Of a DNA stretch of 64,000 nucleotides, positions 1 to 64,000 are shown piece after piece; position 1 is the stretch's first letter; every line of letters starts with the position of its first letter. The stretch spans positions 20,401 to 84,400 of IMG/VR virus record IMGVR_UViG_3300042691_015935; one strand, written 5' to 3'. The position numbers and the translations under genes are program-made. This DNA comes from a virus. Under the pieces are notes generated by a model, which did not search any database, was not told the origin of the DNA, and was given only the letters and a program-made list of their open reading frames with translations.

Positions 1-573
1 ATTTAATAAAACAAAATCATATTCACTATCTTCACCTAGATCATTCTCACTACTATGGGAATCACCTGAACCATCTGCTTCTTCTCTTTTGATTCTACAA
101 GTTATTCCACCTAGTTCTTTAATAAACTTACGTTCATGTGAGAATCTCATGTCAGCAATCACTACTGGTGTTTCAATTTGTTTAATCTTATTACTAAGAA
201 AAGTAATCCAAAAATTATTATCAAATAATGTTTTTCTAACAATGTCAGTTCCAATTACTTGCATTATTTCTCTTGGAGAAGAAAATGCTATCTTTTCATC
301 AGTTGGTTGAAACAATGATTCAGTTTTATTAAAGTAATCTAAAATATTATTGTATAAATCTGTTTTATTTAATACTAAAGGTGAACTGAACTTAGTATCT
401 TTTAATGATTCTTCATAGAAGTTTTTCAATGGAATTCCTGTCATTGCTTGACATAAATGTTTTAAGTCGTCACCAAAACTTAATTTAGTATACCCGAATT
501 CCTTTACTAAAATATCAGCAGATGTATCTTTTCCTGAACGTTTTTTACCACCTAAACCAAGAACAAATCCCAT
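1..573 (-). CDS. Deoxynucleoside monophosphate kinase, T4 gp1-like (3' end beyond window)
   Basis: The visible N-terminal 191 residues start MGFVLGLGG and carry a P-loop of the form GGKKRSGKDT at residues 8-17, the signature of phage dNMP kinases, which phosphorylate dNMPs (including modified ones) to diphosphates for DNA synthesis. A region with SPREIMQVIGTD and VIADMRFSHE also fits this family. The start has a strong AGGAGGGG ribosome site. The gene is last in the replication operon, 7 bp after the exonuclease gene. Its C-terminus runs off the left edge. Family assignment is fairly sure; substrate range is inferred. Confidence 0.8.
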   Translation of the reverse strand, partial: MGFVLGLGGKKRSGKDTSADILVKEFGYTKLSFGDDLKHLCQAMTGIPLKNFYEESLKDTKFSSPLVLNKTDLYNNILDYFNKTESLFQPTDEKIAFSSPREIMQVIGTDIVRKTLFDNNFWITFLSNKIKQIETPVVIADMRFSHERKFIKELGGITCRIKREEADGSGDSHSSENDLGEDSEYDFVLLN

Positions 574-580
574 ACCCCTC

Positions 581-1387
581 CTATTTGTTTTTAATTTTAT
601 TGTAAGAATCCATTGCTCTTTTTACTAACTTAGACTTATCGAATTTAGATAAAGTATCAACAAACAATTCTTCCGTCGCTAATACGTCTAATCTATTATA
701 TTTATCCATACTATTAAATGCTCTAATGTTGCCATTCATACACTCTCTATGTAAAGCAAATCCGCTGAATTCTGGGTGATTAGATTTAAAATATTTTTTA
801 TTAAATCTTTGACTCATATACTCTAAACTATAACTTGGTAATTTCATATGACGTTTAGCTATTACTTTAGTATCTAGTTTACCAAAAGAGTTTAATTCTG
901 GAAGCCTATGAACTCCTATTCTAAAATTAATAACCTTAATATCAAAAGAATTTGAATTTTGTCCCAAAACTATATCAGCTTCATTGATTAGTTTCAATAA
1001 CTTTTTAACTAATGTTTTATCATTCATCAATGCTTTACCTTTCTTATTTCTCTGATCAGCATATAATACTTCATCAGACCCTAACCATTTGGCTGACCAA
1101 GATAGAATAAAGGAATCTTCAATCATTTGATTGATACTAAAGTTCTGATCATAAAGACCAAATCCATATAATGACATTGGTGCTGTCTCAATATCAAATA
1201 CTAGAACCTTTGGTGTGTATTCTGGAACTTCTGAACAATGATTGTCAATACAGTGTTTAATAGAGTCAACTGAACGATACGACCCAAATCTTTCACGATA
1301 AGCCTTAGCTATGCTAAATCTAGTCATACCTTTTTCTAAACATCTTTGTACGAAATTAATTTGTACTTTTTTCCATTCTTCTTTCAT
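581..1387 (-). CDS. DEDD-family 3'-5' exonuclease (RNase H fold)
   Basis: The 268-residue protein has an N-terminal segment of about 55 residues that looks helix-turn-helix-like, then an exonuclease domain: motif I FDIETAP near residue 64, motif II GQNSNSFDIKV near 142, and motif III YNRLDV near 230. This is the DEDDy arrangement of polymerase-associated proofreading nucleases. It overlaps the upstream coiled-coil gene by 4 bp (ATGA) and precedes the dNMP kinase, so it belongs to the replication operon. It is likely a DNA exonuclease that helps polymerase or processes host DNA; an RNA substrate cannot be excluded. Confidence 0.8.
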   Translation of the reverse strand: MKEEWKKVQINFVQRCLEKGMTRFSIAKAYRERFGSYRSVDSIKHCIDNHCSEVPEYTPKVLVFDIETAPMSLYGFGLYDQNFSINQMIEDSFILSWSAKWLGSDEVLYADQRNKKGKALMNDKTLVKKLLKLINEADIVLGQNSNSFDIKVINFRIGVHRLPELNSFGKLDTKVIAKRHMKLPSYSLEYMSQRFNKKYFKSNHPEFSGFALHRECMNGNIRAFNSMDKYNRLDVLATEELFVDTLSKFDKSKLVKRAMDSYNKIKNK

Positions 1388-1638
1388 TCAATACTCTCTT
1401 TTTCTATTAAATCATTAATTCTATCTATTTCATCTCTAAAGCTTTTCATTCGACTTGAATACTCTGATCTAATATAGTTTAATTCGTTTGCTATATACTT
1501 TAACCTTGAATCCTTTGTGTCTGGTCTATTTAGAATTTGTAAACACGTTTGTATATTCTTTAAACTAACTTCCATTGCTTTTATACTTCTAATAAGTTCT
1601 TTCTTTCTTTTTCTGGTTGCTAGATTGTGAACACCCAT
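1384..1638 (-). CDS. Small coiled-coil protein, unknown
   Basis: An 84-residue, highly charged helical protein with a basic N-terminus (RKRKKEL) and heptad-like hydrophobics through its length. It is the first gene after a strong promoter at 1656-1684 and overlaps the exonuclease gene by 4 bp. It has an SD-like GGAG just upstream. Not recognised; the context suggests an accessory factor of DNA replication. Confidence 0.6.
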   Translation of the reverse strand: MGVHNLATRKRKKELIRSIKAMEVSLKNIQTCLQILNRPDTKDSRLKYIANELNYIRSEYSSRMKSFRDEIDRINDLIEKESIE

Positions 1639-1655
1639 TAAAACTCCTAGAGTTT

Positions 1656-1684
1656 ACTATACCATACTTTTGTTTATTTGTCAA
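1656..1684 (-). promoter_or_regulatory. Sigma70-type promoter
   Basis: On the minus strand TTGACA (1684-1679), a 17-bp spacer and TATAGT (1661-1656). It overlaps the stop codon of the polymerase gene and would drive the coiled-coil, exonuclease and dNMP kinase genes. It belongs to a set of near-identical promoters in this genome. Confidence 0.85.
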
Positions 1685-3834
1685 GCAATATTTAATACCT
1701 GATCAATAACTTTTAAATTCTTTTTAAGTGAGTAGTTAGGAAAATGTGTTTTAATATCAAAAATTGTATCGAATACTGAAATTGTATCGTATATGTTTTT
1801 ATATAGTCTGGATTTATTATATTCACCTTTAAAGTCTTCAACTAGACACAGAGTGTCGTCTTCTTTGTAGAAAACAAAAAACCTATCGCCTTCCACATAG
1901 TTTGATTCTTTAATAGCGTCTAATACTTTGGTCTCGTTTGTTCTTTCAGATTCCATCATAGTACTTGATAATGTTTTTCTTGCTGCCCATCTTTTGATAT
2001 CTGTAACATTAGAAGCTTCTTTAATATAATTAATATATAGTTGTTTAAGTTCTTCGAATGGACCACCGTAAAGTATGTGTTTTATAATAATTTTAATCAT
2101 TTCTTTTAGGGCAGAACATTTAGTTGAAGCTTTTAATGCTGAACCTTTAACTGTTATTTTATCACCTTCACGATAAGCATAATTTTTTGCTTTTACAACC
2201 ATAATCGAATCATATACTGAATCTAATTCAAACTTAATTTCTTTAGGTAATAACTCATTAATTTCAGTAATTAGTTTATCTATTTCTTGTTTATTAAATT
2301 CTTGTCCATTTTTCCATATAGTTATAGAATCTGTGTCTACTTTAGGAACACTAAATCCTTTTGATTCTGCCCAATTAATGGAATATGTTAGTATTTCTCG
2401 TCCACGTCTGGTTACTTCTGCTGCACCCGCTGGGAAGTTAAAATTTAGTCCTTGTGCACCCATGAATCCATACAGAGAATTTATCAGAATTTTCTGGCTG
2501 GTATCTAGGTGTTTATATAAATTATTGCCTGTCTCTTTTGCTAATTTTTTATTCTTTAATCTTTCAGCCCTTAAATATTCCAATAGTTTGAGCATGTGAC
2601 AATTAGGGTCTTTTTCTTTACTATATATTTGATATTCAAGCATCACAGATGGATATAGTGAAGCAATATCGAAAGACACAGCGTTTTGATACACACCAGG
2701 ATTTCCGTATGAGATTGCTCCTTCGTATTCGACAGGACCATCTTCTTTAGGAATACTATGTTTGTTTTGTAAATAACTTCTAACCATTAGCGAATTTAAT
2801 TGACTACCGCTGGCACTTTCAACAATTAATTGAAAAGTTTTAGGAATCATTTGAGTCATATAAAAGAAAGGGGCAGACATTAAATCATATAATGCTAAAG
2901 AATCGTCACTGTCGTCTTCACAATATACTTTTATTTTTTCCCATTCTTCAGGAATTAAATAATTATGTCTTATTTGACTAGCATCATAATGTACTCTTTT
3001 TTCTTTCTCTAGACCTTCGACTTTAATAATAGATTTTAACGCATATGACTCATATTTTTTAGTTGCAGTATCATATCTGTAAGCTAAAAACATTGTATCA
3101 ATTAGGTCTCTTCCATGTATTTTACATTTATTGTAATGTAAATCTCTACTACCATCTACTCTGAATTTAGATTCACGTTTAGCTCTAGTCATCGCTGAAC
3201 CGTCTCTACCTAGATTAAGTTCATATCCGTGTCTTTCTGAACAGAATAACATATACGGTAAGTCATATCCAAAGATATTGTGACCAATTATTATTGCTGG
3301 GTCCATTGAACAAACCCAAGAACACCAATCTGCAACCATTTCACCACAATTATTATAATCAGTGTAACTGAACAATTTTTTAATTACAATTCCGTTTTTT
3401 CTGAATGTATTAGAAATTAATAATACTTTCGAGTCGTGATTGTGTTCCAACCCTGTGCCTTCTATATCGAAGCTTAACATAGGTAATTCAGTGTTTGTTA
3501 GACCTTTGTAATACGTTAATCCGTCTTTCAACATAAACGCTTCTTGGTCATTATAAACACTATATATATCTTCGTTACGATATTTAATTCTTGCTTCTTC
3601 TAACTCTGATTTATTTTTAAATTGTTTTCCAAACTTATAATGTAAATCACCATCTAATCTAACAAAGTCATTTCCTATCTTCCTATCACTAAGAAGCCAG
3701 AAACGATTAGACATATACTGTAAATGAGTTTTGAAGTTCTCGTCTACAGTATACACTAACGCTTTATCATTTTGAATTTCAATTGAAACAATTCTTTCTA
3801 GAGAATTCTTTCCATAGATTAATGACTGTGACAT
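1681..3834 (-). CDS. Family B DNA polymerase with 3'-5' exonuclease
   Basis: At 717 residues it is a compact family B replicative polymerase. Visible motifs in order: Exo I SFDIEGTGL (about 121), Exo II GHNIFGYDLPYM (about 184), Exo III YCEDDSDDS (about 305), motif A SFDIASLYPSVM (about 388), motif B KILINSLYGFMG (about 455), motif C VDTDSI (about 505) and the KAKNYAY motif. All catalytic acidic residues are present, so it should be active and proofreading. Its start overlaps the stop of a 39-codon gene as TAATG, which suggests translational coupling. It is shorter than T4 gp43 (898 residues). Confidence 0.95.
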   Translation of the reverse strand: MSQSLIYGKNSLERIVSIEIQNDKALVYTVDENFKTHLQYMSNRFWLLSDRKIGNDFVRLDGDLHYKFGKQFKNKSELEEARIKYRNEDIYSVYNDQEAFMLKDGLTYYKGLTNTELPMLSFDIEGTGLEHNHDSKVLLISNTFRKNGIVIKKLFSYTDYNNCGEMVADWCSWVCSMDPAIIIGHNIFGYDLPYMLFCSERHGYELNLGRDGSAMTRAKRESKFRVDGSRDLHYNKCKIHGRDLIDTMFLAYRYDTATKKYESYALKSIIKVEGLEKEKRVHYDASQIRHNYLIPEEWEKIKVYCEDDSDDSLALYDLMSAPFFYMTQMIPKTFQLIVESASGSQLNSLMVRSYLQNKHSIPKEDGPVEYEGAISYGNPGVYQNAVSFDIASLYPSVMLEYQIYSKEKDPNCHMLKLLEYLRAERLKNKKLAKETGNNLYKHLDTSQKILINSLYGFMGAQGLNFNFPAGAAEVTRRGREILTYSINWAESKGFSVPKVDTDSITIWKNGQEFNKQEIDKLITEINELLPKEIKFELDSVYDSIMVVKAKNYAYREGDKITVKGSALKASTKCSALKEMIKIIIKHILYGGPFEELKQLYINYIKEASNVTDIKRWAARKTLSSTMMESERTNETKVLDAIKESNYVEGDRFFVFYKEDDTLCLVEDFKGEYNKSRLYKNIYDTISVFDTIFDIKTHFPNYSLKKNLKVIDQVLNIA

Positions 3835-3953
3835 TAATTCTCTTTAGTTTGTTCTTTTTCTAGTTCTTCTAAAGCTAATTCAAACCATGATTTTTCATCC
3901 GTTGGTTTTCTTAAAATAATGTCGAATAAAGGCATTGGGTTTTGATCTTTCAT
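3834..3953 (-). CDS. Polymerase-operon microprotein, 39 residues
   Basis: A short ORF with a perfect AGGAGG site just before its ATG, ending in TAATG shared with the polymerase start. It begins MKDQNPMPLFD and ends in an acidic helix (ALEELEKEQTKEN). It sits between a strong promoter and the polymerase gene. It could be a polymerase-binding peptide or simply a coupling leader; the sequence does not tell. Confidence 0.6.
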   Translation of the reverse strand: MKDQNPMPLFDIILRKPTDEKSWFELALEELEKEQTKEN

Positions 3954-3971
3954 AGGTCCTCCTAATATGGT

Positions 3972-4000
3972 ACTATATCATAAAACATGATTTTTGTCAA
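3972..4000 (-). promoter_or_regulatory. Sigma70-type promoter for the polymerase operon
   Basis: Minus-strand TTGACA (4000-3995), 17-bp spacer, TATAGT (3977-3972), about 20 bp before the 39-codon leader gene. It lies just after the stop of the primase-helicase gene. The sequence upstream of -35 (AACAC) is shared with the promoter at 24839-24867. Confidence 0.85.
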
Positions 4001-4008
4001 GTGTTATT

Positions 4009-5964
4009 TTAGTCCCATCCTGAATCATTGTCTTTGTTTTCTTTTTTGAGCTTTAATAATTCTTTTAATTCTTGTCTTTCAACATCTTCAAGTTCACTAA
4101 TTTCTCCTGTTTTACCTTTCCACCCGAACTCTAGTCTATCTAATTCACCTAGATCATTCTTTAAAATATTCATTACCATATACTTATCTAACTCTTTAGT
4201 TGATGGAGTATAAAATGGTCTAGATAAACTTATAATACCTCTGAATGATTGATACAAGAATGAACTACCTTTAATTGATGTATAGCTCGTTATCTCTGTG
4301 TCTGGTCCACTTCCCAAGCTAAATTTATTAGGTTGACAAAGAACAATAGCTGCGACATCTAAATCATTCACTAAGTCTTGAATTTCATTTGCTATTTTCT
4401 TAGAAGCAGCAGTATCGTCTGATACGTCAGTATTTACTCTCTCGAAGTAGTCTAACATAACAAATCGGACTTTCTCGCCCGTTGTTTGTTCAACCTCTTG
4501 AATATAATTTCGGATACTAGCAATAGTAGCTGAGCTTCTGTCGTAAAACCAAACGTTTCCATATCGTTCTCTGATCAAGTTCATTAATTCTTTTTGTCTA
4601 GGATTGTTTGTTTTGAAAATGTGGTATACTTCTTCTCTAGGTAATCCTGTTACTTTGTATAATAGCTTTTCAAATAACCTATTTCTGTGCATATCTAACG
4701 ATGCAAACACACTAGTTATACCTTGTTTAGACGTATTCTCTAGTATATTCAAGGCGAGTGCAGTTTTTCCCGCACCAGGGGCAGCTACAATACCGACATT
4801 AGAACCAACCGTAATAGGCATTGTTCTATCTAAGCTTTTAATACCTGTTTTGATTGTATTCTTTTCTATGTTTTGAACAAACGAAACGAATTGTGATTCA
4901 ATTTCACTAATTTTCATTGGTTCAACATCTAAATCAATCTTATTCTTAACACCCATACTAGAAGCATATATTGCTAACCAATTAGTAGGGTCTTTGGTTG
5001 TGAATTGTCCACCTTTCCATGTTTCAGAAAACACTTGACTAATGATTAAATCGATTTCAGAATCAGGAAATTCTTCTTCTCCTGTTCTTTTAGATTGGAT
5101 TTCAGCAACACCAGTTAGTAGATTTTTTACATGTTCTTCTGCGTATCCGACATTTCGATATGTAGCAGCTAGGCATAACATAGCGTGATTTCTTTGACCT
5201 GTTTTAAAGAAACCATTAGCTAATAACCATCTAGCTTCATCTAGATATTTAGGTTTTGTTTTCATGTCGATAGTTGTGTGATCAAAACTATACTCAGCTT
5301 CTGTTTCTTTCTTCTTTTCAGGTACTTTAATATTTTTCATATCATCTGGTAAGTCGACTTGTGTACTTTCAACTTGAATGTTTCTTTGATTTTTAGCTAG
5401 TTCAGTTATCTGAGTGATTGGTAGTTCATCTAACTCATATAAATGAAGTGGAATCTTGTATAATCCAGATTTCTGATGTTTAGTGTTCGGTAAACGAATA
5501 ATTCTATTAGGGTCGTTCACCACCTTATCAAACGTTTTCAAGTCCCCTGCAACATCAAACACAATAGCTTTAAATGTTGACGGAGTAATACTATCATTCA
5601 ACTGTACTTCCAAAGAGAATCCCTTGTTTCCAGTGAAGTGAGCTACAATAGATTGCTCTGGAATACCTCTATCAATCAATCTATGTGCTGTAACAATAGC
5701 ATCTTGTCGAGCAAGTTCTAAACTATCTTTACTATCAAAGTCGAAGTATAATATATTGGTTACAGTATCTTCAATCCCTGAAACAGTTCCAGTAGTAGAT
5801 ACTATTTTTTTATGATTTTGATTATATAAAAACAAACTACGATACCAATCTTTAGATTTATCTTTGATTAAATTCTGATACTCATTAGCTGCGACTAGAT
5901 TAGCTTTACTAGTTAATCCCTCACGGAGATTTACAAACTTCATTTCTTCCTCCAAATTATTCAT
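4009..5964 (-). CDS. Primase-helicase: AEP-like primase fused to DnaB/RecA-type helicase
   Basis: A 651-residue fusion. The N-terminal part has archaeo-eukaryotic-primase features: an acidic FDFD motif near residue 75, FTGNKGFSLEV near 110, and DPNRIIRLPNTKH followed by GLYKIPL near 150-175. The C-terminal part has Walker A APGAGKTA (about 395), Walker B FVMLDY (about 498) and a CQPNK sensor-like motif, as in replicative helicases. It should open the fork and prime DNA synthesis. It ends in an acidic, tryptophan-containing tail (DNDSGWD) resembling that of the annealing-type protein at 6751. Primase chemistry is inferred from motifs. Confidence 0.88.
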   Translation of the reverse strand: MNNLEEEMKFVNLREGLTSKANLVAANEYQNLIKDKSKDWYRSLFLYNQNHKKIVSTTGTVSGIEDTVTNILYFDFDSKDSLELARQDAIVTAHRLIDRGIPEQSIVAHFTGNKGFSLEVQLNDSITPSTFKAIVFDVAGDLKTFDKVVNDPNRIIRLPNTKHQKSGLYKIPLHLYELDELPITQITELAKNQRNIQVESTQVDLPDDMKNIKVPEKKKETEAEYSFDHTTIDMKTKPKYLDEARWLLANGFFKTGQRNHAMLCLAATYRNVGYAEEHVKNLLTGVAEIQSKRTGEEEFPDSEIDLIISQVFSETWKGGQFTTKDPTNWLAIYASSMGVKNKIDLDVEPMKISEIESQFVSFVQNIEKNTIKTGIKSLDRTMPITVGSNVGIVAAPGAGKTALALNILENTSKQGITSVFASLDMHRNRLFEKLLYKVTGLPREEVYHIFKTNNPRQKELMNLIRERYGNVWFYDRSSATIASIRNYIQEVEQTTGEKVRFVMLDYFERVNTDVSDDTAASKKIANEIQDLVNDLDVAAIVLCQPNKFSLGSGPDTEITSYTSIKGSSFLYQSFRGIISLSRPFYTPSTKELDKYMVMNILKNDLGELDRLEFGWKGKTGEISELEDVERQELKELLKLKKENKDNDSGWD

Positions 5965-5985
5965 AATAGTCCTCCCTTTTAATAA

Positions 5986-6050
5986 GCTCCTTAAAGCGTA
6001 ATTACTGCCTTAAGGAGCACTCGATTCGTAGTAGGTGGAGGTATCCTACT
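5986..6050 (-). other. Structured leader before the primase-helicase gene
   Basis: Two inverted repeats lie between the gene ending at 6049 and the primase-helicase start: AGTAGG/CCTACT (6030-6035 with 6045-6050) and a perfect 9-bp stem, 5986-5994 with 6010-6018 (15-nt loop). The second ends 15 nt before the GGGAGG ribosome site. It has no U-run, so an mRNA stability or translation-control structure is more likely than a terminator. Confidence 0.5.
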
Positions 6051-6315
6051 AATCCTTTGTTACTTGTATAATTTCAAACCTAACGTAATCTTTCATTTCA
6101 TTAGCGTAACTAATCTGTTTTTTGGCATAATCTTCTGTTATCTTACCATCATTTAAAGCTTTAGTAATGCCTTCAATTTTTGATTTCTTACTTTCTAACT
6201 GTAAGAATACTTTCTTAGAACCTTCGGGAATTTTAATATCTCTAAAGATTTCAACATAATCTGATTCACCTGCGTTCTTTGATTTCTTAATTTCTCCAAC
6301 TTTTCTTCTAGCCAT
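6049..6315 (-). CDS. Small basic protein of the replication operon, unknown
   Basis: 88 residues, lysine-rich N-terminus (MARRKVGEIKKSK), then a central helical region. It overlaps the upstream gene by 8 bp. Its position between an annealing-type protein and the primase-helicase suggests a DNA-replication role, perhaps DNA binding. No family recognised. Confidence 0.6.
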   Translation of the reverse strand: MARRKVGEIKKSKNAGESDYVEIFRDIKIPEGSKKVFLQLESKKSKIEGITKALNDGKITEDYAKKQISYANEMKDYVRFEIIQVTKD

Positions 6316-6739
6316 TGTTTTCTCCTTCGTTTATAATTTCCAGGTCTTTCTTTTCTTGTTCTGTTAGTTCGACATTAGGGTCTGCTGCTTTTTGTAATAA
6401 GTCTCTTGCTTCGTTATATGTCTGCATCATCATTAAGAACTTACATTCTAAAGCATAGTTACCTAGTTCTAATAACATTTTTTCTGTTTTATTTAACTTG
6501 TAGGCAGCGTCTGTTAAGTCTTTATCTACTAGAGCCTTAAGTAATCTTTTTGCTCCTCTTGACGATAAAAAATCAACACCTTGTCTGAATTTTGTTGAGT
6601 ATAATCCATAACCTAAACTAGCGGTAGCTAATGGGTCATTTGCTCTAGCTTCTGCTTCCTGTAAAAGCTTTTCTTCTTCTACTTTAACGTCTAACTGTTG
6701 CAATTGTTGCTCTTCTGTTACATTATTTTCTTCTGACAT
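6308..6739 (-). CDS. Hypothetical helical protein of the replication operon
   Basis: The start is taken at the ATG of MSEENN (6739) because AAGGA lies 7 nt upstream; an upstream TTG in frame lacks a ribosome site and would overlap the preceding stop. The 143-residue protein has an acidic N-terminus and long helices (KTEKMLLELGNYALECKF). Not recognised. Confidence 0.65.
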   Translation of the reverse strand: MSEENNVTEEQQLQQLDVKVEEEKLLQEAEARANDPLATASLGYGLYSTKFRQGVDFLSSRGAKRLLKALVDKDLTDAAYKLNKTEKMLLELGNYALECKFLMMMQTYNEARDLLQKAADPNVELTEQEKKDLEIINEGENNG

Positions 6740-6750
6740 ATAATTCCTTT

Positions 6751-7257
6751 TTATTGCCAACCATCATCATTTGTTTGTGTTTCTTTAGCTGGCGTAGCTG
6801 GTGGAGATTTACTTGGTTTAGAAAACCCAGAAGGTTTAGGTTGGGCTTCTTGTTGAGGAGGTTTACTAGCTTGTGTATCAGCTAGGGGTGAGTCTACGAT
6901 TCTTTCACCCTCATCCAAATCAGCTAAAGCAAATGCTGTTCCATAATTACAAAGAGCTAAACATCTACCAATTGAACCTGTTTCAGCTTTCTCTGTGTGA
7001 TCTGAAAAATCTTTCTTTGTTTCACGCTTTGTTGCTGAAACTTGTTTGATAATATTACCGTCTTTATCTTTGATTTTGATTGTACTTTTTGCTACAGTTT
7101 GATCTTCTGTTAATAGCAAGAACTCAGTACTGATTTCAAAATTATCTACTTCCTCGTTGAACCACACTAGACGATGTGCAACAAGCATGTAGCTTTTACC
7201 TTTAAGATTAACAAGAGGTAGGTCTGTCCCTTTCTTTGTTTTTACAATCTTACTCAT
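6751..7257 (-). CDS. Putative ssDNA-annealing or ssDNA-binding protein (Erf/Rad52-like)
   Basis: 168 residues. A core of about 120 residues contains the stretch EKAETGSIGRCLALCNYGT, typical of phage single-strand annealing proteins of the Erf/Sak group. It is followed by a Pro/Lys/Ser-rich linker and an acidic tail NDDGWQ, an organisation like SSB tails that recruit partners. It stands upstream of the primase-helicase, which ends in the similar DNDSGWD. A role in recombination or coating ssDNA at forks is likely; which of the two is uncertain. Confidence 0.55.
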   Translation of the reverse strand: MSKIVKTKKGTDLPLVNLKGKSYMLVAHRLVWFNEEVDNFEISTEFLLLTEDQTVAKSTIKIKDKDGNIIKQVSATKRETKKDFSDHTEKAETGSIGRCLALCNYGTAFALADLDEGERIVDSPLADTQASKPPQQEAQPKPSGFSKPSKSPPATPAKETQTNDDGWQ

Positions 7258-7268
7258 ATCTCTCCTTA

Positions 7269-7505
7269 TTAAAATAACCCTTCACGAATTACTGACATTT
7301 TAAATCTTTCAACGGCTACCTGCTTTTCAACATCTTCACCTAAAACTTCTGGTACACCAGCTATACCTGCGTCAATACTAAACGGAACTTTAATAGTTTT
7401 AAAAACGCCGTTATGTTTCACTAAACCAATAGCAACATTACTAAGTTCTGTTAGTTGTTCTGATTCTTGTTCTGTTTCAATTGTTTGTTCTTTCTTTTTT
7501 GACAT
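7269..7505 (-). CDS. Small protein at head of the replication operon, unknown
   Basis: 78 residues, acidic N-terminus then a compact domain (VAIGLVKHNGVFKTIKVPF). First gene after the promoter at 7526-7554, with an AAAGGACG site. Not recognised. Confidence 0.6.
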   Translation of the reverse strand: MSKKKEQTIETEQESEQLTELSNVAIGLVKHNGVFKTIKVPFSIDAGIAGVPEVLGEDVEKQVAVERFKMSVIREGLF

Positions 7506-7525
7506 ATTCGTCCTTTGTTAAAATT

Positions 7526-7554
7526 ACTATATCATACTTTTGTTTATTTGTCAA
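7526..7554 (-). promoter_or_regulatory. Sigma70-type promoter for the replication operon
   Basis: Minus-strand TTGACA (7554-7549), 17-bp spacer, TATAGT (7531-7526). It is almost identical to the promoter at 1656-1684 over the whole 29 bp and carries the AGTTC extension before -35 seen at four other promoters. Confidence 0.85.
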
Positions 7555-7561
7555 GAACTAT

Positions 7562-7726
7562 TTACATTAAAAAATATGCTATTAAAAATACCCACCCAGC
7601 TAAAGTATATGGTCTTCCTTCTGATTGTTGTTCTTTTGATTTAGGGAAAATACCACCTTGTTTAATCATTGCTATAATAAAGAAAACTAAAGCGGTTGCA
7701 TTTAGTAACATTTTGTAATTAGTCAT
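7562..7726 (-). CDS. Small membrane protein, 54 residues
   Basis: The ORF starts in TAATG overlap with the upstream nucleotidyltransferase stop and has a GAGGAGAT site. It has two hydrophobic segments (LLNATALVFFIIAMI and AGWVFLIAYFLM) around a polar loop, so it is a likely two-span membrane protein. Function unknown. Confidence 0.6.
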   Translation of the reverse strand: MTNYKMLLNATALVFFIIAMIKQGGIFPKSKEQQSEGRPYTLAGWVFLIAYFLM

Positions 7727-8709
7727 TATATCTCCTCTTTAATAACTTTTCTATATATATCTAAAATAATATGGTTTATTTCTATACTATCTGGTAAATT
7801 TGAATGTTGTTTAATTTCAAGTAGTTCTTTTAATCCTTTTTCTATTTCAGGTTGAACTATTGTTGTGAAATCTAATTCTCCTTTTTTAACCAATAATATA
7901 AAGTCTCTTTGTTCTTTTTCTAACGGAAAAGCTAAAGAACCTGTTGTCAATAATACCTTTCCTTGGTGTATAACACGTAAGGCATGACTGACAGCTTTCC
8001 AATCTACGCCTTGGTTCATTTTAGCTAATTTACTTCTTGTACCAAATTCATCGTACGCTTTTTGTAAAGAATTGATAACGTAATCAATCGTTGAAAACAT
8101 TGGATACTTTTTACCAATAACTTCAAAATGTTCGTCATATCCTTCATTTAAATCATTTTTAACTTTAGGAACTTGAACAATATGAACATATTCTAATTTA
8201 GTTAGTTCTAATAATTGATTTCTAAAATTAAATAACTTATTAGAATAAGGATAAGTTTCTTTATAATTCTTTAAAGTTTCAAGTACCTTCTCTACTGAAC
8301 CCATTCTAGTCCCACGAATACCGTATTTAGCTGCTTGTTGTTTAGCATATCCAATAAAACTAACTACATTCTTATGTACTAATTCATTTCTTTTTGAAAC
8401 AATCTCATCCCATAGTGGGTGTTTCTCTAGAATAAATTCATCGGGAGTAAACAATAATTCGATTGCTACTGTTTGTCCTTCTTTTAGCATGTTCATAAAC
8501 TTATCTAATGAAAATAATTCAGTGTCTATATCAGAGCTGTTATTTTTATTATTTGAATTATTAGTACTTTGATTAATACTTTTATTAAATTTACCTAGTA
8601 ATATGTCGTCAGCAGATGGTAAGTACACGCCTTTATAATCTTTGTCTGATTTCTCGGTATTTAGTCCAAATAAATGTGACCCAGCTATAGCTTTCATTAT
8701 TATTTTCAT
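7726..8709 (-). CDS. RlaP-like nucleotidyltransferase (DNA polymerase beta superfamily)
   Basis: 327 residues. The N-terminus shows the nucleotidyltransferase signature GSHLFGLNTEKSDKD at 10-24, with the GS and DxD pieces of the catalytic site. This matches predicted nucleotidyltransferases of the RlaP type (RNA ligase-associated polymerase-beta-like), found with RNA ligases in RNA-repair contexts. Downstream helices fit the family. The same arm of this genome encodes an RNA ligase, polynucleotide kinase-phosphatase and macro domain, so a role in adding nucleotides to damaged RNA is plausible but inferred. Confidence 0.75.
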   Translation of the reverse strand: MKIIMKAIAGSHLFGLNTEKSDKDYKGVYLPSADDILLGKFNKSINQSTNNSNNKNNSSDIDTELFSLDKFMNMLKEGQTVAIELLFTPDEFILEKHPLWDEIVSKRNELVHKNVVSFIGYAKQQAAKYGIRGTRMGSVEKVLETLKNYKETYPYSNKLFNFRNQLLELTKLEYVHIVQVPKVKNDLNEGYDEHFEVIGKKYPMFSTIDYVINSLQKAYDEFGTRSKLAKMNQGVDWKAVSHALRVIHQGKVLLTTGSLAFPLEKEQRDFILLVKKGELDFTTIVQPEIEKGLKELLEIKQHSNLPDSIEINHIILDIYRKVIKEEI

Positions 8710-8943
8710 CTAGTTATTCTCCTTCTGGCTCCCATCTACCATCAATTCTACTTGCAGCTCTAGCTCCTCCAATTCCTTTATTTTTATGGAATATAGTATA
8801 TAACTTGGAGGTAACATACCAATTTGTTCTAATCTATTTAAAATTTTATCAGCATCTTGTATATCTCTACCGTCATTGCAATAATGATTTCCTGTAAGTC
8901 TTAATACATTAACTATATTTTGTATAGCTTCACTTCTTTTCAC
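8710..8943 (-). CDS. Hypothetical protein, start ambiguous
   Basis: The frame is open further upstream, but it overlaps the lipoprotein gene; a GTG at 8943 with GGGAG five nt before it seems the best start, giving 77 residues. An ATG at 8955 has no ribosome site. Predicted helical, acidic C-terminal half. Function unknown. Confidence 0.5.
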   Translation of the reverse strand: MKRSEAIQNIVNVLRLTGNHYCNDGRDIQDADKILNRLEQIGMLPPSYILYSIKIKELEELELQVELMVDGSQKENN

Positions 8944-9151
8944 AAACTCTCCCATAATACAAAGAGTCGTATACAACTTCTTTCCCATAGCTCGCATTGT
9001 CTCTACACCTAAAAGTAAAACTTTCTTCAGTAAAATGTATACTATCTAATCCTCTATTACAACTACAAAAATTCTTTGCGAATTTAACTGCTAATTCTTT
9101 TTTATCTACACCACACGATACTAACAACAATAAAATAATTAATTTATACAA
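8930..9151 (-). CDS. Small lipoprotein with several cysteines
   Basis: 73 residues. The N-terminus MYKLIILLLLVSC is a typical lipoprotein signal with lipobox LVSC, so the mature protein would start at Cys13 and be anchored in the host envelope. Further cysteines (FCSCNRG, FRCRD, VCEKK) may form disulfides in the periplasm. It is one of several early phage-encoded lipoproteins here, candidates for superinfection exclusion or envelope modification. Confidence 0.7.
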   Translation of the reverse strand: MYKLIILLLLVSCGVDKKELAVKFAKNFCSCNRGLDSIHFTEESFTFRCRDNASYGKEVVYDSLYYGRVCEKK

Positions 9152-9398
9152 ACAAACCTCCTATTAGACCTGCTAATAAAATTATTAAAGGAATTATTGT
9201 AAGATAAAAGTACAGGATTAACATAAATAAGTTAACGAAAGGAATAAAAGATAGACCAAATAGGTATCTCAAAGCATCTTCTTTATAATCGAATCCATAT
9301 TTCAATACCAAAACACAAAGTAAATTTAGAAGCACAGCAAAGACATAGGCAGTTAAGTTTTCTTTAATGTCTTTCTTTTGTTTCTTTGTTAATTTCAT
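9144..9398 (-). CDS. Membrane protein, 84 residues
   Basis: A basic cytoplasmic N-terminus (KLTKKQKKDIKEN) is followed by two or three hydrophobic segments covering most of the chain and a glycine-rich end (LLAGLIGGLFV). It overlaps its neighbours by a few bp. Inner-membrane protein of unknown role. Confidence 0.6.
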   Translation of the reverse strand: MKLTKKQKKDIKENLTAYVFAVLLNLLCVLVLKYGFDYKEDALRYLFGLSFIPFVNLFMLILYFYLTIIPLIILLAGLIGGLFV

Positions 9399-9634
9399 TT
9401 AAAATCCTCTACTGTATCTAATATTATTGCATCTTTTGGTTGATTCTTTATAAAATCGTCAATCTTATGAAGAGGTATTAATATACTAGGTTGTGTAGCA
9501 TTATCTAACCCTATCAAAAAGAAAGCATAATTATTTATCATACTAACTGATGTTATTGTTTTGTATCCGATAATGTTATTAGTTCCTGCTTCCGTAATTG
9601 GATATAATAGTCCTAGTAAGCTGTATCCGTTCAT
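9395..9634 (-). CDS. Hypothetical protein, 79 residues
   Basis: The start is placed at ATG 9634 because GGAGGAAT lies 6 nt upstream; an earlier ATG lies inside the preceding gene. The chain is mixed beta with GYKTITSVSMINNY and ends in an acidic stretch. Not recognised. Confidence 0.55.
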   Translation of the reverse strand: MNGYSLLGLLYPITEAGTNNIIGYKTITSVSMINNYAFFLIGLDNATQPSILIPLHKIDDFIKNQPKDAIILDTVEDFK

Positions 9635-9636
9635 AA

Positions 9637-9912
9637 TTATTCCTCCATAAAAGCATAGCAATTATACAAACAGTTTTTCTGTTTATCTGTAATATTATAT
9701 CCTTTAATTACTTTATTTGCAATATCTAAATTCATCTGTCTGTATACTTTTGTTATTTTATCTTGATTATCTAATATATGTTTAGCTAGATCGTTTATGC
9801 TCCAAGCTTCTTTAGCTTCAATATATCTATCAGCTAATGATGCTTGGTATTCTAATGATGATTGGTATTCTATGTAATATTCTGCATCTATTAAGTCTCT
9901 AAAAATACTCAT
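9637..9912 (-). CDS. Hypothetical helical protein, 91 residues
   Basis: Tyr- and acid-rich helical protein with a C-terminal segment YNITDKQKNCLYN resembling short motifs at the ends of several phage DNA-metabolism proteins. No confident family. Confidence 0.55.
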   Translation of the reverse strand: MSIFRDLIDAEYYIEYQSSLEYQASLADRYIEAKEAWSINDLAKHILDNQDKITKVYRQMNLDIANKVIKGYNITDKQKNCLYNCYAFMEE

Positions 9913-9913
9913 T

Positions 9914-10162
9914 TTATTTCCTTTTAAATGGTTTGTAGTTTAGTATCTTATATAGTAGTCCATTTTCAAATATAGCAGAATCCCATATCATGATAATTAT
10001 AGCAACAATGGATACAAATAAAACTGCTGGTAAACATGTTAAAGAGAATAAAATATGCTTCATAGCTATACCTTGTATTCCTTCTTCAGTTAAGAATTCT
10101 AGTACTAAGGATGTAGACCAAAAATTATAAGCAAAATAAATAATACTAAGTATAGTAATCAT
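9914..10162 (-). CDS. Membrane protein, 82 residues
   Basis: Two hydrophobic spans (an N-terminal one with YFAYNF, and LPAVLFVSIVAIIIMIW) and a basic C-terminus (YKPFKRK) suggest both ends are cytoplasmic. Part of the run of small membrane proteins at 7.5-10.4 kb. Function unknown. Confidence 0.6.
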   Translation of the reverse strand: MITILSIIYFAYNFWSTSLVLEFLTEEGIQGIAMKHILFSLTCLPAVLFVSIVAIIIMIWDSAIFENGLLYKILNYKPFKRK

Positions 10163-10168
10163 AATTTC

Positions 10169-10237
10169 CTATTTAACCACACAAGAAGCTTTAACTCTAA
10201 TCTTATCTGGTTTATTGTTATTAGTTTCATGTTCCAT
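10169..10237 (-). CDS. Possible microprotein, 22 residues
   Basis: A short ORF (starts MEHETNNNKPDK, ends CVVK) fills the gap between two genes and has AAGGA upstream of its ATG. Too short to judge by composition, so it could be fortuitous. Confidence 0.3.
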   Translation of the reverse strand: MEHETNNNKPDKIRVKASCVVK

Positions 10238-10238
10238 T

Positions 10239-10439
10239 TTAACTATCCTTAGGATAAACCAATCCGATGAAGAAAGACGCTACACTAAATAGACCCAAAA
10301 ACCAAGCACTTGATAATTTTGTTATCAGGTTTAATTCATCTCCTAGTGTTACATTATTGATCTGATAGATACTAATACCAGTAGCTAATACTGCTGACGT
10401 TAGGCTTGTTAGTAGAACTTTTTGTTTAATGTTTTTCAT
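10239..10439 (-). CDS. Small two-span membrane protein
   Basis: 66 residues with a basic start (MKNIKQK), one hydrophobic helix (VLLTSLTSAVLATGISIY) and a second (AWFLGLFSVASFFIGLVY). This hairpin topology is seen in holin-like and membrane-modulating phage proteins; function not assignable. Confidence 0.6.
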   Translation of the reverse strand: MKNIKQKVLLTSLTSAVLATGISIYQINNVTLGDELNLITKLSSAWFLGLFSVASFFIGLVYPKDS

Positions 10440-10449
10440 AAATTCTCCT

Positions 10450-11526
10450 TTATTCTTCTTTTTTGATTACTTGACTATAATCATCTTTGTGACATATTTC
10501 ATAGAAAGCACACTTACCATATGGTTTTATGCACGATTGTAAGTTTCTAGGAAATATACCTGTTTTAATTGCTGAATTAACCATATTCATATTTTCAATA
10601 ACTATCTCTTCTAACTTCTCTGGTATCTCATTAATTATAATTTGTGTGAATATACTAGGATTAAGCTTCTCGTTCCATTCACCCTCACAACGTTCACCTT
10701 CAATGATATTACTGCAAGTTTTATGTCTTCCACCTGTACCATCAAATCCACACTTAGAACATATTTTAATCTTGTTCTTTCTAATGTGTTTATTTAGTAC
10801 AAAGAATCCAGCGTGTCTTGTATGACCGAAGTCTGAGCTTAGTCCATGCACATATAAACTTAATTGTGGGCTAGTTATTACAGCATTATCCTCGTACATT
10901 TTGCTTGATGTTTTAAAGTCTAGAATAATAGGAGCATCGTATCCTTTCCATTTAACGACAGCATCTGCATAACCAATGATACTATCACCTTCACTATTAG
11001 CTAGTTCAACTTTAACTTGCGTACCTAGTACTTCTGTTACATTATTTTTTATCTGTTTAATTGCTTCTTCCACCATCAGAAGCCCTTTAATACGCATTAC
11101 ATGCCAGTTAATGAAGTTTAGTTCTTTCTTCCTAGCTTCTGGTAGGTTGTCATATCCTACTGTGTCTTTAAGCTCATAAAGCTTGTCTACTTGTTCTTTA
11201 GAAGGTAAGTCGTCACCTAGTCCAGATAACTGTTCTAATACTTCATAATCGAAATCAGAATTAGCATATACTATATTAGTTGCAGATATTAATTGAGTTG
11301 ATACACCATTTAGTTTTTGTTCAGTCCAAGTATCCATAAACATTTTCTTAGTTTGGTCTTCGTCTTTTGTTTTAAGAAATGTTTCTAGTGCCTTATCTAA
11401 GGCTGTACCGAATAACAAAGCTGATGAGTGCAAGTTGCCCCTATATCCTTTTTTGTAATGAAGTTCCCAAGCTTTAGAACAATCAGTGTATTTAGTTACT
11501 GATGAGTGAGATAGTTTATTATTCAT
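10450..11526 (-). CDS. PD-(D/E)XK nuclease, RecB/Cas4-like
   Basis: 358 residues. Motifs: conserved start SSVTKYTDCSKAWELHY, then GYADAVV and ILDFKTS (the D...DFK active site, about residues 195-217) and QLSLYVHG, as in RecB-family exonucleases. A treble CxxC zinc-type insertion (CSKCGFDG ... CEGEW) and a C-terminal cysteine cluster (CIKPYGKCAFYEIC) recall the Fe-S cysteines of Cas4/AddB-like nucleases. It probably resects DNA ends during recombination-dependent replication. It overlaps a tiny membrane-peptide gene by 4 bp. Confidence 0.82.
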   Translation of the reverse strand: MNNKLSHSSVTKYTDCSKAWELHYKKGYRGNLHSSALLFGTALDKALETFLKTKDEDQTKKMFMDTWTEQKLNGVSTQLISATNIVYANSDFDYEVLEQLSGLGDDLPSKEQVDKLYELKDTVGYDNLPEARKKELNFINWHVMRIKGLLMVEEAIKQIKNNVTEVLGTQVKVELANSEGDSIIGYADAVVKWKGYDAPIILDFKTSSKMYEDNAVITSPQLSLYVHGLSSDFGHTRHAGFFVLNKHIRKNKIKICSKCGFDGTGGRHKTCSNIIEGERCEGEWNEKLNPSIFTQIIINEIPEKLEEIVIENMNMVNSAIKTGIFPRNLQSCIKPYGKCAFYEICHKDDYSQVIKKEE

Positions 11527-11615
11527 TGTATTCCTGTTTTAGTTATTGTAATAAGCACACCAACTAGAAAACCTAAGATAAATATAATTCCAGCATTAAT
11601 TATTTTTTCTAACAT
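11523..11615 (-). CDS. Single-span membrane microprotein, 30 residues
   Basis: Starts inside the end of the HNH gene (ATGTTAG overlap) and ends in ATGA overlap with the RecB-like nuclease start, a coupling pattern typical of real small genes. Almost the whole chain is one hydrophobic helix (IINAGIIFILGFLVGVLI). Ribosome site weak. Confidence 0.45.
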   Translation of the reverse strand: MLEKIINAGIIFILGFLVGVLITITKTGIQ

Positions 11616-11890
11616 GCTTGTTTCTTTTTAAGAAAGAATTCTAAAATACTTAAATCTGCTTTTGTATGATTGCACTCATTGCAACAAACTACTAGATTAT
11701 CAATTCTATTTGAACCACCGTTAGATAAGGGAACTAAGTGATCAATAGTTACGTAATCTTTTTCTTTTGAATTATGGAATTGCATATTCTTGGAACAATA
11801 TTCACAAACATACTTACCGTTTAATTGAAGATTTCTTTTAATTAGATTTCTTCTGTTCCTTTGATACTGACCGTTTCCACGAGATGCCAT
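11609..11890 (-). CDS. HNH endonuclease
   Basis: 93 residues with the whole HNH motif: CEYC near residue 30, TIDHLVPLSNGGSNRIDNLV (about 48-67) and CNECNHTKAD. Two CxxC pairs bind a structural zinc. The small size is that of free-standing phage HNH enzymes, either homing nucleases or DNA-cutting accessory nucleases. First gene of a transcript from the promoter at 11914-11942. Confidence 0.85.
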   Translation of the reverse strand: MASRGNGQYQRNRRNLIKRNLQLNGKYVCEYCSKNMQFHNSKEKDYVTIDHLVPLSNGGSNRIDNLVVCCNECNHTKADLSILEFFLKKKQAC

Positions 11891-11913
11891 TAATACCTCC
11901 TAATGACATCTCC

Positions 11914-11942
11914 ACTATACCACATTTTCTTTATTTTGTCAA
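11914..11942 (-). promoter_or_regulatory. Sigma70-type promoter
   Basis: Minus-strand TTGACA (11942-11937), 17-bp spacer, TATAGT (11919-11914) with the AGTTC extension before -35. It lies in the 3' end of the preceding gene and drives the HNH and RecB-like nuclease genes. Confidence 0.85.
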
Positions 11943-12116
11943 GAACTTTTTTACGTCTGAATAAGATATGAAGGCTGGAAGGAATTCACCTTCCAGTGTT
12001 AGAGAATAACCAGCTACAGATTCTATTGCTTTAACTTCAATTATCTTTTTATAATCAAGTATGTTGCCGTCTATATCTTTAATTGGGAATTTTTTACCGA
12101 TTAAATGTTCTAACAT
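11931..12116 (-). CDS. Hypothetical protein, 61 residues
   Basis: A small beta-rich protein (GKKFPIKDIDGNILDYKKIIEVKAI) with an AGGAGG-type site. It may be another member of the short SH3-like family in this genome, but the KxGD signature is absent. Confidence 0.55.
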   Translation of the reverse strand: MLEHLIGKKFPIKDIDGNILDYKKIIEVKAIESVAGYSLTLEGEFLPAFISYSDVKKFLTK

Positions 12117-12123
12117 ATTCCTC

Positions 12124-12573
12124 CTAAAAATCTAATCCTAAGCCTAACATTAAAGTACCGTTGCTAATTGCTTGACCGTTGATTGACATTTTATCATCTA
12201 ATAATCTATCAAAGCCGATACCGATTAATTCTTCTTGTTCTGTTCTAACTTTAACAGTGTCTTTCTTTCTATTCACAGAAAACCCGTTAGGTCCAACACC
12301 AGCCATCACTCTAACTCTATTTTTATTTGATTCTTTTTGTTTTTCTTTAAAAATCAGAGGTTTGTCTTTTTTATTATCTTCAGTTAAAATTGCGGAAATA
12401 TTCACTTTGGCTTTTCTTTTAACTACCATGTATTTATTACCATCAAAATTATATGTCTCACCATTCTTTAATGTGACAGTGATTTTTGAATCCTTAAATA
12501 ATTTAGGAACTTCAATTTCTTCAGCAAAACAATTCACAGTAAATACTAATAATATCAATATGATTAATTTCAT
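12124..12573 (-). CDS. Secreted protein, unknown
   Basis: 149 residues with a clear signal peptide (MKLIILILLVFTVNCFAEE, cleavage probably after CFA). The mature part has a lysine-rich middle and ends in ...LGLGLDF; a C-terminal phenylalanine is common in outer-membrane beta proteins. Adjacent to two more exported proteins. Envelope role inferred. Confidence 0.6.
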   Translation of the reverse strand: MKLIILILLVFTVNCFAEEIEVPKLFKDSKITVTLKNGETYNFDGNKYMVVKRKAKVNISAILTEDNKKDKPLIFKEKQKESNKNRVRVMAGVGPNGFSVNRKKDTVKVRTEQEELIGIGFDRLLDDKMSINGQAISNGTLMLGLGLDF

Positions 12574-12583
12574 TTCAAACTCC

Positions 12584-13204
12584 TTAGTTAAATGTTACAA
12601 TTCTAATACCAGAACTACCTAAGCTAAATCCTATCTTATTTCCTGAGAACCAAAAACTTTCTCCGTTTGATAATTCATCAACTTTATGCGAGTTACTACA
12701 ACTAGAAGAAGTAAACACTCCTACGTTATTACCATTCACTTTTGTATAATATGATGTGCCAGAAACTTGAGTACATGAACTAGATGAACTTGAATTAATT
12801 GTTACTAACGTACCTGCGTCACCTTCTGCACCTTGAGGACCAACAGGACCTTGTTCTCCATTTTGACCAGCAGGACCTTGTGGACCCACTTCACCTTCTG
12901 GACCTTGCTCTCCTTGCAGACCTTGTTCACCTTGTAAACCATTTAATCCGTTACAAATAATAATACTGTTTTGATATATGTCACCTTCAGATGCAGTTAA
13001 GCTATCATCTGTGTCTAAGTAAATGTCTGTACTTTTGCCACCAGTTGGACATAATAATCCCTCATCAATAATACTAATTTCAGATACCAATGAATGTGCT
13101 GATTTACCGTTTTCACCGTTGATACCACTTGAACCTTTTTGTAAAGTTAGTTTTCTTTCTTTTCCACAACTAATAACTAAAAACAGTAACATTAATAATT
13201 TCAT
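12584..13204 (-). CDS. Lipoprotein with collagen-like Gly-X-Y repeats
   Basis: 206 residues. Lipobox LVISC at the end of a 13-residue signal, so the protein is lipid-anchored. A collagen-like stretch of repeating G-x-x triplets ([16 protein letters not shown]... ) spans roughly residues 87-130, followed by a Ser-rich segment and a C-terminal beta domain. Such lipoproteins are frequent in Bdellovibrio-like bacteria, which hints at the host or a gene taken from it. It may decorate the infected cell surface. Low-complexity repeats make its origin hard to trace. Confidence 0.7.
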
Positions 13205-13213
13205 CGTTTCTCC

Positions 13214-13402
13214 TTATTTTTCTACACAAATAGCTTTTATTTGTAGTTTTTCTTTGTTTTTACTATTCGATTCTTCTTCCATTCTAATTAATTCACTTAT
13301 TGCTTTTTGACAAAGAGCCGTTTCTTTGAACTCTTGTGTTCCAGATGTTATACTACCACCAGCGTAAAGTATGTAATAAATTAATACTATAGTTGCTTGC
13401 AT
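13214..13402 (-). CDS. Small exported protein, unknown
   Basis: 62 residues with an N-terminal hydrophobic segment (MQATIVLIYYILYAGG) and two later cysteines (LCQK, ICVEK). Likely exported or membrane-anchored; sits beside two other exported proteins. Confidence 0.5.
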   Translation of the reverse strand: MQATIVLIYYILYAGGSITSGTQEFKETALCQKAISELIRMEEESNSKNKEKLQIKAICVEK

Positions 13403-13451
13403 TTAATCCTTTCCAAGTTCTTCCTTTACTAATATTGTAGAAGGATTAACT

Positions 13452-13760
13452 TTATAATTTTTCCAACTTATCTACTTCTTCTTGTACTTTCTTAACCTGC
13501 TTAGTATAACTGGATACTATGCTATTAAGTATATCTATGCCATATCCTTTATTTTGCGCTTTTTCATTTCTTCTTTTTGTAAAATGTTCTAGCTTACCTG
13601 TTAAATGTTTTAGTTTACTTCTTAGTGATTTCAATTTCTTATTCTTCCCACTAATCTTAGAAGGAGCTGACTCCCTATACTGGTCACCTTGAACTAATTC
13701 TAATTCTTGTTGTATCTGATCTTTTGTCTTCTTCACTCTTTGTTTTCTTCCAGATTTCAT
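13452..13760 (-). CDS. Basic coiled-coil protein
   Basis: 102 residues, strongly basic with heptads in the C-terminal half (YTKQVKKVQEEVDKLEKL). Its first 77 bp overlap the end of the upstream gene in another frame; the start has a GGAGAAAAGAAG site inside that gene. Possibly nucleic-acid binding. Not recognised. Confidence 0.55.
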   Translation of the reverse strand: MKSGRKQRVKKTKDQIQQELELVQGDQYRESAPSKISGKNKKLKSLRSKLKHLTGKLEHFTKRRNEKAQNKGYGIDILNSIVSSYTKQVKKVQEEVDKLEKL

Positions 13761-13905
13761 AGAACTTCTTTTCTCCTAATACTTTCTTTGCTTTTTGTAA
13801 AACAATAGGTAATGTTATTGGTTTGTTTTCATTCTCACGTAAAGTTGGCAACACTATTGCTCTAACAAAGAATTTAACTGCGTTCTTAGCTTCTTTTCTT
13901 GTCAT
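13684..13905 (-). CDS. Basic protein, 73 residues
   Basis: Small basic protein (MTRKEAKNAVKFFVRAIVLP...). Immediately downstream of the RNA ligase gene and overlapping the next gene by 77 bp. Candidate nucleic-acid-binding partner; no family assignment. Confidence 0.5.
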   Translation of the reverse strand: MTRKEAKNAVKFFVRAIVLPTLRENENKPITLPIVLQKAKKVLGEKKFYEIWKKTKSEEDKRSDTTRIRISSR

Positions 13906-13912
13906 ATAATCC

Positions 13913-15124
13913 TTAATGAAAGTCTGAGTTATCTTTATCTAAGTATGCTTCTGAAATCCATTTTAATGACTTCCTGTTGTTTGGACAGAACTTATCATTG
14001 TATGATTCAATAGATTTAATAACTACACCTTCTCTGATTTTTTGTTCTGGACAATATACTGAATCACCTTTAGTTAATTCATATACTTTTTCTTTATTAA
14101 AAGGACCTTCGTATAATACTGGAACAACATCAAATCCTCTTTCTTCTGCATACTGACGAACTTCTTTAGGACTTAACCATACGTGTTCACTGTTATCTAA
14201 TGTTTTTTTAACATCAAATAAAACAAAATGATGTCTGTCTTTAAATCCATAATCGTAATTCTTTTGGATTCCTTGACCAATTAGCTCACCATAAATAGTT
14301 TCACCTTCTTTAATCTTATCTTTAGCCTTAACACCTTTTAAAACATTACCATATACATCTTCACCATAGAAACCAGAGTATCCGACTCTGTTAGTAAGTT
14401 CTACGTTATTAGACCCATAACAGAACTCGTATTTAGGTAATAGACCTAGCTTTCCAGAAACGATTCTTTTTAGCATATTTAAGCTCGAAAGAAGAATGGT
14501 CTTAGTATCTCCTTTCCTTGTTTTAAGTTGATTTAAGCACCCAAAGAATTCGTTTAAAGACGGAATTACTGTTGGTAACATAGATGCTCTACAGTTACTT
14601 CCATGCAATTTTTCCTCAACTACAACTAACTCTCCTTCAGTGAATAGGTTTGGAAACCATTTTACGTTTTCTAGTCCGTTATATTTATGAAATAATGGGT
14701 TCTCTAGTGGTTTGTTTCTAGATGTTTTAAGTCTAGGAGTAAACTCAGGAGCAGGTGGTTCGTATTTAATAATACCTAACGATTCAGATAAATCATCCTC
14801 TAGTGAAAACTTAGATACATCAGTAAATTCTGATATTTCTTCTTTAGATATCAGCATACCCTGAGAAGCAAATCCTCTAATACGAATTTGTCTAACTCTT
14901 GAATTATGTAGCTTGATCTTACTTCCTTCTGGAAATAATTTAGATTCTAAGTTATTAGGTAATACTGAATCAATTGGAACGTAGATAATCTCATCTCCCA
15001 CAACGTATTTGTTTTTTGGAATTACCACATGAAATCCATATACGATTGCAATTTCTAATCGTTCAGCGTTTGAGTGAGGATATATCTCTAATATTTGAGT
15101 CAGTGGTGTTTTAAATAATGACAT
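13913..15124 (-). CDS. RNA ligase, Rnl5/DraRnl-like
   Basis: 403 residues. An N-terminal region of about 120 residues looks like an OB fold (ILEIYPHSNAERLEIAIVYG...), followed by a nucleotidyltransferase domain with motif I EEKLHGSN (nucleophile Lys172), motif III-like YGELIG, motif IV EGVVIKS and motif V KSLKWIS. This matches the Deinococcus-type RNA ligase, which seals 3'-OH/5'-phosphate RNA. Together with the kinase-phosphatase and macro domain genes upstream it would form a complete RNA healing and sealing set. Its mRNA has an unusual structured leader (15144-15231). Confidence 0.85.
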   Translation of the reverse strand: MSLFKTPLTQILEIYPHSNAERLEIAIVYGFHVVIPKNKYVVGDEIIYVPIDSVLPNNLESKLFPEGSKIKLHNSRVRQIRIRGFASQGMLISKEEISEFTDVSKFSLEDDLSESLGIIKYEPPAPEFTPRLKTSRNKPLENPLFHKYNGLENVKWFPNLFTEGELVVVEEKLHGSNCRASMLPTVIPSLNEFFGCLNQLKTRKGDTKTILLSSLNMLKRIVSGKLGLLPKYEFCYGSNNVELTNRVGYSGFYGEDVYGNVLKGVKAKDKIKEGETIYGELIGQGIQKNYDYGFKDRHHFVLFDVKKTLDNSEHVWLSPKEVRQYAEERGFDVVPVLYEGPFNKEKVYELTKGDSVYCPEQKIREGVVIKSIESYNDKFCPNNRKSLKWISEAYLDKDNSDFH

Positions 15125-15143
15125 AACCCTCCAGTTATAAAAT

Positions 15144-15231
15144 GAAGTTAGGTAGCGAGTTAAATACTGTCCGAAGTAACTTTAGACGCATTTTGGTTCG
15201 AATCCATAACTAACAGTCTGGACCTAACTTC
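15144..15231 (-). ncRNA. Structured 5' leader of the RNA ligase mRNA
   Basis: A perfect 10-bp closing stem (15222-15231 with 15144-15153; GAAGTTAGGT pairs ACCTAACTTC) encloses two hairpins: 15204-15209 with 15191-15196 (loop of 7), and 15180-15187 with 15169-15176. A short helix, 15213-15217 with 15166-15170, may join them. The first paired base, 15231, is exactly where transcription from the 15238-15266 promoter should start. The segment 15206-15211 can alternatively pair with 15133-15138 next to the GGAGGG site, which suggests translation control. Confidence 0.6.
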
Positions 15232-15237
15232 AAATTC

Positions 15238-15266
15238 ACTATATCACATTTTTTGATTTTTGTCAA
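15238..15266 (-). promoter_or_regulatory. Sigma70-type promoter for the RNA ligase operon
   Basis: Minus-strand TTGACA (15266-15261), 17-bp spacer, TATAGT (15243-15238), AGTTC extension before -35. Predicted start about base 15231, the first base of the structured leader. Confidence 0.85.
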
Positions 15267-15269
15267 GAA

Positions 15270-15731
15270 CTATTTCACGTAAATTAAAATTTCACTATCA
15301 CCTGTTACTTTATTGATTATTTCTTCAATCTTAGTCCAATCTCCTCCACCTAATCCACTGCCAATTTTAGGCATAGCTACAATCTTACCTTTATCCAAGT
15401 ACTTTCTTTTAATTTCATTCATACATTGTTCAATAGCATCATAGTCGATATATTGTTTTCCATCATATCCGTATTTATCCTGTGTGAAACAGTTTAGTAT
15501 TGTTAGTTTATCGGAAACTTTAACAGGTTGAACCATGCCTAGTAATAAGCCTGTTCCAAAGTTCAACAATTTGTAATGTTCACATAATCCGTGATAGTTT
15601 TCCTTCACAACGGGGTATTTTTCTAACATTGTTTTAGCTACACCTGAGCCAAACTTACTCTGACAGTTTACACCATGAGCGATTACTCCCTCTGTTACAT
15701 CAAATAAATCACCTTGTACGTATTTAATCAT
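15270..15731 (-). CDS. Macro domain protein (ADP-ribose binding/processing)
   Basis: 153 residues, a single macro domain: GDLFDVTEGVIAHGVNCQ at the N-terminus, FGSGVAKTMLEKYP, and MPKIGSGLGGGDW near residue 120, the ribose-binding loop. Such proteins hydrolyse ADP-ribose-1''-phosphate or remove ADP-ribose from acceptors. It overlaps the kinase-phosphatase gene by one base, placing it in an RNA-repair context, where it could process ADP-ribose-1''-phosphate. Alternatively it reverses ADP-ribosylation by host defence. Confidence 0.88.
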   Translation of the reverse strand: MIKYVQGDLFDVTEGVIAHGVNCQSKFGSGVAKTMLEKYPVVKENYHGLCEHYKLLNFGTGLLLGMVQPVKVSDKLTILNCFTQDKYGYDGKQYIDYDAIEQCMNEIKRKYLDKGKIVAMPKIGSGLGGGDWTKIEEIINKVTGDSEILIYVK

Positions 15732-16600
15732 TAGAAATCTCCTTTGGCTACTTGTAGTACTTTCAATCCTTTACTTCTTAACATGTCTACTACCTGTTGT
15801 CTATCATCTAGAGCAAAGAATATATTATACTTAGGTAGTATTTCGTATTCTAATAAAACTTCTTTAGTGATATTGTCTTGTCTAAAGTCTCCACTGTATC
15901 GCATAAATAATTCATCATAAGGTATATCATGTTTGTTTAACCATTCTTCTGTTTGTTTTCTGTAATCGTCTGGACGACCTGAACACAATACTATTTTCAT
16001 TCCTGTTTCTTTGTATGTTCTAAGTATATGAATTATTTCCATTATAGGTTTATCTTCTGGCATTGTACTAAAGAATAGTTTCCAATCTTTCTTTCCTTCT
16101 CCACGAACAAAGTTTAATCTATGGCTTAAATCCGCGATAGTACCATCAATATCGCAATATATTGCTTGTTCTTTATCTTTAAGTAATCCCTTTTCAGTAA
16201 TGATTATGTCAGCTTCTTCTGAACTAATAGGTTGAAACTTAGACAGGAAAGTATCAAGTGCAGACCTTGCTTCTTTATAACAGGTAATAGTTGGGTGATT
16301 TGTTCTTTGTTCCATTCTTCTTAGACATTCTTTTGTTTGAACAATAAAAGAAAAGATAGCTGTTTCATAACCGTGTTCCTTTGCAACAGAAAGGTATCTA
16401 TTTCGTTGTTCTTTACTAAAGTTCATACGATCTACAACAATCTTCTGTCCTGCTTCTATTGCGTCTTTAAACGCTTTTAAATGCCCATCTTTACCTTGAT
16501 CGTCTTGAGATATACGAACATATCCTGTTAACTCCAACTTAGAAGCAAATGTTGACTTACCAGAACCAGGAGGACCAACTAATACAATACAATGTTTCAT
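15731..16600 (-). CDS. Polynucleotide 5'-kinase/3'-phosphatase (T4 Pnkp-like)
   Basis: 289 residues in the T4 PseT order: N-terminal kinase with P-loop GPPGSGKST (9-17) and catalytic-type DRMNFS near 57, then a HAD phosphatase with CDIDGTIADLSHR (Asp150, Asp152) and LCSGRPDDYR. It would remove 3'-phosphate or 2',3'-cyclic phosphate and phosphorylate 5'-OH RNA ends, making them fit for RNA ligase. It is directly upstream of the macro domain and RNA ligase genes. Host anticodon nucleases and the phage's own hammerheads both create such ends. Confidence 0.92.
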   Translation of the reverse strand: MKHCIVLVGPPGSGKSTFASKLELTGYVRISQDDQGKDGHLKAFKDAIEAGQKIVVDRMNFSKEQRNRYLSVAKEHGYETAIFSFIVQTKECLRRMEQRTNHPTITCYKEARSALDTFLSKFQPISSEEADIIITEKGLLKDKEQAIYCDIDGTIADLSHRLNFVRGEGKKDWKLFFSTMPEDKPIMEIIHILRTYKETGMKIVLCSGRPDDYRKQTEEWLNKHDIPYDELFMRYSGDFRQDNITKEVLLEYEILPKYNIFFALDDRQQVVDMLRSKGLKVLQVAKGDF

Positions 16601-16601
16601 A

Positions 16602-16829
16602 CTAATCCTTTTTAAATGAATCTATTTTATCACCTAGTATTTCGAATAATTCTGTTATTAGCATTATAATCATAAATAGAAACGCAACAATGTTGACGAG
16701 AGGAATTAAAGCAAACTCTCTTAACTCTTCGCTTTCATAATAATAAGAACCTAATATTACTGATATACTAGGAATTATGTAAACAATAGTCAATGCTGAA
16801 ATGTAAATAAATATGAAATAATCAATCAT
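16602..16829 (-). CDS. Two-span membrane protein, 75 residues
   Basis: Two long hydrophobic helices (IFIYISALTIVYIIPSISVI and IPLVNIVAFLFMIIMLI) and a charged C-terminus (GDKIDSFKKD). Placed between a repeat microprotein and the Pnkp gene. Unknown role. Confidence 0.6.
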   Translation of the reverse strand: MIDYFIFIYISALTIVYIIPSISVILGSYYYESEELREFALIPLVNIVAFLFMIIMLITELFEILGDKIDSFKKD

Positions 16830-16830
16830 A

Positions 16831-16953
16831 TTATTTCCTTTTTCTTAGTTCCTCAATTGTTTTGTTTCTTAGCTGATTGCTGAGCTGATCTCCGAGCTGA
16901 CTGTAGAGCTGTATGTTGAGCTGACTAGCTTTTATTATTTTACTTCTTTTCAT
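16831..16953 (-). CDS. Microprotein with five xQLx tetrapeptide repeats
   Basis: The start is ATG 16953, with AAGGAG 7 nt upstream; the longer frame would run into the tRNA-like gene. The 40-residue chain holds five consecutive tetrapeptides of pattern x-Q-L-x (SQLN, IQLY, SQLG, DQLS, NQLR), encoded by a 12-bp DNA repeat with CAGCT cores. It should form an amphipathic helix or a stacked repeat. Function unknown. Confidence 0.5.
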   Translation of the reverse strand: MKRSKIIKASQLNIQLYSQLGDQLSNQLRNKTIEELRKRK

Positions 16954-16973
16954 ATTATTCTCCTTAAATAAAG

Positions 16974-17051
16974 TGAGATAGCTGAGAATCGAACCCAGTC
17001 TTTCCTCTACCCAACGGGTCATCAAGGATGTTTACCAATCACCACTATCTC
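16974..17051 (-). tRNA. tRNA-like gene with non-canonical anticodon arm
   Basis: A perfect 7-bp acceptor stem (17051-17045 with 16981-16975) plus discriminator A; D arm with GG in the loop; T arm CTGGG/TTCGATT/CTCAG. Between them, 29 nt cannot form a normal 5-bp/7-nt anticodon arm. Instead CCTT/GAGG and a nested ACCC-GTT-GGGT hairpin form, so no standard anticodon with U33 is shown. CCA is not encoded. It is either an aberrant phage tRNA or a tRNA mimic; amino-acid identity undetermined. Confidence 0.55.
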
Positions 17052-17095
17052 ATAAACAGCGAAACTCGCCACTCTCACAACTTCGTATGTGACAC

Positions 17096-17383
17096 CTATT
17101 TATCTAATTTAAATTCATATTCTCCAAACAAGAAATCACTGATATTTATTTCAATCTTGTTGCATGACCAATATTCTCTTCTAACAAAAACCCAACCATG
17201 TCCATTCTTAGACGTGTCTTTGGTACAGTTTTTTACTAGTATTTTAGACAAAGGAGTGGTAGGGAATATAATCCAGTAATCGCTAAGGTCTTTCTTTGTA
17301 TATTCTTCAACTATACGGATTGTATCGTTATAAATATAGAAAGATAAAATACCTAATAAAAATGCACCAATAAACGTTTTCAT
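17096..17383 (-). CDS. Exported or anchored small protein with two cysteines
   Basis: 95 residues starting with a hydrophobic signal-anchor (MKTFIGAFLLGILSFYIY). The rest is polar with Cys in VKNCTKD and WSCNK, suggesting a periplasmic disulfide. Not recognised. Confidence 0.55.
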   Translation of the reverse strand: MKTFIGAFLLGILSFYIYNDTIRIVEEYTKKDLSDYWIIFPTTPLSKILVKNCTKDTSKNGHGWVFVRREYWSCNKIEINISDFLFGEYEFKLDK

Positions 17384-17398
17384 TTTATATTCCTTTGA

Positions 17399-17743
17399 TC
17401 ACTTCATTTTGGGTGATAATAATTGTTTTATTTCAAGCTCTACTTTTATTTTTAAAGCTTCACATATTTCATTCTTCACTAAGATATAGTCTTCATCAAG
17501 TAAAAAGAAAGGATATACTCTAGTGTAGCTTTCAAGTTTCGGATCTTTAAATTTATAATTTTCTTTTCCAACTGCGATTATTTTATATACTAAAGTATAA
17601 GTTTCTGGTGATTCAAATTCATTGCCTTTTGTAGTATCGCTTTTTAATACACAATCACCTACCTTAAACTTAGGTTTGATTACTTCAGTCTTTGGTTCTA
17701 CTGTACAAGACATTAGCAATAATAGTAACAGTATTCTAATCAT
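17399..17743 (-). CDS. Lipoprotein with SH3-like KxGD domain
   Basis: 114 residues. Signal MIRILLLLLLMSC with lipobox LMSC. The mature part contains PKFKVGDCVL, the same start as the many cytoplasmic SH3-like small proteins of this phage (for example 24939, 26119, 27151, 38563, 39080), here exported to the envelope. Its stop overlaps nothing, and its start shares a base with the DenV stop. Role unknown. Confidence 0.62.
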   Translation of the reverse strand: MIRILLLLLLMSCTVEPKTEVIKPKFKVGDCVLKSDTTKGNEFESPETYTLVYKIIAVGKENYKFKDPKLESYTRVYPFFLLDEDYILVKNEICEALKIKVELEIKQLLSPKMK

Positions 17744-18117
17744 TATTTACTCCTCTCAATAATACGTTCCATGTTAATCTTAATTGCTTCTTCAGTTGGA
17801 ACATAGTCATTGTAAAACTGTACGTTATCTGGTACAAATATTGAGCTATCTCTAAAGTTAGGATTATATCCACGTCTTAACATCTCAGTAACTAATTGTT
17901 CAAACCTAGTTTCTAAGAACTTCATCTTATTGTAGAAGAACTTAACATGACCTTTACCTAACGTGTAGGTATTAGGAATCTCATCAAAGCTAAATGACTT
18001 ACCTTTACGATTAAGTGAGGTACGCAAGTTATTAGGTAGCCTAGCAATCTCACGATACTCAGCTACTAGGTGCTTCGTTGACAATTCTGTAACAGGTACT
18101 ACGTTAATACGTGTCAT
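17743..18117 (-). CDS. denV: Pyrimidine dimer DNA glycosylase/AP lyase (endonuclease V)
   Basis: 124 residues, closely similar to T4 DenV from the first residue: MTRIN start with catalytic Thr2, AEYREIARLP with catalytic Glu23, LGKGHVKFFYNKMKFLETR and LRRGYNPNF. The enzyme cuts at cyclobutane pyrimidine dimers and starts base excision repair of UV damage. The protein is slightly shorter than T4 DenV (138) and lacks the aromatic C-terminal WYKYYGKA-type tail, which contacts the lesion in T4; activity may differ. UV exposure of the host habitat is implied. Confidence 0.92.
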   Translation of the reverse strand: MTRINVVPVTELSTKHLVAEYREIARLPNNLRTSLNRKGKSFSFDEIPNTYTLGKGHVKFFYNKMKFLETRFEQLVTEMLRRGYNPNFRDSSIFVPDNVQFYNDYVPTEEAIKINMERIIERSK

Positions 18118-18135
18118 ATTACTTCTCCTTGTGTG

Positions 18136-18164
18136 AGCATATCACATTTAGATAAATTTGTCAA
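18136..18164 (-). promoter_or_regulatory. Sigma70-type promoter for the denV operon
   Basis: Minus-strand TTGACA (18164-18159), 17-bp spacer, TATGCT (18141-18136), AGTTC before -35. Slightly weaker -10 than its relatives. Lies in the 3' end of the preceding gene. Confidence 0.82.
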
Positions 18165-18942
18165 GAACTTTTTTTGTAATGTCGTAAATAGGAGGGTCGT
18201 ACTTTGCTCTTGAGTAATATCTTAGTGCTGAAATAACTCCGTTATCCCCTTCTTCTTGAAAATCATTGAAGATACGATGGAAACGAAAATAGAAACTAAA
18301 CCCTAATCTACTAAACACTGTTTCTTTTGTTAGCTTTGTTTGAATTAAAGCTGAAACTTGATGATATACGGTTGATGTTTGAAAATACTTAGTGTGTGAT
18401 TTGATTACGTGTACAATTAAATGTAGTAGCCAGAAAAAGTCTAGCAAAAATAGAAACAGAACTAAACTCTTCTTCTGAAACAACGCACGATATATAATAG
18501 ACCATGTACTAAGTCCACAAAAATCAGGTAAAAACTTACGCTTGCCTTTTGTTGTGTGAGTATTCTGAAAAAAACTACCACGCTTTAGTATATCTTTCGT
18601 TATTTGTTTAACTCTTTCTTTTTCACCAAGAAAACCTGCCAGTATTATGTAGCCGATGCTGTTATCTCTTGATACTGTTCTGCTGTCTGTCCACAATCTA
18701 CCTTCTTCTGTGTCTTGAATACTATGATATCTACGTAATTTACCGTCTTTCATAAAACGATACATAGCTAAAGCTGAAACAGCGGACGCAGACATTGTGC
18801 TGTTCCATGTATTATCACCCGATACTAATTTTTGGTACACAGAGTTTGTTGTTAAGAAGTTAGAATCAACAGCATTGAAATGATCTGGTGTTTTTTGCAC
18901 CAGAAAACCAAGGTCGTCCATAAATCTATCTAACTTTTTCAT
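18148..18942 (-). CDS. Hypothetical protein with a membrane segment
   Basis: 264 residues. The N-terminal half is soluble (W.DSRTVSRDNSIGYIILAG); a strongly hydrophobic stretch (LVLFLFLLDFFWLLHLIVHV, about 160-180) then suggests one or two membrane passes, and the C-terminal region is basic. It lies between nrdJ-like and denV genes. No family recognised. Confidence 0.6.
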   Translation of the reverse strand: MKKLDRFMDDLGFLVQKTPDHFNAVDSNFLTTNSVYQKLVSGDNTWNSTMSASAVSALAMYRFMKDGKLRRYHSIQDTEEGRLWTDSRTVSRDNSIGYIILAGFLGEKERVKQITKDILKRGSFFQNTHTTKGKRKFLPDFCGLSTWSIIYRALFQKKSLVLFLFLLDFFWLLHLIVHVIKSHTKYFQTSTVYHQVSALIQTKLTKETVFSRLGFSFYFRFHRIFNDFQEEGDNGVISALRYYSRAKYDPPIYDITKKVLDKFI

Positions 18943-18953
18943 ATAACCTCATT

Positions 18954-20576
18954 TTATATACCACATACTCCACCAACACACTGAACTTCGTTTTCTTCAA
19001 ACACCATTCCTTCGTTGGCTAGTGCTTCTTCTAGTGAAACTCTAGTAAGGGGTTGACCTCCTCGGCATCCATCTGGATAACAAGTAAATCCTCTTAGTCT
19101 TTTTGCATATTTCAATAATGTATTTGAATTCTTATCTAATGAACTTTCATTATTGTCGTCTGTTCCCCATGAAGACATATTACATGTTGAACTGATAGAC
19201 ATATCAACGTAGTTCTGAATGTCAGCTTGAAACTTAACACGTTGTCTAAACGAAAGATCGTATGAATCTTTTATGTTCTCAATTTTAACTCCACGTTCAA
19301 GAAGTCTTTTAACTGAACCATCGACAACGTATTGAAATAACCATTTACCTTCTTTAAAGTATCTGCGTTTATATGCTTTACAAAATAAAGGTTCAATTCC
19401 TGTTGTTGTTTCAGCAAGTATCCCTATTGTTCCAGTTGGTGCAATCGCTCTGACACCTTTAGGCACAGACACTCCTAATTCTTTAGCAAACGTGTATGCT
19501 GTATCATTTGATTGTTCTTCATATATAGCTAACCATTTATGTAACTCTGGAGTGCATACGTAGTCTTCGCCACGCATCATTAACCACTCATGAATACCAC
19601 CTAAACCTAATCCAATTCTGTTGTTTTTTAATCCAACTTCTTTTATTTTATCATTAGGTACATCGGAATATATTCCTCCACAAATTAAAAACTTTGTTGA
19701 CATTTCAATATCTTTTCTTAATTGCTTAGTGTCTTTTATTCTGTTTAACCAAATAGTGCCCAGGTTACATTTATCTGAATCGTCTTCACTCACTACTTCA
19801 CAACAAGCGTTGCGTAGTGACTCGTTATCTTTTCTAAAGTTAAAGCTAAATCCTGGTTCTGCTGTACTAAATGCTTGTGAACAATTTCTTCTCCATACTT
19901 CTTTAGCGTGTAAATATAATGGGTGTTCTTTGTTTTCAATTGCCATGAAAAATTCAGTGTCATATATAACTGATATGTTTGTTAACTCCATGTCTAATTT
20001 GAAATTAAAATCTTGTTCTTTTAGTTTCTTTAAATCTTCTGTGTGATTTTTTAAATCAAGAAATTTAAATATGTCAGCATGTTTCCAATTTAATCCTGCC
20101 CAAATAGCTGAACGACGCTGACCTCCTTGCATTATATTTCTTCCAGCTTCATTGACCATTCGCATTAAAGCAATAGGACCTGTACTAAATCCTCCTGTTC
20201 TTTTTACTAAAGCACCTTCATGTCTCAAAGCTGAATAATCAACACCGATTCCTCCACCAGTCATTAGTGCTGAAGTAATTCGATACATTAACTCAGCCCA
20301 TTCTTCACGAGAATCACCTGCTCTAAATAAAAAACAATTATTAACCTGATGGAATGGTCTACCTGCTGAATATAAATATCTACCACCAGGAATAAATCTT
20401 CTATCTTCAATCATGTTTACAATATATTTTTTATCTTCAGGAGAGAGTCTTTGACCACAAACTGCTTCAACTATTCTGTTTGACATGTCAGACCAGTTCT
20501 CTTGACCATTCATTGAATACTTTTGAATAAAAACATCTTGACTAAACTTATTTGAAAATACATCGTACTTTGACAT
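18954..20576 (-). CDS. Ribonucleotide reductase, class II (adenosylcobalamin) type
   Basis: 540 residues, a single-chain reductase. Visible: FIPGGRYLYSAGR, NNCFLF, TGGGIGVDYS, GGFSTGPIALM, the catalytic NACCE (NxCxE) near residue 257, KCNLGTIWLN, APTGTIGILAETTTGIEP and a C-terminal redox pair CVGGVCGI. The absence of an NrdB gene nearby and the overall pattern fit B12-dependent NrdJ, which works with or without oxygen. It supplies deoxynucleotides for phage DNA, with the dNMP kinase at the left edge. A class I large subunit is the alternative, but no small subunit is seen. Confidence 0.85.
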   Translation of the reverse strand: MSKYDVFSNKFSQDVFIQKYSMNGQENWSDMSNRIVEAVCGQRLSPEDKKYIVNMIEDRRFIPGGRYLYSAGRPFHQVNNCFLFRAGDSREEWAELMYRITSALMTGGGIGVDYSALRHEGALVKRTGGFSTGPIALMRMVNEAGRNIMQGGQRRSAIWAGLNWKHADIFKFLDLKNHTEDLKKLKEQDFNFKLDMELTNISVIYDTEFFMAIENKEHPLYLHAKEVWRRNCSQAFSTAEPGFSFNFRKDNESLRNACCEVVSEDDSDKCNLGTIWLNRIKDTKQLRKDIEMSTKFLICGGIYSDVPNDKIKEVGLKNNRIGLGLGGIHEWLMMRGEDYVCTPELHKWLAIYEEQSNDTAYTFAKELGVSVPKGVRAIAPTGTIGILAETTTGIEPLFCKAYKRRYFKEGKWLFQYVVDGSVKRLLERGVKIENIKDSYDLSFRQRVKFQADIQNYVDMSISSTCNMSSWGTDDNNESSLDKNSNTLLKYAKRLRGFTCYPDGCRGGQPLTRVSLEEALANEGMVFEENEVQCVGGVCGI

Positions 20577-20598
20577 TAGTTAAACCTTTATTAATAGA

Positions 20599-20620
20599 GG
20601 AGGAAGTGAATTCTTCCTCC
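20599..20620 (-). other. Intergenic hairpin
   Basis: Perfect 8-bp inverted repeat GGAGGAAG/CTTCCTCC with a 6-nt loop between the NAMPT-like and reductase genes. Only a short T-rich stretch follows, so it is a weak terminator at best; it may protect mRNA or control expression. Confidence 0.5.
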
Positions 20621-20646
20621 TTAGACTAATATAGTTGTTTACGAAA

Positions 20647-22131
20647 TTATGAAGCAGATAATCTTTTTCGAATATCATTTAAAGATTCTTCAATTAAAAA
20701 GTTACCATTTTCAAAAACTGTTTTCAATAAATTCTCTTTAGAGATATTAGAACTTGTATCATCGGAATATTCTAATACACCAGAATTATTTTTGAATACT
20801 GTCACTTTACCTAACGCTGAATTTTTTGTACCGTCGTCTGTCTTAGGTGCTTTGAATATTGCTTTCTCTGTTCCATTAATTGTAACAGATGTTGCTTTCA
20901 TTGCAAAACCTAAAGTGTCTCTTGTGATAAATTGATATGTGTATGAACCGATTCCTAGTACAACATTAGTAGAAGCGAATCCTTTTTGTTTTAATCTCTC
21001 ACAAATTTCTTTACATCTTTCAAGTGTAATCGAGTCACCGTAAATAGCTCCGATTTTAGGATTAAGTATTTTGTATCCTTGTGATGATACTGTTCCACCG
21101 AATGTTTCATATAATAATTCAATAACACCTTTGTTCTCAGGTGAACCTAGAGGAGCTTCAGGGTCTCCACATAGAATGTCAGCAGGGTCTCCACTATCAG
21201 GACGAACCACTACTTTATCTAATGAACCTGCTCCACCATCACGAGCTAGAATTGATTCTTTTAATGAAGGTAAAATGTTTGTTACAACATTAAATAAATC
21301 CCAAGTATCTGACACAATACTAACAATACCTGTTGGATATAGTTCTTCAATGAATCTTCTATATGTTTCTCGTTCGTCTTCATATCCTCCTGCACACATT
21401 ACTGAATGTTCGCTTGCTGGAACTGAACAACCAACTAATTCTTTAGTAACATCTGCATTGTAGTATTGTTCTGCATAATTAATTGCGGGTAATGTATCTG
21501 TTCCAACGAATGATAGTAGGTGTCCAACACCAGATCGTGCTGAGTCTTCAGGTCCACTCTGTCCTCTCATAGAGAAATCGTGTCCTTGAAATTCAACGCC
21601 AGCAGTAGAGCCTGTTGTCTCCAGTGCGTAATTATCTAATACTGAGCGGTAAGCTTTAGCAATACTTGCTGTTGTCGCTGGTTTCCATAGTAGTGATGAA
21701 AGAATAGTTTCAAGATAATTTGTTAACCAAAAGAATTCATCTTTAGTATTCTCGATTGTCATTACTGGAACTCGAAATGGTACTAACGTTCCTTCAGCTA
21801 ATGCTGTTACTTTTAACGGTAAATAACCTAAATCATGTAAGTCTTCTAAGTGTTTTGTTTCAACATTTGGATTAAATAAATAAGCAGATACTTGACGCTT
21901 GTATTCATTAATAATTTCTTCTTTCTGTTTACTAAAGAACTGTGAATTAAATAATTCGTTTAATTCTTTTAATGCACCTTGTGTTCCAAAAGCTACAACG
22001 TTCTCAATTCCGTTGGCATGTTTACCTGAACGTGGTGTCCATGTACTGTATACCTTTGATGTGTTCTTTGGATACTGTACTCTATGACTAAGCTTGTAAC
22101 CGTCACATGCTAATGTTGCAATTAAATTCAT
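20647..22131 (-). CDS. Nicotinamide phosphoribosyltransferase-like enzyme (NAMPT/NadV or Namat)
   Basis: 494 residues matching the whole NAMPT family: start LACDGYKLSHRVQYP, GVEFQGHDFSMRGQSG, GCSVPASEHSVM, IVSDTWDLFNVV, VVRPDSGDPADI and YGDSITLER. NAMPT joins nicotinamide to PRPP, making NMN for NAD salvage. Some phage relatives (Namat of the NARP1 pathway) instead use ADP-ribose pyrophosphate to rebuild NAD+ in one step. The PRPP-synthetase-like gene at 23631 is the expected partner in both cases. Confidence 0.93.
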   Translation of the reverse strand: MNLIATLACDGYKLSHRVQYPKNTSKVYSTWTPRSGKHANGIENVVAFGTQGALKELNELFNSQFFSKQKEEIINEYKRQVSAYLFNPNVETKHLEDLHDLGYLPLKVTALAEGTLVPFRVPVMTIENTKDEFFWLTNYLETILSSLLWKPATTASIAKAYRSVLDNYALETTGSTAGVEFQGHDFSMRGQSGPEDSARSGVGHLLSFVGTDTLPAINYAEQYYNADVTKELVGCSVPASEHSVMCAGGYEDERETYRRFIEELYPTGIVSIVSDTWDLFNVVTNILPSLKESILARDGGAGSLDKVVVRPDSGDPADILCGDPEAPLGSPENKGVIELLYETFGGTVSSQGYKILNPKIGAIYGDSITLERCKEICERLKQKGFASTNVVLGIGSYTYQFITRDTLGFAMKATSVTINGTEKAIFKAPKTDDGTKNSALGKVTVFKNNSGVLEYSDDTSSNISKENLLKTVFENGNFLIEESLNDIRKRLSAS

Positions 22132-22352
22132 TATTTATCTCCTTTGGTAAAATCTTTACCTGTTAATTTCTTTGACGCTTTACTAAAAAACGGAATACCA
22201 AATGCAACAATAGCACATATTATATGTACTGTAATACCTATTACTCTAAATTCTTCATGAGTCATAGGAGTTAGTATCAATAGTAGACCAAAGAAAAACA
22301 AACTACTAGCTATTGTTATTCCTAATTTTAGTTCTCTTTTAACTTCTTTCAT
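22131..22352 (-). CDS. Two-span membrane protein, 73 residues
   Basis: A basic start (MKEVKRELK), two hydrophobic helices (IASSLFFFGLLLILTP and IGITVHIICAIVAFGIPFF) and a basic tail. Overlaps the NAMPT-like gene by one base. Unknown. Confidence 0.6.
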   Translation of the reverse strand: MKEVKRELKLGITIASSLFFFGLLLILTPMTHEEFRVIGITVHIICAIVAFGIPFFSKASKKLTGKDFTKGDK

Positions 22353-22512
22353 TTTTCTCTTTTATTAATCTATTAAATCCTTTAAATAAAAGATACAATA
22401 AAGATACTATCCCTAGTATCGGGAGTTCGTTTGATTTATGGCTTAACATAAAAGGTAAGATAAAACCAAAGTACGCTCCTAAAAATAAAATTATAATAAA
22501 TAGTTTATTCAT
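22339..22512 (-). CDS. Two-span membrane protein, 57 residues
   Basis: Starts in the end of the upstream gene with GGAG 8 nt before the ATG, and ends 14 bp inside the next gene. Two hydrophobic helices (LFIIILFLGAYFGFILPFM and LPILGIVSLLYLLF) and a basic tail. It forms a tandem pair of small membrane proteins with the next gene. Confidence 0.6.
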   Translation of the reverse strand: MNKLFIIILFLGAYFGFILPFMLSHKSNELPILGIVSLLYLLFKGFNRLIKEKNERS

Positions 22513-22708
22513 TATGTTTACTCCAATGTTTTATATTATCTAAATACAATTTATAGTTTTGATTTAGTTCATAGACTATACCATTGTGTTTATTACTTAA
22601 TGATAATTTAACTTTAATATATCTATTGTTTACATCACGATAAGTTACTCTATGTATATGTACAAATAAGTCGCTCTTTTCGTTTGTATATGTTCCAGGA
22701 TATATCAT
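22505..22708 (-). CDS. Hypothetical protein, 67 residues
   Basis: Start at ATG 22708 with AAGGTG 6 nt upstream; the codon two positions earlier is a GTG inside the ribosome site. Beta-rich (HIHRVTYRDVNNRYIKVKL). Preceded by an RNA structure with a possible pseudoknot. Not recognised. Confidence 0.55.
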   Translation of the reverse strand: MIYPGTYTNEKSDLFVHIHRVTYRDVNNRYIKVKLSLSNKHNGIVYELNQNYKLYLDNIKHWSKHNE

Positions 22709-22725
22709 AATCACCTTTTGTTAGA

Positions 22726-22774
22726 TGACGATAGCTCGTCAACCCGACAACTCCTAGATGGTATGTCGCACCAT
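22726..22774 (-). ncRNA. Possible pseudoknot leader RNA
   Basis: On the minus transcript the hairpin ATGGT/ACCAT (22774-22770 with 22762-22758) has a loop containing CGACA, which can pair with TGTCG downstream (22749-22745). A second perfect hairpin TGACGA/TCGTCA (22741-22736 with 22731-22726, loop GCTA) follows, ending 13 nt before the AAGG of the next gene. This nested arrangement in a 71-nt gap suggests a regulatory RNA. No known riboswitch is recognised. Confidence 0.45.
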
Positions 22775-22779
22775 ATTAA

Positions 22780-23634
22780 TTACTTAATGTTAATAAAGGG
22801 AATAGCGTTACTTCCTGTCATAGTTGGAAGTCTTCCGTCCCAACGTTGGATAGCTTCGTACTGGATTAATTCAGATGTTAGTGTTTTTAATTTTAAAGCA
22901 TTAGACTTTGCCTCTGCTTCAGCTATTGCTAACATTGATTTAGCTTTACCTTCAGCTTCTGCAATTTGTTTTTTAGCTTGTGCTTCAGCTTCTCTTAGTT
23001 CGTTCTCTCTTTGTTGTGCTCTTTGTGTTGCTTCAATCTTAGAGTTAAGAGCAGATACAACGTTGTCTGGTAATCTAATAGAACCAATTAAATATACTTT
23101 CTCAATAATAATACCATGCGGTTTTAAACTCTCTCTAACTAATCCTTCAACCTTTAGAAATAAGTCTGTCTTACCAGAACCATAAACAGATTCAACAGTC
23201 ATTGTAGATGCTACAGTATTTAGTGCATCTCTTAAAGCGTTCTTTACTACAACAGCTTTTATTTCATCAATACCTTTCCTATACTTTTGGAATAGTTTGC
23301 TGATCTTAGAATCATCAACAGTGAATGTTACACCCATATCAATGTTACAAGATAGACCTTCTGACGTTTGAAAAGTAAAAGATTCATCTGTTTCAGAGTC
23401 TTCCATTTCGTCTCTCGTGTAGATTTTTGTTTGTTGGAAAGTAGGGAAGATGTATAGTTCCTCATTGATCCCAACCCAATATCTACCTACACCTAGTACT
23501 TCGTGGTCAACACCCTTACTACCGCCTAGTAGGTAAATCTTAACACCAACATTACCTGCTGGAACTTTAGAACAAGACGTTGTGAATAACGTCAGTAACA
23601 ATACAATAAAAAAACCCTTCAGAAAATTAATCAT
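22780..23634 (-). CDS. SPFH/band 7 (prohibitin-like) lipoprotein
   Basis: 284 residues. An N-terminal hydrophobic signal ending in the lipobox FTTSC anchors the protein; the SPFH domain follows (VPAGNVGVKIYLLGG ... GVGRYWVGINEELYIFP), then a long Ala/Glu-rich coiled coil (about 205-250). Such proteins form membrane scaffolds and, in phages, can counter membrane-linked defences or modulate host proteases (FtsH-HflKC). It lies between the PRPP-synthetase-like and NAMPT-like genes and overlaps the former by 4 bp. Function in this phage inferred. Confidence 0.85.
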   Translation of the reverse strand: MINFLKGFFIVLLLTLFTTSCSKVPAGNVGVKIYLLGGSKGVDHEVLGVGRYWVGINEELYIFPTFQQTKIYTRDEMEDSETDESFTFQTSEGLSCNIDMGVTFTVDDSKISKLFQKYRKGIDEIKAVVVKNALRDALNTVASTMTVESVYGSGKTDLFLKVEGLVRESLKPHGIIIEKVYLIGSIRLPDNVVSALNSKIEATQRAQQRENELREAEAQAKKQIAEAEGKAKSMLAIAEAEAKSNALKLKTLTSELIQYEAIQRWDGRLPTMTGSNAIPFINIK

Positions 23635-24398
23635 TCAACTTCTCCTTTGAAATTAAATACTCGTTTAATGCCTTCTTCAAATAATACAAGAGAACCTCTA
23701 GAATAAATACCATGTGTTGTGTATAGATATACTTCGGAAGCTCCCATTTTATATAACTGTTTAGCACATTGAATAAAGGTAGCTCCTCCATCACAAATGT
23801 CGTCCACTATTAAACACTTTTTATTTGTTATAGGATATAGTGAGTCGGCTTCTAATGAAAGAATCTTACCTGTTGATTGTTCTCTTACCTTGTTGAAATA
23901 AATACTAGGTATATTAGTTAATGAATTTAACTTACTATAACGAACACTAGCTCCTTTGTCTGGATAGATAAGTACATCTGTTCCAGTTAATAAAGTAACA
24001 GTTTGAATGTATTTGTAAGGTATTTCATTTATACAATTAGCTATACCATGTTTATCGGAATGAGCATCAATCAAATACACAGTACTAAAGTTAAGTGAAT
24101 TAATCAAATGAGCAAATGGGTGAATACCGAATGTCGAATCATTACTTACCTCCTTATCCTGTCTTCCGTATGGAAGATAGTTAATACGTAGTGTTCCTAG
24201 TTTTTCTGAAACAGAGCCAATCATAAATCGTAATTGAGCGATTGTTATAAGCTCTGACTCTTTATCAAAGTCCCATTCAATTACGTTATTAAACGTTATT
24301 TTCATTTTGTTATACACATCTTCTGGGAGTTTCCAGACTTGTGTACAAGTATCAGGGAATGTTGTTGGAGTTACGTTGTAACCGTTTAGTGTTATCAT
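23631..24398 (-). CDS. Ribose-phosphate pyrophosphokinase-like enzyme (Prs or Adps)
   Basis: 255 residues. Motifs: YLPYGRQDKE (active-site loop), LIDAHSDKHG (metal-binding), and the PRPP loop CLIVDDICDGGATF. It is shorter than bacterial Prs (about 315), as phage members often are. It would supply PRPP to the NAMPT-like enzyme at 20647, or, if it is an Adps, phosphorylate ADP-ribose to ADP-ribose pyrophosphate for NAD+ reconstitution (NARP1). Motifs alone cannot separate these. The pair spans only four intervening genes. Confidence 0.88.
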   Translation of the reverse strand: MITLNGYNVTPTTFPDTCTQVWKLPEDVYNKMKITFNNVIEWDFDKESELITIAQLRFMIGSVSEKLGTLRINYLPYGRQDKEVSNDSTFGIHPFAHLINSLNFSTVYLIDAHSDKHGIANCINEIPYKYIQTVTLLTGTDVLIYPDKGASVRYSKLNSLTNIPSIYFNKVREQSTGKILSLEADSLYPITNKKCLIVDDICDGGATFIQCAKQLYKMGASEVYLYTTHGIYSRGSLVLFEEGIKRVFNFKGEVE

Positions 24399-24406
24399 TT
24401 TACCTT

Positions 24407-24586
24407 TTATTCACAAGGAGCAATAAATTCTATTTTGTTAGATGGATAACTTGTACTATTATAATACAAAGTTAATTCTGTAAAACTGGCATCAAATCCA
24501 TATTTAATATGGTCTTCATTTATTTTGCTGATAAAGATACGATATATTTTTCCTGCATAATTAATTAAATTATAACTATTCTCCAT
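24407..24586 (-). CDS. Hypothetical protein, 59 residues
   Basis: Start at ATG 24586 preceded by GAGG at 6 nt; overlaps the end of the preceding gene by 11 bp. Beta-rich and aromatic (YAGKIYRIFISKI). May belong to the small SH3-like group; not certain. Confidence 0.5.
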   Translation of the reverse strand: MENSYNLINYAGKIYRIFISKINEDHIKYGFDASFTELTLYYNSTSYPSNKIEFIAPCE

Positions 24587-24827
24587 AAGAAACCTCAATA
24601 CTATTAAATTGAGTTTGTGAAATGTTCACATTATCTTGTGCTGTCAAGTTCTGATTATTGAAAGCTTGTAGGTCTTCTAACGCTGTCTTAAGAGCTTCAA
24701 TGGGTATAGCAACATTACCAGTTGGTGAACGAAAAATAACCATTGATGGATCTCCGTGCATCAATCTCACTTCACATTCTACTTCACGTTCGTTTGTTGG
24801 TAAATAAATAAGTAATTCTTTTCTCAT
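24576..24827 (-). CDS. Hypothetical protein, 83 residues
   Basis: An N-terminal beta region (ELLIYLPTNEREVECEVRL) and a helical, Asn/Gln-rich C-terminal part. First gene downstream of the promoter at 24839-24867, with GGAG before its ATG. Not recognised. Confidence 0.55.
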   Translation of the reverse strand: MRKELLIYLPTNEREVECEVRLMHGDPSMVIFRSPTGNVAIPIEALKTALEDLQAFNNQNLTAQDNVNISQTQFNSIEVSYGE

Positions 24828-24838
24828 AATACTCCTTT

Positions 24839-24867
24839 AGTATATCACATATTGTTTAATTTGTCAA
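24839..24867 (-). promoter_or_regulatory. Sigma70-type promoter for the NAD block
   Basis: Minus-strand TTGACA (24867-24862), 17-bp spacer, TATACT (24844-24839). It shares the AACAC sequence before -35 with the promoter at 3972-4000. It would drive the Prs-like, band 7, NAMPT-like and perhaps reductase genes. Confidence 0.85.
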
Positions 24868-24938
24868 GTGTTATTTTATATCTAAGTCCTTAATACAATA
24901 AAGGAAACCTAAATAACATATAGCCATTATAATAAATA

Positions 24939-25199
24939 TTAAGGGCATACACTTTCTCCGATTAATGTTAAGTCTCTGTCAAAGAATATACGAGGATATA
25001 TCTCATCGAATATATCACCTTGTCTTAATAGACAAACTTCATATTTAGTATCTTCTATTGTTCCAACGAATTCATCAAGACATGTTCCTTTTATTTGAAA
25101 AACAAAACCAACGTATGGTGTGTTAGTGATCTCCATACCATCACTATTATAATCTTTTATAACTTGTACTATGTCTCCTGGTTTAAATTTTGTAGCCAT
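24939..25199 (-). CDS. SH3-like KxGD small protein
   Basis: Start chosen at ATG 25199 (AAGGAG upstream); the longer frame overlaps the zinc-ribbon gene. 86 residues beginning MATKFKPGDIVQVIKDY, the recurrent KxGDIVxV opening of this genome's small-protein family, an SH3/KOW-like beta barrel by appearance. Family role unknown. Confidence 0.6.
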   Translation of the reverse strand: MATKFKPGDIVQVIKDYNSDGMEITNTPYVGFVFQIKGTCLDEFVGTIEDTKYEVCLLRQGDIFDEIYPRIFFDRDLTLIGESVCP

Positions 25200-25548
25200 T
25201 TTTATCTGTCTCCTTCTTACAAGATCGACACACATAAAACATATGTCCACCTGCTGTGTTACTAATAATATTAGGACTACCACAACAATGATTCTTTGTT
25301 TCAATATATGATTCGTATTTAAAGAATGGAGGAGGTAAGTCATCTGTTATTTCTTCACAATCACCAATTGAAACCATGAATGATGCACCGAAATCGTAAG
25401 GATCTAATACATCATAATGAGGGAAAGGATATGAATATAATCTTCCTTCTAGTTCAGCACCGAAGCATCTCATTATTGGTGTCATGTGAAACCCTAACTT
25501 AGATGATTCATCATACTTAACTATTCTAATCTTCTTTAGAGTAGACAT
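25183..25548 (-). CDS. Protein with C-terminal zinc ribbon
   Basis: 121 residues. C-terminal half holds HCCGSP ... VCRSCKKE, a probable zinc-binding ribbon. The N-terminal half is not recognised. Overlaps the next gene by 17 bp. Confidence 0.55.
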   Translation of the reverse strand: MSTLKKIRIVKYDESSKLGFHMTPIMRCFGAELEGRLYSYPFPHYDVLDPYDFGASFMVSIGDCEEITDDLPPPFFKYESYIETKNHCCGSPNIISNTAGGHMFYVCRSCKKETDKNGYKI

Positions 25549-25549
25549 A

Positions 25550-26122
25550 TTACCTCCTTAGTTCATATTCAAATCTTAGTTTTCTTTTTTGTTTTAGTAA
25601 TTTAGCAACACCATTCTTGATAAGTTCTTGCAACTTAAGTGCTGTCTTTGTGTACTGATTATCTTTCTTAGCGTATAACTGTCTTAAGTGTATCTTCTTT
25701 CCATTAAGCTCAACAACTCTTGGATTGCTGTTATTCTCTTCACCAACATACTTAAAGTTACTAGCTTTATATATTGTTCCTATGTGTCCAACGTTGGGGT
25801 CTGTATATGAAAGAATAATAGGTGGGCAGTCTTTATTCTTTAATATGTTTAATGTCTTTGCTAAGAAGAATGATTCAGTATTCTTTTCTGTGTTATCAAT
25901 TAAACAAAATCTTCTTAGTTCAATATACTTATCGCTATCTATATTCTTACCCATTGGTTTACCATATAAAGCAACACCTATTAGGTTATTATTTAGGTCA
26001 CGTAAAGTAAATATAAACTTCTGTTGTAGTGATCTATATGATTTTGAATAGTGCCATGTGATAATGAAGTCCATAATTTCTTTAGTTAATGTTTCTTCTT
26101 TTACAATGTATTTAGACTTCAT
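25550..26122 (-). CDS. Mom-like DNA-modification acyltransferase (GNAT fold)
   Basis: 190 residues. Contains the order HYSKSYRS, IGVALYGKPMG, ELRRFCLID, ESFFLAKTL, LSYTDPNVGHIGTIYKASNF, characteristic of the Mom family of phage Mu, which turns adenine into N6-carbamoylmethyladenine and protects phage DNA from restriction. It overlaps the upstream small gene by 4 bp. If active, this phage's DNA would carry modified adenines. The relationship is recognised by motif; the exact modification is unknown. Confidence 0.75.
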   Translation of the reverse strand: MKSKYIVKEETLTKEIMDFIITWHYSKSYRSLQQKFIFTLRDLNNNLIGVALYGKPMGKNIDSDKYIELRRFCLIDNTEKNTESFFLAKTLNILKNKDCPPIILSYTDPNVGHIGTIYKASNFKYVGEENNSNPRVVELNGKKIHLRQLYAKKDNQYTKTALKLQELIKNGVAKLLKQKRKLRFEYELRR

Positions 26123-26349
26123 ATTAAAACTGCTTCCTTTTGTCTAATAATAAAGTGATCTCTATCTCCTCCTTTTGTACTTTTTGCTAGAAAACGAACA
26201 CGTACGTCTCTTTCTTTAAAGGGAACGTTAGTACATACGACAACACAGATGTCACCAACAAAATATAAACCAGCACAACCTTCTTCTTCATCGTCTTGCA
26301 AATTTGGATTAACGTTCTGTATCTGTAAAACATCTCCTATTTTAAACAT
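26119..26349 (-). CDS. SH3-like KxGD small protein
   Basis: 76 residues, MFKIGDVLQIQNV at the start and an internal acidic cluster (DDEEEG). Same architecture as the other KxGD proteins; 4-bp overlap with the Mom-like gene. Function unknown. Confidence 0.58.
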   Translation of the reverse strand: MFKIGDVLQIQNVNPNLQDDEEEGCAGLYFVGDICVVVCTNVPFKERDVRVRFLAKSTKGGDRDHFIIRQKEAVLI

Positions 26350-26467
26350 AAAAATCTCCTATGTAATAAACATCAACACTTACCTTTCTAGTAAACCATA
26401 AATTATTAGTGTCTCTAAACATGATTAAATAATAAATACCTGATTGGTACACATGGACAAAGTGCAT
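26342..26467 (-). CDS. Possible small gene, 41 residues
   Basis: An ORF with an aromatic composition like the neighbouring small proteins (YQSGIYYLIMFRDTNN), ending 8 bp inside the next gene. It lacks a clear ribosome site, so it may be a decayed paralogue. Confidence 0.3.
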   Translation of the reverse strand: MHFVHVYQSGIYYLIMFRDTNNLWFTRKVSVDVYYIGDFYV

Positions 26468-26550
26468 AGAATACCATCTATTAAATAAAATTTATAGATA
26501 TCTAAAGTATTTAAATCGTTGACTTTTTGCATTTTGTTCTCACTTTTTAC

Positions 26551-26614
26551 TTGACAAATAAAAGAAAGTATGGTAACAACTGTTATGGGACAGAGACGAA
26601 TCTACAAATTCGTC
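26551..26614 (+). promoter_or_regulatory. Plus-strand promoter-like sequence with downstream hairpin
   Basis: TTGACA at 26551-26556, and 17 bp on TAACAA (26574-26579), a weak -10, followed by the genome's AACAACTGT motif. Then a perfect 7-bp hairpin GACGAAT/ATTCGTC (26595-26601 with 26608-26614). It points against all surrounding genes and could make a short antisense RNA. The rest of the gap 26350-26639 shows nothing clear. Confidence 0.4.
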
Positions 26615-26639
26615 GATGATGTTATGTGAACTGTTTCAT

Positions 26640-26915
26640 TTAAGGAATGGTCTGTTTAAAGTTACCTTTGAATTTAACACCTAAAGATTCTAAGTACTCT
26701 CTTACTTCTTCTTTAGCTTTACGCAATGATTTATACGATGTCTTGTGTACTGTAGTAAATTGATCATCGTTTAATGTCTCTCTTACTGAATATGTTCTAT
26801 TTGATAAGTTAATACAAACATAATATAAGTTACCATTTGCTGAGAAATATTTACTAAGTAAACAATCACCAGCCTTGGTGTATGTTATCTTTGTTGGAAA
26901 TAAATCTAAAGTCAT
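26640..26915 (-). CDS. Hypothetical protein, 91 residues
   Basis: Start at the second ATG (26915), because AGGAG is 7 nt before it and abuts the first. Beta-rich N-terminus, basic helical C-terminus (SLRKAKEEVREYLESLG). Not recognised. Confidence 0.55.
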   Translation of the reverse strand: MTLDLFPTKITYTKAGDCLLSKYFSANGNLYYVCINLSNRTYSVRETLNDDQFTTVHKTSYKSLRKAKEEVREYLESLGVKFKGNFKQTIP

Positions 26916-27154
26916 AAACATTCTCCTACTTCATAAAGGAAATCTTTATAAAATGAAGTACCATCTATCATCTCTTGTCTGGTTACTTGTATATAAGAAT
27001 CATTAAATGATTTAAATTCAACGTCACCGTCGGAGTGAATATCTTTAAGTAAACAATATAAAATAATGTAAGTACTGTTTGTATTATACATGTAACACAT
27101 GTAACAGTAAAATTTATCTTCTCTTATGTCTTTAATGTTTGTTATTCTTTTCAT
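26912..27154 (-). CDS. Hypothetical SH3-like small protein
   Basis: 80 residues, aromatic and beta-rich (DKFYCYMCYMYNTNSTYIILYCLL), ending in YEVGECL, the same 'VGE' ending as at 27151 and 34707. Likely in the paralogous small-protein set. 4-bp overlaps on both sides. Confidence 0.52.
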   Translation of the reverse strand: MKRITNIKDIREDKFYCYMCYMYNTNSTYIILYCLLKDIHSDGDVEFKSFNDSYIQVTRQEMIDGTSFYKDFLYEVGECL

Positions 27155-27351
27155 ACTACCTCACCCACTTTATTTAACATTATATCTTTGAAATCACCAA
27201 ATGATCTATCTGATTTAATATCTGTACCAATATAATAATAAGATATATAGCTTCCCACTATGGATTCAATTAATACTAAAGCTAATTGAAACTTATCTCT
27301 TAGAGCATCTGTTTCGCTCATTTGTACAATATCTCCAACTTTAATATTCAT
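27151..27351 (-). CDS. SH3-like KxGD small protein
   Basis: 66 residues, MNIKVGDIVQMSE start and KVGEVV end. Member of the KxGD family. Overlaps the transglycosylase gene end by 11 bp. Confidence 0.57.
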   Translation of the reverse strand: MNIKVGDIVQMSETDALRDKFQLALVLIESIVGSYISYYYIGTDIKSDRSFGDFKDIMLNKVGEVV

Positions 27352-27727
27352 TTAATACCTTCCTATAATATAAATCATTTAATGGGTTATCTATTCTTGA
27401 ACCACCTACAACACCACGATTATAACAAACAACGAATGTTTTATTTTGTTTGTGTTTACATCTTTTACTAAAATAACTAAGTAATTGTATACCTCTGTGT
27501 ACATTAGTACATGGGTCTAGTAGTTGTTCGTGTGTCTCGATAACAAATTCGGGGCGTATTTGCATCAGACCAACTTCGCCTATACTACCTATTACCTGTG
27601 AATTAAAACGTGACTCAACGCTAATTAAAGCGTACACAAGACGTTCATTAACATTATACTTTTCTGAATACATTTGAATACAAGAAGAAAGAAACCAAGA
27701 ATTAATCAGACTCACCAAAGACTGCAT
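27341..27727 (-). CDS. Lytic transglycosylase (SLT domain)
   Basis: 128 residues. Catalytic Glu in ALISVESRFN, followed by GSIGEVGLMQIRP and CYNRGVVGG, the three motifs of the SLT fold. The N-terminal hydrophobic stretch with SSC may be a signal or lipoprotein anchor. It cleaves peptidoglycan. Being in the early arm, away from the M15 endolysin, it may open the wall for early functions or act against competing phages. The start is the second of two adjacent ATGs (AGGAGG spacing). Confidence 0.82.
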   Translation of the reverse strand: MQSLVSLINSWFLSSCIQMYSEKYNVNERLVYALISVESRFNSQVIGSIGEVGLMQIRPEFVIETHEQLLDPCTNVHRGIQLLSYFSKRCKHKQNKTFVVCYNRGVVGGSRIDNPLNDLYYRKVLNEY

Positions 27728-27887
27728 CATATACCTCCTGTAATGTATCGTAATCTATCTGACCTCCACCGATATTTATTATCAGTTCATCAGGTAATAC
27801 TACCATTACATTTGATCTATCTAACTCAGCAATTAATGAATTCGAGTTAAATACTGTGTGCTTATCTTTAAGGAATTGAATGACCAT
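27702..27887 (-). CDS. Hypothetical protein, 61 residues
   Basis: Compact acidic protein (GGGQIDYDTLQEVYDAVFGESD), overlapping the transglycosylase start by 26 bp. A TTAACAACTGT motif (27910-27900) precedes it. Not recognised. Confidence 0.5.
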   Translation of the reverse strand: MVIQFLKDKHTVFNSNSLIAELDRSNVMVVLPDELIINIGGGQIDYDTLQEVYDAVFGESD

Positions 27888-27920
27888 AAGACCTCACACA
27901 CAGTTGTTAAGTTAATAATT

Positions 27921-28043
27921 TCAAGCTCTTAGAAGCTTGCTTAGAATTAGAGCTACGAATACAAAAACCAACAAACCATTTGACAGTAAACTTAATACAG
28001 CTATACCAGACAAACGTAATAATAGTTTAGTAATGTCGCTCAT
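27921..28043 (-). CDS. Membrane protein with uncertain start
   Basis: From ATG 28043 it gives 40 residues; the hydrophobic frame extends upstream (FLLGILATFIL) to near 28090 without any ATG, GTG or TTG but behind a strong GGGAGGT. Two hydrophobic helices overall. Either the start is non-canonical or a frame change has occurred. Confidence 0.45.
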   Translation of the reverse strand: MSDITKLLLRLSGIAVLSLLSNGLLVFVFVALILSKLLRA

Positions 28044-28083
28044 TAAAATGAATGTTGCTAGAATCCCTAGCAGGAATAAAATA

Positions 28084-28185
28084 CTAGTCGATTTGTACCT
28101 CCCTATTGTAAAAGATTTTACTTAGCGTATTAGCTAGCTTTAAAAATAGAAACAAAACTACACCTATAACTAATACCTTTTGCAT
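28084..28185 (-). CDS. Single-span membrane microprotein, 33 residues
   Basis: TAGGAGGTAT before the ATG is a strong ribosome site. One hydrophobic helix (VLVIGVVLFLFLKL) and a polar end. Its 3' end contains the GGGAGGT that precedes the next membrane frame. Confidence 0.5.
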   Translation of the reverse strand: MQKVLVIGVVLFLFLKLANTLSKIFYNREVQID

Positions 28186-28192
28186 ATACCTC

Positions 28193-28552
28193 CTATTGTA
28201 CTGTGTCTTTTTTACCAAATGGAATAACATTACTAATGTCGTCGAATGTTCCGTTATCACCTTCTGTTAAGATTGATTCGTTCAGTAGTGCTTCTTCAAT
28301 CTGTTCAATTTGTTCTGGAGTATCAGCAACCATTAACTGTAATGCTGTTGACTCGATCACTTTGTATTCTTCTGGAGTTAACTGTGACTTCATTTGATTT
28401 AAGTAATCGGTTTGAACATCAAGTAAACACTGTAGTAATACAATGAACGGACCTTGTTCTTCAATTAGTTGAGGCGTTGTCAGTGACACTTCATTTGCTT
28501 TATGTTTAATCATACTAAGCAATGAATTTAAAACGATCTGGTATTGATTCAT
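28193..28552 (-). CDS. Hypothetical helical acidic protein, 119 residues
   Basis: Start at ATG 28552 (AAAGGAGG upstream). Helical with Gln/Glu-rich C-terminal part (PEQIEQIEEALLNE). No family recognised. Confidence 0.55.
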   Translation of the reverse strand: MNQYQIVLNSLLSMIKHKANEVSLTTPQLIEEQGPFIVLLQCLLDVQTDYLNQMKSQLTPEEYKVIESTALQLMVADTPEQIEQIEEALLNESILTEGDNGTFDDISNVIPFGKKDTVQ

Positions 28553-28569
28553 AATCCTCCTTTGTTGGA

Positions 28570-28824
28570 TTAAGCTATTAAGTCTACTTCTAATGGGTGA
28601 ACCCACCAATATTCAGTAGTTTGTGTTACTCTCTTAACTCTTAATGTATGTGTATCAGGATTTGCAATAACTATTAACACATCACCTAACTTAAATCTGT
28701 TATAAATACTAAGTACTGATCTTTCATTATTAAACTCTACTGTATCAAATGTATTATCTAGGTCATCATAATCCTTAACACACCTTTTCACTTGAACTAT
28801 ACTACCTTTTTTAAATGTTCTCAT
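28570..28824 (-). CDS. SH3-like small protein (KKGSIVQV type)
   Basis: 84 residues, MRTFKKGSIVQVKRC at the start and FKLGDVLIVIANPD in the middle, that is two KxG(D/S) signatures, suggesting a duplicated or longer barrel. 4-bp overlap with the zincin gene. Confidence 0.57.
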   Translation of the reverse strand: MRTFKKGSIVQVKRCVKDYDDLDNTFDTVEFNNERSVLSIYNRFKLGDVLIVIANPDTHTLRVKRVTQTTEYWWVHPLEVDLIA

Positions 28825-29363
28825 ATTGTTACACCCTTCATAATTTTTTGTACATTTCTCAACACCTTCTTATCGAAGTCACTACACAAATACTCACATA
28901 CATCAGTTAAATCTTGAATGATGTTATCCTCTAAGTATAATGTTGTATCTAGTATTGGGATATCCTTCAAGCTTCTTATGTCACGTTTAAGAAGAAAGAA
29001 TAAGTCTGACCTCTTAGATTGATCTAAAACATTCCACAACAATACTAGACAACCAGCGTGTGCTAGTATCTCTTCGTGTAATATATCTACTCTATCTTGT
29101 ACTTTATGTTTGATATTATAAAGAGATGGTCTATCTAATCTATCCTTGTGACCAGTTGAATGTATTAACTCGTGCATCAGTGTCACATAACCCCAATTCT
29201 TATTAGAAGAAAGCTTCTCGTTTATTACTATAATATCAAGTGGAATCATATACTTACCAAATGAATCTATCTTATCACTGTTAAATATCTTAGGGAAAAC
29301 AAAGTCATCATAGTTTAATGAACCACCTATTAGTTTATCCAATGCGTGTAGTTGAATGTTCAT
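28821..29363 (-). CDS. Zincin-like metallopeptidase (ArdC C-terminal domain type)
   Basis: 180 residues from ATG 29363 (AAAGGAG). HExxH motif in LMHELIHSTGHKDRLDRP and a downstream glutamate in DILHEEILAHAG match the metallopeptidase domain found at the C-terminus of ArdC antirestriction proteins. The ssDNA-binding ArdC N-domain is missing. It overlaps the ATP-grasp gene by 29 bp and so may work with the amide-bond cluster, for example trimming a peptide modification. Confidence 0.7.
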   Translation of the reverse strand: MNIQLHALDKLIGGSLNYDDFVFPKIFNSDKIDSFGKYMIPLDIIVINEKLSSNKNWGYVTLMHELIHSTGHKDRLDRPSLYNIKHKVQDRVDILHEEILAHAGCLVLLWNVLDQSKRSDLFFLLKRDIRSLKDIPILDTTLYLEDNIIQDLTDVCEYLCSDFDKKVLRNVQKIMKGVTI

Positions 29364-30135
29364 TTGTTCTCCTTTGTTCATTGATGTATTGTATGATATT
29401 GTTAACCCATATATCTAAGTTAAGTGAGTTAAGTCCTGGACTAGAATTAACTTCAATAACATAGAACCGTTTCTTATCCCTATCAAATATAATATCAACT
29501 CCACCGAATAATAAACCCAAACCTTGTACAGCTTTAATACACATTTGTTGTGCATTTAAATTACATGTTGATATCTCTGGATTACATTTTCTGAATTGAC
29601 AGTTATGTGATTTATATATCTTAACACTAGAATCATTAGGTATCTTCTCATACACACCTAGAATCTTACCATTGAATACATGTACTCTATACTCTTTCTT
29701 ATTAACAATAGGTCTTGTAATATATAAATCAGTATCTCTTATTGTGTTGTCATATCTAACAACCATATCTCTACCACGTACATAGAAATATCCGTTAGTA
29801 TCTTTGTATCTGTTAATATCAAATGTTGATCTATCACCTTCAATTAAATCAAAGTATTTAGGTGTTCTAACTCCTTCGATCTGTTTTAGATTCTTAATCA
29901 TATCGTGTTTGTTAGATGCTTTACGCACAGCTTGTTTATCATTAAGTGTTAATGTCTGGTTGCTGTCATTGGTTCTACTCTCGCCCCATCTAACGAATAC
30001 ATTGCTATGTTTAGGAGTCATGTATTCTCTAACCCTGCGTACTTTCCTAAAGGCTCTTGAATTTTTTAATTTAAGATACAATAACTTACCTGTCTTACAT
30101 GATTTATTTGAGTAAGAAAAGTTTAATGTTGTCAT
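29335..30135 (-). CDS. ATP-grasp ligase (COOH-NH2 ligase type)
   Basis: 266 residues. ATP-grasp features: YVRGRDMVVRYDN (phosphate-loop region), KKEYRVHVFNGKILG, and the metal-binding end FGGVDIIFD ... FYVIEVNSSPGL with E and N ligands. Such enzymes join a carboxylate to an amine. It lies 1.2 kb from a class II glutamine amidotransferase and an amidoligase on the same transcript, a combination known from phage and bacterial gene clusters predicted to modify peptides or the cell wall. Confidence 0.85.
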   Translation of the reverse strand: MTTLNFSYSNKSCKTGKLLYLKLKNSRAFRKVRRVREYMTPKHSNVFVRWGESRTNDSNQTLTLNDKQAVRKASNKHDMIKNLKQIEGVRTPKYFDLIEGDRSTFDINRYKDTNGYFYVRGRDMVVRYDNTIRDTDLYITRPIVNKKEYRVHVFNGKILGVYEKIPNDSSVKIYKSHNCQFRKCNPEISTCNLNAQQMCIKAVQGLGLLFGGVDIIFDRDKKRFYVIEVNSSPGLNSLNLDIWVNNIIQYINEQRRTNEHSTTRIG

Positions 30136-30365
30136 ACAGCATCTCCTAATTTTATAAATAGTTCTTGAGAGTATATTGATATACTGCCACGTAATAATCT
30201 ATTTTCGTATCCTTTTATTGGACAAAGTTTAAATATTCTTATATTGGTTGGTAATATATTATACACTAAAAAAATCCTCCCTTGAAGAAGTGAACCAAAA
30301 CTTGTTGGTGAAACCTTAATATATAAACAACCTTTCACTAATTCATTTACCTTAAGTACTTTCAT
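30132..30365 (-). CDS. Tandem small-protein paralogue 1 (77 residues)
   Basis: Starts MKVLKVNELVKGCLYIKV and aligns with the next two proteins at MKx(V/I)LKY(P/E)(E/D)L..xKLYMK. Predicted all-beta. 4-bp overlaps on both sides. Function unknown. Confidence 0.55.
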   Translation of the reverse strand: MKVLKVNELVKGCLYIKVSPTSFGSLLQGRIFLVYNILPTNIRIFKLCPIKGYENRLLRGSISIYSQELFIKLGDAV

Positions 30366-30595
30366 TCTACACTCCCTATTTCAATGAACTCAGGAAGTTT
30401 ATCACCTGGTATATAGTGTGTTCTAGTAAATCCTCTGATTATATAAGGTCTTAACACAATTATTTTCTTTTGTTCAGGGTTAGATGTAATCTCTGTAACT
30501 ATAAATATTTCACCTGACATAAGATAACCATTACCATTTACCTTCATATATACTTTGTTTACTAGTAGTTCTGGATATTTAATTACTTTCTTCAT
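30362..30595 (-). CDS. Tandem small-protein paralogue 2 (77 residues)
   Basis: MKKVIKYPELLVNKVYMKVNG start, EFIEIGSVE end. A 31-bp exact DNA repeat (30361-30391 and 30591-30621) covers the end of this gene and the end of the next, so the pair arose by recent duplication. Confidence 0.57.
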   Translation of the reverse strand: MKKVIKYPELLVNKVYMKVNGNGYLMSGEIFIVTEITSNPEQKKIIVLRPYIIRGFTRTHYIPGDKLPEFIEIGSVE

Positions 30596-30807
30596 TCTAC
30601 ACTCCCTATTTCAATGAACTCTGCTCTAGTATCAGCTGGAACATAATAACAATCCTCTATTTTATTACCAACATAACTTCTTGTTTTTTTGCGATAAGGA
30701 GTGATTTCTCTAATGTAAAAATAATTAGTTAGACAAAGGTAATGATCACTATTTAATTTCATATACAGTTTACCCATACACAAATCTTCGTATTTAAGAA
30801 TCTTCAT
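30592..30807 (-). CDS. Tandem small-protein paralogue 3 (71 residues)
   Basis: Start at ATG 30807 (GGAGGTAG upstream). MKILKYEDLCMGKLYMKL start, EFIEIGSVE end identical to paralogue 2. Middle divergent. Beta-rich. Confidence 0.56.
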   Translation of the reverse strand: MKILKYEDLCMGKLYMKLNSDHYLCLTNYFYIREITPYRKKTRSYVGNKIEDCYYVPADTRAEFIEIGSVE

Positions 30808-31027
30808 TACTACCTCCACACTCACATACTAGTTTTAATAATTGTCTTTCTTTGAAGTTTGAGTATGATCTTTGAAAGGTTTCACCTTCTCCTCCTAAGT
30901 ATATATATTCAACTTTGTCACTCCAAGGATTAGAGTATGTTACATAAATTAATCTGTAAGTATTACTTCGACTGAAGTAAGGATTAGTACCTTCCGTGGT
31001 AAGATAAATACTATTTGATTTAATCAT
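30794..31027 (-). CDS. Hypothetical small protein, 77 residues
   Basis: Tyr/Ser-rich beta protein (TYRLIYVTYSNPWSDKVEYIYL), possibly a diverged member of the same set. C-terminal CECGG may bind metal. Confidence 0.5.
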   Translation of the reverse strand: MIKSNSIYLTTEGTNPYFSRSNTYRLIYVTYSNPWSDKVEYIYLGGEGETFQRSYSNFKERQLLKLVCECGGSNEDS

Positions 31028-31028
31028 A

Positions 31029-31310
31029 CTAAGCCCTTTGTTTAAACTTCAATCTCTTCTTTGTCTTTCTAATCCTATCTTTAATAATCTCTAATACATT
31101 ACCTATAGATTCATATTCTGCTGGATTATAGAAGTCCCATTGTTCATCAGGTATTACACCTGTTTCTTGGAACTCATACATTGTATCACTGAGTGAATAC
31201 ATGTCTTCAATAGCTGAGTCTAAAGCCTCCAACAAATCATCATCTGTTAGATGTTCTACGTCCCTTGCTTTCAAGGGAGTATCTTCTGTTTGATGTTCTT
31301 GTTTTATCAT
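31029..31310 (-). CDS. Hypothetical acidic protein, 93 residues
   Basis: Acidic helical protein with a basic C-terminal end (KDRIRKTKKRLKFKQRA). It directly follows the glutamine amidotransferase gene. Not recognised; possibly the substrate or a partner of the amide-bond enzymes. Confidence 0.5.
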   Translation of the reverse strand: MIKQEHQTEDTPLKARDVEHLTDDDLLEALDSAIEDMYSLSDTMYEFQETGVIPDEQWDFYNPAEYESIGNVLEIIKDRIRKTKKRLKFKQRA

Positions 31311-31325
31311 ACAATCCTCCTTTAA

Positions 31326-32399
31326 TTAAGCATAAGAAACACTGTCGTCATTGTTATAAGCATCATACAATAGCTTAAGTTTAGTATCGTAATCCATACT
31401 GTTTAATACATCTTGTTCATCTTTAGATAAGGTTAAACAATATTGCAACAAAACAGATGACATAGCACTCACTACTGTCATGTCGATCTCACTAGCTTTA
31501 GATGTCGAAGACGTTGACGATTCCTCTCTTCCGTTCGAGTAAAGCCAGTTCGAACACGAGCTTGATTGTTGACTGGCAAACCTTCTTGAAGAAGAATATG
31601 ATTGACGATGAACAAATGTTCTATTAATATCTGTAACACTAATAGGTTCACCTGTGATAGCATCAACTCTCAATAGTTTATTATCGAATAAAGGGAAGCA
31701 TAATGGCTTCTTCCATTTCAATTTCTCACAAGTATTCTTAATGATATCATCACTTGTACAAATAATAAAGCCACCGATCTCTTCAACTTGAGCAATAAAA
31801 AGTGGAGCATTGTATTTAAACACATCAAGAATTCTTCTACCATCTGATTGTTTACTAAGAGTAGCAACACCCCAATAACCCTCTAGAGCATCAGTTGTTT
31901 CCTGAATCTTACTTGAGTTATTAGCAACATCATTCTTTAGGTACTCATTCAAGATTGTTTCAGAATCACACGTTGAAATAATATTAGTTAACTTATGTGA
32001 GTTATTGATAACTCCATTATGAATCAATGCTGTGTCATCAATAATAAAAGGGTGAACATTCTGAAATGTTCTAGCACAAGTAGCCCATCTTGTATGGAAT
32101 ATAATTGATTTAACATTCTCGAAATTAATATTTCCTGTAGATGAATACTCTGTTTCATCAAGAGCTGTAGGAACTTTATCTTTAATGACACCCTGATACT
32201 TAGCTAACTCAGTCAGTGGTTTTAAGAAAGCTTTAGACACATCAAGAAATCTTTCAGAAAACATATTCCCGTCACCATCAATAGCCGCATAACCTAATCC
32301 GTGATTATCAGATTTAGTCATGTCAGCTTTAGATGCGAACATAAATTGTTTTGCTTTCAAACCATTTTGAATACCAAACATCACCATTACTTTACACAT
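31326..32399 (-). CDS. Class II glutamine amidotransferase (Ntn hydrolase)
   Basis: 357 residues. Cys2 directly after the initiator Met (MCKVMVMFG) is the Ntn nucleophile; HTRWATCARTFQNVHPF near residue 101 and ALIHNGVINN near 129 are the glutamine-binding motifs shared with GlmS and AsnB amidotransferase domains. No synthetase domain follows; a Ser-rich linker and a helical tail do. It should release ammonia from glutamine, which the neighbouring amidoligase or ATP-grasp enzyme could use. Confidence 0.88.
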   Translation of the reverse strand: MCKVMVMFGIQNGLKAKQFMFASKADMTKSDNHGLGYAAIDGDGNMFSERFLDVSKAFLKPLTELAKYQGVIKDKVPTALDETEYSSTGNINFENVKSIIFHTRWATCARTFQNVHPFIIDDTALIHNGVINNSHKLTNIISTCDSETILNEYLKNDVANNSSKIQETTDALEGYWGVATLSKQSDGRRILDVFKYNAPLFIAQVEEIGGFIICTSDDIIKNTCEKLKWKKPLCFPLFDNKLLRVDAITGEPISVTDINRTFVHRQSYSSSRRFASQQSSSCSNWLYSNGREESSTSSTSKASEIDMTVVSAMSSVLLQYCLTLSKDEQDVLNSMDYDTKLKLLYDAYNNDDSVSYA

Positions 32400-32408
32400 A
32401 CTTACTCC

Positions 32409-33884
32409 TTATGCAAATTTTAAAATACGGTTATTAATATAATCTAAAGATTGACTTGGGATACCTTCGATATAATTAGGAATCGTTTCAACTTTTCTAG
32501 GAGAAGATTCTAATTTAGAAGTAGCATTAACAATAGGTAAAATAAAGTTAATCCAATTTAACATATCATCAGTATCTACTGTGCCCTCATGAACTCTAAT
32601 CTCTAATGTTTTATGTCGAGCATAAGACATAGGATTGATAACTAAGTATCTGTCAGATCGTCTACCTCCTGATGTCATGTTTGCTTTGTATTGATAGTCT
32701 TCAATGTTCGGTGACTCAGTTGGTCTACAATAAGTGTTTGATCTTCTTTGTTCTGGTTGTGACTCAACTAAAAACTTTTGAAGCTTAACTAGATTATGAA
32801 ATGCAATTGCTACATCTCTCTTTCTCATATCAAAATGAACATGCAATCCACAACTATTATTTACTGAACACTGTGCTTCTTGTAATGCAACACCTAATCT
32901 ATTTAGGATTTCGATACGATTGTTTTCTGGAACTAATACTCTGATTTCGTGAGTGAAAGGGTATCCATCTGAAGTTCTAAGTGAACCATCTGATGTAACA
33001 TTAGTCCATTTCTGTAACTTGTTTTTAATTAACACCTCTTTTAATTTACCAACGTCAGACTTAGAAATTAATTCAATCTCAATACCAATGAATGAATCGT
33101 TGTTGTATGGTTTCTTTTCATCATTGATTAGATTCTTTTGAATGTGTTCATACATTTTTAAATACTGTCCATTAGTTTGAGCAACACCATTGTACAATTC
33201 AATAGCACCAAACCTAGTTTCTTTCTTTGTCGGACTAGACTTAACTGCTAATCTTTGTTCACGAAGTTTTTTATTAAGAGCTTGATGTGCTTTTAATTTA
33301 ATAGCCTTCAAATCTTTCTTAACGATAGTCACACCATTCTGAACTACTTCAACAGTAGGCATTGGAATTTCTACTTCCAATAGTTTCTTCCCTACTGTAC
33401 GTGATGCTCTAACTTTAAGTTCTTGATTCATTAACTTACTTAGCTTCTCACGATTCTCTTTAATCTTTTTAGATAAAGTATTTTCTTTATCAGTTTTACC
33501 TTTAACACCTAGTCGTTGTTGTTCCTTATCAAGAGCTTCTAACTTCTTAGTTTCTTTTAGTAAAGTGAAGAACATTGTGTTCTTATTTTCTTTAACACTA
33601 AATACTTTAATCTTTAAGTCTTTAGGAAATATAACTTTCTTGTATCTTTCAAATACTAAGTTATCTTTCAACACAATGAACTCTGTTCCTTCTTTAATTA
33701 ATATCTTTTTACTATCTAACGTAAATGAAATATCTTCGTTCAATATACAACGAACATATTTATTGTTCTTATCAAACTCACCAATGTATTCAATCTCTTT
33801 TCCAACAAAATAAGGTCCGAGTTTATTCTCTTTGTCCTTATTAATTTTGTAGATAGCACCTAACTCAAATACTTTTGTTTCCAT
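32409..33884 (-). CDS. Amidoligase (glutamine-synthetase/GCS-fold, amidoligase_2 family)
   Basis: 491 residues from ATG 33884 (GGAGG upstream). The N-terminal 80 residues look SH3-like (LGAIYKINKD, VGKEIEYIGEF), a Lys-rich coiled region follows, and the C-terminal 230 residues are the ligase: FIGIEIELIS (metal-binding Glu), NNSCGLHVHFDMR and KTLEIRVHEGTVD. The family makes amide bonds with ATP. Next to a glutamine amidotransferase and ATP-grasp ligase it forms a predicted peptide-modification system. Substrate unknown. Confidence 0.85.
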   Translation of the reverse strand: METKVFELGAIYKINKDKENKLGPYFVGKEIEYIGEFDKNNKYVRCILNEDISFTLDSKKILIKEGTEFIVLKDNLVFERYKKVIFPKDLKIKVFSVKENKNTMFFTLLKETKKLEALDKEQQRLGVKGKTDKENTLSKKIKENREKLSKLMNQELKVRASRTVGKKLLEVEIPMPTVEVVQNGVTIVKKDLKAIKLKAHQALNKKLREQRLAVKSSPTKKETRFGAIELYNGVAQTNGQYLKMYEHIQKNLINDEKKPYNNDSFIGIEIELISKSDVGKLKEVLIKNKLQKWTNVTSDGSLRTSDGYPFTHEIRVLVPENNRIEILNRLGVALQEAQCSVNNSCGLHVHFDMRKRDVAIAFHNLVKLQKFLVESQPEQRRSNTYCRPTESPNIEDYQYKANMTSGGRRSDRYLVINPMSYARHKTLEIRVHEGTVDTDDMLNWINFILPIVNATSKLESSPRKVETIPNYIEGIPSQSLDYINNRILKFA

Positions 33885-33885
33885 A

Positions 33886-34089
33886 TTACTTACCTCCAAT
33901 ATTTAATGAAACATCTTCATGTTCCATTAGTTTAGTTTTAATATCTTCGTTCTTTGATTCATAAACTCTGTGTAATCTTGACTGCCAATCAATTGCTTCT
34001 TCTAATGTTAATCGCTTCGGACATCTATCATAAACTTTCCACCCTTTATTGTTTAGATTGTAACTAATATAGTACTTAGTGTTATCCAT
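33886..34089 (-). CDS. Hypothetical protein, 67 residues
   Basis: Starts MDNTKYYISYNLNNKGWKVYD; a beta hairpin then helix (LTLEEAIDWQSRLHRVYESK). Directly upstream of the amidoligase gene with 1 bp between. Could be a partner; unknown. Confidence 0.52.
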   Translation of the reverse strand: MDNTKYYISYNLNNKGWKVYDRCPKRLTLEEAIDWQSRLHRVYESKNEDIKTKLMEHEDVSLNIGGK

Positions 34090-34097
34090 GTTGCCTC

Positions 34098-34283
34098 CTA
34101 ATATTTAATAACTTCTACTATTTCATCATCTATACAATATAAATTAGTATCAAAGTTAATAATATCTACCTTGGTACTATTACCGTTAGGTGATATCCAT
34201 TTAATAATAGCTAGTCTAGTGATGTGAATACCTCTGAAATATCCTTTTACTTTAATAACTGAACCTTCTTTATATAGTTTCAT
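34098..34283 (-). CDS. SH3-like small protein (KEGSVIKV)
   Basis: 61 residues beginning MKLYKEGSVIKVKGYF, a KxGS variant of the family signature. All-beta. 4-bp overlap upstream. Confidence 0.57.
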   Translation of the reverse strand: MKLYKEGSVIKVKGYFRGIHITRLAIIKWISPNGNSTKVDIINFDTNLYCIDDEIVEVIKY

Positions 34284-34474
34284 GATACCTCCTCTACGTC
34301 TTCATATGTCAACCATATTTCTTGCTTACCAATAACAAGAACCTTAACCCAAGAAACTTCACGTCCAGTAAACGTAACGTGTTTTACAACACCTAAACGA
34401 TTAATAAAATCTTTAGGGTTTAGTTTAGTGTAAGTTTCTGGAATCTTAAGAATCTTCACTACTTTGTTTTTCAT
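34280..34474 (-). CDS. SH3-like small protein
   Basis: 64 residues; beta-rich, ends EIWLTYEDVEEVS. Same size and place as the other family members but with a diverged start (MKNKVVKILKIPETY). 4-bp overlaps on both sides. Confidence 0.52.
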   Translation of the reverse strand: MKNKVVKILKIPETYTKLNPKDFINRLGVVKHVTFTGREVSWVKVLVIGKQEIWLTYEDVEEVS

Positions 34475-34719
34475 TCTTTCCTCCTATATACGTTTATTTT
34501 GTTATGTAGATACCATTGATAATCTTGGTTTAAATAATCCATTAATTTTTGTTTATAACCATGACTACCTGTGTTTAAATTATAACTATTATAATACGTG
34601 TTATTGTAACAACATTCAATCAATGTAGACTCAGGTCGTTTAGTAATTAAAAATCCTTTATTTTGTAATGCTAACATGTGACAATAATTATAACATTGTA
34701 TATCAGTTAATTCCCACAT
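34471..34719 (-). CDS. Hypothetical Tyr/Asn-rich protein, 82 residues
   Basis: Rich in Tyr, Asn and Cys (ECCYNNTYYNSYNLNTGSHG). Helical ends. Not recognised. Confidence 0.5.
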   Translation of the reverse strand: MWELTDIQCYNYCHMLALQNKGFLITKRPESTLIECCYNNTYYNSYNLNTGSHGYKQKLMDYLNQDYQWYLHNKINVYRRKE

Positions 34720-34943
34720 ACAGCTTCTCCTATTTTTTTAAGCTTTATAATGAAAAATGAATGTTCAGTGAACGTGAACCACTGACGGATACCTAACATC
34801 TCTACCTTGTAAAATCTATTTGATCCATATACATAACATTTTATTACAATAATTATATCGTAATCTTGATCTATTAAAACATCACCTTCGTAATACTTAA
34901 AACCTTTAATCTTCGTAAAGTAAAACTTCTTCAAGAGAAACAT
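34707..34943 (-). CDS. SH3-like small protein, start uncertain
   Basis: From ATG 34943 it has 78 residues with FKYYEGDVLIDQDYDIIIVIK, a YEGD version of the signature, and ends KKIGEAVCGN. The start region overlaps the upstream gene and has no good ribosome site, so translation may be coupled. Confidence 0.5.
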   Translation of the reverse strand: MFLLKKFYFTKIKGFKYYEGDVLIDQDYDIIIVIKCYVYGSNRFYKVEMLGIRQWFTFTEHSFFIIKLKKIGEAVCGN

Positions 34944-35118
34944 CTTCCAAGCTAGATAAGTTAGCATATAGTTGACGTAACTTTTTAATCTTATCACGTT
35001 CATGTTTACCTCTGTTTGATAAAATAGACTGAGCTTGTTGATGTGTTAAGTTTGGTTTATACAAATTGTATTTAATTAATAATCGTTTTTGCTTTGTCGT
35101 TAAAAGTTTTTCACGCAT
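34906..35118 (-). CDS. Hypothetical helical basic protein, 70 residues
   Basis: ATG 35118 has TTGGAGGT upstream. Helical, with LTHQQAQSILSNRGKHERDK resembling a small helix-turn-helix or nucleic-acid-binding unit, and an acidic end. Not assigned. Confidence 0.5.
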   Translation of the reverse strand: MREKLLTTKQKRLLIKYNLYKPNLTHQQAQSILSNRGKHERDKIKKLRQLYANLSSLEDVSLEEVLLYED

Positions 35119-35143
35119 TGTCACCTCCAAAATAGAAACAAAA

Positions 35144-35260
35144 CTAACATCTACTCACCAACGCATCACCTATATAGTACCCAAACATAAATACTTTATA
35201 GATAAAATAAACAGTTAGTAATCCTAATAATAAACTTAATCCTTTTAATATGTTAACCAT
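35144..35260 (-). CDS. Single-span membrane microprotein, 38 residues
   Basis: GGAGGTAATAG before the ATG; hydrophobic helix LLLGLLTVYFIYKVFMF. Starts 8 bp inside the end of the upstream gene. Confidence 0.5.
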   Translation of the reverse strand: MVNILKGLSLLLGLLTVYFIYKVFMFGYYIGDALVSRC

Positions 35261-35435
35261 CTATTACCTCCAATGGTATCATGAATAAAATAGTATCATA
35301 CAATGAAACCTGTTCATAAGTTCTAATTTTAGATTCAGTGACTGATTGAAAGTAACCATATACACCATATTTGTCTCGTCTATTAAATTTACAATACATA
35401 CCATCATATCCCTTATGTATAACTAAGTAGTACAT
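35253..35435 (-). CDS. MYYxVI paralogue 1 (60 residues)
   Basis: MYYLVIHKGYDGMYCKF start and ILFMIPLEV end; aligns with the next two proteins. A 29-bp DNA repeat (35264-35292 versus 35437-35465, one mismatch) shows the tandem duplication. Beta-rich, unknown role. Confidence 0.55.
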   Translation of the reverse strand: MYYLVIHKGYDGMYCKFNRRDKYGVYGYFQSVTESKIRTYEQVSLYDTILFMIPLEVIDG

Positions 35436-35626
35436 GTTACCTCCATTGGTATCATGAATAAAATATTTTCTTTAAAACTGAATTGACATAAATCTCCTAA
35501 TGGTATATTATTCACTGTTGCTTTAACAGTGACAGGTCGGAAGTACCCACTTAAAGTATAATTATTTTCACCAATTACTTTACAGTACATAGCTTCACAT
35601 GTATCATGTATAATTAAATAGTACAT
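35423..35626 (-). CDS. MYYxVI paralogue 2 (67 residues)
   Basis: MYYLIIHDTCEAMYCKV start, ILFMIPMEVTCTT end. Shares both ends with paralogue 1 while the middle has diverged. GGTAAC-type site upstream. Overlaps paralogue 1 by 13 bp. Confidence 0.55.
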   Translation of the reverse strand: MYYLIIHDTCEAMYCKVIGENNYTLSGYFRPVTVKATVNNIPLGDLCQFSFKENILFMIPMEVTCTT

Positions 35627-35817
35627 ACAACCTTCATTGGTATGACATAACTAATAAATTGTTTTCGTATAAATGAAATACCTATTAGGTGTTCATTTAA
35701 ATAACAACCGACACTATACATACCAGAATATTTATCATGTGTAACTACGAGGTCTTTACAAAAACTATAGCCTATACTATCATCATTAGAACTTCGCCAT
35801 ATCACTATGTAATACAT
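35614..35817 (-). CDS. MYYxVI paralogue 3 (67 residues)
   Basis: Start at ATG 35817 with AGAGGAG upstream. MYYIVIWRSSNDD start and YVIPMKVVCTI end. Most diverged of the three. Confidence 0.54.
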   Translation of the reverse strand: MYYIVIWRSSNDDSIGYSFCKDLVVTHDKYSGMYSVGCYLNEHLIGISFIRKQFISYVIPMKVVCTI

Positions 35818-35980
35818 CTTTACTCTCCTCTGATAAAGGGAATTCAATCAAAGCTATATACCTAACACCTATCTCTTTTAACTTAATAGATGTGTCAGTG
35901 AACTCCTTTAAATATGAGTCGTTGTTCACAATGTATGGATATACTATCTTTGTTTTATCTGGACGTTGTTCTAAAATCAT
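35786..35980 (-). CDS. Hypothetical protein, 64 residues
   Basis: TAGGAGAG before ATG 35980. Mixed alpha/beta (YIALIEFPLSEESKDVL). Overlaps the next gene by 32 bp in another frame. Confidence 0.5.
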   Translation of the reverse strand: MILEQRPDKTKIVYPYIVNNDSYLKEFTDTSIKLKEIGVRYIALIEFPLSEESKDVLHSDMAKF

Positions 35981-36182
35981 TTATCTCTCCTATTATAGAA
36001 TAGTATTCAATATTTTTTATTCTGTAATCAACCCAAGAGTAACATTTAGAACCATCTAATCCAAAAAAATAACCTCTAACAAACCAATCATTGATACATG
36101 AGTCCTCAAATGTTGTATTAAATGGAATAAATATATATGAAACAAACCAATGATCACTGTTCATAAAATAAACTGTTTTCAT
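35955..36182 (-). CDS. Hypothetical aromatic small protein
   Basis: ATG 36182 chosen; the codon three before is a TTG without site. 75 residues, MKTVYFMNSDHWFVSYIF start and an aromatic middle (CYSWVDYRIKNIEYYS) similar in style to the MYYxVI group. Weak ribosome site. Confidence 0.48.
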   Translation of the reverse strand: MKTVYFMNSDHWFVSYIFIPFNTTFEDSCINDWFVRGYFFGLDGSKCYSWVDYRIKNIEYYSIIGEINDFRTTSR

Positions 36183-36183
36183 A

Positions 36184-36372
36184 TTAACCAACGTTTGTTA
36201 TTTCAATTAAGTCTCCATCTACTTCAAGTAATAACTTATCTTTCTGCCAATCACGTTCACTTATAGTGTACTGATATGAGTCCCATAATTCTTGTTTTAA
36301 TTCTGTAACATTACAAATAAATTCAAATGGTTTCTCAAGCATTTCAGTTACAATAACAATTTTCTTTTTCAT
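36184..36372 (-). CDS. Hypothetical protein, 62 residues
   Basis: Starts MKKKIVIVTEMLEKPFEF; ends in an acidic beta strand (LLLEVDGDLIEITNVG). AAGGAG before its ATG. Not recognised. Confidence 0.52.
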   Translation of the reverse strand: MKKKIVIVTEMLEKPFEFICNVTELKQELWDSYQYTISERDWQKDKLLLEVDGDLIEITNVG

Positions 36373-36385
36373 TTAAAACTCCTTA

Positions 36386-36568
36386 TTACCAAAGGTTTCC
36401 ATATCTACCTTGTTTAATGTTACGTTGAATCTCGTATTCACTTACTATATTCTTAAGTCTTTCTACTTCTTTTTGTAGTTTAACTATTTCTTTTCTCAAT
36501 TGAATTACTTCATCATTACAGTTACATTCGGTATAATGTAATCCACATTCATTACAAAAACCACTCAT
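36386..36568 (-). CDS. Zinc-knuckle plus leucine-zipper protein, 60 residues
   Basis: Start at ATG 36568 (CGGAGATG). CNECGLHYTECNC at the N-terminus is a likely zinc site; heptads (IVKLQKEVERLKNIVSEY) make a dimerising coiled coil. Ends in GNLW. A small DNA- or protein-binding regulator is possible. Confidence 0.55.
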   Translation of the reverse strand: MSGFCNECGLHYTECNCNDEVIQLRKEIVKLQKEVERLKNIVSEYEIQRNIKQGRYGNLW

Positions 36569-36923
36569 CTTCATCTCCGTAATTAGGGTTAATAATCTTT
36601 TGTATCTCGCTTAATTTAACTGTTTGGTAATTGAGCTTATTCCTAGCATCTTCTAAGTATAATATCAAACTACTTATTAAACCATTGTATGAGTTCTCAA
36701 TGGTGCTTCCACAACCTGAATGAATATAATTACCTTTGCTATCATAAACTCTAACGAAAAAAGGATTATACACATCACACGAGTGATCATAACCTTGATT
36801 AAATAATAGTTCTTCATACACCCCATTGTGTTTCATATATCTAACTTTATAAGAGTTAATTCTCTTATTCTTTTCTTTATTTTTTCTTAGTTCTTTTAGA
36901 ATATTTTCATCATTAATCCTCAT
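36552..36923 (-). CDS. Hypothetical protein, 123 residues
   Basis: Basic helical start, central beta domain (YKVRYMKHNGVYEELLF), C-terminal helix and an acidic aromatic tail DEDEWFL, similar in character to the tails of the replication proteins. Upstream neighbour is the DNA ligase. Confidence 0.52.
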   Translation of the reverse strand: MRINDENILKELRKNKEKNKRINSYKVRYMKHNGVYEELLFNQGYDHSCDVYNPFFVRVYDSKGNYIHSGCGSTIENSYNGLISSLILYLEDARNKLNYQTVKLSEIQKIINPNYGDEDEWFL

Positions 36924-36931
36924 CTAATCTC

Positions 36932-37807
36932 CTATAAATCATTAACATTTCTGAACCCTTTATAAACAGGAAACCTAGGCTTCTCCTTCATACCAGAAGG
37001 TTGAAATGTATAAGTTATTATTTGGTTAATGCAACCACTTCGTTGTTCCCATATTAGTTTACGTTGCTCATCATTAAACCCTGTACCAATATCAAACACC
37101 ACATCAGTATTAATATCCTTAACTGTTATCGAACCTAGCGTGTTGGCAGGAATTAAATTCTCTTTATGTGAGCTACGTTTAGTGTTACCTAACTCATCTA
37201 TCGTTGCTTCATTGTTATTAATCATCTTCTCATTGAATGATATGATCGTTGCCTCACTATCTTCAAAGCGTTTAATCTTTAATAGATACTGTTCTTTAAC
37301 TGTTGATCTACCACATTTATATGGAGAGTTAATTGATCTAACCATTACACCTTCATATCCTGCTGATATCCATACTTCTTCTGTTACATTTAAGTCATTA
37401 ATATTTTTAACCATCATTGGTTCGAGAGACACGACATTCTTAATACCTAACTCCTTAACTTTACTAATATATTGTTCAACACGTTGTTGATATGGTGTGT
37501 TGATTGAATCCTTAACCCAATCAAATACAAAGTAAGCGAACTCTGGTTCACCATCTTCACTCATAACAAGTGATTGTGTTTCATTGAATGTTTTATTAGG
37601 ACATATAATCTCACCATCAAATCCGTCTGGTAGCTGTGATAATTTTTGTTGAATATATTTATTTGGAATCTCAATAAACTTACGAGACAAAGCTCTACCA
37701 TTAATTATTAAACAACGAATACCATCTAGCTTAGGTGTAGCCAATACAGGAAACTGTAAGTTATTAATATCACCTACGTTACAAGCGAGCATTGGTTTAG
37801 TTATCAT
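36932..37807 (-). CDS. ATP-dependent DNA ligase
   Basis: 291 residues. Motif I ATPKLDGIR (nucleophile Lys near 26), DGEI, FAYFVFDW, EGVMVR and LLKIKRF (motif V), then an OB domain. Size and pattern match T7-type minimal ligases. It seals nicks during phage DNA replication. 1-bp overlap with the upstream zinc-binding gene. Confidence 0.92.
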   Translation of the reverse strand: MITKPMLACNVGDINNLQFPVLATPKLDGIRCLIINGRALSRKFIEIPNKYIQQKLSQLPDGFDGEIICPNKTFNETQSLVMSEDGEPEFAYFVFDWVKDSINTPYQQRVEQYISKVKELGIKNVVSLEPMMVKNINDLNVTEEVWISAGYEGVMVRSINSPYKCGRSTVKEQYLLKIKRFEDSEATIISFNEKMINNNEATIDELGNTKRSSHKENLIPANTLGSITVKDINTDVVFDIGTGFNDEQRKLIWEQRSGCINQIITYTFQPSGMKEKPRFPVYKGFRNVNDL

Positions 37808-38109
37808 TAGTCTCTCCTTCTAGTGTGTCCTTGAACAGCACGGACAAGTCCATTTGATTTAGCCATACTTGAATTAACCTTGAGATTATTACCCAAGTTA
37901 GAACCCTTGTTCCTTAGCTTAGTTGCATTGATAATGTATTGTGTTAGTCTAGGGTCAGAGTTAATCTGTATATCACACCCTGTCTTATGATCGTAGATCA
38001 TGTTACCAGTGTAACAATCTACATCACTAGCACAGTCCGAACACTCGTCAATCTTACCCTTCTTATTCTTACTAACTTCAATCTCACCATCACAATGACG
38101 ACAATACAT
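37807..38109 (-). CDS. Zinc-ribbon protein
   Basis: 100 residues. CRHCDGE ... CSDCASDVDC in the first 32 residues makes a zinc ribbon; the C-terminal half is basic (KLRNKGSNLGNNLKV, GHTRRRD). A nucleic-acid-binding role next to DNA ligase is likely; no exact family. Confidence 0.6.
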   Translation of the reverse strand: MYCRHCDGEIEVSKNKKGKIDECSDCASDVDCYTGNMIYDHKTGCDIQINSDPRLTQYIINATKLRNKGSNLGNNLKVNSSMAKSNGLVRAVQGHTRRRD

Positions 38110-38118
38110 ATTACCTCC

Positions 38119-38280
38119 TTAGTTAAATAAGGAAAGAATATCCTTAATGATTTGTTGCTTAACATCTCTATCTTTTTTCTTACTAACCTTTAATCTTCTA
38201 TCATATAATTTAAGAGCTTCAATAATAACACTAGCTTCAACTGTACCCTTAACAATCTCTTTTCTTTTTGTTTGTTGCAT
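38119..38280 (-). CDS. Small basic helical protein, 53 residues
   Basis: ATG 38280 is preferred (AAAGGA 6 nt upstream) over ATG 38286. Sequence MQQTKRKEIVKGTVEASVII ... then basic helix (RRLKVSKKKDRD). Unknown. Confidence 0.55.
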   Translation of the reverse strand: MQQTKRKEIVKGTVEASVIIEALKLYDRRLKVSKKKDRDVKQQIIKDILSLFN

Positions 38281-38297
38281 ACTCATTCCTTTGTTTA

Positions 38298-38474
38298 TTA
38301 AAGTTTAAATAACTTCTCTCTCCAATATTCATTTATATAATTAATACAACATCTTAAATCTTGTTTATACATTCCATGTACTGAAAATATTCCTTTTCTT
38401 TTTATAGATATATTAATCCCTTGATAATAAGTTTGATATATACCATTAACACATTGCCACTTTAATGTAATCAT
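38298..38474 (-). CDS. Hypothetical small protein, 58 residues
   Basis: Strong AAGGAG site. MITLKWQCVNGIYQTYYQG start, aromatic and beta-rich like its neighbours, ending in a helix. Unknown. Confidence 0.52.
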   Translation of the reverse strand: MITLKWQCVNGIYQTYYQGINISIKRKGIFSVHGMYKQDLRCCINYINEYWREKLFKL

Positions 38475-38482
38475 ATAACTCC

Positions 38483-38566
38483 TTAGAATGTTGATGCTGA
38501 TAGTTGTATTAAGCTGATGAATCCGTGAAGAAAAAGAAACCAGAATACAATGTATATTTGTGTCAT
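38483..38566 (-). CDS. Membrane microprotein, 27 residues
   Basis: TAGGAGAG site before the ATG; almost all hydrophobic (IYIVFWFLFLHGFISLI). Overlaps the upstream gene by 4 bp (ATGA), supporting real translation. Confidence 0.48.
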   Translation of the reverse strand: MTQIYIVFWFLFLHGFISLIQLSASTF

Positions 38567-38775
38567 GTTATCTCTCCTAGTTTACAGTGTATATAAGAAT
38601 CAAATGTATTTTTATATCTTGTCCAATTACAAAAACCCACTAAGTTTACATAGCTATATACAAATTTTATAGGTGTTTCATCTTGTATAACAATAATGGT
38701 TGCTTTAAATACAGGATCCCAATCTTCTTCACCCATATTAGTTAGTAAAATATCACCCACTTTATACTTATTCAT
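38563..38775 (-). CDS. SH3-like KxGD small protein
   Basis: 70 residues, MNKYKVGDILLTNMGEEDW start and KLGEIT end. Clear KxGD member. 8-bp overlap with the upstream gene. Confidence 0.58.
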   Translation of the reverse strand: MNKYKVGDILLTNMGEEDWDPVFKATIIVIQDETPIKFVYSYVNLVGFCNWTRYKNTFDSYIHCKLGEIT

Positions 38776-38965
38776 ATGTAACTCCTACCTTCATAATAAC
38801 ATACGAACCGAAATTATTTATACTTTTCATTTGTATATTATCTTTCTTAGCTATATATTTATATGTTACAATATTATCTCTTATATTAGTTATTACTATA
38901 AGAGACATTTCATAACTACAATCTACCTTTGTTCCCATTAAATATAACTCACCTACCTCATACAT
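38768..38965 (-). CDS. SH3-like small protein (YEVGELY)
   Basis: 65 residues, MYEVGELYLMGTKVD start; beta-rich. Tandem with the KxGD protein downstream. Confidence 0.55.
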   Translation of the reverse strand: MYEVGELYLMGTKVDCSYEMSLIVITNIRDNIVTYKYIAKKDNIQMKSINNFGSYVIMKVGVTYE

Positions 38966-39078
38966 AACATAACCTTATGTTTCAATAACTTCAAGCGTAG
39001 AGACACATCTATGTTATGTTCTTTTAATAACTTAAGCAACATAAGCTCTGAGCGTAGTGCTTTAATATAAGTTTCCAT
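38953..39078 (-). CDS. Helical microprotein, 41 residues
   Basis: AGGAGG site 6 nt before the ATG. Leucine-rich basic helix (LMLLKLLKEHNIDVSLRLKL). Its end overlaps the next gene by 13 bp. Confidence 0.52.
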   Translation of the reverse strand: METYIKALRSELMLLKLLKEHNIDVSLRLKLLKHKVMLCMR

Positions 39079-39079
39079 A

Positions 39080-39394
39080 TTACACCTCCTGTTTACAGTC
39101 GGGACATACCCATATCATGAAGTTAGTTAACACTTTGTTATGATATTTTCTTGGGTGTGTACAGGTTGTTTGTTGTACTTGAGGGACGGACGTTGGTTCT
39201 TTAAACAGTTCATATAACTTATCAATTGTTTCAAGAAAAAATAAAAATTTTTCACCTACTTGTTTTGTTTTACTATTGTAGTGAATTCTCTGAACTTTAT
39301 ATATATTATTAACTTCTATAATTTCATAGATTGAATTATATAATTTGTTTTTATGAATAATTATATCCCCAACTTTAAACTTTGGCGTTGTCAT
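39080..39394 (-). CDS. SH3-like KxGD protein with C-terminal zinc ribbon
   Basis: 104 residues: MTTPKFKVGDIIIHKNK SH3-like part, then a Pro/Gln linker and CTHPRKYH ... WVCPDCKQEV, a one-ribbon zinc site. It is the longest cytoplasmic member of the family and lies just downstream of the type II hammerhead ribozyme, whose 3' product starts its mRNA. Confidence 0.62.
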   Translation of the reverse strand: MTTPKFKVGDIIIHKNKLYNSIYEIIEVNNIYKVQRIHYNSKTKQVGEKFLFFLETIDKLYELFKEPTSVPQVQQTTCTHPRKYHNKVLTNFMIWVCPDCKQEV

Positions 39395-39407
39395 TCAATC
39401 CTCCTAT

Positions 39408-39470
39408 GGACTCGTCAGGTTACACATAATGTAACGACGACCGACTAATTCTAGTCAGGTCGTTTCGTCC
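39408..39470 (-). ncRNA. Hammerhead ribozyme, type II (HHR-C)
   Basis: All core elements on the minus strand: GAAA (39466-39463), stem III 39462-39458 and 39456-39452 with 39438-39442 and 39443-39447 (one bulge), cleavage triplet GTC ending at 39436, stem I GTTACA/TGTAAC (39435-39430 with 39424-39419), CTGACGA (39418-39412) and stem II GTCC/GGAC (39411-39408 with 39470-39467), left open. Cleavage falls between 39436 and 39435. The next gene's AGGAGG starts 3 nt after stem II. Confidence 0.85.
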
Positions 39471-39545
39471 TTAATTATATTTAGATACCACTAGATGTAC
39501 TAAAGGTAAACAAATAAACACTACCCCTAATAATAAATCCTCCAC
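39471..39545 (-). CDS. Possible membrane microprotein, 24 residues
   Basis: GTG start with AGGA 5 nt upstream, hydrophobic (LLLGVVFICLPLVHLVV), stop directly abutting HHR-C. Too short for certainty. Confidence 0.35.
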   Translation of the reverse strand: MEDLLLGVVFICLPLVHLVVSKYN

Positions 39546-39547
39546 TA

Positions 39548-39871
39548 TTATCCTACCTTCTTATCCATATCTTGTGGATTAAATGCTTTGATTTCTTTTC
39601 TTGATAACTTATCATTGTTATCTTGAACGAATTGTTGGATTGTTGCTAGGTTCTCAATAAACTTTTCAAATTGTTGAACATACATATTGATTGGAAACCT
39701 ACCACCTAACCCATAGATAGTTAATCCACCACCTTTGTTAATCTCAACCCTTACAGTGTTACCCACTAGGTTGTTAAGAATCTTTAATTGTTCTTGTTGC
39801 TTCTTTAACTGCTCGATAAGAGCTTGTTTTTCTTCAAGTAATTGTTTCGCTGTTTTTGTTGCAGTTGTCAT
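39548..39871 (-). CDS. Coiled-coil protein, 107 residues
   Basis: N-terminal coiled coil (LLEEKQALIEQLKKQQEQLKI within 10-32), then a beta segment NTVRVEINKGGGLTIYGLGG and a helical end. AAAGGAG before the ATG. It is the gene between HHR-B and HHR-C, so its mRNA would be excised with 5'-OH and cyclic phosphate ends. Not recognised. Confidence 0.58.
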   Translation of the reverse strand: MTTATKTAKQLLEEKQALIEQLKKQQEQLKILNNLVGNTVRVEINKGGGLTIYGLGGRFPINMYVQQFEKFIENLATIQQFVQDNNDKLSRKEIKAFNPQDMDKKVG

Positions 39872-39913
39872 AATAGTTCTCCTTTGTAGCGTAATGCTAC
39901 GTTGTTAATTAGT

Positions 39914-39973
39914 TAAGCTGTTTCGGTGTGACATTACACCTCGTCAGTCAGACTTATAGCCTGAGACAGCTTA
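39914..39973 (-). ncRNA. Hammerhead ribozyme, type III (HHR-B)
   Basis: Minus strand: stem III TAAGCTGT/ACAGCTTA, 8 bp (39973-39966 with 39921-39914); cleavage after C39965 (GTC); stem I TCAGGC/GTCTGA (39964-39959 with 39953-39948); CTGACGA (39947-39941); stem II GGTGT/ACACC (39940-39936 with 39929-39925); GAAA (39924-39921). Every invariant core position is present. It lies in the leader of the gene at 39871. Confidence 0.9.
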
Positions 39974-40254
39974 GGGAATAGTGTTTGCGATCACTACTCC
40001 CACTACTGTATGTTATCAGCTCGACGTTATCCTCCCATAGGTACATTAATCCTATGGTTCTTATATCGAACCGACTAGCTAGACTCTTCACTGTTTTACA
40101 GCTTATACCATATAGGTAGTCTAGATGCAAAGACGTTGCTTCTCGGTAATGTAGTTCTCGCTACAAAACTCCACAACACCCAACGGGTTATGTCTAATAA
40201 CAGTTACTAGCCGTCTAGCCAAGTGTTAAGGTACACCTGCCCTTTTCTAGTAAC
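39974..40254 (-). ncRNA. Hairpin-rich non-coding RNA between two hammerheads
   Basis: No gene fits this 281-nt stretch, but it contains at least eight inverted repeats: 40203-40210/40247-40254 (8 bp), 40178-40181/40185-40188, 40150-40154/40161-40165, 40127-40130/40136-40139, 40079-40085/40118-40124, 40035-40041/40051-40057 (7 bp), 40056-40060/40068-40072 and 39974-39983/39992-40001. The last abuts stem III of HHR-B. It would be the 3' part of the RNA released by HHR-A and HHR-B. Function unknown. Confidence 0.6.
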
Positions 40255-40266
40255 CTATAGTTTATA

Positions 40267-40551
40267 CTAGATAAAACTTATGCCATTTTCTACCTTTACA
40301 AGGTTAACGCTTTGCTTCGTTAAGAGCTTTTTTAAGCGTTTAATTTCAGACATAAGTCTATCTTTAGAGGATTTTCCTTTGACAAAAAATCCACGTTGAA
40401 ACAAGTTTATATCGTTCGGGCAGTTGGTTATAACATACCCCGAATGAAACACTTTTTTAGTTGCGTTTACAGCTTGACGCTTCAACGCTTGTTGTTTATA
40501 ACCTGTATTAGCTCTTTTACAAGCCAACGCAGTTTTACTTAATGTTCTCAT
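40267..40551 (-). CDS. Basic protein, 94 residues
   Basis: Strongly basic (MRTLSKTALACKRANTGYK, KKLLTKQSVNLVK) with a central YVITNCPNDIN segment. The AGGAG ribosome site (40567-40563) lies inside stem III of HHR-A and would be freed by cleavage. Likely RNA- or DNA-binding by charge; not recognised. Confidence 0.58.
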   Translation of the reverse strand: MRTLSKTALACKRANTGYKQQALKRQAVNATKKVFHSGYVITNCPNDINLFQRGFFVKGKSSKDRLMSEIKRLKKLLTKQSVNLVKVENGISFI

Positions 40552-40562
40552 AAGACGTTATA

Positions 40563-40623
40563 CTCCTATTTCGGGTGACAACACCCATCATCAGTAGGGA
40601 CTCAATTATCCCTAGATAGGGAG
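40563..40623 (-). ncRNA. Hammerhead ribozyme, type III (HHR-A)
   Basis: Minus strand: stem III CCTAT/ATAGG (40620-40616 with 40569-40565); cleavage after C40615; stem I TAGGGA/TCCCTA (40614-40609 with 40600-40595); CTGATGA (40594-40588); stem II GGGTG/CACCC with TTGT loop (40586-40582 with 40577-40573); GAAA (40572-40569). The next gene's ribosome site is part of stem III. A separate GCGAGT/ACTCGC hairpin (40623-40628/40634-40639) lies just upstream. Confidence 0.88.
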
Positions 40624-40685
40624 CGAGTGGTTAACTCGCCCAAAGATTCATGGCTAGGATAAATACTAGAGAGAGTTTTATAATA

Positions 40686-40868
40686 TTAACTAGCATGGTT
40701 ATACTCATTCATTTTAGCATAAGCTTCACTTAGAGTCTTGAATGTTATTTCTTCTTTTTCAGACTCATGATTCTTGAAGTAATGTAATATATATACATTA
40801 AGTTCTTGATTATATACTAGTTTACATAAGAAGCCACTAATAGGGTTACTTAACATTTTGATAATCAT
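40686..40868 (-). CDS. First leftward gene, 60-residue protein
   Basis: TAGGAGAATCAC before the ATG. Beta then helical (FKTLSEAYAKMNEYNHAS). It is the first gene of the leftward arm, upstream of HHR-A, so it may be expressed very early. Not recognised. Confidence 0.55.
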   Translation of the reverse strand: MIIKMLSNPISGFLCKLVYNQELNVYILHYFKNHESEKEEITFKTLSEAYAKMNEYNHAS

Positions 40869-41572
40869 GTGATTCTCCTAGTTTAAGTATATATTTAATT
40901 ATATATACAAGAATTTAATTTTAATCTCGACTTGTCAGGTCGATGCCGAGCTATCATTCAAGCCCCATGCCAACTCATTTTCTGAACAAAATCAAGCACT
41001 TAGCTGTGGTTCACAATGACACCAGTATCGAAAAGTCACCAAAAACAGAGCCAAAATGCCACCAAAGCCAGTATCAAAACAACACCATCTCAACAAATTC
41101 AAGCACTTAGAGCTAAGTACCTGAAATCTCGTAGCATGGTATAATAAGAACCCGTGCGTGTGTATTAATACCCGTATGCGTGTGCATATGCCCCTGCGTG
41201 TGTTTTTATATACCTGCGTGAGCGTACGTGCGAGCGTGTGCGTGCATGGGTGTGCAGGTGCGTGTAGGCGTGAGCGTGTGTGTGCATGATGCGTAGGCGT
41301 GTGTGCGAGCGTGTGCGTGCGTATGTGTGCTAGGGGGGGGGTACACCCTTCGTGGTTCAGGGTGACATTGACCGAGTACATTCACTCACTTTACCCTCTC
41401 AACTATAGAAACCAGTAACCCTTCACCCTACTACTCATTCACAACCTTTATAACAACTCTTAGTATAATAGCCTCTAAAACGAACAAAAACAGGGTTATT
41501 TGATACTTTAGTATATAGACCTAATAGTTAGTATTAAAGCTTCTAAAACCTCTTTAAAAGGATATTAAGCTT
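40869..41572. other. Divergent non-coding region, candidate origin/control region
   Basis: About 700 bp separate the leftward and rightward arms. Contents: an AT-rich segment (40880-40925) where leftward promoters are likely; repeated words at 40985-41120 (TCAAGCACTTAG twice, CCAGTATC twice, ACTTAGAGCTAAGT palindrome); a GT/GC alternating tract to 41341; and an AT-rich segment with TATAAT at 41464-41469 facing the rightward genes. The only ORF (40992-41381) is low-complexity and not credible. Confidence 0.6.
41153..41341. repeat. GT/GC alternating purine-pyrimidine tract ending in G9
   Basis: About 190 bp of irregular GTGCGTGTG-type repeats in an otherwise AT-rich genome, with G confined to the plus strand and C to the minus, ending in nine Gs (41333-41341). 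Alternating purine-pyrimidine favours Z-DNA; strand asymmetry favours R-loop or unwinding structures. Likely part of an origin or replication/transcription switch. Confidence 0.8.
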
Positions 41573-42157
41573 ATGTTTAGTATATTTGATTTAAGTAATC
41601 TAGACAATGTTCCATTACAGGGTATAATAGCTCTTATAAACGATTCTGATAAGAAGGTATACCTAACACAGGGTTCTAACATTCCAGTGCTTCTAGGCAA
41701 GATTATAAGCGAAATAAAGCAGGGTATTCATACTCACCAAGAATTATGTGATGATTATAAGAAATTAAAAGCTATGGTTATAGAAACACAAACCGACATT
41801 ACACATAGGTACTTACACATGTCTTACTGGTATGATTACTTTGAAGCTAATGGATATAAGCTATATACTAAAAAGAATCATTTGAGTTATAAGGTTAGTA
41901 AAGGTTTAGTACATGTAGGAAGAAGTAGTACAAAGCTAGTCGTTGAAGTTTATTTAGTAAATAGTAGATGTGAAAAGACAGTAGTAGGAGTATTCGAAAC
42001 AATACAACAAGCTGATGAGTTTATAGAAACTTACTACACACAGGACAATAAATATAAGCTACCAATACTAGCTAACAACAAGTTGACTATGGCACACTAT
42101 CTATCAAAAACGAGTCGAAGGAGCGAAGCGACTGACGCAGTTACTATGGATAGGTAG
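41573..42157 (+). CDS. First rightward gene, 194-residue protein
   Basis: The chain starts MFSIFDLSNLDNVPLQGI, has a central mixed domain (YLHMSYWYDYFEANGYK, LSYKVSKGLVHVG) and a basic polar end. AAAGGAT lies 11 nt before the ATG. Being next to the origin-like tract it could be a replication or regulatory protein. Not recognised. Confidence 0.6.
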   Translation: MFSIFDLSNLDNVPLQGIIALINDSDKKVYLTQGSNIPVLLGKIISEIKQGIHTHQELCDDYKKLKAMVIETQTDITHRYLHMSYWYDYFEANGYKLYTKKNHLSYKVSKGLVHVGRSSTKLVVEVYLVNSRCEKTVVGVFETIQQADEFIETYYTQDNKYKLPILANNKLTMAHYLSKTSRRSEATDAVTMDR

Positions 42158-42247
42158 ATAGTTAGTAATTAAAAACTAAACACCAACCAAGTTGTTATTT
42201 AGGTACATATTTACTTATATTATATTATTATATGTATAGGTAATATT

Positions 42248-42303
42248 TTGACCCACCTACTGGTTCTGGATTGACCCACCTCTGGGTCTAGTTTGACCCA
42301 CCT
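42248..42303 (+). promoter_or_regulatory. Three direct repeats TTGACCCACCT
   Basis: Exact 11-bp repeats at 42248-42258, 42271-42281 and 42293-42303, spaced 23 and 22 bp, about two helical turns, so a protein could bind the same face of the DNA. They lie upstream of the rightward promoter at 42330-42358 and are candidates for an activator or repressor array. Confidence 0.8.
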
Positions 42304-42329
42304 AAAGTGAATGTTTTTGAAAAAAGTTC

Positions 42330-42358
42330 TTGACAAAAATATAAAAGTGTGGTATTGT
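42330..42358 (+). promoter_or_regulatory. Rightward sigma70-type promoter
   Basis: AGTTC extension, TTGACA (42330-42335), 17-bp spacer, TATTGT (42353-42358). Predicted start about 42365 within AAACAACTAT, so that motif would begin the transcript. Upstream iterons suggest regulation. It leads into 42420 and the genes beyond. Confidence 0.82.
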
Positions 42359-42419
42359 AGAAACAACTATTAGCAACAAACTATGCCTAGAAATAAGGGT
42401 AGTTTCTATAAGGAGATTT

Positions 42420-42848
42420 ATGAGTCCAGAAGTTAAAACAGTTTTAATTAGTTTAGTAACATTATTAGTTTATAGATCAATTGAACAAATGGTTAACAGT
42501 TATTTGTTTAGAAAACAGATGAACGGGTTTACAGCTAGGTTAGCTGAACAAAGCGGATTAAGCAATTACGTTGGTGGAGATGTTAACTTATCTGTTAAAG
42601 AAAGAGCTATTAAACGTATCAATGCTTTAGGTACGGATAATAGTGGTATTGTTTTAAATAAGGATAAAGCTTATCTAGGAAAGAACACAGAACATGGACC
42701 AGTTTATGAGGACGTAGATGTTGCTTTCTTTGAAGGAGTTGAATTACCCTTAAGTCATGAAGAACATGAGGAAGTAGCCAAAGCTTTTAATAATCAAGCA
42801 TTTAGAGAAAGAAAAGAACAAGAAAAACAAACCCTGACAAGGCTGTAG
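42420..42848 (+). CDS. Membrane-anchored hypothetical protein, 142 residues
   Basis: N-terminal hydrophobic helix (TVLISLVTLLVYRSIEQM), then a polar chain with VGGDVNLSVKERAIKRINALG and an acidic, helical end. AAGGAG before its ATG. Not recognised. Confidence 0.58.
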   Translation: MSPEVKTVLISLVTLLVYRSIEQMVNSYLFRKQMNGFTARLAEQSGLSNYVGGDVNLSVKERAIKRINALGTDNSGIVLNKDKAYLGKNTEHGPVYEDVDVAFFEGVELPLSHEEHEEVAKAFNNQAFRERKEQEKQTLTRL

Positions 42849-42849
42849 T

Positions 42850-42996
42850 ATGTTGTTTGTTATATTCGTATATGCAATAATAACAGCTAGTTTGGAACGT
42901 TCACAGATTCAAACTAACGCCGTAAATAACGAAGAGTTAATCAGGAGACAACATGAAGAGCAAAGACTTAGAATCCTCAACAGAGACAGGTACTAG
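42850..42996 (+). CDS. Small membrane protein with polar coil, 48 residues
   Basis: Starts one base after the previous stop. Hydrophobic N-terminus (MLFVIFVYAIITASL) followed by a charged helical tail (EELIRRQHEEQRLRILNRD), an i-spanin-like layout. Overlaps the next gene by 44 bp in another frame. Confidence 0.45.
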   Translation: MLFVIFVYAIITASLERSQIQTNAVNNEELIRRQHEEQRLRILNRDRY

Positions 42997-43324
42997 TATT
43001 TCTGGGACGGTATATAAATCACTAACCGAAGTGTGTATTAATTTACTTGGAACAGAACTAACTGTGAAAAAGATATCACTAGATTTAGATTATGATTCGT
43101 TTTGTACATTTTTAAGAGATGATCAAACTATAAATGGAAGCCCATTTCTTTACTTGCGTGAAGGGTCATCAACAAACAAGATAAGGCTAAATTATTACAA
43201 CCTTTATGGTGTATGTGAAGTCATTATACAATGTGATGTAGATTCTGAAAAAAAGAGAATTAAAGAAGAGATGACTAGACTATCTGAACAATTGAAAAAA
43301 CTAGATAAGGACTTTAATGATTAA
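42953..43324 (+). CDS. Hypothetical protein, 123 residues
   Basis: Ser/Thr-rich start, a central beta domain with Cys residues, and a C-terminal coiled coil (EEMTRLSEQLKKLDKDF). AGGAGAC before its ATG. Not recognised. Confidence 0.55.
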   Translation: MKSKDLESSTETGTSISGTVYKSLTEVCINLLGTELTVKKISLDLDYDSFCTFLRDDQTINGSPFLYLREGSSTNKIRLNYYNLYGVCEVIIQCDVDSEKKRIKEEMTRLSEQLKKLDKDFND

Positions 43325-43610
43325 ACCTGACTATAAACTTATTTATGGTATTATTAAAGGGTTAGAAGCGTTAGAAGAAACCCACGGTATAGACTTATAT
43401 GCTAATGAGATAGTTGAAATGACTAGTATATTGACTCCGTTGATTAGTGTGGACATGCCTGACTCACTAAGTAATTGGAATGATTATTTTAATATGGCTT
43501 TTAAAAAAGCTTTAAACGAAGACAGGTATTTAAAAAGAGATGAAATACAAACGTTTATAATTCATTGTTTTGACATTGACGTTAGTATTAGACTTTTAGA
43601 GGATTTATAG
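43317..43610 (+). CDS. Hypothetical helical acidic protein, 97 residues
   Basis: All-helical by appearance (LIYGIIKGLEALEETHGIDLY). Overlaps its upstream neighbour by 8 bp and shares its stop with the GTG of the next gene. Not recognised. Confidence 0.55.
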   Translation: MIKPDYKLIYGIIKGLEALEETHGIDLYANEIVEMTSILTPLISVDMPDSLSNWNDYFNMAFKKALNEDRYLKRDEIQTFIIHCFDIDVSIRLLEDL

Positions 43611-43762
43611 TGTATTTATTAATTATTTTAGCAACAGTTGGGTTTATAACATCAGCAATAGGGGCAAGCATGTTACAAAAAACACCAGTTAAGGGACTCC
43701 AACTTATTATACTAGGTCATGTGATAATGGCTACAACTATTGTTTTTAAAGGACTTGTATGA
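43610..43762 (+). CDS. Small two-span membrane protein, holin-like, 50 residues
   Basis: GTG start overlapping the upstream stop (TAGTG) with AGAGGA 7 nt before. Two hydrophobic helices (YLLIILATVGFITSAIGA and LQLIILGHVIMATTIVF). Ends in ATGA overlap with the next gene. Size and topology fit a small holin, but no proof. Confidence 0.52.
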   Translation: MYLLIILATVGFITSAIGASMLQKTPVKGLQLIILGHVIMATTIVFKGLV

Positions 43763-44103
43763 AGATTAAAGGTATTAAAAAAATACATTTTCATCCTTTT
43801 GATTATAAACTCAAGTTCACAAAAGATAAAAGGTTTATTAAACGCGACTACGGTGAAACTAATTTAACTGATAAATGGATTAAAATAGGTGACGTTAACG
43901 ACGAAAAGATCATTAAACACTTCATATTACACGAAGCATTACATGTATTATTAGAAGAAGTTATTGAAAATACAGCAAAAATTAAAGATTTAGAAGACAG
44001 GGAAGAGGCAATAGTTAGAATGGTATCGCCTAGATTACAGCAATTTATTGAATCTAACCCTGATTTAATTAAATGTTACTTACCAGAGGACGACAATGAG
44101 TAA
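43759..44103 (+). CDS. Zincin (HExxH) metallopeptidase-like protein
   Basis: 114 residues. HFILHEALHVLLEE carries HEALH, the zinc/catalytic motif; the surrounding size and the acidic C-terminus fit small phage SprT-like zincins. Substrate unknown. Confidence 0.65.
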   Translation: MKIKGIKKIHFHPFDYKLKFTKDKRFIKRDYGETNLTDKWIKIGDVNDEKIIKHFILHEALHVLLEEVIENTAKIKDLEDREEAIVRMVSPRLQQFIESNPDLIKCYLPEDDNE

Positions 44104-44284
44104 ATCTAGAACTTGTTCTTGTCCATATTGCGGGTTTACAGTTGAGATTCCTGAAGATCACGAAAAGGAACATGATAAAATTTGTTGCATGAACTGTAAT
44201 AAAGCGTTTCCTGTTCCACCAAAGAAAACTAATTATGGTTTTCCTATGAGCTTTGATATTGATAATAAAGACTGGAATGAATGA
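44096..44284 (+). CDS. Zinc-finger protein, 62 residues
   Basis: CSCPYCGF and CCMNCNKAF give a two-knuckle zinc ribbon; the end NKDWNE is acidic and aromatic. Overlaps both neighbours. A transcription-related role is possible. Confidence 0.6.
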   Translation: MSKSRTCSCPYCGFTVEIPEDHEKEHDKICCMNCNKAFPVPPKKTNYGFPMSFDIDNKDWNE

Positions 44285-44595
44285 AGGGAAAGACATATTT
44301 AAACAGTTTAAGAAAAGGATATTTTAAAGTACCTTTTCAAATAAAATCAATGGGTTTAAGTAGCAAAGCTCTTATGGTTTACTTTTATTTATGTTCATAC
44401 AGTGAAGATTTTAATCCTTCTGTTCGTTATCTAGCTTCGGAGTTAGGTATTTCTAAGGTGACGGTTAAAGATTGTTTAGATGAATTAGTTACTAAACAGA
44501 TAATAGTATTACTTAAACAAGGAAATAGAACCAAACCGAATGAATATATGTTTAACTCACCGAAAAAATGGAGAAAAGATGGGAATAATATCTAA
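44281..44595 (+). CDS. Winged helix-turn-helix protein
   Basis: 104 residues: helix-turn-helix visible in PSVRYLASELGISKVTVKDCLDELV (within 44-68), flanked by FKVPFQIKSMGLSSKALMVY, typical of phage replication-initiation/regulatory wHTH domains. It may bind the iterons or the origin tract. DNA binding is well supported, target inferred. Confidence 0.72.
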   Translation: MKGKTYLNSLRKGYFKVPFQIKSMGLSSKALMVYFYLCSYSEDFNPSVRYLASELGISKVTVKDCLDELVTKQIIVLLKQGNRTKPNEYMFNSPKKWRKDGNNI

Positions 44596-44758
44596 TATAT
44601 TGAGATCAGTTATTGTTGTTATATGTGCTTTAATGGTTTTAACTGGTTTAAGACAAAGACATGATAATATAATTAAAATAATGAAGGCATCAGATGAAAA
44701 AAATAAGAGAAAAACTTGTATTCAAAGCCCCGAAAACAAGAAAGCCAATTGCGAATAA
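44579..44758 (+). CDS. Membrane protein, 59 residues
   Basis: Start at ATG 44579 (GGAGAAAAG just before). One hydrophobic helix (ILRSVIVVICALMVLTGL) then a basic tail. Overlaps the preceding gene by 17 bp. Confidence 0.52.
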   Translation: MGIISNILRSVIVVICALMVLTGLRQRHDNIIKIMKASDEKNKRKTCIQSPENKKANCE

Positions 44759-44852
44759 AACAAATTCGTCTCATAAATCTAAAAAAGACTATAAACGCTT
44801 AAAATTTCGTAACAGTAAGCTCAGAACTACTTTGACTGATATAGATAATTAA
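44694..44852 (+). CDS. Basic protein, 52 residues
   Basis: Almost a fifth of the residues are Lys/Arg (MKKIREKLVFKAPKTRK, RLKFRNSKLR). GAAGG upstream. Overlaps the preceding gene by 65 bp. Probably nucleic-acid binding. Confidence 0.5.
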   Translation: MKKIREKLVFKAPKTRKPIANKTNSSHKSKKDYKRLKFRNSKLRTTLTDIDN

Positions 44853-44859
44853 CAACTGT
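44849..44859 (+). promoter_or_regulatory. TTAACAACTGT motif
   Basis: One copy of a motif seen upstream of several rightward genes (others: 45889, 48220, 57074, 58182, 59952). Here preceded by TATAGATAA and followed 27 bp later by a gene. Function proposed: transcription start or RNA-processing signal. Confidence 0.45.
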
Positions 44860-44886
44860 TTCTATATAACTAGGGAAAGGAAGTTT

Positions 44887-45108
44887 ATGGCTGAAGAAAT
44901 CAACATGTCAACATGTAGGGTGTGTGGCGAGATTAAGACTCGGATTCAAGATGGTGAATTCGATTCGAAGAATAAGAGGTGGGTAGATGAAACAGGAAAA
45001 CAATGGAACGGAAGAAAGTGTCCAGACTGTGTTGTCCAAATCCAAAGAGAAAAACAAAAACAAAGAAGAGCCAAAGCAAAAGAAAGGCTCAAAAAACTCT
45101 TTGAATAA
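44887..45108 (+). CDS. Zinc-ribbon protein with basic C-terminus
   Basis: 73 residues, CRVCGEIK and KCPDCVVQ around a linker, then a basic helix (KQKQRRAKAKERLKKLF). AAAGGAAG before the ATG. Probably binds nucleic acid. Confidence 0.62.
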   Translation: MAEEINMSTCRVCGEIKTRIQDGEFDSKNKRWVDETGKQWNGRKCPDCVVQIQREKQKQRRAKAKERLKKLFE

Positions 45109-45169
45109 GTGTCCATTTTGTGAAGTATCTTGTGGTTATGCTCATTGTTCTTTCAACAATAAGGATTAA
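45101..45169 (+). CDS. Possible zinc microprotein, 22 residues
   Basis: In another frame than its neighbour, from a TTG overlapping the upstream stop: NKCPFCEVSCGYAHC holds four Cys and a His in zinc-finger spacing. The start is uncertain; a longer frame from ATG 44987 also reaches here. Confidence 0.35.
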   Translation: MNKCPFCEVSCGYAHCSFNNKD

Positions 45170-45171
45170 AG

Positions 45172-45477
45172 ATGTCAGAAGACTTAGAGTATTCAACCGC
45201 AGAACTAATAATTGCTCATATAGAAGAAACAAACGATATTATTGGAAACATTCGGGAATTTCAAGAACTGATCAACAACGTGTCCGATCCATCGTTGAAG
45301 ATTTTATACGAGGAAGACATAACCTCAGAATCAAAGCAACTAATGAAAGTGTGTCAGAACCTAAAGTTCCTATTGACTAATTACTTGGTTGAATGTAAGA
45401 ACAATAATAGACCAGTAGATATTAATTTTTATCGTGTTTTTAAAGAGTTAGATAAGCTAGGAGATTTAAATGAATAG
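45172..45477 (+). CDS. Hypothetical helical protein, 101 residues
   Basis: All-helical acidic protein (LIIAHIEETNDIIGNIREF). AAGGAT upstream; 8-bp overlap with the endolysin gene. Not recognised. Confidence 0.55.
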   Translation: MSEDLEYSTAELIIAHIEETNDIIGNIREFQELINNVSDPSLKILYEEDITSESKQLMKVCQNLKFLLTNYLVECKNNNRPVDINFYRVFKELDKLGDLNE

Positions 45478-45892
45478 TAATAAGTACTTCATTTGGAATA
45501 AAGGCGATGATATTCAATTAAGTAAGAACTTTAATTCAAAAGAATTCGATTGTCAGTGTTCTAGACCTGCTTGTATTGAACAAAGAATATCAATAGACCT
45601 AATCGATAAACTAGAATTTATCAGGAAAGAGGTAAATCAACCTCTAACTGTAACATCTGGATTTCGTTGTTTTAATCACCAACAAGATTTAAAAGACAAA
45701 GGAACTGTTAGTACTGTTATTGCTCAGAAATCAACTCACGTATTAGGTGATGCTGTTGATATTAAGATACCGAAGAATAATACAGTTGAAACGTTTCTAG
45801 AAAGATGTGAAAAACATTTCGAAAGTATCGGTTTAGCTAAAACATTTTTACATTTAGATTTGAGAAAGGGTAAAAGACGTTGGAATTATTAA
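45470..45892 (+). CDS. Endolysin, M15-family peptidase (VanY-like/L-Ala-D-Glu type)
   Basis: 140 residues, one domain: FNSKEFDC, TSGFRCFNHQ, QKSTHVLGDAVDI (His90, Asp97) and FLHLDLR (His128), the zinc ligands and catalytic frame of the peptidase M15 fold. It cuts peptidoglycan peptide stems. No signal peptide, so it needs a holin; small membrane proteins nearby are candidates. It ends in a short basic tail. Confidence 0.88.
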   Translation: MNSNKYFIWNKGDDIQLSKNFNSKEFDCQCSRPACIEQRISIDLIDKLEFIRKEVNQPLTVTSGFRCFNHQQDLKDKGTVSTVIAQKSTHVLGDAVDIKIPKNNTVETFLERCEKHFESIGLAKTFLHLDLRKGKRRWNY

Positions 45893-45984
45893 CAACTTTC
45901 TATAAGATTCGACGTTTAGCAATGCCGAATGTTCCTATTGGAACGATTAATAATAAAGCGGTTCACGCAACCCACGGGTCTTAA
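45880..45984 (+). CDS. Possible small gene, TTG start, 34 residues
   Basis: Overlaps the endolysin end; AAAGGG 9 nt before TTG. The N-terminal half contains a TTAACAACTTT copy, so the ORF may be fortuitous. Confidence 0.3.
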   Translation: MELLTTFYKIRRLAMPNVPIGTINNKAVHATHGS

Positions 45985-45997
45985 AAATTAGGTAGTT

Positions 45998-46282
45998 ATG
46001 GAAAAAATCAAATCATTGATACCAGGAACTCTTTTCGTCTTATTTTGCATAAAGTCATTATTTATCTCTCCAAGTGCTTCAGAAGTAGCAATTTGTTTCA
46101 TTTTAGCAGCAATTACTGCTATATTTACGTATATAGAGAAGATAACTACTGTTAAAAGTTTAGAATTAAAAATTGAAGAAAATAATAAAAAAGTTGATGA
46201 GTATCTAGAATCAGTTAATGCTTTAAGAAATAGTGTTGACTCTGTAAAGATGTCAATTGGTATGAGGAATAACCGTGGCTAA
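45998..46282 (+). CDS. Holin-like membrane protein with coiled coil, 94 residues
   Basis: Two hydrophobic helices (LIPGTLFVLFCIKSLFI and VAICFILAAITAIFTYI) and a C-terminal coiled coil of about 40 residues. Directly between the endolysin and terminase. A holin is likely by topology and place. Confidence 0.6.
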   Translation: MEKIKSLIPGTLFVLFCIKSLFISPSASEVAICFILAAITAIFTYIEKITTVKSLELKIEENNKKVDEYLESVNALRNSVDSVKMSIGMRNNRG

Positions 46283-46727
46283 TAACACATTAGATCAGTT
46301 ATCTAAGAAATTCTCTACAGTTGAAGAATTACAAACATATTGTGATTCTCAATTCAAAATTATCCAGAAATTAACTAAACAATTAAATGATTCTAAGAAA
46401 GAAATTGACGAGTTAAAAGAAAAATATATTAAGTTAAAGGAAGCAAAGCCTTCACCTGAAGCTATTAAGTTAAGTAATGGGTCATTAGGTCAATTAGGTG
46501 TAACAGACGAAGAAGCTATATGTGTTATGCAGTTAAACTTCCTAAAACAAATAGCGGTTGTTAGAGAATTGACACTAGAAGAATCTAAGAAAGTTGAGAT
46601 TTACGTTAAAACACTTAATACTATTAGAAATGTACCTAAAAAGATAGAGTTAGAAACTAAAGACATGAGTAATGAACAATTAATTAAGCTCATTGAAGCA
46701 TCGGTTGATAGTTTTGATAAACAATAA
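46275..46727 (+). CDS. Terminase small subunit (putative)
   Basis: 150 residues directly before the large terminase, 1-bp overlap. N-terminal coiled coil (IIQKLTKQLNDSKKEIDELK), then a helical domain. Such proteins bind the packaging site and ring up as a DNA guide. Identified by size and place; no sequence motif is diagnostic. Confidence 0.65.
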   Translation: MANNTLDQLSKKFSTVEELQTYCDSQFKIIQKLTKQLNDSKKEIDELKEKYIKLKEAKPSPEAIKLSNGSLGQLGVTDEEAICVMQLNFLKQIAVVRELTLEESKKVEIYVKTLNTIRNVPKKIELETKDMSNEQLIKLIEASVDSFDKQ

Positions 46728-48211
46728 TGGAACAAACCAAACTTCCTAAGATATCTAAGCAACAAGCTAAATACGAGCTTTGGCGAAGAGGGGAATTATC
46801 TTGGAAGATGCACTCAGTTCAAAAAGAACTACATAATCTATACAAAAATTCAGGTGAAAATCAGATAATGGTGTGGTTACTATCTAGACAAACAGGTAAG
46901 TCTTTTTGTTTAGCATTACTTGCTTGTATGGAATGTGTCACAAAACCAAATGCTATCGTAAAACTACTAACAGACACCAAAGTACATGCTCAAACTATAT
47001 TTGAACCTTTATTCCGTGAGATTCTAGAGGATTGTCCTGAAGATATTAAGCCTGAATATAATAAAAGTTCCTATATTTACTACTTTCCAAATGGCTCCCA
47101 GATACAACTAGCTGGTTCAGATGGTGGACACGCAGAAAGACTAAGAGGTCAGAAATCTACACTAGTTCTTATTGACGAAGCTGGTTTCTGTGATAAATTA
47201 AAGTATAACGTTCTATCTATTCTATTACCAACTACAACACATACTGGCGGTAGAATCATAATGGCTTCAACTCCACCAGAAGACCCTGAACATGAGTTTC
47301 TTGATTTCATTGAAAAAGCAGAAATGGAAGAAACCTTAATTAAAAAGACAGTATTCGATAATCCTCTTTTAAGTAAGGAACAAATAGACACTATTATATC
47401 TAGATTCCCGTTAGGAATTAATGACCCTCAGTTTAGACGTGAGTATATGTGTGAAATTCTTAGAAGTGAGGAGAAGTCTGTATTTCCTGAATTAAATGAG
47501 GAAAAAATGCAAAGGATAGTTGGTGAATGGGATAAGCCTGTGTTCTTTAATTCATATGTTGGTATGGATTTAGGATTTGATGACTTTACTGCTGTTATAT
47601 TCCTGTATTATGATTTTATGAAAGACAAGATAGTGGTAGAAGATGAGATAGTAATTGAAGGTAAGAACTTGAAATTAGACGAGTTTGGTCAAACTATTTT
47701 AGATAAAGAAAAACAGTTGTGGACAAATCCTTTAACTAACGAACTAATAGCTCCAGATGTCAGATGTAGTGATATCAATAAGATAGTGACAAATGAGATA
47801 GCTAGACACACAGGGTATAAAGTATATTTTGGTGTTCCAAAAGGTAAATTTGATGAGAAAGGTTCTTCTACTAACAAACTAAGAGTATTATTAGCTAATG
47901 AAAAGGTAATAATTAATCCTAGATGTAAGACATTAATCAGACATCTAAAGAATGTACAGTGGAAGAAAAGAACATCAAATAACACTAAATTAGAGTTTAA
48001 AAGATCAATAGATGACGGACATTATGATACAGTAGATGCTTTAATTTATGCGGTTAATTCTATATCATATACAAAGAATCCATACCCTGCTGGATATAAC
48101 GTAAATATGCAGAATCTTTATGTTTATGATAAGGATTCGTTTGAGGCAAGAAACGGTAATTATCAAACTAATAATATCCAAGTGTTAAAGAAACTATTCA
48201 ATAGAAAATAA
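46727..48211 (+). CDS. Terminase large subunit
   Basis: 494 residues. Adenine/Walker A region LLSRQTGKS (51-59), Walker B TLVLIDEAG (145-153), then a nuclease domain with GMDLGFDDF (about 279) and a DTVDALIYA motif (about 445). This is the ATPase that packages DNA into the prohead and cuts it. It is complete and well conserved in all motifs. Confidence 0.95.
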   Translation: MEQTKLPKISKQQAKYELWRRGELSWKMHSVQKELHNLYKNSGENQIMVWLLSRQTGKSFCLALLACMECVTKPNAIVKLLTDTKVHAQTIFEPLFREILEDCPEDIKPEYNKSSYIYYFPNGSQIQLAGSDGGHAERLRGQKSTLVLIDEAGFCDKLKYNVLSILLPTTTHTGGRIIMASTPPEDPEHEFLDFIEKAEMEETLIKKTVFDNPLLSKEQIDTIISRFPLGINDPQFRREYMCEILRSEEKSVFPELNEEKMQRIVGEWDKPVFFNSYVGMDLGFDDFTAVIFLYYDFMKDKIVVEDEIVIEGKNLKLDEFGQTILDKEKQLWTNPLTNELIAPDVRCSDINKIVTNEIARHTGYKVYFGVPKGKFDEKGSSTNKLRVLLANEKVIINPRCKTLIRHLKNVQWKKRTSNNTKLEFKRSIDDGHYDTVDALIYAVNSISYTKNPYPAGYNVNMQNLYVYDKDSFEARNGNYQTNNIQVLKKLFNRK

Positions 48212-48219
48212 TTCTATAC

Positions 48220-48230
48220 TTAACAACTAT
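48220..48230 (+). promoter_or_regulatory. TTAACAACTAT motif
   Basis: Copy of the recurrent motif, overlapping a TATACT (48215-48220), 29 bp before the protease gene. No -35 is visible. Confidence 0.5.
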
Positions 48231-48259
48231 AAAAAGCAATTTAAACAAAAGGTTAAGTT

Positions 48260-49000
48260 ATGTTAAAGTTACTAGGCAGCTCATTAAAATGGTTAAGTCT
48301 GTCATTATTGGTTCTTTTTATTTCAGTTAATGCTAATAGATTACACGAATCTTATTTGTTAGATTATATTGGAAACCAAGTAGTTATGGTTACAAATGGT
48401 AATGGAGGAGGAACTGGATTTCATGTTGAAGCTCCTTCAGGAGATGTTTATATTTTAAGCAATAGACATGTGTGTGCTGTAAAGGATGATAATAACTTTG
48501 TAACTATCATTACACAAGATGGTAGATCACATAAGAAAAAAGTAATTAAGGAATATAAAAAACACGACTTATGTTTAATTGAACCTGTTCGTGGATACTC
48601 TGGATTGGAATTAACTGAACAAAATGATTTACATTCTAAATTATATATTGTAGGTCATCCAGGATTAAGACCACTTACTTTATCTAGTGGACATTATATT
48701 GGAGACGACACAATTTCAATTTCTTCTCCTAATGTTGAAAAGAAAAACTGTAATGGTAAATTTGAAAAGATTCCAGAAAACTCACTTGAATACTTCTTTT
48801 TTGGATTACAATCAATATGTGTTAATTATTTTGATAGTTATATGACAGATGCTCCTGTTTATGGTGGAAATAGCGGTTCACCGATGGTTGATGCTAGAGG
48901 TAACGTTTGGGGAGTAGTATTCGCTAAATCAATGAACGCTGTTCACAATGGTTATATTGTTCCTATTGATTTTGTTAAGGATTTTTTAAAGAAATATTAA
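48260..49000 (+). CDS. Exported trypsin-like serine protease
   Basis: 246 residues. Signal peptide MLKLLGSSLKWLSLSLLVLFISVNA, then a chymotrypsin-fold protease with triad His70 (SNRHVC), Asp103 (HDLCLI) and Ser205 (GGNSGSP), GTGFHV before it. It resembles DegP/trypsin-like envelope proteases. Placed between terminase and portal genes where phages usually keep a prohead protease, yet it has an export signal. It could cut host envelope proteins or a competitor's receptor. Confidence 0.85.
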   Translation: MLKLLGSSLKWLSLSLLVLFISVNANRLHESYLLDYIGNQVVMVTNGNGGGTGFHVEAPSGDVYILSNRHVCAVKDDNNFVTIITQDGRSHKKKVIKEYKKHDLCLIEPVRGYSGLELTEQNDLHSKLYIVGHPGLRPLTLSSGHYIGDDTISISSPNVEKKNCNGKFEKIPENSLEYFFFGLQSICVNYFDSYMTDAPVYGGNSGSPMVDARGNVWGVVFAKSMNAVHNGYIVPIDFVKDFLKKY

Positions 49001-49012
49001 TTAGGATTCCAA

Positions 49013-51052
49013 ATGGACGATAATAAAAATAATCCAATGGACCAATATTTTGCTCGTAAAAAAGCAGAAGAATGTGCCCACGCATTATTACAGAAAGGAA
49101 GAACCTTCTTTAATATATTAGAAGGTAATTCTTACATCTATAAAATTCAAAATATGTGGAGAGCATACTCTGGTTCATATAGCACAGAGAACGGTGAAGG
49201 TCATCAAATATCATTTACTGGTGAACAAGGTGAGTTAGTTAAACTACCTGTTAATCACTTTTCTAATCTAGCAAGACATACATATAATATGGTTACAGCT
49301 AATCGTCCTATTATGGAAGCTAGAGCAATCAATACTGATTATAAATCATTATCCCAAACATATTTAGCTAATGGTATATTAGACTACTATATGCGTGAAA
49401 AGGGATTAGAAGATGTTCTAAATAAAGCAGTAGAGTATGCCATCGTTTTAGGTTCTGGTTATGTTAAACTAGAATGGAACGCTACTTCAGGAGAAGCAGT
49501 AGATGTTGACCCTGAAACAGGTGAATTACATTATACAGGTGAAATTGAATTTAAACCAGTTGACCCTCTTAACGTTATATTTGATGGAACAAAAGAAACA
49601 TGGAACCATGAATGGATTGTTATTAGATCATTTCAAAATAAGTTCAATCTAATGGCTAAGTTCCCAGAATATGCACAGAAGATTTCAGAACTGGATACTA
49701 AAAACGCAAATTCTTTATATCGTTTATCTTTGTGGTCAAACGATGACACAGTTGATGTCCCTGTATATGAATTCTATCATAAGAAAACAGAAGCTATGCC
49801 TGAAGGTAGATACATGTTATTCTGTTCAGATGATATCGTTCTTTTAGACACACCAATGCCATACAATAATATTCCAGTACATAGAATTGTTCCAAGAGAA
49901 ATACTAGGAACTTGTTACGGATATTCAGACATGTTTGATGTTTTCCCTATTCAAGAAATGATCAACGCTACTTATTCAGCTATAGCTACAAATCAAAACG
50001 CTTTTGCTGTTCAGAATGTTTATATACCAAGAGAAGCAGATATCAATATCACTTCCATTGCTGGTGGTATGCAAGTATTTGAAGGTAATGCTAAACCTGA
50101 ATCATTAAATCTAACAGAAACACCTGCTGAAGTTTATAAATTCTTAGAAATTTTAATTCAATCAGCTGAAACTATGTCTGGTATTAGTTCTGTCACTAGA
50201 GGAAATCCAGAAGCATCTTTAGAATCAGGTGCTGCATTAGCATTGGTTCAATCTATGTCTTTACAGTTCATTAATGGATTACAACAAAGTTATGTTAAGA
50301 TGGTTGAATCTGTTGGTACAGCTCTAATACAAATTTTAAAAGATTATGCTCATACACCGAAGTTAGTTGCTTTAGTTGGTAGAAATAATAGATCGTTACT
50401 AAAACAATTTACAGGTAAAGAAATAGCTAACATTAATAGAGTTGTAGTTGATATTGGTAACCCTTTATCAAGAACAATTGCTGGTCGTGTTCAAATGGCA
50501 GATCAGTTAGCACAAATGAAACTATTAAAGAATCCTCAACAATATTTCCAAGTAATGAATACTGGTAAAATTGACGTTCTTTTTGAGGGAGAAATTAGTG
50601 AATTATTACTAATTAAATCTGAGAACGAAAGCTTGTTGTCTGGAGAAAAAGTATACGCTTCTATTTTAGATCAACATAGAGCACATATATTAGAACATAA
50701 ATCAGTCATGGCTGACCCTGATTTAAGAAAAGACCAAACGTTGGTACAGAATGTACAAGAACATATTAAAGAGCATATTGATTTATTAAGAAATGGAGAT
50801 GCAGATTTGTTACAATTGATTGGTGAACAACCTCTTAATCCTCCACAACAAGCAGGTAATCCTGAACTTCCTCCAGGTCCAATGAATAATCAAGAAGTAA
50901 TTGAAGGAAGTCCTATACCAGGTGTACAACAAGCACCTAATCAAACAAAACAAATGGATGACATGGGACAATCTAGTCCTCCAGCGGTAGATGCTTCATT
51001 ATTGCCTAATCCAGATATCCAAGCAAATCAAGCACCAGGAGGAGTTAAATAA
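49013..51052 (+). CDS. Portal protein
   Basis: 679 residues, following the terminase and protease genes. Long helical, acidic protein; recognisable portal-like signature with stem region and the sequence YSDMFDVFPIQEMINATYS (about 304-322). C-terminus is Pro/Gln-rich and disordered. It is longer than T7 portal and near P22 portal in size. It forms the ring for DNA entry and tail attachment. Confidence 0.85.
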   Translation: MDDNKNNPMDQYFARKKAEECAHALLQKGRTFFNILEGNSYIYKIQNMWRAYSGSYSTENGEGHQISFTGEQGELVKLPVNHFSNLARHTYNMVTANRPIMEARAINTDYKSLSQTYLANGILDYYMREKGLEDVLNKAVEYAIVLGSGYVKLEWNATSGEAVDVDPETGELHYTGEIEFKPVDPLNVIFDGTKETWNHEWIVIRSFQNKFNLMAKFPEYAQKISELDTKNANSLYRLSLWSNDDTVDVPVYEFYHKKTEAMPEGRYMLFCSDDIVLLDTPMPYNNIPVHRIVPREILGTCYGYSDMFDVFPIQEMINATYSAIATNQNAFAVQNVYIPREADINITSIAGGMQVFEGNAKPESLNLTETPAEVYKFLEILIQSAETMSGISSVTRGNPEASLESGAALALVQSMSLQFINGLQQSYVKMVESVGTALIQILKDYAHTPKLVALVGRNNRSLLKQFTGKEIANINRVVVDIGNPLSRTIAGRVQMADQLAQMKLLKNPQQYFQVMNTGKIDVLFEGEISELLLIKSENESLLSGEKVYASILDQHRAHILEHKSVMADPDLRKDQTLVQNVQEHIKEHIDLLRNGDADLLQLIGEQPLNPPQQAGNPELPPGPMNNQEVIEGSPIPGVQQAPNQTKQMDDMGQSSPPAVDASLLPNPDIQANQAPGGVK

Positions 51053-51780
51053 TGAGTAATCCTCGTTCTTTATTAGACCCAGGTCAGATTATTCAACATT
51101 CTTATGATGAAGCTGCTCAACGTATTAGGGTTGATTCTGAAGCAACTGTAGTAAACGCTGACATAGATATACAATTAGATGCTAGTGAAGATAATGTTGC
51201 TATTCAAGACACAGATGGTGATCAGTTAGAAATTAATGCTGACGGGTCGATTAATGTTAAATCACCAGAAATAGAAGGTAAATTAGACGATGTAATAAAT
51301 GAATTACAAGATATTAACTCAGAACTTAATACACAGAGTTCTTTGTTAACTAGTTTAGATTCAAAAGATTTTGCAACATCAGCTAAACAAGATACAGGTA
51401 ACAATAGTTTAAATAGTATAGATTCTAAAATGAATTCTCTTGGTCAAAAAACAATGGCAGGTTCAATGCCTGTTGTTCTTCCGTCTGATCAAACAATTAA
51501 TGTTCAAACACAAAATCCAATGATAATGGCTGGAACTATTGATGGTCAACCAAACGGAACATCATATGTTACAGTTAATAATTTATTTGAACAAATACTA
51601 AAAACACATGACAGAGATCAACAAATTACTTATGCTGATTTCGGAACAAAAGACCAAAGAATAACTGAGATAGAATACACAAGTTCTACTTTTCCTGGTG
51701 TAACAGCTAAAAAAACAATAAGTTATACACTAGTTAGTGGAAAATATAGAAGAGATAGTATCACACGATCTGTAGTTTAA
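51052..51780 (+). CDS. Virion-associated protein, unknown
   Basis: 242 residues, start codon overlapping the portal stop. N-terminal beta part, coiled coil (DDVINELQDINSELNTQSS), then a beta C-terminal domain with GTIDGQPNGTSYVTVNNLFEQ. Such proteins in this position are structural in phages; role unknown. Confidence 0.6.
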   Translation: MSNPRSLLDPGQIIQHSYDEAAQRIRVDSEATVVNADIDIQLDASEDNVAIQDTDGDQLEINADGSINVKSPEIEGKLDDVINELQDINSELNTQSSLLTSLDSKDFATSAKQDTGNNSLNSIDSKMNSLGQKTMAGSMPVVLPSDQTINVQTQNPMIMAGTIDGQPNGTSYVTVNNLFEQILKTHDRDQQITYADFGTKDQRITEIEYTSSTFPGVTAKKTISYTLVSGKYRRDSITRSVV

Positions 51781-51792
51781 GGAGAATATATA

Positions 51793-54072
51793 ATGAAGTT
51801 AATTAAAGCAGGATTACTTGACAACGTAGTTGGTTCATATGACCAAACAAAAACTACAACTCAAGGAAGAGTTTCACAAAAGACAATAAGCGGAGATGAT
51901 TATTTAGGTCCTCCATTATCTAAATTCAATGATTTAATTACAGACCTAGCTCTAACTCCTTCTGGTCCAATATTTAAAACATCAAATAATAGAGTATTCG
52001 TTCCATTCTTAGTAGTAGCTGGTACATTTGGTGTAGCACTATATAATCATAATGCAACAACAAATTCTAATACCTACATTGGACAAATAAGATTCAGTAT
52101 TCCAAATACAGCAGCAACAACTCATACTATTAGAGCATTTAAAGTTATAGATACAGGAACTACTGGATGGAAAATATTCATTAGTACAACTGGTTCTGTA
52201 TTATTTAATGGTGCTACATTTCTAGTTAATTCAGTGGATTTAGCTGACTTTATAGCATCTCCTCCTACTTTTGGATTTGCAACAGGAAATGATCAAAAGG
52301 CTGTTTATAAATTACACGACAATAATAGCGTGATGTCTGCATCTACAACAATAACTGTAGCATCTCCTGGTAAAGTAAATTATGTTTCTCACCCTTTTCA
52401 TGTAAACGACCCTGTTATTTTTATATACGGAACTTTACCAACAGGTTTAGCTTTAAACACAACATATTATGTTAGAAATCCATCAGCAAACGATTTTGAA
52501 TTATCTGCTACAGTAGGTGGAGCTTCTATAAATACTACAGGAGCAGGAGGAACTGCTCAAATTTCTGGAGTATATTACCAAACTTCAATAGCTGGTTCTA
52601 TTTTAGATTTATCAGGAAATAAATTATATGTGCATAATGGTGTAGCAGCTACTCATCAATACCATGTTTATAACACAAATACTGCTCCAACATATTCTAA
52701 ACAATCAGCATTGGTTGTAGATGATGTAGGTGACACTATTCAATATACAGCACATCCTTTTCAAAATAACGATCCTATTTTTATTACAGACTTGGTTGGT
52801 GGAACTGGATTAACAAATAATACAAACTATTTCGTAAGAAATGCAACAGCTAATACATTTCAATTATCAGCTACTTCTGGTGGAGCTGTTATAAATATAA
52901 CAGTAGCAGGAACAGCTTCTGTTGGTAGATCATTTGGAACAACTAGTGCATTATTTTCTCATAAGACTGCAAATTTACCAGCATTAACTGGTACACTTCT
53001 TGCATCCGACTCAGAAGATTTTGCTCAACCACAACATACTACAAATTCTGGATTTAATTGTGCATTCTTTGCTACAACAATTAACTTATATTTAGGTAGA
53101 TTATCAGAACTAACAGCAGGAGCTACAACTTGGGCATCTCTTGTAACTTCAAATTTATTAGGTACAACTAATCAAATAACAGCACCTACAGCGTCTTTAG
53201 CAACATGGTCTAACGTATTAGATTCTGCATTTTTTATTACTAACGCATCAATTATCATACAAAAGAAAGTAGTAAACAATCAACTAGAGTATATTTTTGG
53301 TGGAGTTTCAAATAACTTTTACGAAGCATTTTCTATACCAGAGACAGTTGAACTTGAAGGTTTATCTTTTACTGGTATGGATGTAGAAGATGGTGTTTTA
53401 TTCATGATAGGAAGTACAACAGGACAAAGAGGATTATTCACTGTTGATTTAAGATCAGACTCTGTACATGATTATTCTTATATGGTAACTCCTGTATTAA
53501 ACACTCCTTCTGCTGTTTATAAAGTAGTAACTAGTGTTGAGGCATTATTTGAGAAAACAGGAAATATAAAAGTACAATATAGGACTTCAGGTTTTGGAAG
53601 TATTTCTGGAGGATGGACAAACGTAACATCTTTTTCTGACTTATCAGGACTAGCAACTGGAGCACAAGTTCAGTTTAAGATTCTATTTAATATGCAATCA
53701 GAAGGAAGTTCTACTCCTGCACAAGTTAGTGAGTTATATTTAGGATATAGCACAATTACTGAATCTTCTGAAAATTGGGAGTTCTCTGATGATAATTCAG
53801 TAAATACTGTACCATCTAGAATTGCATATAGATTGAAAAATGTTTATGCTACTTCGGTTCCTACATTGTATTTTAGAGCACATGATTTATCGGACACTCT
53901 ATTAACTACTAAAAATACAGTAACAAATGTTAGTGAATTCGAATACTCAACAGATAATGGCTTTACTTGGCTTCCATTAGGAACTATACCTAACACAGTA
54001 GGAACTTTAGTAAGATATTCACTACCTAGTGGTTTTGGTGTAGACATAAGACCTTCTATTAAAGAGGAATAA
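51793..54072 (+). CDS. Large virion structural protein (appendage-like)
   Basis: 759 residues, Ser/Thr/Ala/Gly-rich beta protein. Two internal repeats of a roughly 55-residue domain start at HPFHVNDPVIFIYG and HPFQNNDPIFITDL, each with NTTYYVRN/NTNYFVRN and ELSATVGG/QLSATSGG. This repeated domain is common in phage tail or fibre proteins. The C-terminal region is beta-rich. Likely an exposed appendage. Confidence 0.65.
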   Translation: MKLIKAGLLDNVVGSYDQTKTTTQGRVSQKTISGDDYLGPPLSKFNDLITDLALTPSGPIFKTSNNRVFVPFLVVAGTFGVALYNHNATTNSNTYIGQIRFSIPNTAATTHTIRAFKVIDTGTTGWKIFISTTGSVLFNGATFLVNSVDLADFIASPPTFGFATGNDQKAVYKLHDNNSVMSASTTITVASPGKVNYVSHPFHVNDPVIFIYGTLPTGLALNTTYYVRNPSANDFELSATVGGASINTTGAGGTAQISGVYYQTSIAGSILDLSGNKLYVHNGVAATHQYHVYNTNTAPTYSKQSALVVDDVGDTIQYTAHPFQNNDPIFITDLVGGTGLTNNTNYFVRNATANTFQLSATSGGAVINITVAGTASVGRSFGTTSALFSHKTANLPALTGTLLASDSEDFAQPQHTTNSGFNCAFFATTINLYLGRLSELTAGATTWASLVTSNLLGTTNQITAPTASLATWSNVLDSAFFITNASIIIQKKVVNNQLEYIFGGVSNNFYEAFSIPETVELEGLSFTGMDVEDGVLFMIGSTTGQRGLFTVDLRSDSVHDYSYMVTPVLNTPSAVYKVVTSVEALFEKTGNIKVQYRTSGFGSISGGWTNVTSFSDLSGLATGAQVQFKILFNMQSEGSSTPAQVSELYLGYSTITESSENWEFSDDNSVNTVPSRIAYRLKNVYATSVPTLYFRAHDLSDTLLTTKNTVTNVSEFEYSTDNGFTWLPLGTIPNTVGTLVRYSLPSGFGVDIRPSIKEE

Positions 54073-54074
54073 AA

Positions 54075-55424
54075 ATGTCAGATATATTAGTTACCGATAG
54101 AGCATATATCTCAATTCCTGATGCTTGTGTGGACGATCTAACTCCTCCAACATTTGCGGGACTTGATACATTAGATGTTGAATCTAGAGGTCAAATTAGA
54201 GCAACATGGTTAGCAGGAACTGATATTAGTAACCCTGTAAGATATGAGATTTACATACAAGCTTCTACTAATGTTGGACTATTTAATACTGCAAACATAG
54301 TAGCTATTACTCCTAATTTACAATATGATATATTTACAATGCCAGATGGTTCATTTTTAGTAAATGGAACCACATATCACGTAGGAGTTAGAGCAATTGA
54401 CGCTCTATCTAATAGAGATGCCAACTTAGTTTCTGATTCTGTCATTTCCACTGGTATTTTAACTTCTATTGATGTATACAATGTTAATGGGGCATTTGCA
54501 ATAAGTGCTTCTAACCAATTTCAAGGTACATTATGGTGTTTAAAGAACTCAGGACTAGCTACATCAAGTAATGCCACAATGGGAACAGCTTCTTATCAGG
54601 TATATGATAAAGCAGGAAATCCTGTAGTAGGTATGACTCAATCTGGTATTTCTGCTGATTCTAATGGACAATATAAAATTACAGCTATATCTAACTCTCT
54701 AAGTGAATCATTAGAGCATTACATGGTTAAAATCGATATTACAGTAGATGGAGCAATTAGGTCTGGATATGTAGCTCTTATTCAAAAAGCACCAGAATAT
54801 AATATCGAAGGTGTTATGTCTATCGATAGTGCTTCTGATTTACAAGGTTCTTTCTGGATTACTGAGAATGAGAAGATTAAAACTTCAGGTCTTGGAACAG
54901 CTTCATATACTATTTATGATGCTGCTGGTAATGCTGTAGTAGGAATGACTGAATCTGGAATTTCTGCTGACGGTAATGGTTTATTTAAGATTACTCCAGT
55001 AGCTTCTGCTCTTAATCAAGAATTATCTTTATATTCTGTAAAAGTAACAATAAATGCAGATGGTATTAATAGAAGTGATTTCTTACCTATCCAAGGTAAA
55101 ATACCTTCTTATGAATGTAAAGCTGTATTTTCAATAAATGCTTCTAATCAATTAGAGGCTACGTTATGGGGAACAGCAGATGGAATTATACGATCTGGAG
55201 CAAGCTTAGGAACTGCTTCTTATACTATATACGATGTTGATGGAGTAGCTGTTGTTGGTCTTACTGAGTCAGGAATTGTTGCAGATGGTAATGGTAGATT
55301 TCAAATTACTCCAGTAAGTGCTATATTACTTACAGACTTAACACATTTTACAGCAACAATTAATATTGAAATAGATGGAGTAGTAAGACAGAGTATTAAA
55401 GGCTTTACTCTTTTAGGAACATAA
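54075..55424 (+). CDS. Virion protein with three Ig-like repeats
   Basis: 449 residues. N-terminal fibronectin-type segment (DLTPPTFAGLDTL, ATWLAGTD) then three tandem domains of about 95 residues, each with GTASYxxYDxxGxxVVG(M/L)T(Q/E)SGI and NGxxKITxxS. Ig-like domains often help phage heads or tails stick to cell surfaces or glycans. Start overlaps the previous gene by 2 bp spacing. Decoration or adhesion role inferred. Confidence 0.7.
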   Translation: MSDILVTDRAYISIPDACVDDLTPPTFAGLDTLDVESRGQIRATWLAGTDISNPVRYEIYIQASTNVGLFNTANIVAITPNLQYDIFTMPDGSFLVNGTTYHVGVRAIDALSNRDANLVSDSVISTGILTSIDVYNVNGAFAISASNQFQGTLWCLKNSGLATSSNATMGTASYQVYDKAGNPVVGMTQSGISADSNGQYKITAISNSLSESLEHYMVKIDITVDGAIRSGYVALIQKAPEYNIEGVMSIDSASDLQGSFWITENEKIKTSGLGTASYTIYDAAGNAVVGMTESGISADGNGLFKITPVASALNQELSLYSVKVTINADGINRSDFLPIQGKIPSYECKAVFSINASNQLEATLWGTADGIIRSGASLGTASYTIYDVDGVAVVGLTESGIVADGNGRFQITPVSAILLTDLTHFTATINIEIDGVVRQSIKGFTLLGT

Positions 55425-55975
55425 TGGCAACAAGAAAGTTAATAGCTGACATTTCTTCTGAAGATAGTCAAATCCTTAAAATGGATTCTATTAGTCGTTA
55501 CATTGTAAACAGTAACAATGATTGGCAATTTATATTTAATGCTAATTCAGATTTTACAAATAGTGTTCAGATTCCTAAAATTGCAGCAGAGTTCGATACT
55601 GAAAATTTAAGTAAGATTAGAATGACTGCTTATTTATATAATACAACTAATGGAACTATAGATAATGCATCTAGTTGTAGCTTTAAGATATTTAGAGTAG
55701 AAAAATTAGTAAATCCTAGATGGAATGATAACTTAGTGACTACTATTTCTGGAACACAGGAAGCTAATAGTTATTATTTTGCAGATATAGATACAAGCTC
55801 AGTAACTGGAGCTAATTTAGATGGAGATACTACTTTAATGATAGAAGCTACTATTGTTAGATTAGGAAGATCGTATAAAGACAGAGTATATGTTAATCAT
55901 CTTGGAGTTTATGATAGTATTATCAGATTAAGACAAGATGTTGAATGGTTAGATATTTCTAAGTTAGACGAATAA
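55424..55975 (+). CDS. Virion protein, 183 residues
   Basis: Beta-rich protein, start overlapping the Ig-repeat stop. Possible partner or trimeric fibre segment; contains a TNGTIDNASSCSFKIFRVEKL stretch in the middle. Not recognised. Confidence 0.55.
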   Translation: MATRKLIADISSEDSQILKMDSISRYIVNSNNDWQFIFNANSDFTNSVQIPKIAAEFDTENLSKIRMTAYLYNTTNGTIDNASSCSFKIFRVEKLVNPRWNDNLVTTISGTQEANSYYFADIDTSSVTGANLDGDTTLMIEATIVRLGRSYKDRVYVNHLGVYDSIIRLRQDVEWLDISKLDE

Positions 55976-55986
55976 AAGGATAAAAA

Positions 55987-56442
55987 ATGAGATTACATGC
56001 TTTTCTAAGAGAAAATGTAGTAGTAAAAGTAGAGTCTATTGACGAGGCTCAATATGCTGAACAGATAAAAGATTACCAAAACATTATTGATGTACAAGAT
56101 TTATTAATAACTCCTTCAGTTGGTTATATTTTAAGTGGTAATCAATTAGTTCCAGGAGTGGGACAATCTGTAAGTGTTAAGCAAATGATTATTGCAAAAC
56201 TTACAAACTATCAAGCAGTCGCTCCGGCATTACTAAAAGATTTGTATGCTGATAATACGTTAATGGGAATAACAGCAGCTCAATCTGATGCTATGTTTGA
56301 TGAATATCAAGACGTTATTGTTAGATTATCACAAGGTGCATTTCCTACTGCTATTTATAGATTACAACAGAAAACACCTTCTGGATTTGTAACACAAGAG
56401 TTAATTGATAATTGGATAATTAGAATTCAAGTCTATTTATAA
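55987..56442 (+). CDS. Virion protein, 151 residues
   Basis: Mixed alpha/beta (LITPSVGYILSGNQLVPGV, FPTAIYRLQQKTP). Placed in the structural operon; structural role inferred from place only. Confidence 0.55.
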   Translation: MRLHAFLRENVVVKVESIDEAQYAEQIKDYQNIIDVQDLLITPSVGYILSGNQLVPGVGQSVSVKQMIIAKLTNYQAVAPALLKDLYADNTLMGITAAQSDAMFDEYQDVIVRLSQGAFPTAIYRLQQKTPSGFVTQELIDNWIIRIQVYL

Positions 56443-56444
56443 TA

Positions 56445-56942
56445 ATGAAAAAAATAATAATAGGATTCTCAAAAACAGATCAGATATTTTCTAAAGCTAT
56501 TATGTGTTTAGAAGATATTGATTTTTCTCATGTCTACTTTAATTTTTATTCTGAATCACTAGAAAGGAATATTATATATCATGCTAGTTTCTTTAATGGT
56601 GTTAGTTTTATAAATAAAGAAAGATTTTTGGAAGTATCAGAAATAGTTCACGAAGTTGAAATACAATACACAGACGAAGAATATAAAAAACTAATGCAGT
56701 ATATGATTGATAAAGCTGGTATAAAATATGGTAAATTACAAATTTTAGGTATGGGATTATCTAGAGTATTAAGGAAAATAGGAATTAAAATAGCTAATCC
56801 TGTAAAAGACGGTAGCTTAACTCAAGTATGTAGTGAGATTGTTGGTGAAGGATTAAAACGTAAAGGACTTATAGATAAATCTGTTGATTTTGAAGAAGAA
56901 GGTCCAGGATATATTTACAATGCGATTAAGAATAAGAGATAA
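56445..56942 (+). CDS. NlpC/P60-superfamily-like protein (permuted)
   Basis: 165 residues. HVYFNFY (His in DFSHVYF near 31) and QVCSEIVGEGL (Cys near 128) suggest the circularly permuted papain-like fold of YiiX/NlpC-P60 relatives, which cut peptidoglycan or other amide bonds. Role here may be virion-associated wall digestion. Motif-level evidence only. Confidence 0.6.
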   Translation: MKKIIIGFSKTDQIFSKAIMCLEDIDFSHVYFNFYSESLERNIIYHASFFNGVSFINKERFLEVSEIVHEVEIQYTDEEYKKLMQYMIDKAGIKYGKLQILGMGLSRVLRKIGIKIANPVKDGSLTQVCSEIVGEGLKRKGLIDKSVDFEEEGPGYIYNAIKNKR

Positions 56943-57087
56943 GAGATTATCTAAAACTAATTCAGTTAAACAGAACAAAATCAATAATGTTCGTAGTAAA
57001 TATTATTTTTATAAGAAAATATCATTAGCTTTAATTATATTAAACATTATATCGTTTATTGTATTATATAAACTAACAACTATTTAA
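56920..57087 (+). CDS. Basic membrane-tail protein, 55 residues
   Basis: A highly basic start (MRLRIRDKRLSKTN) and a C-terminal hydrophobic helix (ISLALIILNIISFIVLYKL). ATG 56920 chosen because the longer frame overlaps more; it overlaps the preceding gene by 23 bp. Confidence 0.48.
   Translation: MRLRIRDKRLSKTNSVKQNKINNVRSKYYFYKKISLALIILNIISFIVLYKLTTI
57074..57083 (+). promoter_or_regulatory. TAACAACTAT motif
   Basis: Copy of the recurrent motif after TATATAAAC, 71 bp before the scaffold gene. It overlaps the stop of the preceding gene. Candidate start of a capsid transcript. Confidence 0.45.
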
Positions 57088-57153
57088 TGAACTACCCAAT
57101 AACGGGCGTTCAAACTAACCTCTATCCAATAAGGACGAGTGTAGGAGAAAAAT

Positions 57154-58131
57154 ATGTCAGAAGAAACAAGTGCTCCAGTGGAAGCATCCGCTGAAGTTCA
57201 AGAACAAGCCCCTGTAGAAGGTCAAGAACAAGTAGCTCAAGAACAGGTTCAAACAGAACAGTCTAAACAAGAAGCAAAGAAAGAAGCTGAAGTTAAGAAG
57301 AAACTTAAACAGTTAAAGATTAAATTTAACGGTAGAGAGTTTAACGAAGAACTTCCTTTCGAAATCGACGATGACCCTAAAGCTATTGAGTACATGACCA
57401 AACAACTTCAATTCGCTAAGATGGCAACACATAGTGCACAAGAGAAAGCATTGTTAGAGAAAGACGTAATGTCGTTCTTTCAACAATTAAAAGAGAATCC
57501 AAGAAAAGCTCTTAATAATCCAAATTTCGGTGTTGACCTAAAGAAACTAGCTACTGAGATTTTAGAAGAAGAGATTGCTAATTCAAGAAAGTCTCCAGAA
57601 CAATTAAAAATTGAAGAATATGAAAGAAAGTTAAAAGAGTTTGAAGAAGAAAAGAAAGTAAAAGAAGAAGAGCTTAGACAAACCAAGTATCAGAAATTAG
57701 TAGATGATCAGTATTCTTATTATGATAACGAAATGAGCAAAGCTATCAGTAAGTTGGGATTACCTGATAGTCCTTATGTTATTAAGAAAGCAACTGACTA
57801 TATTATCTATAGTATTGAAAATAACAAAGATGTCGATGTTGAAGCTATCATGAATGTTGTCAAAGATGAATATTCTAATGACATTAAAGATATGTTACCT
57901 AGAATGAGTCCAGCTCAACTTAAAGATTTCTTTCAAACAATGAGTCCTGAGATTATAGAAGAAATTATTGGTGAAGAAAAGATTGATCAAATCCGCAAGA
58001 AGAAGCTAGCTCAAGCTCGTCAAAAACAAGCACCAGCTAAGCCTAATATACTAGATACGGGTAAAACAGGAAATGAACAATCTAATAAGAAAGTTGAAGT
58101 TAAGTCTTATAGAGACTTCTTTGGTGTATAA
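57154..58131 (+). CDS. Scaffolding protein (putative)
   Basis: 325 residues, very acidic and Glu/Gln/Lys-rich. N-terminal low-complexity part, a long helical coiled coil (QLKIEEYERKLKEFEEEKK) and a C-terminal region ending KSYRDFFGV, typical of scaffolds that bind the capsid protein by a basic C-terminal helix. Sits just before the decoration and capsid genes. Role inferred from place and composition. Confidence 0.7.
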   Translation: MSEETSAPVEASAEVQEQAPVEGQEQVAQEQVQTEQSKQEAKKEAEVKKKLKQLKIKFNGREFNEELPFEIDDDPKAIEYMTKQLQFAKMATHSAQEKALLEKDVMSFFQQLKENPRKALNNPNFGVDLKKLATEILEEEIANSRKSPEQLKIEEYERKLKEFEEEKKVKEEELRQTKYQKLVDDQYSYYDNEMSKAISKLGLPDSPYVIKKATDYIIYSIENNKDVDVEAIMNVVKDEYSNDIKDMLPRMSPAQLKDFFQTMSPEIIEEIIGEEKIDQIRKKKLAQARQKQAPAKPNILDTGKTGNEQSNKKVEVKSYRDFFGV

Positions 58132-58322
58132 GTTATTGATTTTATTAGATAAGTGAATATTTATTATAAGTTATTGATTTTTTAACAACTATTTACGTAT
58201 CGAAGTGTTTTCTTCTCTCGATGACTTGTTATAACCTTAAGTGGGTAACAATATCTGAACAGTAGTTTGTAAACATCTGAGTACGTTAGAATAATGGTCT
58301 TGTAAATTAAGGAGAAATTAAA
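58127..58322 (+). promoter_or_regulatory. Capsid operon control region
   Basis: A 191-bp gap. TATAAGTTATTGATTTT occurs twice (58127-58143, 58165-58181), the second followed by TTAACAACTAT (58182-58192). Downstream are ATCGA/TCGAT and TTGTTA/TAACAA inverted repeats. This is the likely regulated start for the most abundant virion transcript. Confidence 0.55.
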
Positions 58323-58607
58323 ATGAGTTTTCAAGCAAAAAATTCTGCCATACAGGATAGACAACTAAAAGTTCAAGAGTTAGTTATTCCACATGGTAGT
58401 TCACTGTACGAAGTAGACGGTGGAGATGTAGTAATTGATATTGGCGAAAACGTCAAATCAGTAGAGTGTTGTCATTTATCAGATGATTCAGCAGGAGAAA
58501 TTGTTGTTATCCCTCAAGCGGATATCAGTATTTCTGGTTCTGAAATCACAGCAACGGTAACGATCGCTGCTAATGATAGATTAATTTTAAAATATATCGT
58601 TGAGTAA
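58323..58607 (+). CDS. Small capsid decoration-like protein
   Basis: 94 residues, all-beta (IPHGSSLYEVDGGDVVIDIG), ahead of the capsid protein. Size and place are those of decoration or stabilisation proteins. AAGGAG before the ATG. Identification by context. Confidence 0.55.
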   Translation: MSFQAKNSAIQDRQLKVQELVIPHGSSLYEVDGGDVVIDIGENVKSVECCHLSDDSAGEIVVIPQADISISGSEITATVTIAANDRLILKYIVE

Positions 58608-58622
58608 TAGAGGAGAAATACA

Positions 58623-59882
58623 ATGAGTAATACAGCAAACGAATTATCGACGCTGAATGGATTTTTTAAAGAAACTTATGCAGATAAGCTTAAAGAATTG
58701 ATTCCAGATGGCGTTAAATTATTAAACAAAATTAAGTTCATGGCTAAACAAAAACAGCCAGGTAACTTCTTTCACCAACCATTAATCCTTGGTATGGAGC
58801 ACGGTGTGACTTTCGCTGGTTCAGACGAAGACGCATTTAACTTAAATCCACCAGTTGCTGGTCAGATTAAAGATGCTTCTGTTAAAGGTTCACCACTAGT
58901 AATGAGATCATTATTAGGATACGTTGCAGCTTCAAGAGCAGCACAAGGTGGAGCACAAGCTTTCGAAGACGCTACTAAATTTTTAGTTGCTAACATGCTT
59001 CGATCAATGGCTAAGAAATTAGAAATCCAAATGCTTTATGGTCAAAAATCATACGGTGCGATTTCTGCTGTTTCTGGTGCTACTTTAACAATTAAGACTT
59101 CTGAATGGGCACCTGGTATTTGGGCTGGTGCAGAAAATATGCCGATTGAAATCAGAACGTATCAAGCTGCTGGTGACACACCATCGTCTTCTTCTTCTGT
59201 AGGTGAAGCTATCGTTAAATCTGTTGATTTAAATGCTAGAACAATCACTCTTCAAGCTGCTGTTTCTGGTATCACAGTTACTGCTAACCAAGAAGATGTT
59301 ATTTTCCACAAAGGTGCTTTCGGTAACGAATTCCCTGGTATCCACAAAATTATCTCTCAATCAACTGGTTCTTTATTTGGAATCAACGTTGGAGATTACA
59401 ATATGTATCGTGGTAACACATACGATGCAGGTTCTGCTAACCTTTCATTTGCTAAGTTAAACCAAGCTTTAACAAGAGCAGTTGAAAAAGGATTAGACGG
59501 AAAAGTTCTAGTTCTTTGTAACCCTCGTACATGGGCTTCAATGCTTAATAACGAGTTAACTTTAAGACAATACGATCAGTCTTATTCAAGTGCTAAATTA
59601 GAAAACGGTTCTAAAACATTGAAGTTTTTCTCACAAAATGGGGAAATGGAGATTGAACCTTCTATTTACGTAAAAGAAGGATATTGTTATATTCTTTCTC
59701 TTGAAGATTGGACAAGAATCGGTTCAAGCGATGTTTCTTTCAAACGTCCAGGTAAAGGCGATGAGTTTTTCCGTGACCTTGAGAACTCAGCAGCTTATGA
59801 ATTAAGACTATTTACTGACCAGTGTATCTTCACAAGTTCAGTTGGTAGAAACGTTTTAGTTCACGGAATTGTCAATTCATAA
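58623..59882 (+). CDS. Major capsid protein
   Basis: 419 residues following the decoration gene, with GAGGAGA site. HK97-type pattern: N-terminal helix, QGGAQAFEDATKFLVAN, MLYGQKSYG, a G-loop-like region and SLEDWTRIGSSDVSFKRPGKGDEF near the C-terminus. Strong AT-poor, preferred codons (many GCT, GGT, AAC) mark high expression. A rho-independent terminator follows. Confidence 0.85.
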   Translation: MSNTANELSTLNGFFKETYADKLKELIPDGVKLLNKIKFMAKQKQPGNFFHQPLILGMEHGVTFAGSDEDAFNLNPPVAGQIKDASVKGSPLVMRSLLGYVAASRAAQGGAQAFEDATKFLVANMLRSMAKKLEIQMLYGQKSYGAISAVSGATLTIKTSEWAPGIWAGAENMPIEIRTYQAAGDTPSSSSSVGEAIVKSVDLNARTITLQAAVSGITVTANQEDVIFHKGAFGNEFPGIHKIISQSTGSLFGINVGDYNMYRGNTYDAGSANLSFAKLNQALTRAVEKGLDGKVLVLCNPRTWASMLNNELTLRQYDQSYSSAKLENGSKTLKFFSQNGEMEIEPSIYVKEGYCYILSLEDWTRIGSSDVSFKRPGKGDEFFRDLENSAAYELRLFTDQCIFTSSVGRNVLVHGIVNS

Positions 59883-59907
59883 TTGGTTCCAATTGAATGT
59901 TCTTACT

Positions 59908-59936
59908 AAGCCCGATGCAATGTCGGGCTTTTTTAT
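59908..59936 (+). terminator. Rho-independent terminator after the capsid gene
   Basis: Perfect 8-bp stem AAGCCCGA/TCGGGCTT (59908-59915 with 59923-59930), 7-nt loop, followed by a T-run. It would end the capsid transcript, allowing high capsid output. Confidence 0.92.
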
Positions 59937-59951
59937 TTTAAGAGTCCTATA

Positions 59952-59962
59952 TTAACAACTAT
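59952..59962 (+). promoter_or_regulatory. TTAACAACTAT motif
   Basis: Copy of the recurrent motif after CCTATA, 16 bp past the capsid terminator and 29 bp before the next gene. Its place between a terminator and a new gene is the best argument that it marks a transcription start. Confidence 0.55.
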
Positions 59963-59990
59963 ATGAGCAATCATTGCCTTTTGGAGTACT

Positions 59991-60488
59991 ATGCCTACAA
60001 TTAATATTAAAGGAACTATTCTAGAGCTACCTGATTCAGCTAGTTCGCCTAATTGGGCACCAAACGTCGTTGAATTCTTTAAACTTGTAGCAGACGCAAT
60101 TAATGGTATTTCTGGAGCATTTGATGTTGCTCCTCAAGCTTTTAACATTGACGCATATAATAATGCAACAGACGAAGATGTTGATGGTTTACTTTTCCCC
60201 CCTTCAGACGTTAGAAGTTCAACAATCATTTATGCTGTTTATAGACAGACAGAAGAAACAACTTTAGGACAAGGTGATAACCAAGCTGTCTCTGAAGCTG
60301 GAATACTAACAATTAGTTACAACGATTCTACTGGAGTGTGGTCAATGTCAAGAGAAGGCGTTGATAATGGTAAAATCAATTTTTCAATAGATTCAAACGG
60401 GCAAGTTAAATTTAGCACTGACCCATTAACAGGAATCAATCACACTGGAATAATAACATTTAGAGCATTAGCTGTATTAAATACTTAG
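59991..60488 (+). CDS. Virion protein, 165 residues
   Basis: Beta-rich (TINIKGTILELPDSASSPNW), then a C-terminal beta segment. First gene after the capsid terminator; likely a fibre-related or head-tail protein. Not recognised. Confidence 0.55.
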   Translation: MPTINIKGTILELPDSASSPNWAPNVVEFFKLVADAINGISGAFDVAPQAFNIDAYNNATDEDVDGLLFPPSDVRSSTIIYAVYRQTEETTLGQGDNQAVSEAGILTISYNDSTGVWSMSREGVDNGKINFSIDSNGQVKFSTDPLTGINHTGIITFRALAVLNT

Positions 60489-60495
60489 GAGTAAT

Positions 60496-63339
60496 ATGAT
60501 GGTTTTTAAAAAAATATGGAAAGGTTTGCAAATTGTTGCTGAATCTGTTCTAGATTTAAATACTAAAGGTCAAATACAGGTTGACGATTCGACTGGTAAA
60601 GCTCATTATCATAATGGAACGAGTGCTTCACCTATTGTAACAGAAGCACATACTGCAACTTTAACTAATAAAACAATTGATGCTGATAACAATCCAATTA
60701 CAAACATAGATAATGATAGTATTAAAGCTGCCGCTGGTATCGTAGAATCTAAACTAGCTTTAGACCACTCTACCTCTAGTTTAAACACAGCAATTAATAA
60801 TCACATTAATGATACAACTGATGCACATGATGCTTCCGCTATCTCTAACTCTCCAACTGGAAACTTAGCAGCTACAGATGTACAAGGAGCATTAAACGAA
60901 CTACAAGGTGATATCGACACACTAAATACAGATATGACTGCTGTTGAAGGTGATGTTGCTGATTTAATAACTCTTTCTGGAGTTGCAGCTAATTCAACAG
61001 ATTTAGGAACATTTACAGGAACTACAATTCCTGATAACAGTGATGTAAAAGAAGCACTACAAGCTTTAGAAACCGAAGTTGAATCTAAGATTGATTCTGC
61101 TGACTTAACTAACCACATGTCAGATACTACTACTCACGGAACTACTGGAGATATTGTAGGCACTTCTGACACACAAACATTAACTAATAAAACAATAGTT
61201 GCAACTAATAACACAATTACAACTGCTGCTTCAGGTAACTTAACATCAACTGAGCTAAACGCTGCTTTAGATGAGTTACAAGATGATATTGATACAAGAG
61301 CGACAAGTTCTGCACTAACTACCCACACTTCAGCATCTTCTGGAGTACATGGAGTAACTGGTTCTGTTGTAGGAACATCTGATGCTCAAGTATTAACAAA
61401 CAAAGATATTGATGGTGGAACTGCTTCTAACTCAAATAGAATTACTCTACCTAAAGCATCTAAATCTACATTAGACGGACTTACAAGAAAAGAAGCTACA
61501 TTAGTTTACGCTTCTGATTTAGATAAAGTATATTATGATGATGGTACAAATTTAAGAGCAGTAGGTTCTGGAACAGGTTCTAGTATTAATTATATTGAGA
61601 ATGGAGATGCAGAAGTAGGAACTATTGGATGGACAACTTATGATGATGGAGCAGCTATTCCTGTAGATGGAACTGGAGGTTCTTTAAATAGATTAACATT
61701 TTCTCAAAATACTACGAATCCTCTTAGAGGTGCTGCTGATTATAAAATGAGCGTACTTGGATTAGCTGGAGCAACTGGAGAAGGTGTTAGTTATAGTTTT
61801 TCTGTAGATGACGCAGATTTAGCTAAACAACTAGTAATAAGTTTTGATTATATAGCTAATGATTCCGACTATACTGATGGATTGTTATCTGTATTTATAA
61901 TTGCCGATCCAAATGGAACCCCTTCAGTTATTAGAGTCAACGGAGAAAGTATAGTAGCTGGAAGCGGAACACATTACGCAAGATTTCAAACTCTACCAAA
62001 TGTAAATGACTATAGACTATGTATTCACATAACAGCAGATACTATTGCAGCTTATGACTTTTATTTTGATAACGTACAAGTTGGACCTAAAGCTATTGTT
62101 TACGGAAGTCCTATGACTGATTGGACTTCATATACTCCAGGATTAACATCTACTACTAATGTTAGCTTAAACGAAGCTAGATATCGTAGAGTTGGTGGAA
62201 ATATGGAAATTGAAGGCAGATTAAATTGGTCTGGAGTAGGAGCTGGGGCGAACTTTACTGTAGATATACCTACTAATGTTTTAATGGACAGTTCCCTAGT
62301 TAATACTACATCTGGTGAAACTCATTTTGGAACAGCAACTTGGACAGATAGTGGAACATCTTTTAAATCTCTTCATGTTAGGAGAAGTAATAATACATCA
62401 TTTAGCTTTTGGGAAATAGGAGCTAATAACATTTGGGATGGAACTCAAGCCGCTTCTGGAGATGTTTTAAGTTATCATATAAGTATACCTATTGCAGGAT
62501 GGTCAGCTAATTCTGCAATGTCAGAAGATTTTAGTGGACGTGATGTAAGAGTTACTTGCTCAGGAAATTCTGGAATAGCAATTACAGCTAATTCTACGCT
62601 AGTTACATTTACAGAAGTAGAGGATACCACAGCTTCATTTTCTGGAACTACATTTACAGCTCCTGAAAAGGGAGAATACTTATTTACTGGATCTACAAAA
62701 TATACTACAAATGTAGCTAGATTTACAAGACCTGTAGTTAATGGAACTCACAATGGTGAATTCTCTGGAATTTTTAGCAGTACAGCAACGGTAAATCCAT
62801 TCACTTTTAAGTTAAAATTAGAAAAAGGAGATACTGTAGCATTTCAAGAAACAGTAGGAGGTACACTAGACAATACATCAGCCCATGTGCTTAAAATAGA
62901 AAAGCTTCAGTCAGCTCAACAAATATTTGAAACAGAAACTGTAGCAGCAATTTATAACAACTGCGTACAAAATATAAGCACTTCAACAGATACAGTTCTA
63001 ACTTTTGATAATATGTTACAAGATACTCATGGAGCATATAATACTTCAACTGGAGAATTTACAGCACCACACTCAGGATACTATCAAGTAAATGCTAGTG
63101 CAGGAATAACTTCAGGATCGGCAGACACTGGCAGAGCTTATTTATACATTGTAGGTCCAGATGATACTGTATATGGAACTAGAATATTAATGACAACTAT
63201 AACAATAACATTTGAAGTCGCTAGTGTAATATATTTATCTAAAGGGCAGACAATAACTATTAATATATCTCAAACATCGGGAACAACAAGGGCAATGTCT
63301 GATGCTTTTTGTAATTTATCAATAATAAGGGTGAAATAA
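60496..63339 (+). CDS. Long tail fibre/head fibre with C1q-like domains
   Basis: 947 residues. The N-terminal shaft has repeats such as LTNKTIDADNNPITN, NLAATDVQGALNELQGDID and similar units (typical phage fibre shafts). The C-terminal third contains two C1q/TNF-like trimeric domains: SFSGTTFTAPEKGEYLFTGS and YNTSTGEFTAPHSGYYQVNA, followed by the matching end strands. Such domains bind sugars or proteins on the host surface, so this is the likely receptor-binding protein. Confidence 0.8.
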   Translation: MMVFKKIWKGLQIVAESVLDLNTKGQIQVDDSTGKAHYHNGTSASPIVTEAHTATLTNKTIDADNNPITNIDNDSIKAAAGIVESKLALDHSTSSLNTAINNHINDTTDAHDASAISNSPTGNLAATDVQGALNELQGDIDTLNTDMTAVEGDVADLITLSGVAANSTDLGTFTGTTIPDNSDVKEALQALETEVESKIDSADLTNHMSDTTTHGTTGDIVGTSDTQTLTNKTIVATNNTITTAASGNLTSTELNAALDELQDDIDTRATSSALTTHTSASSGVHGVTGSVVGTSDAQVLTNKDIDGGTASNSNRITLPKASKSTLDGLTRKEATLVYASDLDKVYYDDGTNLRAVGSGTGSSINYIENGDAEVGTIGWTTYDDGAAIPVDGTGGSLNRLTFSQNTTNPLRGAADYKMSVLGLAGATGEGVSYSFSVDDADLAKQLVISFDYIANDSDYTDGLLSVFIIADPNGTPSVIRVNGESIVAGSGTHYARFQTLPNVNDYRLCIHITADTIAAYDFYFDNVQVGPKAIVYGSPMTDWTSYTPGLTSTTNVSLNEARYRRVGGNMEIEGRLNWSGVGAGANFTVDIPTNVLMDSSLVNTTSGETHFGTATWTDSGTSFKSLHVRRSNNTSFSFWEIGANNIWDGTQAASGDVLSYHISIPIAGWSANSAMSEDFSGRDVRVTCSGNSGIAITANSTLVTFTEVEDTTASFSGTTFTAPEKGEYLFTGSTKYTTNVARFTRPVVNGTHNGEFSGIFSSTATVNPFTFKLKLEKGDTVAFQETVGGTLDNTSAHVLKIEKLQSAQQIFETETVAAIYNNCVQNISTSTDTVLTFDNMLQDTHGAYNTSTGEFTAPHSGYYQVNASAGITSGSADTGRAYLYIVGPDDTVYGTRILMTTITITFEVASVIYLSKGQTITINISQTSGTTRAMSDAFCNLSIIRVK

Positions 63340-63340
63340 T

Positions 63341-63793
63341 ATGTTTAAAGTAAATATTGAATGTTTAACAAAAGACATCTCTTGGTCAAAAGAACTTCCA
63401 ACAGAACAAGAAGCTCAAGCTTTTCTAAACTCACAAATAGGTAAACCTCACAGATTACCTCAGCGTGATAAGCTTGTATCTGAGTGTTCTCAAGAGGAAC
63501 TAGATTCAGCTCTTTCTATTAGCAACGAAGTGCTGGATGAGAATAATGAAGTAATTCAACCAGCAATGGCAACATTGCCAGCTACGTTTACGTACAGTAT
63601 TGTTGACATTACAGCTCAGAAAGCACAGGAAGAGACTAATAGAAACGCTAGGAAGTTCTTAGCTGATACTGATTACAAGATTACACGACACTCAGAAGAT
63701 TTATTAGCTGGAAGAACTCCTGCTATGAGTCAGCAAGAGTTAGAAGATTTAATGACACAAAGACAAGCTGCTAGAAATAGTATTGTCGATTAA
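63341..63793 (+). CDS. Tail fibre assembly/chaperone-like protein
   Basis: 150 residues. N-terminal beta part, then ARKFLADTDYKITRHSEDLLAG and a helical end, a pattern seen in fibre-assembly proteins next to tail fibre genes. The 1-bp gap from the fibre gene supports this. Moderate certainty. Confidence 0.55.
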   Translation: MFKVNIECLTKDISWSKELPTEQEAQAFLNSQIGKPHRLPQRDKLVSECSQEELDSALSISNEVLDENNEVIQPAMATLPATFTYSIVDITAQKAQEETNRNARKFLADTDYKITRHSEDLLAGRTPAMSQQELEDLMTQRQAARNSIVD

Positions 63794-63804
63794 AAGGAAT
63801 AAAG

Positions 63805-64000
63805 ATGAATTTAGTTATCCACCAATTAAACAAAAAATTATTCGAAAATCATGACATGACAACGGATGAATCAAGTGAAGTAATTAACATTAATAACTTT
63901 GCTTTATTTGCTATTCAATATGTCACTGATTCTTTTGCTGGTACAGGATTCGATGTTAATCTCGAAGTATCAAATGATGGTGAAAACTTTGCTATAATGG
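63805..64000 (+). CDS. Virion protein, 5' part only
   Basis: Begins MNLVIHQLNKKLFENHD and continues beta-rich to the window edge; AAAAGGAAT before its ATG. The C-terminus is outside. Likely structural by place. Confidence 0.6.
   Translation, partial: MNLVIHQLNKKLFENHDMTTDESSEVININNFALFAIQYVTDSFAGTGFDVNLEVSNDGENFAIM

Follow-up and report, generated by a model that had tools for sequence, protein, structure and literature searches.

Profile searches and predicted structures point to a modest but real expansion of SH3-like mini-proteins in a single phage lineage. On balance we favor an account in which a leftward, probably early operon carries an array of at least eight SH3-like barrels, belonging to two sequence families that we call family II and LYM and formed by duplication and turnover within a pair of sister phages. 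The first-pass annotation had described an expanded family of at least a dozen tiny SH3-like proteins with KxGD starts, and this first count and the unity of the group were overstated.

The Phage and Its Relatives

The window, by which we mean the whole stretch of 64,000 nt that was analyzed, corresponds to bases 20401–84400 of an 84.4-kb virus record. We compared the window phage (G0) with a sister phage of 84.9 kb (G1), which is typically 75–97% identical to it across structural and replication genes, and with 17 further, more distant relatives represented by some complete and some partial genomes. A megablast search found no annotated phages closely related to the region. A capsid protein resembling that of the window phage (29% identity) is found in just one annotated phage, which infects Silvanigrella aquatica, and the host of the window phage may therefore be of a similar kind. 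Genes were predicted with a simple caller that misses open reading frames (ORFs) shorter than 30 aa, and micro-ORFs were spotted by eye. Small genes are named here by their left coordinate, and all KxGD and family genes lie on the minus strand.

Small Genes with an N-Terminal KxGD Motif

Among 81 genes encoding 130 aa or less, seven (24939, 26119, 27151, 28570, 34098, 38563, and 39080) start with K-x-G-[DS]-[IV], a strong over-representation compared with the mean of 0.09 obtained in within-protein shuffles (300 rounds, with a maximum of two motif genes per round). G1 has four such genes (0.06 expected) and G10 has two; none were found in 14 of the 17 other relatives, in a T4 segment, or in an SPO1 segment, and seven is the highest count among the 24 sequences examined. 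Codon use at the motif varies (GGA/GGT/GGG and GAT/GAC), and the motif is therefore selected at the protein level and not as a DNA signal, which rules out an RNA-level cause. The figure of a dozen genes is reached only by adding the LYM genes, which carry a different motif, [GN]-K/C-[VL]-Y, or by relaxing the motif (G to N, D/S to E/K/Q/C), when 11 genes match compared with 2.6 expected and some of these are unrelated. Moreover, the interval first assigned to the group (30132–39394) misses about half of the genes, namely 24939, 26119, 26912, 27151, and 28570, and the proposed resemblance of the amidoligase N terminus (ELGAIY) to the KxGD proteins is without profile support, the best hhalign score of amidoligase residues 1–90 being 14.2, to a control.

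Two Sequence Families and Five Singletons

Leave-one-out profiles searched against 2,197 genes retrieved two families. Family II consists of seven sequences (27151, 30794, 38768, probably 38563, and three G1 proteins) and LYM of eight (26912, 30132, 30362, 30592, and four G1 proteins). Both are common to the window phage and one sister phage only, and neither retrieves the other by profile among the 2,197 genes. Their members in the window, together with the KxGD singletons and two other features, are as follows:

27151..27351, minus strand: family II, 66 aa, KVGDIV; leave-one-out E = 9e-8
30794..31027, minus strand: family II, 77 aa, with KSNSIY instead of KxGD; leave-one-out E = 9e-9 (alignment A5)
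38768..38965, minus strand: family II, 65 aa, EVGELY; leave-one-out E = 9e-5
38563..38775, minus strand: probable family II, 70 aa, KVGDIL; leave-one-out E = 0.03, with one non-member scoring above
26912..27154, minus strand: LYM, 80 aa, in a separate slot and the weakest member; leave-one-out E = 0.08, no non-member above
30132..30365, minus strand: LYM, third tandem copy, 77 aa; leave-one-out E = 4e-4, no non-member above
30362..30595, minus strand: LYM, second tandem copy, 77 aa; phmmer to 30592 E = 2e-12
30592..30807, minus strand: LYM, 71 aa, starting at 30807 and not at GTG 30825; phmmer E = 9e-13, leave-one-out E = 6e-8
24939..25199, minus strand: KxGD singleton, 86 aa, with the motif; syntenic with G1 74060–74323, phmmer E = 0.02
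26119..26349, minus strand: KxGD singleton, 76 aa; G1 2932–3174 at 33% identity, E = 8e-6
28570..28824, minus strand: KxGS singleton, 84 aa; G1 78559–78834, E = 9e-10; weak match to PHROG 22718, E = 6e-4
34098..34283, minus strand: KxGS singleton, 61 aa, with the motif; synteny with G1 83578–83760, E = 0.08
39080..39394, minus strand: KVGD domain with a C-terminal Cys/His tail, 104 aa; G1 2649–2942, E = 2e-14
17399..17743, minus strand: lipoprotein with an internal KVGD segment, outside the array; hhalign match to 39080
35253–35435, 35423–35626, and 35614–35817, minus strand: separate tandem family MYY, not KxGD; phmmer E = 3e-10 and 0.07

The five KxGD genes outside the two families (24939, 26119, 28570, 34098, and 39080) share the motif or partial profile similarity. 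In a profile–profile comparison (hhalign) run with control clusters alongside, links extending past the motif joined 39080 with 17399 over 41 columns (P = 75%), 26119 with the 28570 family over 40 columns (P = 63%), and 27151 with 30794 over 55 columns. Outside the motif, profile searches with one KxGD protein do not recover the rest, and the KxGD proteins thus do not form one homologous family: what stands of the expanded family is the two families with their copy-number changes between sisters, and the singletons, which share mainly the motif, may be convergent SH3-like proteins. Family II and LYM, which are not in Pfam and have no strong PHROG match, extend the known set of phage accessory proteins by two sequence families, now with a probable fold.

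Predicted Folds

An AlphaFold2 model of 27151, built with the seven family sequences, has an SH3-like order of elements (strands 7–11, 25–32, 35–40, and 46–50, a helical turn at 51–57, and a strand at 58–64) with a pLDDT of 93.5; the five strands form a barrel, and the short helical turn precedes the final one. The solved structures closest to this model are Tudor, KOW/Spt5, NdhS, and FeoA barrels (Z up to 7.1); KOW domains of ribosomal proteins also match, and the viral matches are mostly small uncharacterized phage proteins. For LYM, the model of 30362 is a similar five-stranded barrel of moderate confidence (pLDDT 73, pTM 0.62), whose six top matches are N-terminal domains of EF-P and whose next are those of eIF5A; Z reaches 7.4, with an rmsd of 2.2 over 62 residues, and Tudor domains match as well. 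LYM is unlike EF-P in having no sequence match to it and no further EF-P domains. Every structural match of both models has Z below 8 and may reflect only a common arrangement; because such middling scores can do so, we claim the fold class and not relatedness to EF-P. Family II is thus predicted to be an SH3-like small β-barrel and LYM, with less certainty, a similar one, so that the initial description as SH3-like is supported by predicted structure for these two families.

That such an expansion is unusual for phages was put too strongly, since many hypothetical phage proteins are small and SH3-like: a search of BFVD gave 1,074 weak matches, many of 55–75 aa, although none of the other sequences examined had as many KxGD genes as the window phage. 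Small SH3-like hypotheticals of other phages, for example Klebsiella phage KP8 and Salmonella phage 7-11, are of similar size and predicted barrel (TM 0.72–0.86), and KP8 has a KAGDII protein; in the examined segments of these phages, genes with the motif are fewer, and the likeness is one of size and fold that does not imply homology.

The C-Terminal Tail Overlaps a Ribosome-Binding Site

A common ending among the members is [KE]-[VIL]-G-[EDS], the KxGE tail. Across both sisters, 16 genes have [VIL]-G-[EDS] C termini, and in 12 of these the Gly codon lies 10–11 nt before the next called ATG. Among the other four, 24939 and G1 74060 precede a 25-aa micro-ORF that is conserved between the sisters and similarly spaced, and the tail of 38563 is followed by a 27-aa ORF, leaving 35144, a non-member, as the sole gene with this ending and no such downstream ORF. 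Given this spacing and the small ORFs after three of the four exceptions, the tail Gly codon (GGA/GGT/GGG) is the in-frame Shine-Dalgarno of the overlapping gene that follows. The same effect is seen in unrelated overlapping genes, for example in FKGEVE. The sites in the tandem LYM genes are:

30599..30608, minus strand: translated Shine-Dalgarno of 30362, inside the 30592 tail, coding IGS
30369..30378, minus strand: translated Shine-Dalgarno of 30132, inside the 30362 tail and part of a 31-nt identical repeat
30139..30148, minus strand: translated Shine-Dalgarno of the ATP-grasp gene 29335–30135, inside the 30132 tail, coding LGD, 11 nt before the ATG

The tail stretch is also the last strand of the family II model, so that the same bases have protein and ribosome-binding roles together. 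To sort very small, overlapping phage genes into groups by how they begin and end can thus be a trap, as one terminal likeness here is a protein motif (KxGD) and the other also has a nucleic-acid cause, which was not expected.

Copy Number and Divergence

In corresponding slots, the sister phages carry different numbers of copies. The slot that runs from the transglycosylase-like gene (27341) to 26640 holds a single gene of each family in the window phage compared with two family II and three LYM genes in G1, three tandem LYM genes lie beside the ATP-grasp gene in the window phage and none in G1, and the MYY slot (35253–35817) has three copies and one copy, respectively. Judging from these differences, duplication and loss of these small genes are real. 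A 31-nt identical repeat (30361–30391 and 30591–30621) lies at the 3′ junctions of LYM 30362 and 30592, the proteins of which are only about 42% identical, and this disparity suggests recombination at LYM junctions.

The rapid diversification claimed for the KxGD genes is a property of the early region as a whole and is not specific to them: the median identity is 29% for the KxGD genes and 39% for neighboring small genes (Mann–Whitney p = 0.15), and faster evolution specific to the former is not significant. A post hoc count points the other way, with identity above 45% in none of 13 members versus 11 of 25 neighbors.

Operon Context and Possible Functions

The array sits in the leftward operon of the 84-kb phage, for which early expression is suggested by position. 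Its companions encode Mom (25550–26122), a RimK-like ATP-grasp protein, a glutamine amidotransferase, an amidoligase, NAMPT-like and phosphoribosyltransferase/Prs-like proteins, a Macro domain, an RNA ligase, and PNKP. Published work ties genes of this sort to counter-defense (NARP1; PMC12774641), and small early accessory proteins of this type serve phages in manipulating their hosts. Because several companions are used against host defenses, counter-defense or host takeover is plausibly the most likely role by operon association. PhiEco32-like phages such as Salmonella phage 7-11 have the same accessory set (ATP-grasp, glutamine amidotransferase, COOH.NH2 ligase, NAMPT, and Prs), likewise interleaved with small genes of unknown function; they are a different lineage, and no related small proteins were found there.

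Sequence searches gave little further guidance on function. The small proteins have no Pfam, PADLOC, or PDB sequence match (PDB hits being chance only), and their PHROG matches are weak. For 15 members no KOW or EF-P match was found in Pfam at E ≤ 10, nor in PDB. PADLOC gave no match at E ≤ 1, which says little on counter-defense as its models cover defense proteins. In annotated phages tblastn found no convincing match for 30362 or 38563, and no relatives were found of 30362 in viral contigs or of 27151 in bacterial genomes; alignment A5 was too variable to serve as a scan query.

In the account that we favor, the KxGD motif would be the lead-in to strand 1, and the KxGE tail, the last strand in the family II model, also encodes the ribosome-binding site for the overlapping gene downstream. 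Each new copy would then carry the start signal for its downstream neighbor, and head-to-tail duplication would therefore be easy. The proteins would be small modules that bind protein or nucleic acid and act on targets in the host, most likely in host takeover or counter-defense. If they do target host factors, the array would offer natural variants on one scaffold for finding those factors. A bolder version, which we regard as unlikely, makes the genes self-propagating cassettes: with the last strand encoding the next ribosome-binding site and the junctions serving as short homologies, gain, loss, or exchange of copies would leave expression intact, and the loops could meanwhile diversify against targets in the host.

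Several other explanations have to be weighed against this account. The KxGD genes could be unrelated barrels that converged on a strand-1 lead-in, with tails alike solely from encoding the next ribosome-binding site, and we give this reading a substantial, if lesser, chance. Most cross-family hhalign matches span only 8–22 N-terminal residues, the tail motif coincides with the ribosome-binding site, and the KxGD genes of G10, G11, and G17 are not retrieved significantly by the family profiles; however, leave-one-out profiles do retrieve family II (seven sequences) and LYM (eight sequences), and the three cross-cluster matches over 40–55 columns exceed the motif. That the array is non-adaptive, weakly selected filler in a variable region is very improbable: sister phages do differ strongly or lack genes, but the members have good Shine-Dalgarno sequences, intact frames, and hydrophobic patterns conserved within families, and the SH3-like model is confident.

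The main alternative to counter-defense or host takeover is a nucleic-acid- or ribosome-binding role. Here the barrels of the array would be KOW/EF-P-like and would redirect host translation or transcription by binding to RNA polymerase, RNA, or the ribosome, a possibility that we rate as rather unlikely. The EF-P and eIF5A matches of LYM and the Spt5 and ribosomal-protein KOW matches of family II speak for it, as does MotB of T4, an early protein with a predicted N-terminal KOW domain and a C-terminal OB-fold that binds DNA (PMC7827196); against it, the Z scores may reflect only shared arrangement, and sequence matches to EF-P or KOW families were not found. MotB is likewise an early accessory protein with an SH3-like/KOW barrel that lacks functionally characterized relatives by sequence, but it is larger, has two domains, is conserved in Tevenvirinae, and has demonstrated DNA binding, whereas the array proteins are single predicted barrels of 60–86 aa in two phages only.

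Hammerhead Ribozymes

RNA searches gave additional observations. A type II hammerhead-ribozyme core at 39408..39470 (minus strand) lies 14 nt upstream of the start of 39080–39394, with the core and three stems matched and a fold z of −3.9, and a type III core lies at 39917–39970 (minus strand). Rfam models matched nothing in the window, including the hammerhead sites and a tRNA-like region, and a shared ACATTCATTT element after two stem-loops was no commoner than chance. The two hammerheads flank gene 39548–39871, and no such cores arose in 30 shuffled genomes; the same pair surrounds the orthologue in G1, and two type II cores surround the homologue in G15. Hammerheads around single phage genes have already been described (PMC3088659), so that the pair adds a further instance of this arrangement.

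Hammerhead Ribozyme Cores on Both Sides of One Gene

The gene at 39548-39871 is flanked by two hammerhead-ribozyme cores of different type:

39408-39470, minus strand, type II hammerhead-ribozyme core, on one side of the gene
39917-39970, minus strand, type III hammerhead-ribozyme core, on the other side

The pair is likewise kept in the sister phage, and in related phages there are single or paired hammerhead cores close to homologs. The predicted cleavages would free an RNA of ~530 nt. The same phage also carries RNA ligase and PNKP genes.

Other Genes and Micro-ORFs

The gene at 25550-26122 encodes a Mom family protein (Pfam PF25680, E=2e-29), a family that acts in DNA modification and anti-restriction. 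The following features were also recorded:

20647-22131 and 23631-24398, one NAMPT-like gene and one phosphoribosyltransferase/Prs-like gene
24871-24948, minus strand, hydrophobic micro-ORF of 25 aa that overlaps the 86-aa KxGD singleton gene (24939-25199)
38483-38566, 27-aa hydrophobic ORF that comes after the 70-aa probable family II gene (38563-38775)
12584-13204, gene for a lipoprotein-like product that contains collagen-like GxY repeats

The NAMPT-like and phosphoribosyltransferase/Prs-like genes may form a NARP1-type pair for NAD reconstitution. The 25-aa micro-ORF (MPLIFIIMAICYLGFLYCIKDLDIK) is conserved in the sister phage; the lipoprotein-like gene is absent from it.

Noncoding Elements

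15125-15269, intergenic, containing a promoter-like TTGACA/TATAGT and, on the plus strand, a tRNA-like palindrome
24839-24867, minus strand, TTGACA-17-TATACT resembling a promoter, its second hexamer preceded by TG, upstream of 24576-24827
41177-41340, imperfect GTGCG-rich repeat in the gap separating the two gene arms

The palindrome region has no match in ARAGORN or Rfam, and its fold z is only -1 to -2. A sequence similar to the promoter-like element at 24839-24867 occupies the equivalent place in the sister phage, which also has a similar GTGCG-rich repeat (positions 5055-5162 of its sequence). The repeat between the gene arms is possibly an origin or a regulatory site.

Follow-up and report, generated by a model that had tools for sequence, protein, structure and literature searches.

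Tandem and triple hammerhead ribozymes in prophages were described by Perreault et al. in 2011 (PMC3088659), the triple set being located around the ardA gene of A. tumefaciens. Cleavage by the triple ardA hammerheads was observed in E. coli as well as in vitro, and the processing of long phage transcripts was proposed as a role for prophage hammerheads (PMC3088659). A review published in 2017 (PMC6155905) noted that hammerheads flank small ORFs and are persistently linked to phages, and called their biological role an open question. The locus described here lies in a window of 64,000 nt, which is the whole stretch of DNA analyzed and belongs to the 84.4-kb IMG/VR record IMGVR_UViG_3300042691_015935. 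Like the clustered prophage hammerheads, the locus includes at least two hammerheads on the same strand, with single genes or short blocks of genes between them. The original prediction that no phage operon with this layout had been described was overstated, since the triple ardA arrangement had already been reported (PMC3088659).

Three hammerhead motifs were found on the minus strand of the window, namely the type III motifs HH1 (40563..40622; predicted cut after 40615, triplet AUC) and HH2 (39914..39973; predicted cut after 39965, triplet GUC) and the type II motif HH3 (39408..39470; predicted cut after 39436, triplet GUC). The descriptor used in the search demanded the core, GAAA, an NUH triplet and three helices, and the scores of the motifs were 16, 19.5 and 18, respectively. 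In each motif the core CUGANGA, the GAAA and the NUH triplet are intact and three helices are present; C3-UGANGA-9, G12-A-A, A15.1-U16.1 and the NUH triplet were identified in all of them. Note that one additional U is inserted in HH1 after A9, ahead of stem II, and that the sequences of HH1 and HH2 differ. The same search in 60 shuffled windows gave two hits, neither of which scored above 15, and no further motif with a score of at least 12 was found in the other 20.4 kb of the record. The predicted cuts are spaced 650 nt (HH1–HH2) and 529 nt (HH2–HH3) apart. Thus, the three motifs, their types and positions, the lengths of the fragments and the structured tail of one of them had been predicted correctly. 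The operon had also been called early; this designation was not borne out, because promoter-like sites were no more frequent than in shuffled sequence.

Folding of the motifs showed that the minimum-energy fold of HH2 is the hammerhead fold and that the hammerhead fold of HH3 scores better than the unconstrained fold returned. As for HH1, a conserved inactive fold, in which the AUC triplet pairs with GAU of the core, beats the hammerhead fold by 1.6 kcal/mol. The check with Rfam covariance models that had been suggested gave a mixed outcome: HH1, HH2 and HH3 were not matched even at E ≤ 10, but the copies in two relatives (L038 and L115) matched Hammerhead_II above the curated threshold.

A close relative, IMGVR_UViG_3300042691_014730 (84.9 kb; contigs L001 and L006), was compared with the window; its TerL and DNA ligase are 89% and 62% identical to those of the window phage. 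Three hammerheads were found in L006 in the same order, III–III–II, beside the same genes. Base pairs changed on both sides were counted in HH1 (2 of 16, in stem II), HH2 (10 of 18) and HH3 (3 of 16), and none was broken in any motif. The core of HH2 is fixed, with its stems largely rewritten between the two phages. The conserved cores and stems on which the original prediction depended are therefore found in this relative. The evidence of covariation is limited to this comparison and to independent models; pair counts over all 23 descriptor-found hammerheads are partly circular, as detection itself required pairing. The covariance models R1 and R2 were trained solely on other relatives, without the window or L006, and were used to search 0.98 Mb. 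HH2 was recovered by R1 (E = 1e-7) and HH3 by R2 (E = 1.3e-12); HH1 of the window was missed by R1 at E ≤ 1, and its L006 copy gave E = 0.25. A match of R1 in L066 (E = 0.004) was dropped, since it falls in what looks like coding sequence and lacks the surroundings expected of a hammerhead. Judged by sequence, HH1, HH2 and HH3 are real, conserved hammerheads.

To describe the lineage, 80 contigs were gathered with a TerL profile and L115 was added via the ORF107 family (see below). The descriptor and Rfam together revealed 24 hammerheads, which are distributed over 15 distinct contigs that mostly belong to a single terminase lineage. Those anchored by TerL are all located on the strand antisense to TerL, at a distance of 3.4–8.5 kb. 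No hammerhead was found in twenty relatives having at least 7 kb of sequence upstream of TerL, so the function would be dispensable there or done otherwise. A hammerhead pattern search in distant records returned coding-like matches only, which were rejected. The type II hammerhead of L064 (3089-3166, minus strand; core CUGAGGA) contains a GAGGAG run that could serve as the Shine–Dalgarno sequence (SD) of the next gene. In L125, a phage contig in which no hammerhead was found, a Twister-P5 ribozyme (4087-4145; 55 bits, above the Rfam threshold) is located in the same operon, past the ORF107-family gene and in the gap separating two further genes. In L048 (~4090-4135, minus strand) and L122 (~3324-3358, plus strand), the non-coding stretch that precedes the ORF107-family gene ends in a hairpin resembling an intrinsic terminator instead of a hammerhead. 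The hairpin of L048 and the Twister-P5 ribozyme of L125 suggest that selection acts on having a defined cut or end. A TerL homologue of the lineage (34%) was found in L102 (LNDT01000004.1, Bdellovibrionales MAG), possibly in a prophage, and the closest named phage match was from Silvanigrella (27% identity). These two matches are suggestive only, and the hosts of the lineage may belong to Bdellovibrionota.

The first gene considered, ORF94 (40267..40551, minus strand), encodes a basic protein of 94 aa with 73% identity to its L006 counterpart. It belongs to a conserved family located just upstream of the structured RNA, and homologues were found in L025, L028, L029, L033, L038 and L040. ORF107 (39548..39871, minus strand) was recognized as a conserved small protein through alignments and a family search; its family gene lies between two hammerheads in the window, L006, L064 and L115. 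Before the SD of ORF107, a small hairpin (39885-39901, minus strand; GTAGC/GCTAC) shows a compensatory change in L006 (GTGAC/GTCAC). In addition to its main gene, the second fragment (529 nt) holds a membrane-like micro-ORF of 24 codons with a GTG start (39471..39545, minus strand), which ends on the base directly preceding HH3 and has an equivalent of 23 codons in L006. HH3 is followed in the ORF list by ORF104 (39080..39394, minus strand), whose SD AGGAGG is located just after the ribozyme. Elsewhere in the window, a CA/CG-rich low-complexity stretch (41160-41380; cacacgctcacgc...) separates two divergent gene blocks, and a similar stretch is found in the same place in L006 (about 7250-7440).

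ORF94 is followed by a structured non-coding RNA (39974..40266, minus strand), which folds far better than shuffled sequence, with fold z-scores of -3.3 (282 nt) and -5.3 (290 nt) for slightly different limits. In the comparison of the window with L006, 18 of the 60 consensus pairs were compensatory. The 3' end of this RNA is closed by a 10-bp hairpin (39974..40001, minus strand; z = -4.2), which directly abuts HH2 (gap 0) and is retained in L006 through compensatory changes. No match to the region was found in Rfam 15 at E ≤ 10, nor did the counterpart RNAs of the relatives match Rfam 15 at the gathering threshold. In L025, L029 and L038, the order of elements is an ORF94-family gene, a type II hammerhead, a structured non-coding RNA of 226–305 nt and a type III hammerhead; a third of the pairs of the bracketed RNA (18 of 54) are compensatory between L025 and L029. 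The 5' half of this arrangement is visible at the contig end of L040, and in L064 and L115 a non-coding stretch before the ORF107-family gene ends in a type II hammerhead. The homology of the RNA across the lineage is based on position, flanking genes and foldedness, as nucleotide profiles of the tail gave matches within close pairs only and divergence in the alignments A14 and A15 precluded their use in scans. With this basis, the tail in the window is probably the conserved RNA of the lineage. The structured tail of about 280 nt described in the original prediction is real; what had been missed is that it is a conserved RNA and probably the one bracketed by hammerheads in relatives.

The ends that cleavage would create also differ between the two types. 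As read from the sequence, a type II cut leaves stem III on the upstream fragment, and a type III cut leaves that fragment without a ribozyme hairpin. A separate hairpin directly precedes all eight type III motifs (gap of at most 2 nt, z from -1.7 to -6.9). Most type II motifs have no such abutting upstream hairpin. At HH1, a 7-bp hairpin (40621..40641, minus strand; z = -2.5) abuts stem III and, once HH1 had cleaved, would terminate the upstream RNA at its 3' side; in L006 it is retained with a different sequence.

These characteristics allow us to assume that HH1, HH2 and HH3 are active cis-cleaving ribozymes, which would process a leftward polycistronic transcript during or soon after its transcription. 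The job common to the lineage would be to set the ends of the structured RNA of ~230–300 nt (longer in some relatives) located after the ORF94-family gene, with transcription running on into the next genes as the ends are cut. HH1 would cut ahead of ORF94 and HH2 immediately past the 3' hairpin of the tail RNA, and the unit released in the window, 650 nt long, would comprise ORF94 together with the RNA. In L025, L029 and L038, the pair of type II and type III ribozymes would free the RNA alone. Each cut would generate a 2',3'-cyclic phosphate and a 5'-OH, and the downstream product, bearing the 5'-OH, would begin directly with the stem I hairpin. A 3' hairpin would be retained on the upstream product, namely stem III itself after a type II cut and the separate abutting hairpin after a type III cut. 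Such hairpin ends may be protective, and would be expected to make the units decay more slowly and independently of one another. We consider it reasonably probable that the ribozymes cut one transcript in this way, set the ends of the structured RNA or free it, and provide hairpin ends; the RNA would presumably have a function. Several observations limit this proposal: the twenty relatives mentioned above show no hammerhead, HH1 has a more stable inactive fold and an extra U in its core, sequence similarity of the RNA is confined to close pairs, the unit in the window and L006 includes ORF94, which is against release of the RNA alone, and HH3 is away from the RNA and fits only the part of the proposal concerning mRNA processing. 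The predicted division of the operon into separate RNA units, with each ribozyme before a different gene, is supported at the sequence level, and the layout is conserved in relatives.

A simpler explanation is plain segmentation of mRNA, in which the hammerheads uncouple the decay and expression of neighboring genes and the structured RNA is merely a stabilizer in a 3'-UTR. The hammerhead-flanked ORF107-family genes of four phages are in line with it, as is the proposal of Perreault et al. (PMC3088659), but it leaves unexplained both the covarying RNA of 226–305 nt that is bracketed without a gene in L025, L029 and L038 and the recurrence of the RNA with a terminator in L048. As the whole account it appears rather unlikely. 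Translation switching had also been offered in the original prediction, and here the position of the SD is relevant. The UAGGAG of ORF94 (40563..40568, minus strand) has its UAGG within the 3' strand of HH1 stem III, and an SD or SD-like purine run was found in this strand in five of the eight type III motifs (HH1 of the window and of L006, L025, L029 and L033), 3–11 nt before the start codon. Because the SD lies inside stem III, cleavage could unmask it: HH1 cleavage would shed the strand pairing with the SD and could switch ORF94 on. The hammerheads might then mainly govern ribosome access, with timing perhaps set by a ligand, a protein or the speed of transcription. Artificial bacterial hammerhead riboswitches, which act by sequestering the SD (PMC5052635), and the conserved inactive fold of HH1, which engages the cleavage triplet, are consistent with such a switch. 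Against it, the SD is outside the ribozyme in HH2, HH3, L038 and most type II motifs, and nearest-neighbor folding, the energies of which leave out the tertiary contacts of hammerheads, predicted a clear rise in SD accessibility from the uncut to the cut form in L029 only (0.21 to 0.55); elsewhere it hardly changed, and most of the pairing of the SD persists in HH1 of the window (0.17 to 0.21). Since the change is small outside L029, the switch is kept as a hypothesis: the SD inside HH1 stem III preserves it as an option, the folding calculations are ambiguous, and as the main role of the hammerheads it seems unlikely.

Joining of the cleaved RNA was a further suggestion, namely re-ligation or circularization by the kinase-phosphatase and ligase of the phage. 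RtcB-like or kinase-ligase repair would join the units into a circular RNA of ORF94 and the tail, similar to a retrozyme. The 650-nt unit is indeed bounded by two type III hammerheads, and the RNA-repair set of the window includes Pnkp (kinase-phosphatase, 15731-16600), an RNA ligase with a PHA02142 domain (13913-15124), a macro domain protein (15270-15731) and RlaP (7726-8709), all on the minus strand; the L006 genome also encodes a ligase and PNKP. However, no RNA ligase, PNKP phosphatase domain or RtcB was detectable in L025 (95.6 kb) and L038 (84.6 kb), both with the type II and type III pair, and the ligase and PNKP are present in L043, which is without hammerheads. The repair genes do not track the hammerheads in this comparison, which is limited by fragmentary records, and circularization or re-ligation was rejected as the conserved role. 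Neither hammerhead-carrying repeats nor a co-conserved ligase system of the retrozyme kind was found, and Perreault et al. sought spliced or circular products and detected none (PMC3088659). We therefore regard circular or re-ligated products as very improbable. That the motifs are inactive or incidental, for example relics of a mobile element, could be argued from the marginal fold of HH1 and from activity being a prediction; the compensatory changes, syntenic conservation and constant orientation of the motifs make this extremely improbable. The processing of one transcript with defined RNA ends is preferred. An extended form of it is put forward tentatively, as possible: a tailed-phage lineage, perhaps infecting Bdellovibrionota, would carry structured RNAs of a new class, the ends of which are cut by pairs of self-cleaving ribozymes embedded in the operon; in several members, the ribozyme on the 3' side would also act as a natural ribosome-binding site activated by cleavage.

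A comparison with known systems indicated that the clustered prophage hammerheads of A. tumefaciens (ardA), C. scindens and A. caulinodans (PMC3088659) are similar in their mixed types, flanked single genes and location in phage operons. However, the flanked genes vary there, whereas the locus described here is conserved through a phage lineage; in addition, the hammerheads here bracket a structured non-coding RNA, and the type III motifs abut hairpins and often have the SD in stem III. The HHphage motif of the haloviruses HF1 and HF2 (PMC3088659) is likewise a variant of the hammerhead, placed directly before a start codon within an early-gene phage operon, and the 5' end of the transcript suggests that it is cleaved, but it is a single motif before a helicase gene with no bracketed RNA. 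Theta (HDV-like) ribozymes near phage tRNAs (Kienbeck et al. 2024, PMC10879173) were also suggested to generate the 3' terminus of a non-coding phage RNA, although they belong to a different class of ribozyme and the RNA in question is a tRNA. In synthetic SD-masking hammerhead and twister riboswitches (PMC5052635), the SD is in a ribozyme stem and is exposed by cleavage; those are engineered and ligand-driven, while the motifs here are natural, with a putative effect and no ligand known. Plant retrozymes (PMC4918200) share a unit of several hundred nt bounded by two type III hammerheads, but the phage locus has no long terminal repeats and is no retroelement, and its unit carries a conserved phage gene. 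In the open literature, to which the search was confined, no report was found in which hammerheads bracket a conserved phage RNA or in which a natural hammerhead has the SD in stem III. The lineage offers a conserved setting with natural variants, including type II and type III motifs, one to three motifs per locus, and a terminator or twister instead of a hammerhead. It makes a specific hammerhead role directly testable, namely the formation of phage RNA ends and possibly the exposure of a ribosome-binding site. Thus, phage operons that cut themselves were already known; what seems novel is the use of hammerheads to define where a conserved phage RNA begins and ends.

Follow-up and report, generated by a model that had tools for sequence, protein, structure and literature searches.

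A predicted and conserved type II hammerhead ribozyme between two genes of a phage early transcript

The sequence analysed here (the window, 64 kb) comprises bases 20401–84400 of an 84.4-kb uncultured virus record, which is that of a tailed phage, as judged by its terminase, portal, DNA polymerase and helicase genes. The large genes lie on the minus strand from 581 to 41381, and on the plus strand from 41573 onward. A putative hammerhead ribozyme, HHR-C, lies close to the beginning of the minus-strand gene block, together with two further hammerheads, HHR-A and HHR-B, and several small genes (Table 1). Just upstream of the early operon, 41200–41340 contains a long run of alternating GTGCGT/ACGCAC-like repeats, which are also present in the relative described below. 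Scans for sigma-70 promoters and terminators around HHR-C gave no usable excess over shuffled sequences, and a BLASTN search of the HHR-C region against annotated phages did not return any match.

Table 1. Coordinates of HHR-C, its parts and the neighbouring features in the window
Feature	Position	Strand	Basis or remark
HHR-A, type III hammerhead, predicted cleavage 40615/40614	40563..40622	-	RF00008 25.4 bits, E 0.0007
HHR-B, type III hammerhead, predicted cleavage 39965/39964	39915..39972	-	RF00008 35.6 bits, cut-off 48.5
107-aa gene between HHR-B and HHR-C	39548..39871	-	63% identity with the relative's copy
Microprotein ORF, 24 aa, hydrophobic, GTG start	39471..39545	-	TAA stop abuts stem II
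HHR-C, whole predicted type II hammerhead ribozyme	39408..39470	-	sequence, fold, structural scan, covariance model
HHR-C stem II, 5' strand GGAC	39467..39470	-	pairs with 39408–39411
HHR-C core G12 A13 A14	39464..39466	-	sequence
HHR-C stem III hairpin, A15.1 to U16.1, one bulged U (39457)	39437..39463	-	fold; pairing kept in relative
HHR-C C17, predicted cleavage 39436/39435	39436..39436	-	GUC triplet
HHR-C stem I hairpin, 7 bp, terminal U.G closes triloop UAU	39419..39435	-	fold; 2 two-sided compensatory changes
HHR-C core CUGACGA (C3 to A9)	39412..39418	-	sequence
HHR-C stem II, 3' strand GUCC	39408..39411	-	pairs with GGAC strand
Shine-Dalgarno AGGAGG of next gene	39400..39405	-	sequence
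104-aa gene downstream of HHR-C	39080..39394	-	ATG at 39394

The minus-strand sequence of HHR-C, from 39470 to 39408, is GGACGAAACGACCUGACUAGAAUUAGUCGGUCGUCGUUACAUUAUGUGUAACCUGACGAGUCC. In the RNA, GGAC and GAA are followed by the stem III hairpin, in which A15.1 and U16.1 enclose the paired strands CGACC and GGUCG, the bulged U, the paired strands GACUA and UAGUC and a GAAU loop. The C at the predicted cleavage site is followed by the stem I hairpin (GUUACAU and GUGUAAC around UAU), CUGACGA and GUCC. All of the defining positions of the hammerhead core are present (C3UGANGA9, G12A13A14, the pair A15.1–U16.1, and an H17 that is not G). The fold and the model alignment both give three helices, with a 4-bp stem II open and stems I and III closed, and because the open stem is stem II, HHR-C is assigned to type II. 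An earlier note, made from the sequence alone, had described a hammerhead of this layout with a bulge in stem III, as the sequence and fold confirm, and had placed cleavage where the GUC triplet predicts it. Its boundaries are exact, but it did not state that the element is on the minus strand. Its type II assignment is supported by the core, by the score of a covariance model and by compensatory changes in one relative.

Isolated HHR-C folds to exactly the hammerhead structure (−22.2 kcal/mol, z −3.16), with 1 of 200 shuffles equally stable. The mean pair probability of stem II was 0.97 for HHR-C alone, 0.32 with 20 nt of downstream sequence and 0.01 in a 213-nt context; in the longer context of the window, the thermodynamic model, which leaves out tertiary contacts and co-transcriptional folding, favours pairings other than the hammerhead. 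Sequestration of the Shine-Dalgarno sequence by the stem II strand GUCC was predicted in the window but not in the relative, and was dropped.

For a ribozyme of predicted activity, these competing folds would suit an inactive relic or a chance look-alike, but both the rarity of such structures in shuffled DNA and the conservation of the core make this reading very improbable. A strict structural scan of the window found one type II and one type III hammerhead, against a chance rate of 0.05 type II hammerheads per 64 kb in 20 first-order shuffles of the window, and all core positions are intact in both the window and its relative despite diverged stems. The core heptamer CUGANGA alone occurs at chance level in the window (27 sites, 26.7 expected). 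An independent covariance model was built from 60 aligned type II hammerheads of other phage contigs, with the window and its relative excluded. It scored HHR-C at 53.4 bits (E 1.4e-11) and the relative's copy at 60.3 bits, and HHR-C was its only full-length match in the 84.4-kb record, with no second type II hammerhead. Covariation within the 60-member family was 0.634, compared with 0.134 after shuffling and at most 0.119 in slid registers.

The syntenic relative is IMGVR_UViG_3300042691_014730 (L002), an uncultured phage with an 89% identical terminase, and it contains all three hammerheads in the same order, A-B-C, around the same genes. The earlier note had proposed an alignment of relatives for covariation in stems I and III. 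All 20 compared base pairs of HHR-C are kept in this one relative, with three two-sided compensatory changes (two of them in stem I), one one-sided change and none broken, and the pairing of stem III is retained. With only two sequences, this covariation is statistically modest (62 of 500 shuffles equalled it), but slid registers gave no two-sided change. Searches for further relatives using the 104-aa downstream protein found none, and those using the 94-aa protein encoded between HHR-A and HHR-B found the L002 contig only. The terminase retrieved L002 to L006, and the hammerheads described here were found in L002 only (L003, L005 and L006 are fragments or partial).

On the upstream side of HHR-C, the relative has a 23-aa counterpart of the microprotein ORF in the same place, with the motif FxxLPL. 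On the downstream side, the position of the 104-aa gene is occupied in the relative by a hydrophobic 27-aa ORF (L002:2962–3045, minus strand) that begins immediately past HHR-C, and the homologue of the 104-aa gene lies further on; the downstream neighbour was thus replaced and the ribozyme stayed. With a different gene following HHR-C in each phage, the ribozyme is unlikely to serve the control of any one downstream gene.

A search of the whole window at Rfam gathering level gave no match, and HHR-C was not matched by RF02276 (Hammerhead_II, gathering cut-off 37 bits) even at E 10; the clan match retained for it was a truncated RF00008 hit of 18.1 bits. A textbook phage type II hammerhead also scored below the RF02276 cut-off, at 25.8 bits, so the miss is probably due more to the model than to the RNA. 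Contigs L007, L013, L027 and L090, which contain type II hammerheads, likewise had no gathering-level Rfam match, and public annotation may miss many phage type II hammerheads.

Comparison of HHR-C with the type II hammerheads of RF02276 and of Perreault et al. 2011 (PMC3088659) shows the same core, the same open stem II and the same closed stems I and III. The settings are also alike, as the published elements occur in phages and prophages, with several hammerheads around single genes. Clusters of hammerheads flank genes in prophages, and such clusters cleaved in vitro and in E. coli; a role in mRNA segmentation was suggested for them (PMC3088659). It was not until 2011 that natural type II hammerheads were recognised. 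HHR-C belongs to this known kind, and occurs in a syntenic pair of phages with compensatory changes.

HHR-C differs from the published consensus, which has a short stem II and a pseudoknot between loop I and the 3' tail (PMC3088659), in that its stem II is 4 bp long and its stem I has 7 bp and a triloop closed by a U.G pair. The pseudoknot is common but not universal in type II hammerheads (PMC3088659). In HHR-C, loop I and the 3' tail could form 4 bp including one G-U (UUAU with AUAG), and the frequency of such pairing in its subgroup is 20%, compared with 21% in the null. Regulation through a loop I pseudoknot with the Shine-Dalgarno tail was accordingly rejected, such pairing being at chance level. 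The stem I of 7 bp with a U.G pair on the triloop is common to HHR-C and its relative, and is found in 63 of the 148 elements of a set sharing the GGAC stem II. A set with a GGC stem II is enriched in loop I–3' tail pseudoknots (56% compared with 40%; for five or more pairs, 32% compared with 16%). From these sequence comparisons, two tertiary solutions seem to exist, with HHR-C in the one without a supported pseudoknot.

These sets come from surveys of IMG/VR, in which a GGAC/GUCC stem II alone was found in at least 120 stretches, with up to five copies per stretch. Among the distinct GGAC matches listed, including that of the window, 148 of 152 have both other stems, compared with 1.8% after shuffling. 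A second stem II, GGC/GCC, was also found in at least 120 stretches, and bacterial and archaeal genomes gave 49 stretches, in which about half of the distinct matches have all three stems; the surveys are samples, and their counts cannot rank the prevalence of hammerhead types. The description of type II as rare and the less frequent topology in the earlier note is contradicted by the report that type II hammerheads are very common in bacteria and as frequent there as types I and III (PMC3088659), and by these more than 140 distinct examples with a single stem II sequence. In each of the phage contigs L007, L013, L058, L316 and L339, 4 to 6 type II hammerheads are clustered in a few kb.

At HHR-C, the TAA stop (39473–39471) of the 24-codon ORF directly adjoins stem II, and the Shine-Dalgarno sequence of the next gene begins 2 nt past it. 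To examine how usual this arrangement is, we defined a snug context by an upstream stop no more than 10 nt away and a downstream start, with its Shine-Dalgarno sequence, no more than 40 nt away; genes were called by simple ORF rules. Such a context was found for 81 of the 135 listed elements of the GGAC set, compared with 24 of 2700 random positions and 1 of 135 on the antisense strand; with the window included, the counts are 81 of 136 and 28 of 2720. A similar result was obtained for the listed GGC set, in which 58 of 128 elements were snug, compared with 17 of 2560 in the null and 1 of 128 on the antisense strand; the effect was weaker in the genome set (7 of 23, compared with 5 of 460 in the null). 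Snug contexts were found for 18 of 87 type I and 1 of 23 type III hammerheads. By these crude gene calls, the flanking genes were co-directional with the type II ribozyme 76 times, and both opposed to it 3 times. The abutment pointed out in the earlier note is therefore real, but it is how phage type II hammerheads are usually placed and not a peculiarity of HHR-C. From the survey, many phage gene junctions seem to include a type II hammerhead as a regular component, placed on the coding strand and flanked by stop and Shine-Dalgarno sequences. We conclude from these sequence data that the predicted HHR-C is a real, conserved type II hammerhead in a setting ordinary for its kind.

Stem II pairs the 5' end of the ribozyme, which touches the stop, with its 3' end, close to the Shine-Dalgarno sequence. 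This would permit a translation-gated switch, in which a terminating or initiating ribosome would melt stem II and HHR-C would cleave only when both are absent. Among phage GGAC-type elements, 60% have a stop no more than 3 nt from stem II, and 70% have a start with a Shine-Dalgarno sequence no more than 30 nt away. In 144 of 148 elements of the GGAC set, stem II is preceded by an A, which often belongs to the stop codon, as it does in the window (UAA followed by GGAC) and its relative. If phage type II hammerheads in general were gated in this way, cleavage would report a ribosome-free junction and couple mRNA segmentation to translation. However, once the ribozyme is removed, the median spacing between the flanking genes is 30 nt, which resembles that of ordinary tandem gaps (median 42 nt), so compact phage packing suffices to explain the abutment. 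Type I elements found no more than 100 nt from a stop on their own strand are likewise close to it, and we regard the switch as unlikely. For the same reason, the different frequencies of stop abutment (60% for type II, 21% for type I and 4% for type III) are not claimed as specific to type II.

The two neighbouring hammerheads are also conserved in the relative. In HHR-A, an extra U separates CUGAUGA from stem II. This U is kept in the relative, where stem II shows compensatory change (GGGUG/CACCC to GAGUC/GACUC); judging from the two sequences, the inserted U next to the core looks tolerated or preferred. Between the 94-aa ORF and HHR-B, about 290 nt (39973–40266, minus strand) are also conserved in the relative. 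The fold of this region has 52 predicted pairs, 15 of which are kept via two-sided changes between the two sequences, and it has no Rfam family match. It is a candidate structured RNA, the 3' end of which would be made by HHR-B.

Taken with the conserved synteny, the position of HHR-C suggests that it probably acts in cis, cutting the minus-strand early polycistronic transcript between two genes and so segmenting it. Cleavage would occur after the C at 39436, during or shortly after transcription. The upstream product would be an mRNA that terminates in the stem III hairpin and a C bearing a 2',3'-cyclic phosphate. The downstream product would open with the stem I hairpin, carrying a 5'-OH, some 40 nt ahead of the start codon; because of the type II layout, each new end would carry a complete hairpin. 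A hairpin with a 5'-OH is expected to protect against decay that depends on a 5'-monophosphate, and a terminal hairpin against 3' exonucleases. The transcript would in this way be split into units with protected ends and separate fates. Cuts at HHR-A and HHR-B would release a 650-nt RNA (40614–39965) with the 94-aa ORF and the candidate structured RNA, and cuts at HHR-B and HHR-C a 529-nt mRNA (39964–39436) with the 107-aa ORF and the 24-aa microprotein. HHR-C would thus be the third of three hammerheads that free two small RNAs from the leader of a long operon. General segmentation fits better than single-gene control, because the A-B-C order is conserved and the gene after HHR-C is not. The idea could be tested at many loci together.

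In the early mRNA of phage T7, RNase III sites cut the polycistronic transcript between genes, giving hairpin-ended mRNAs. HHR-C resembles these sites in the intergenic cutting of an early transcript and in the hairpin ends. It is not of the same kind, as it would cleave itself without a host enzyme, leaving a 2',3'-cyclic phosphate and a 5'-OH.

Such ends might instead be healed, with the segments between hammerheads circularised or re-ligated by a phage polynucleotide kinase/phosphatase and RNA ligase. Genes for both kinds of enzyme, a PNKP-like kinase/phosphatase (15731–16600) and an RNA ligase (13913–15124), are present in the same record, and the three hammerheads bracket two segments. 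However, RNA repair enzymes are common in large phages, where they are usually tied to tRNA repair. Perreault et al. found neither circular nor spliced products when they sought them in their own systems (PMC3088659). We consider healing the least probable of these readings. The two repair genes adjoin a macro-domain protein gene (13913–16600, minus strand), and the enzymes could heal hammerhead-type ends. Genes for a nicotinamide phosphoribosyltransferase, a PRPP synthetase and a nucleotidyltransferase, also on the minus strand (20647–24398 and 7726–8709), might represent an NAD+ rebuilding route against NAD-depleting defences.
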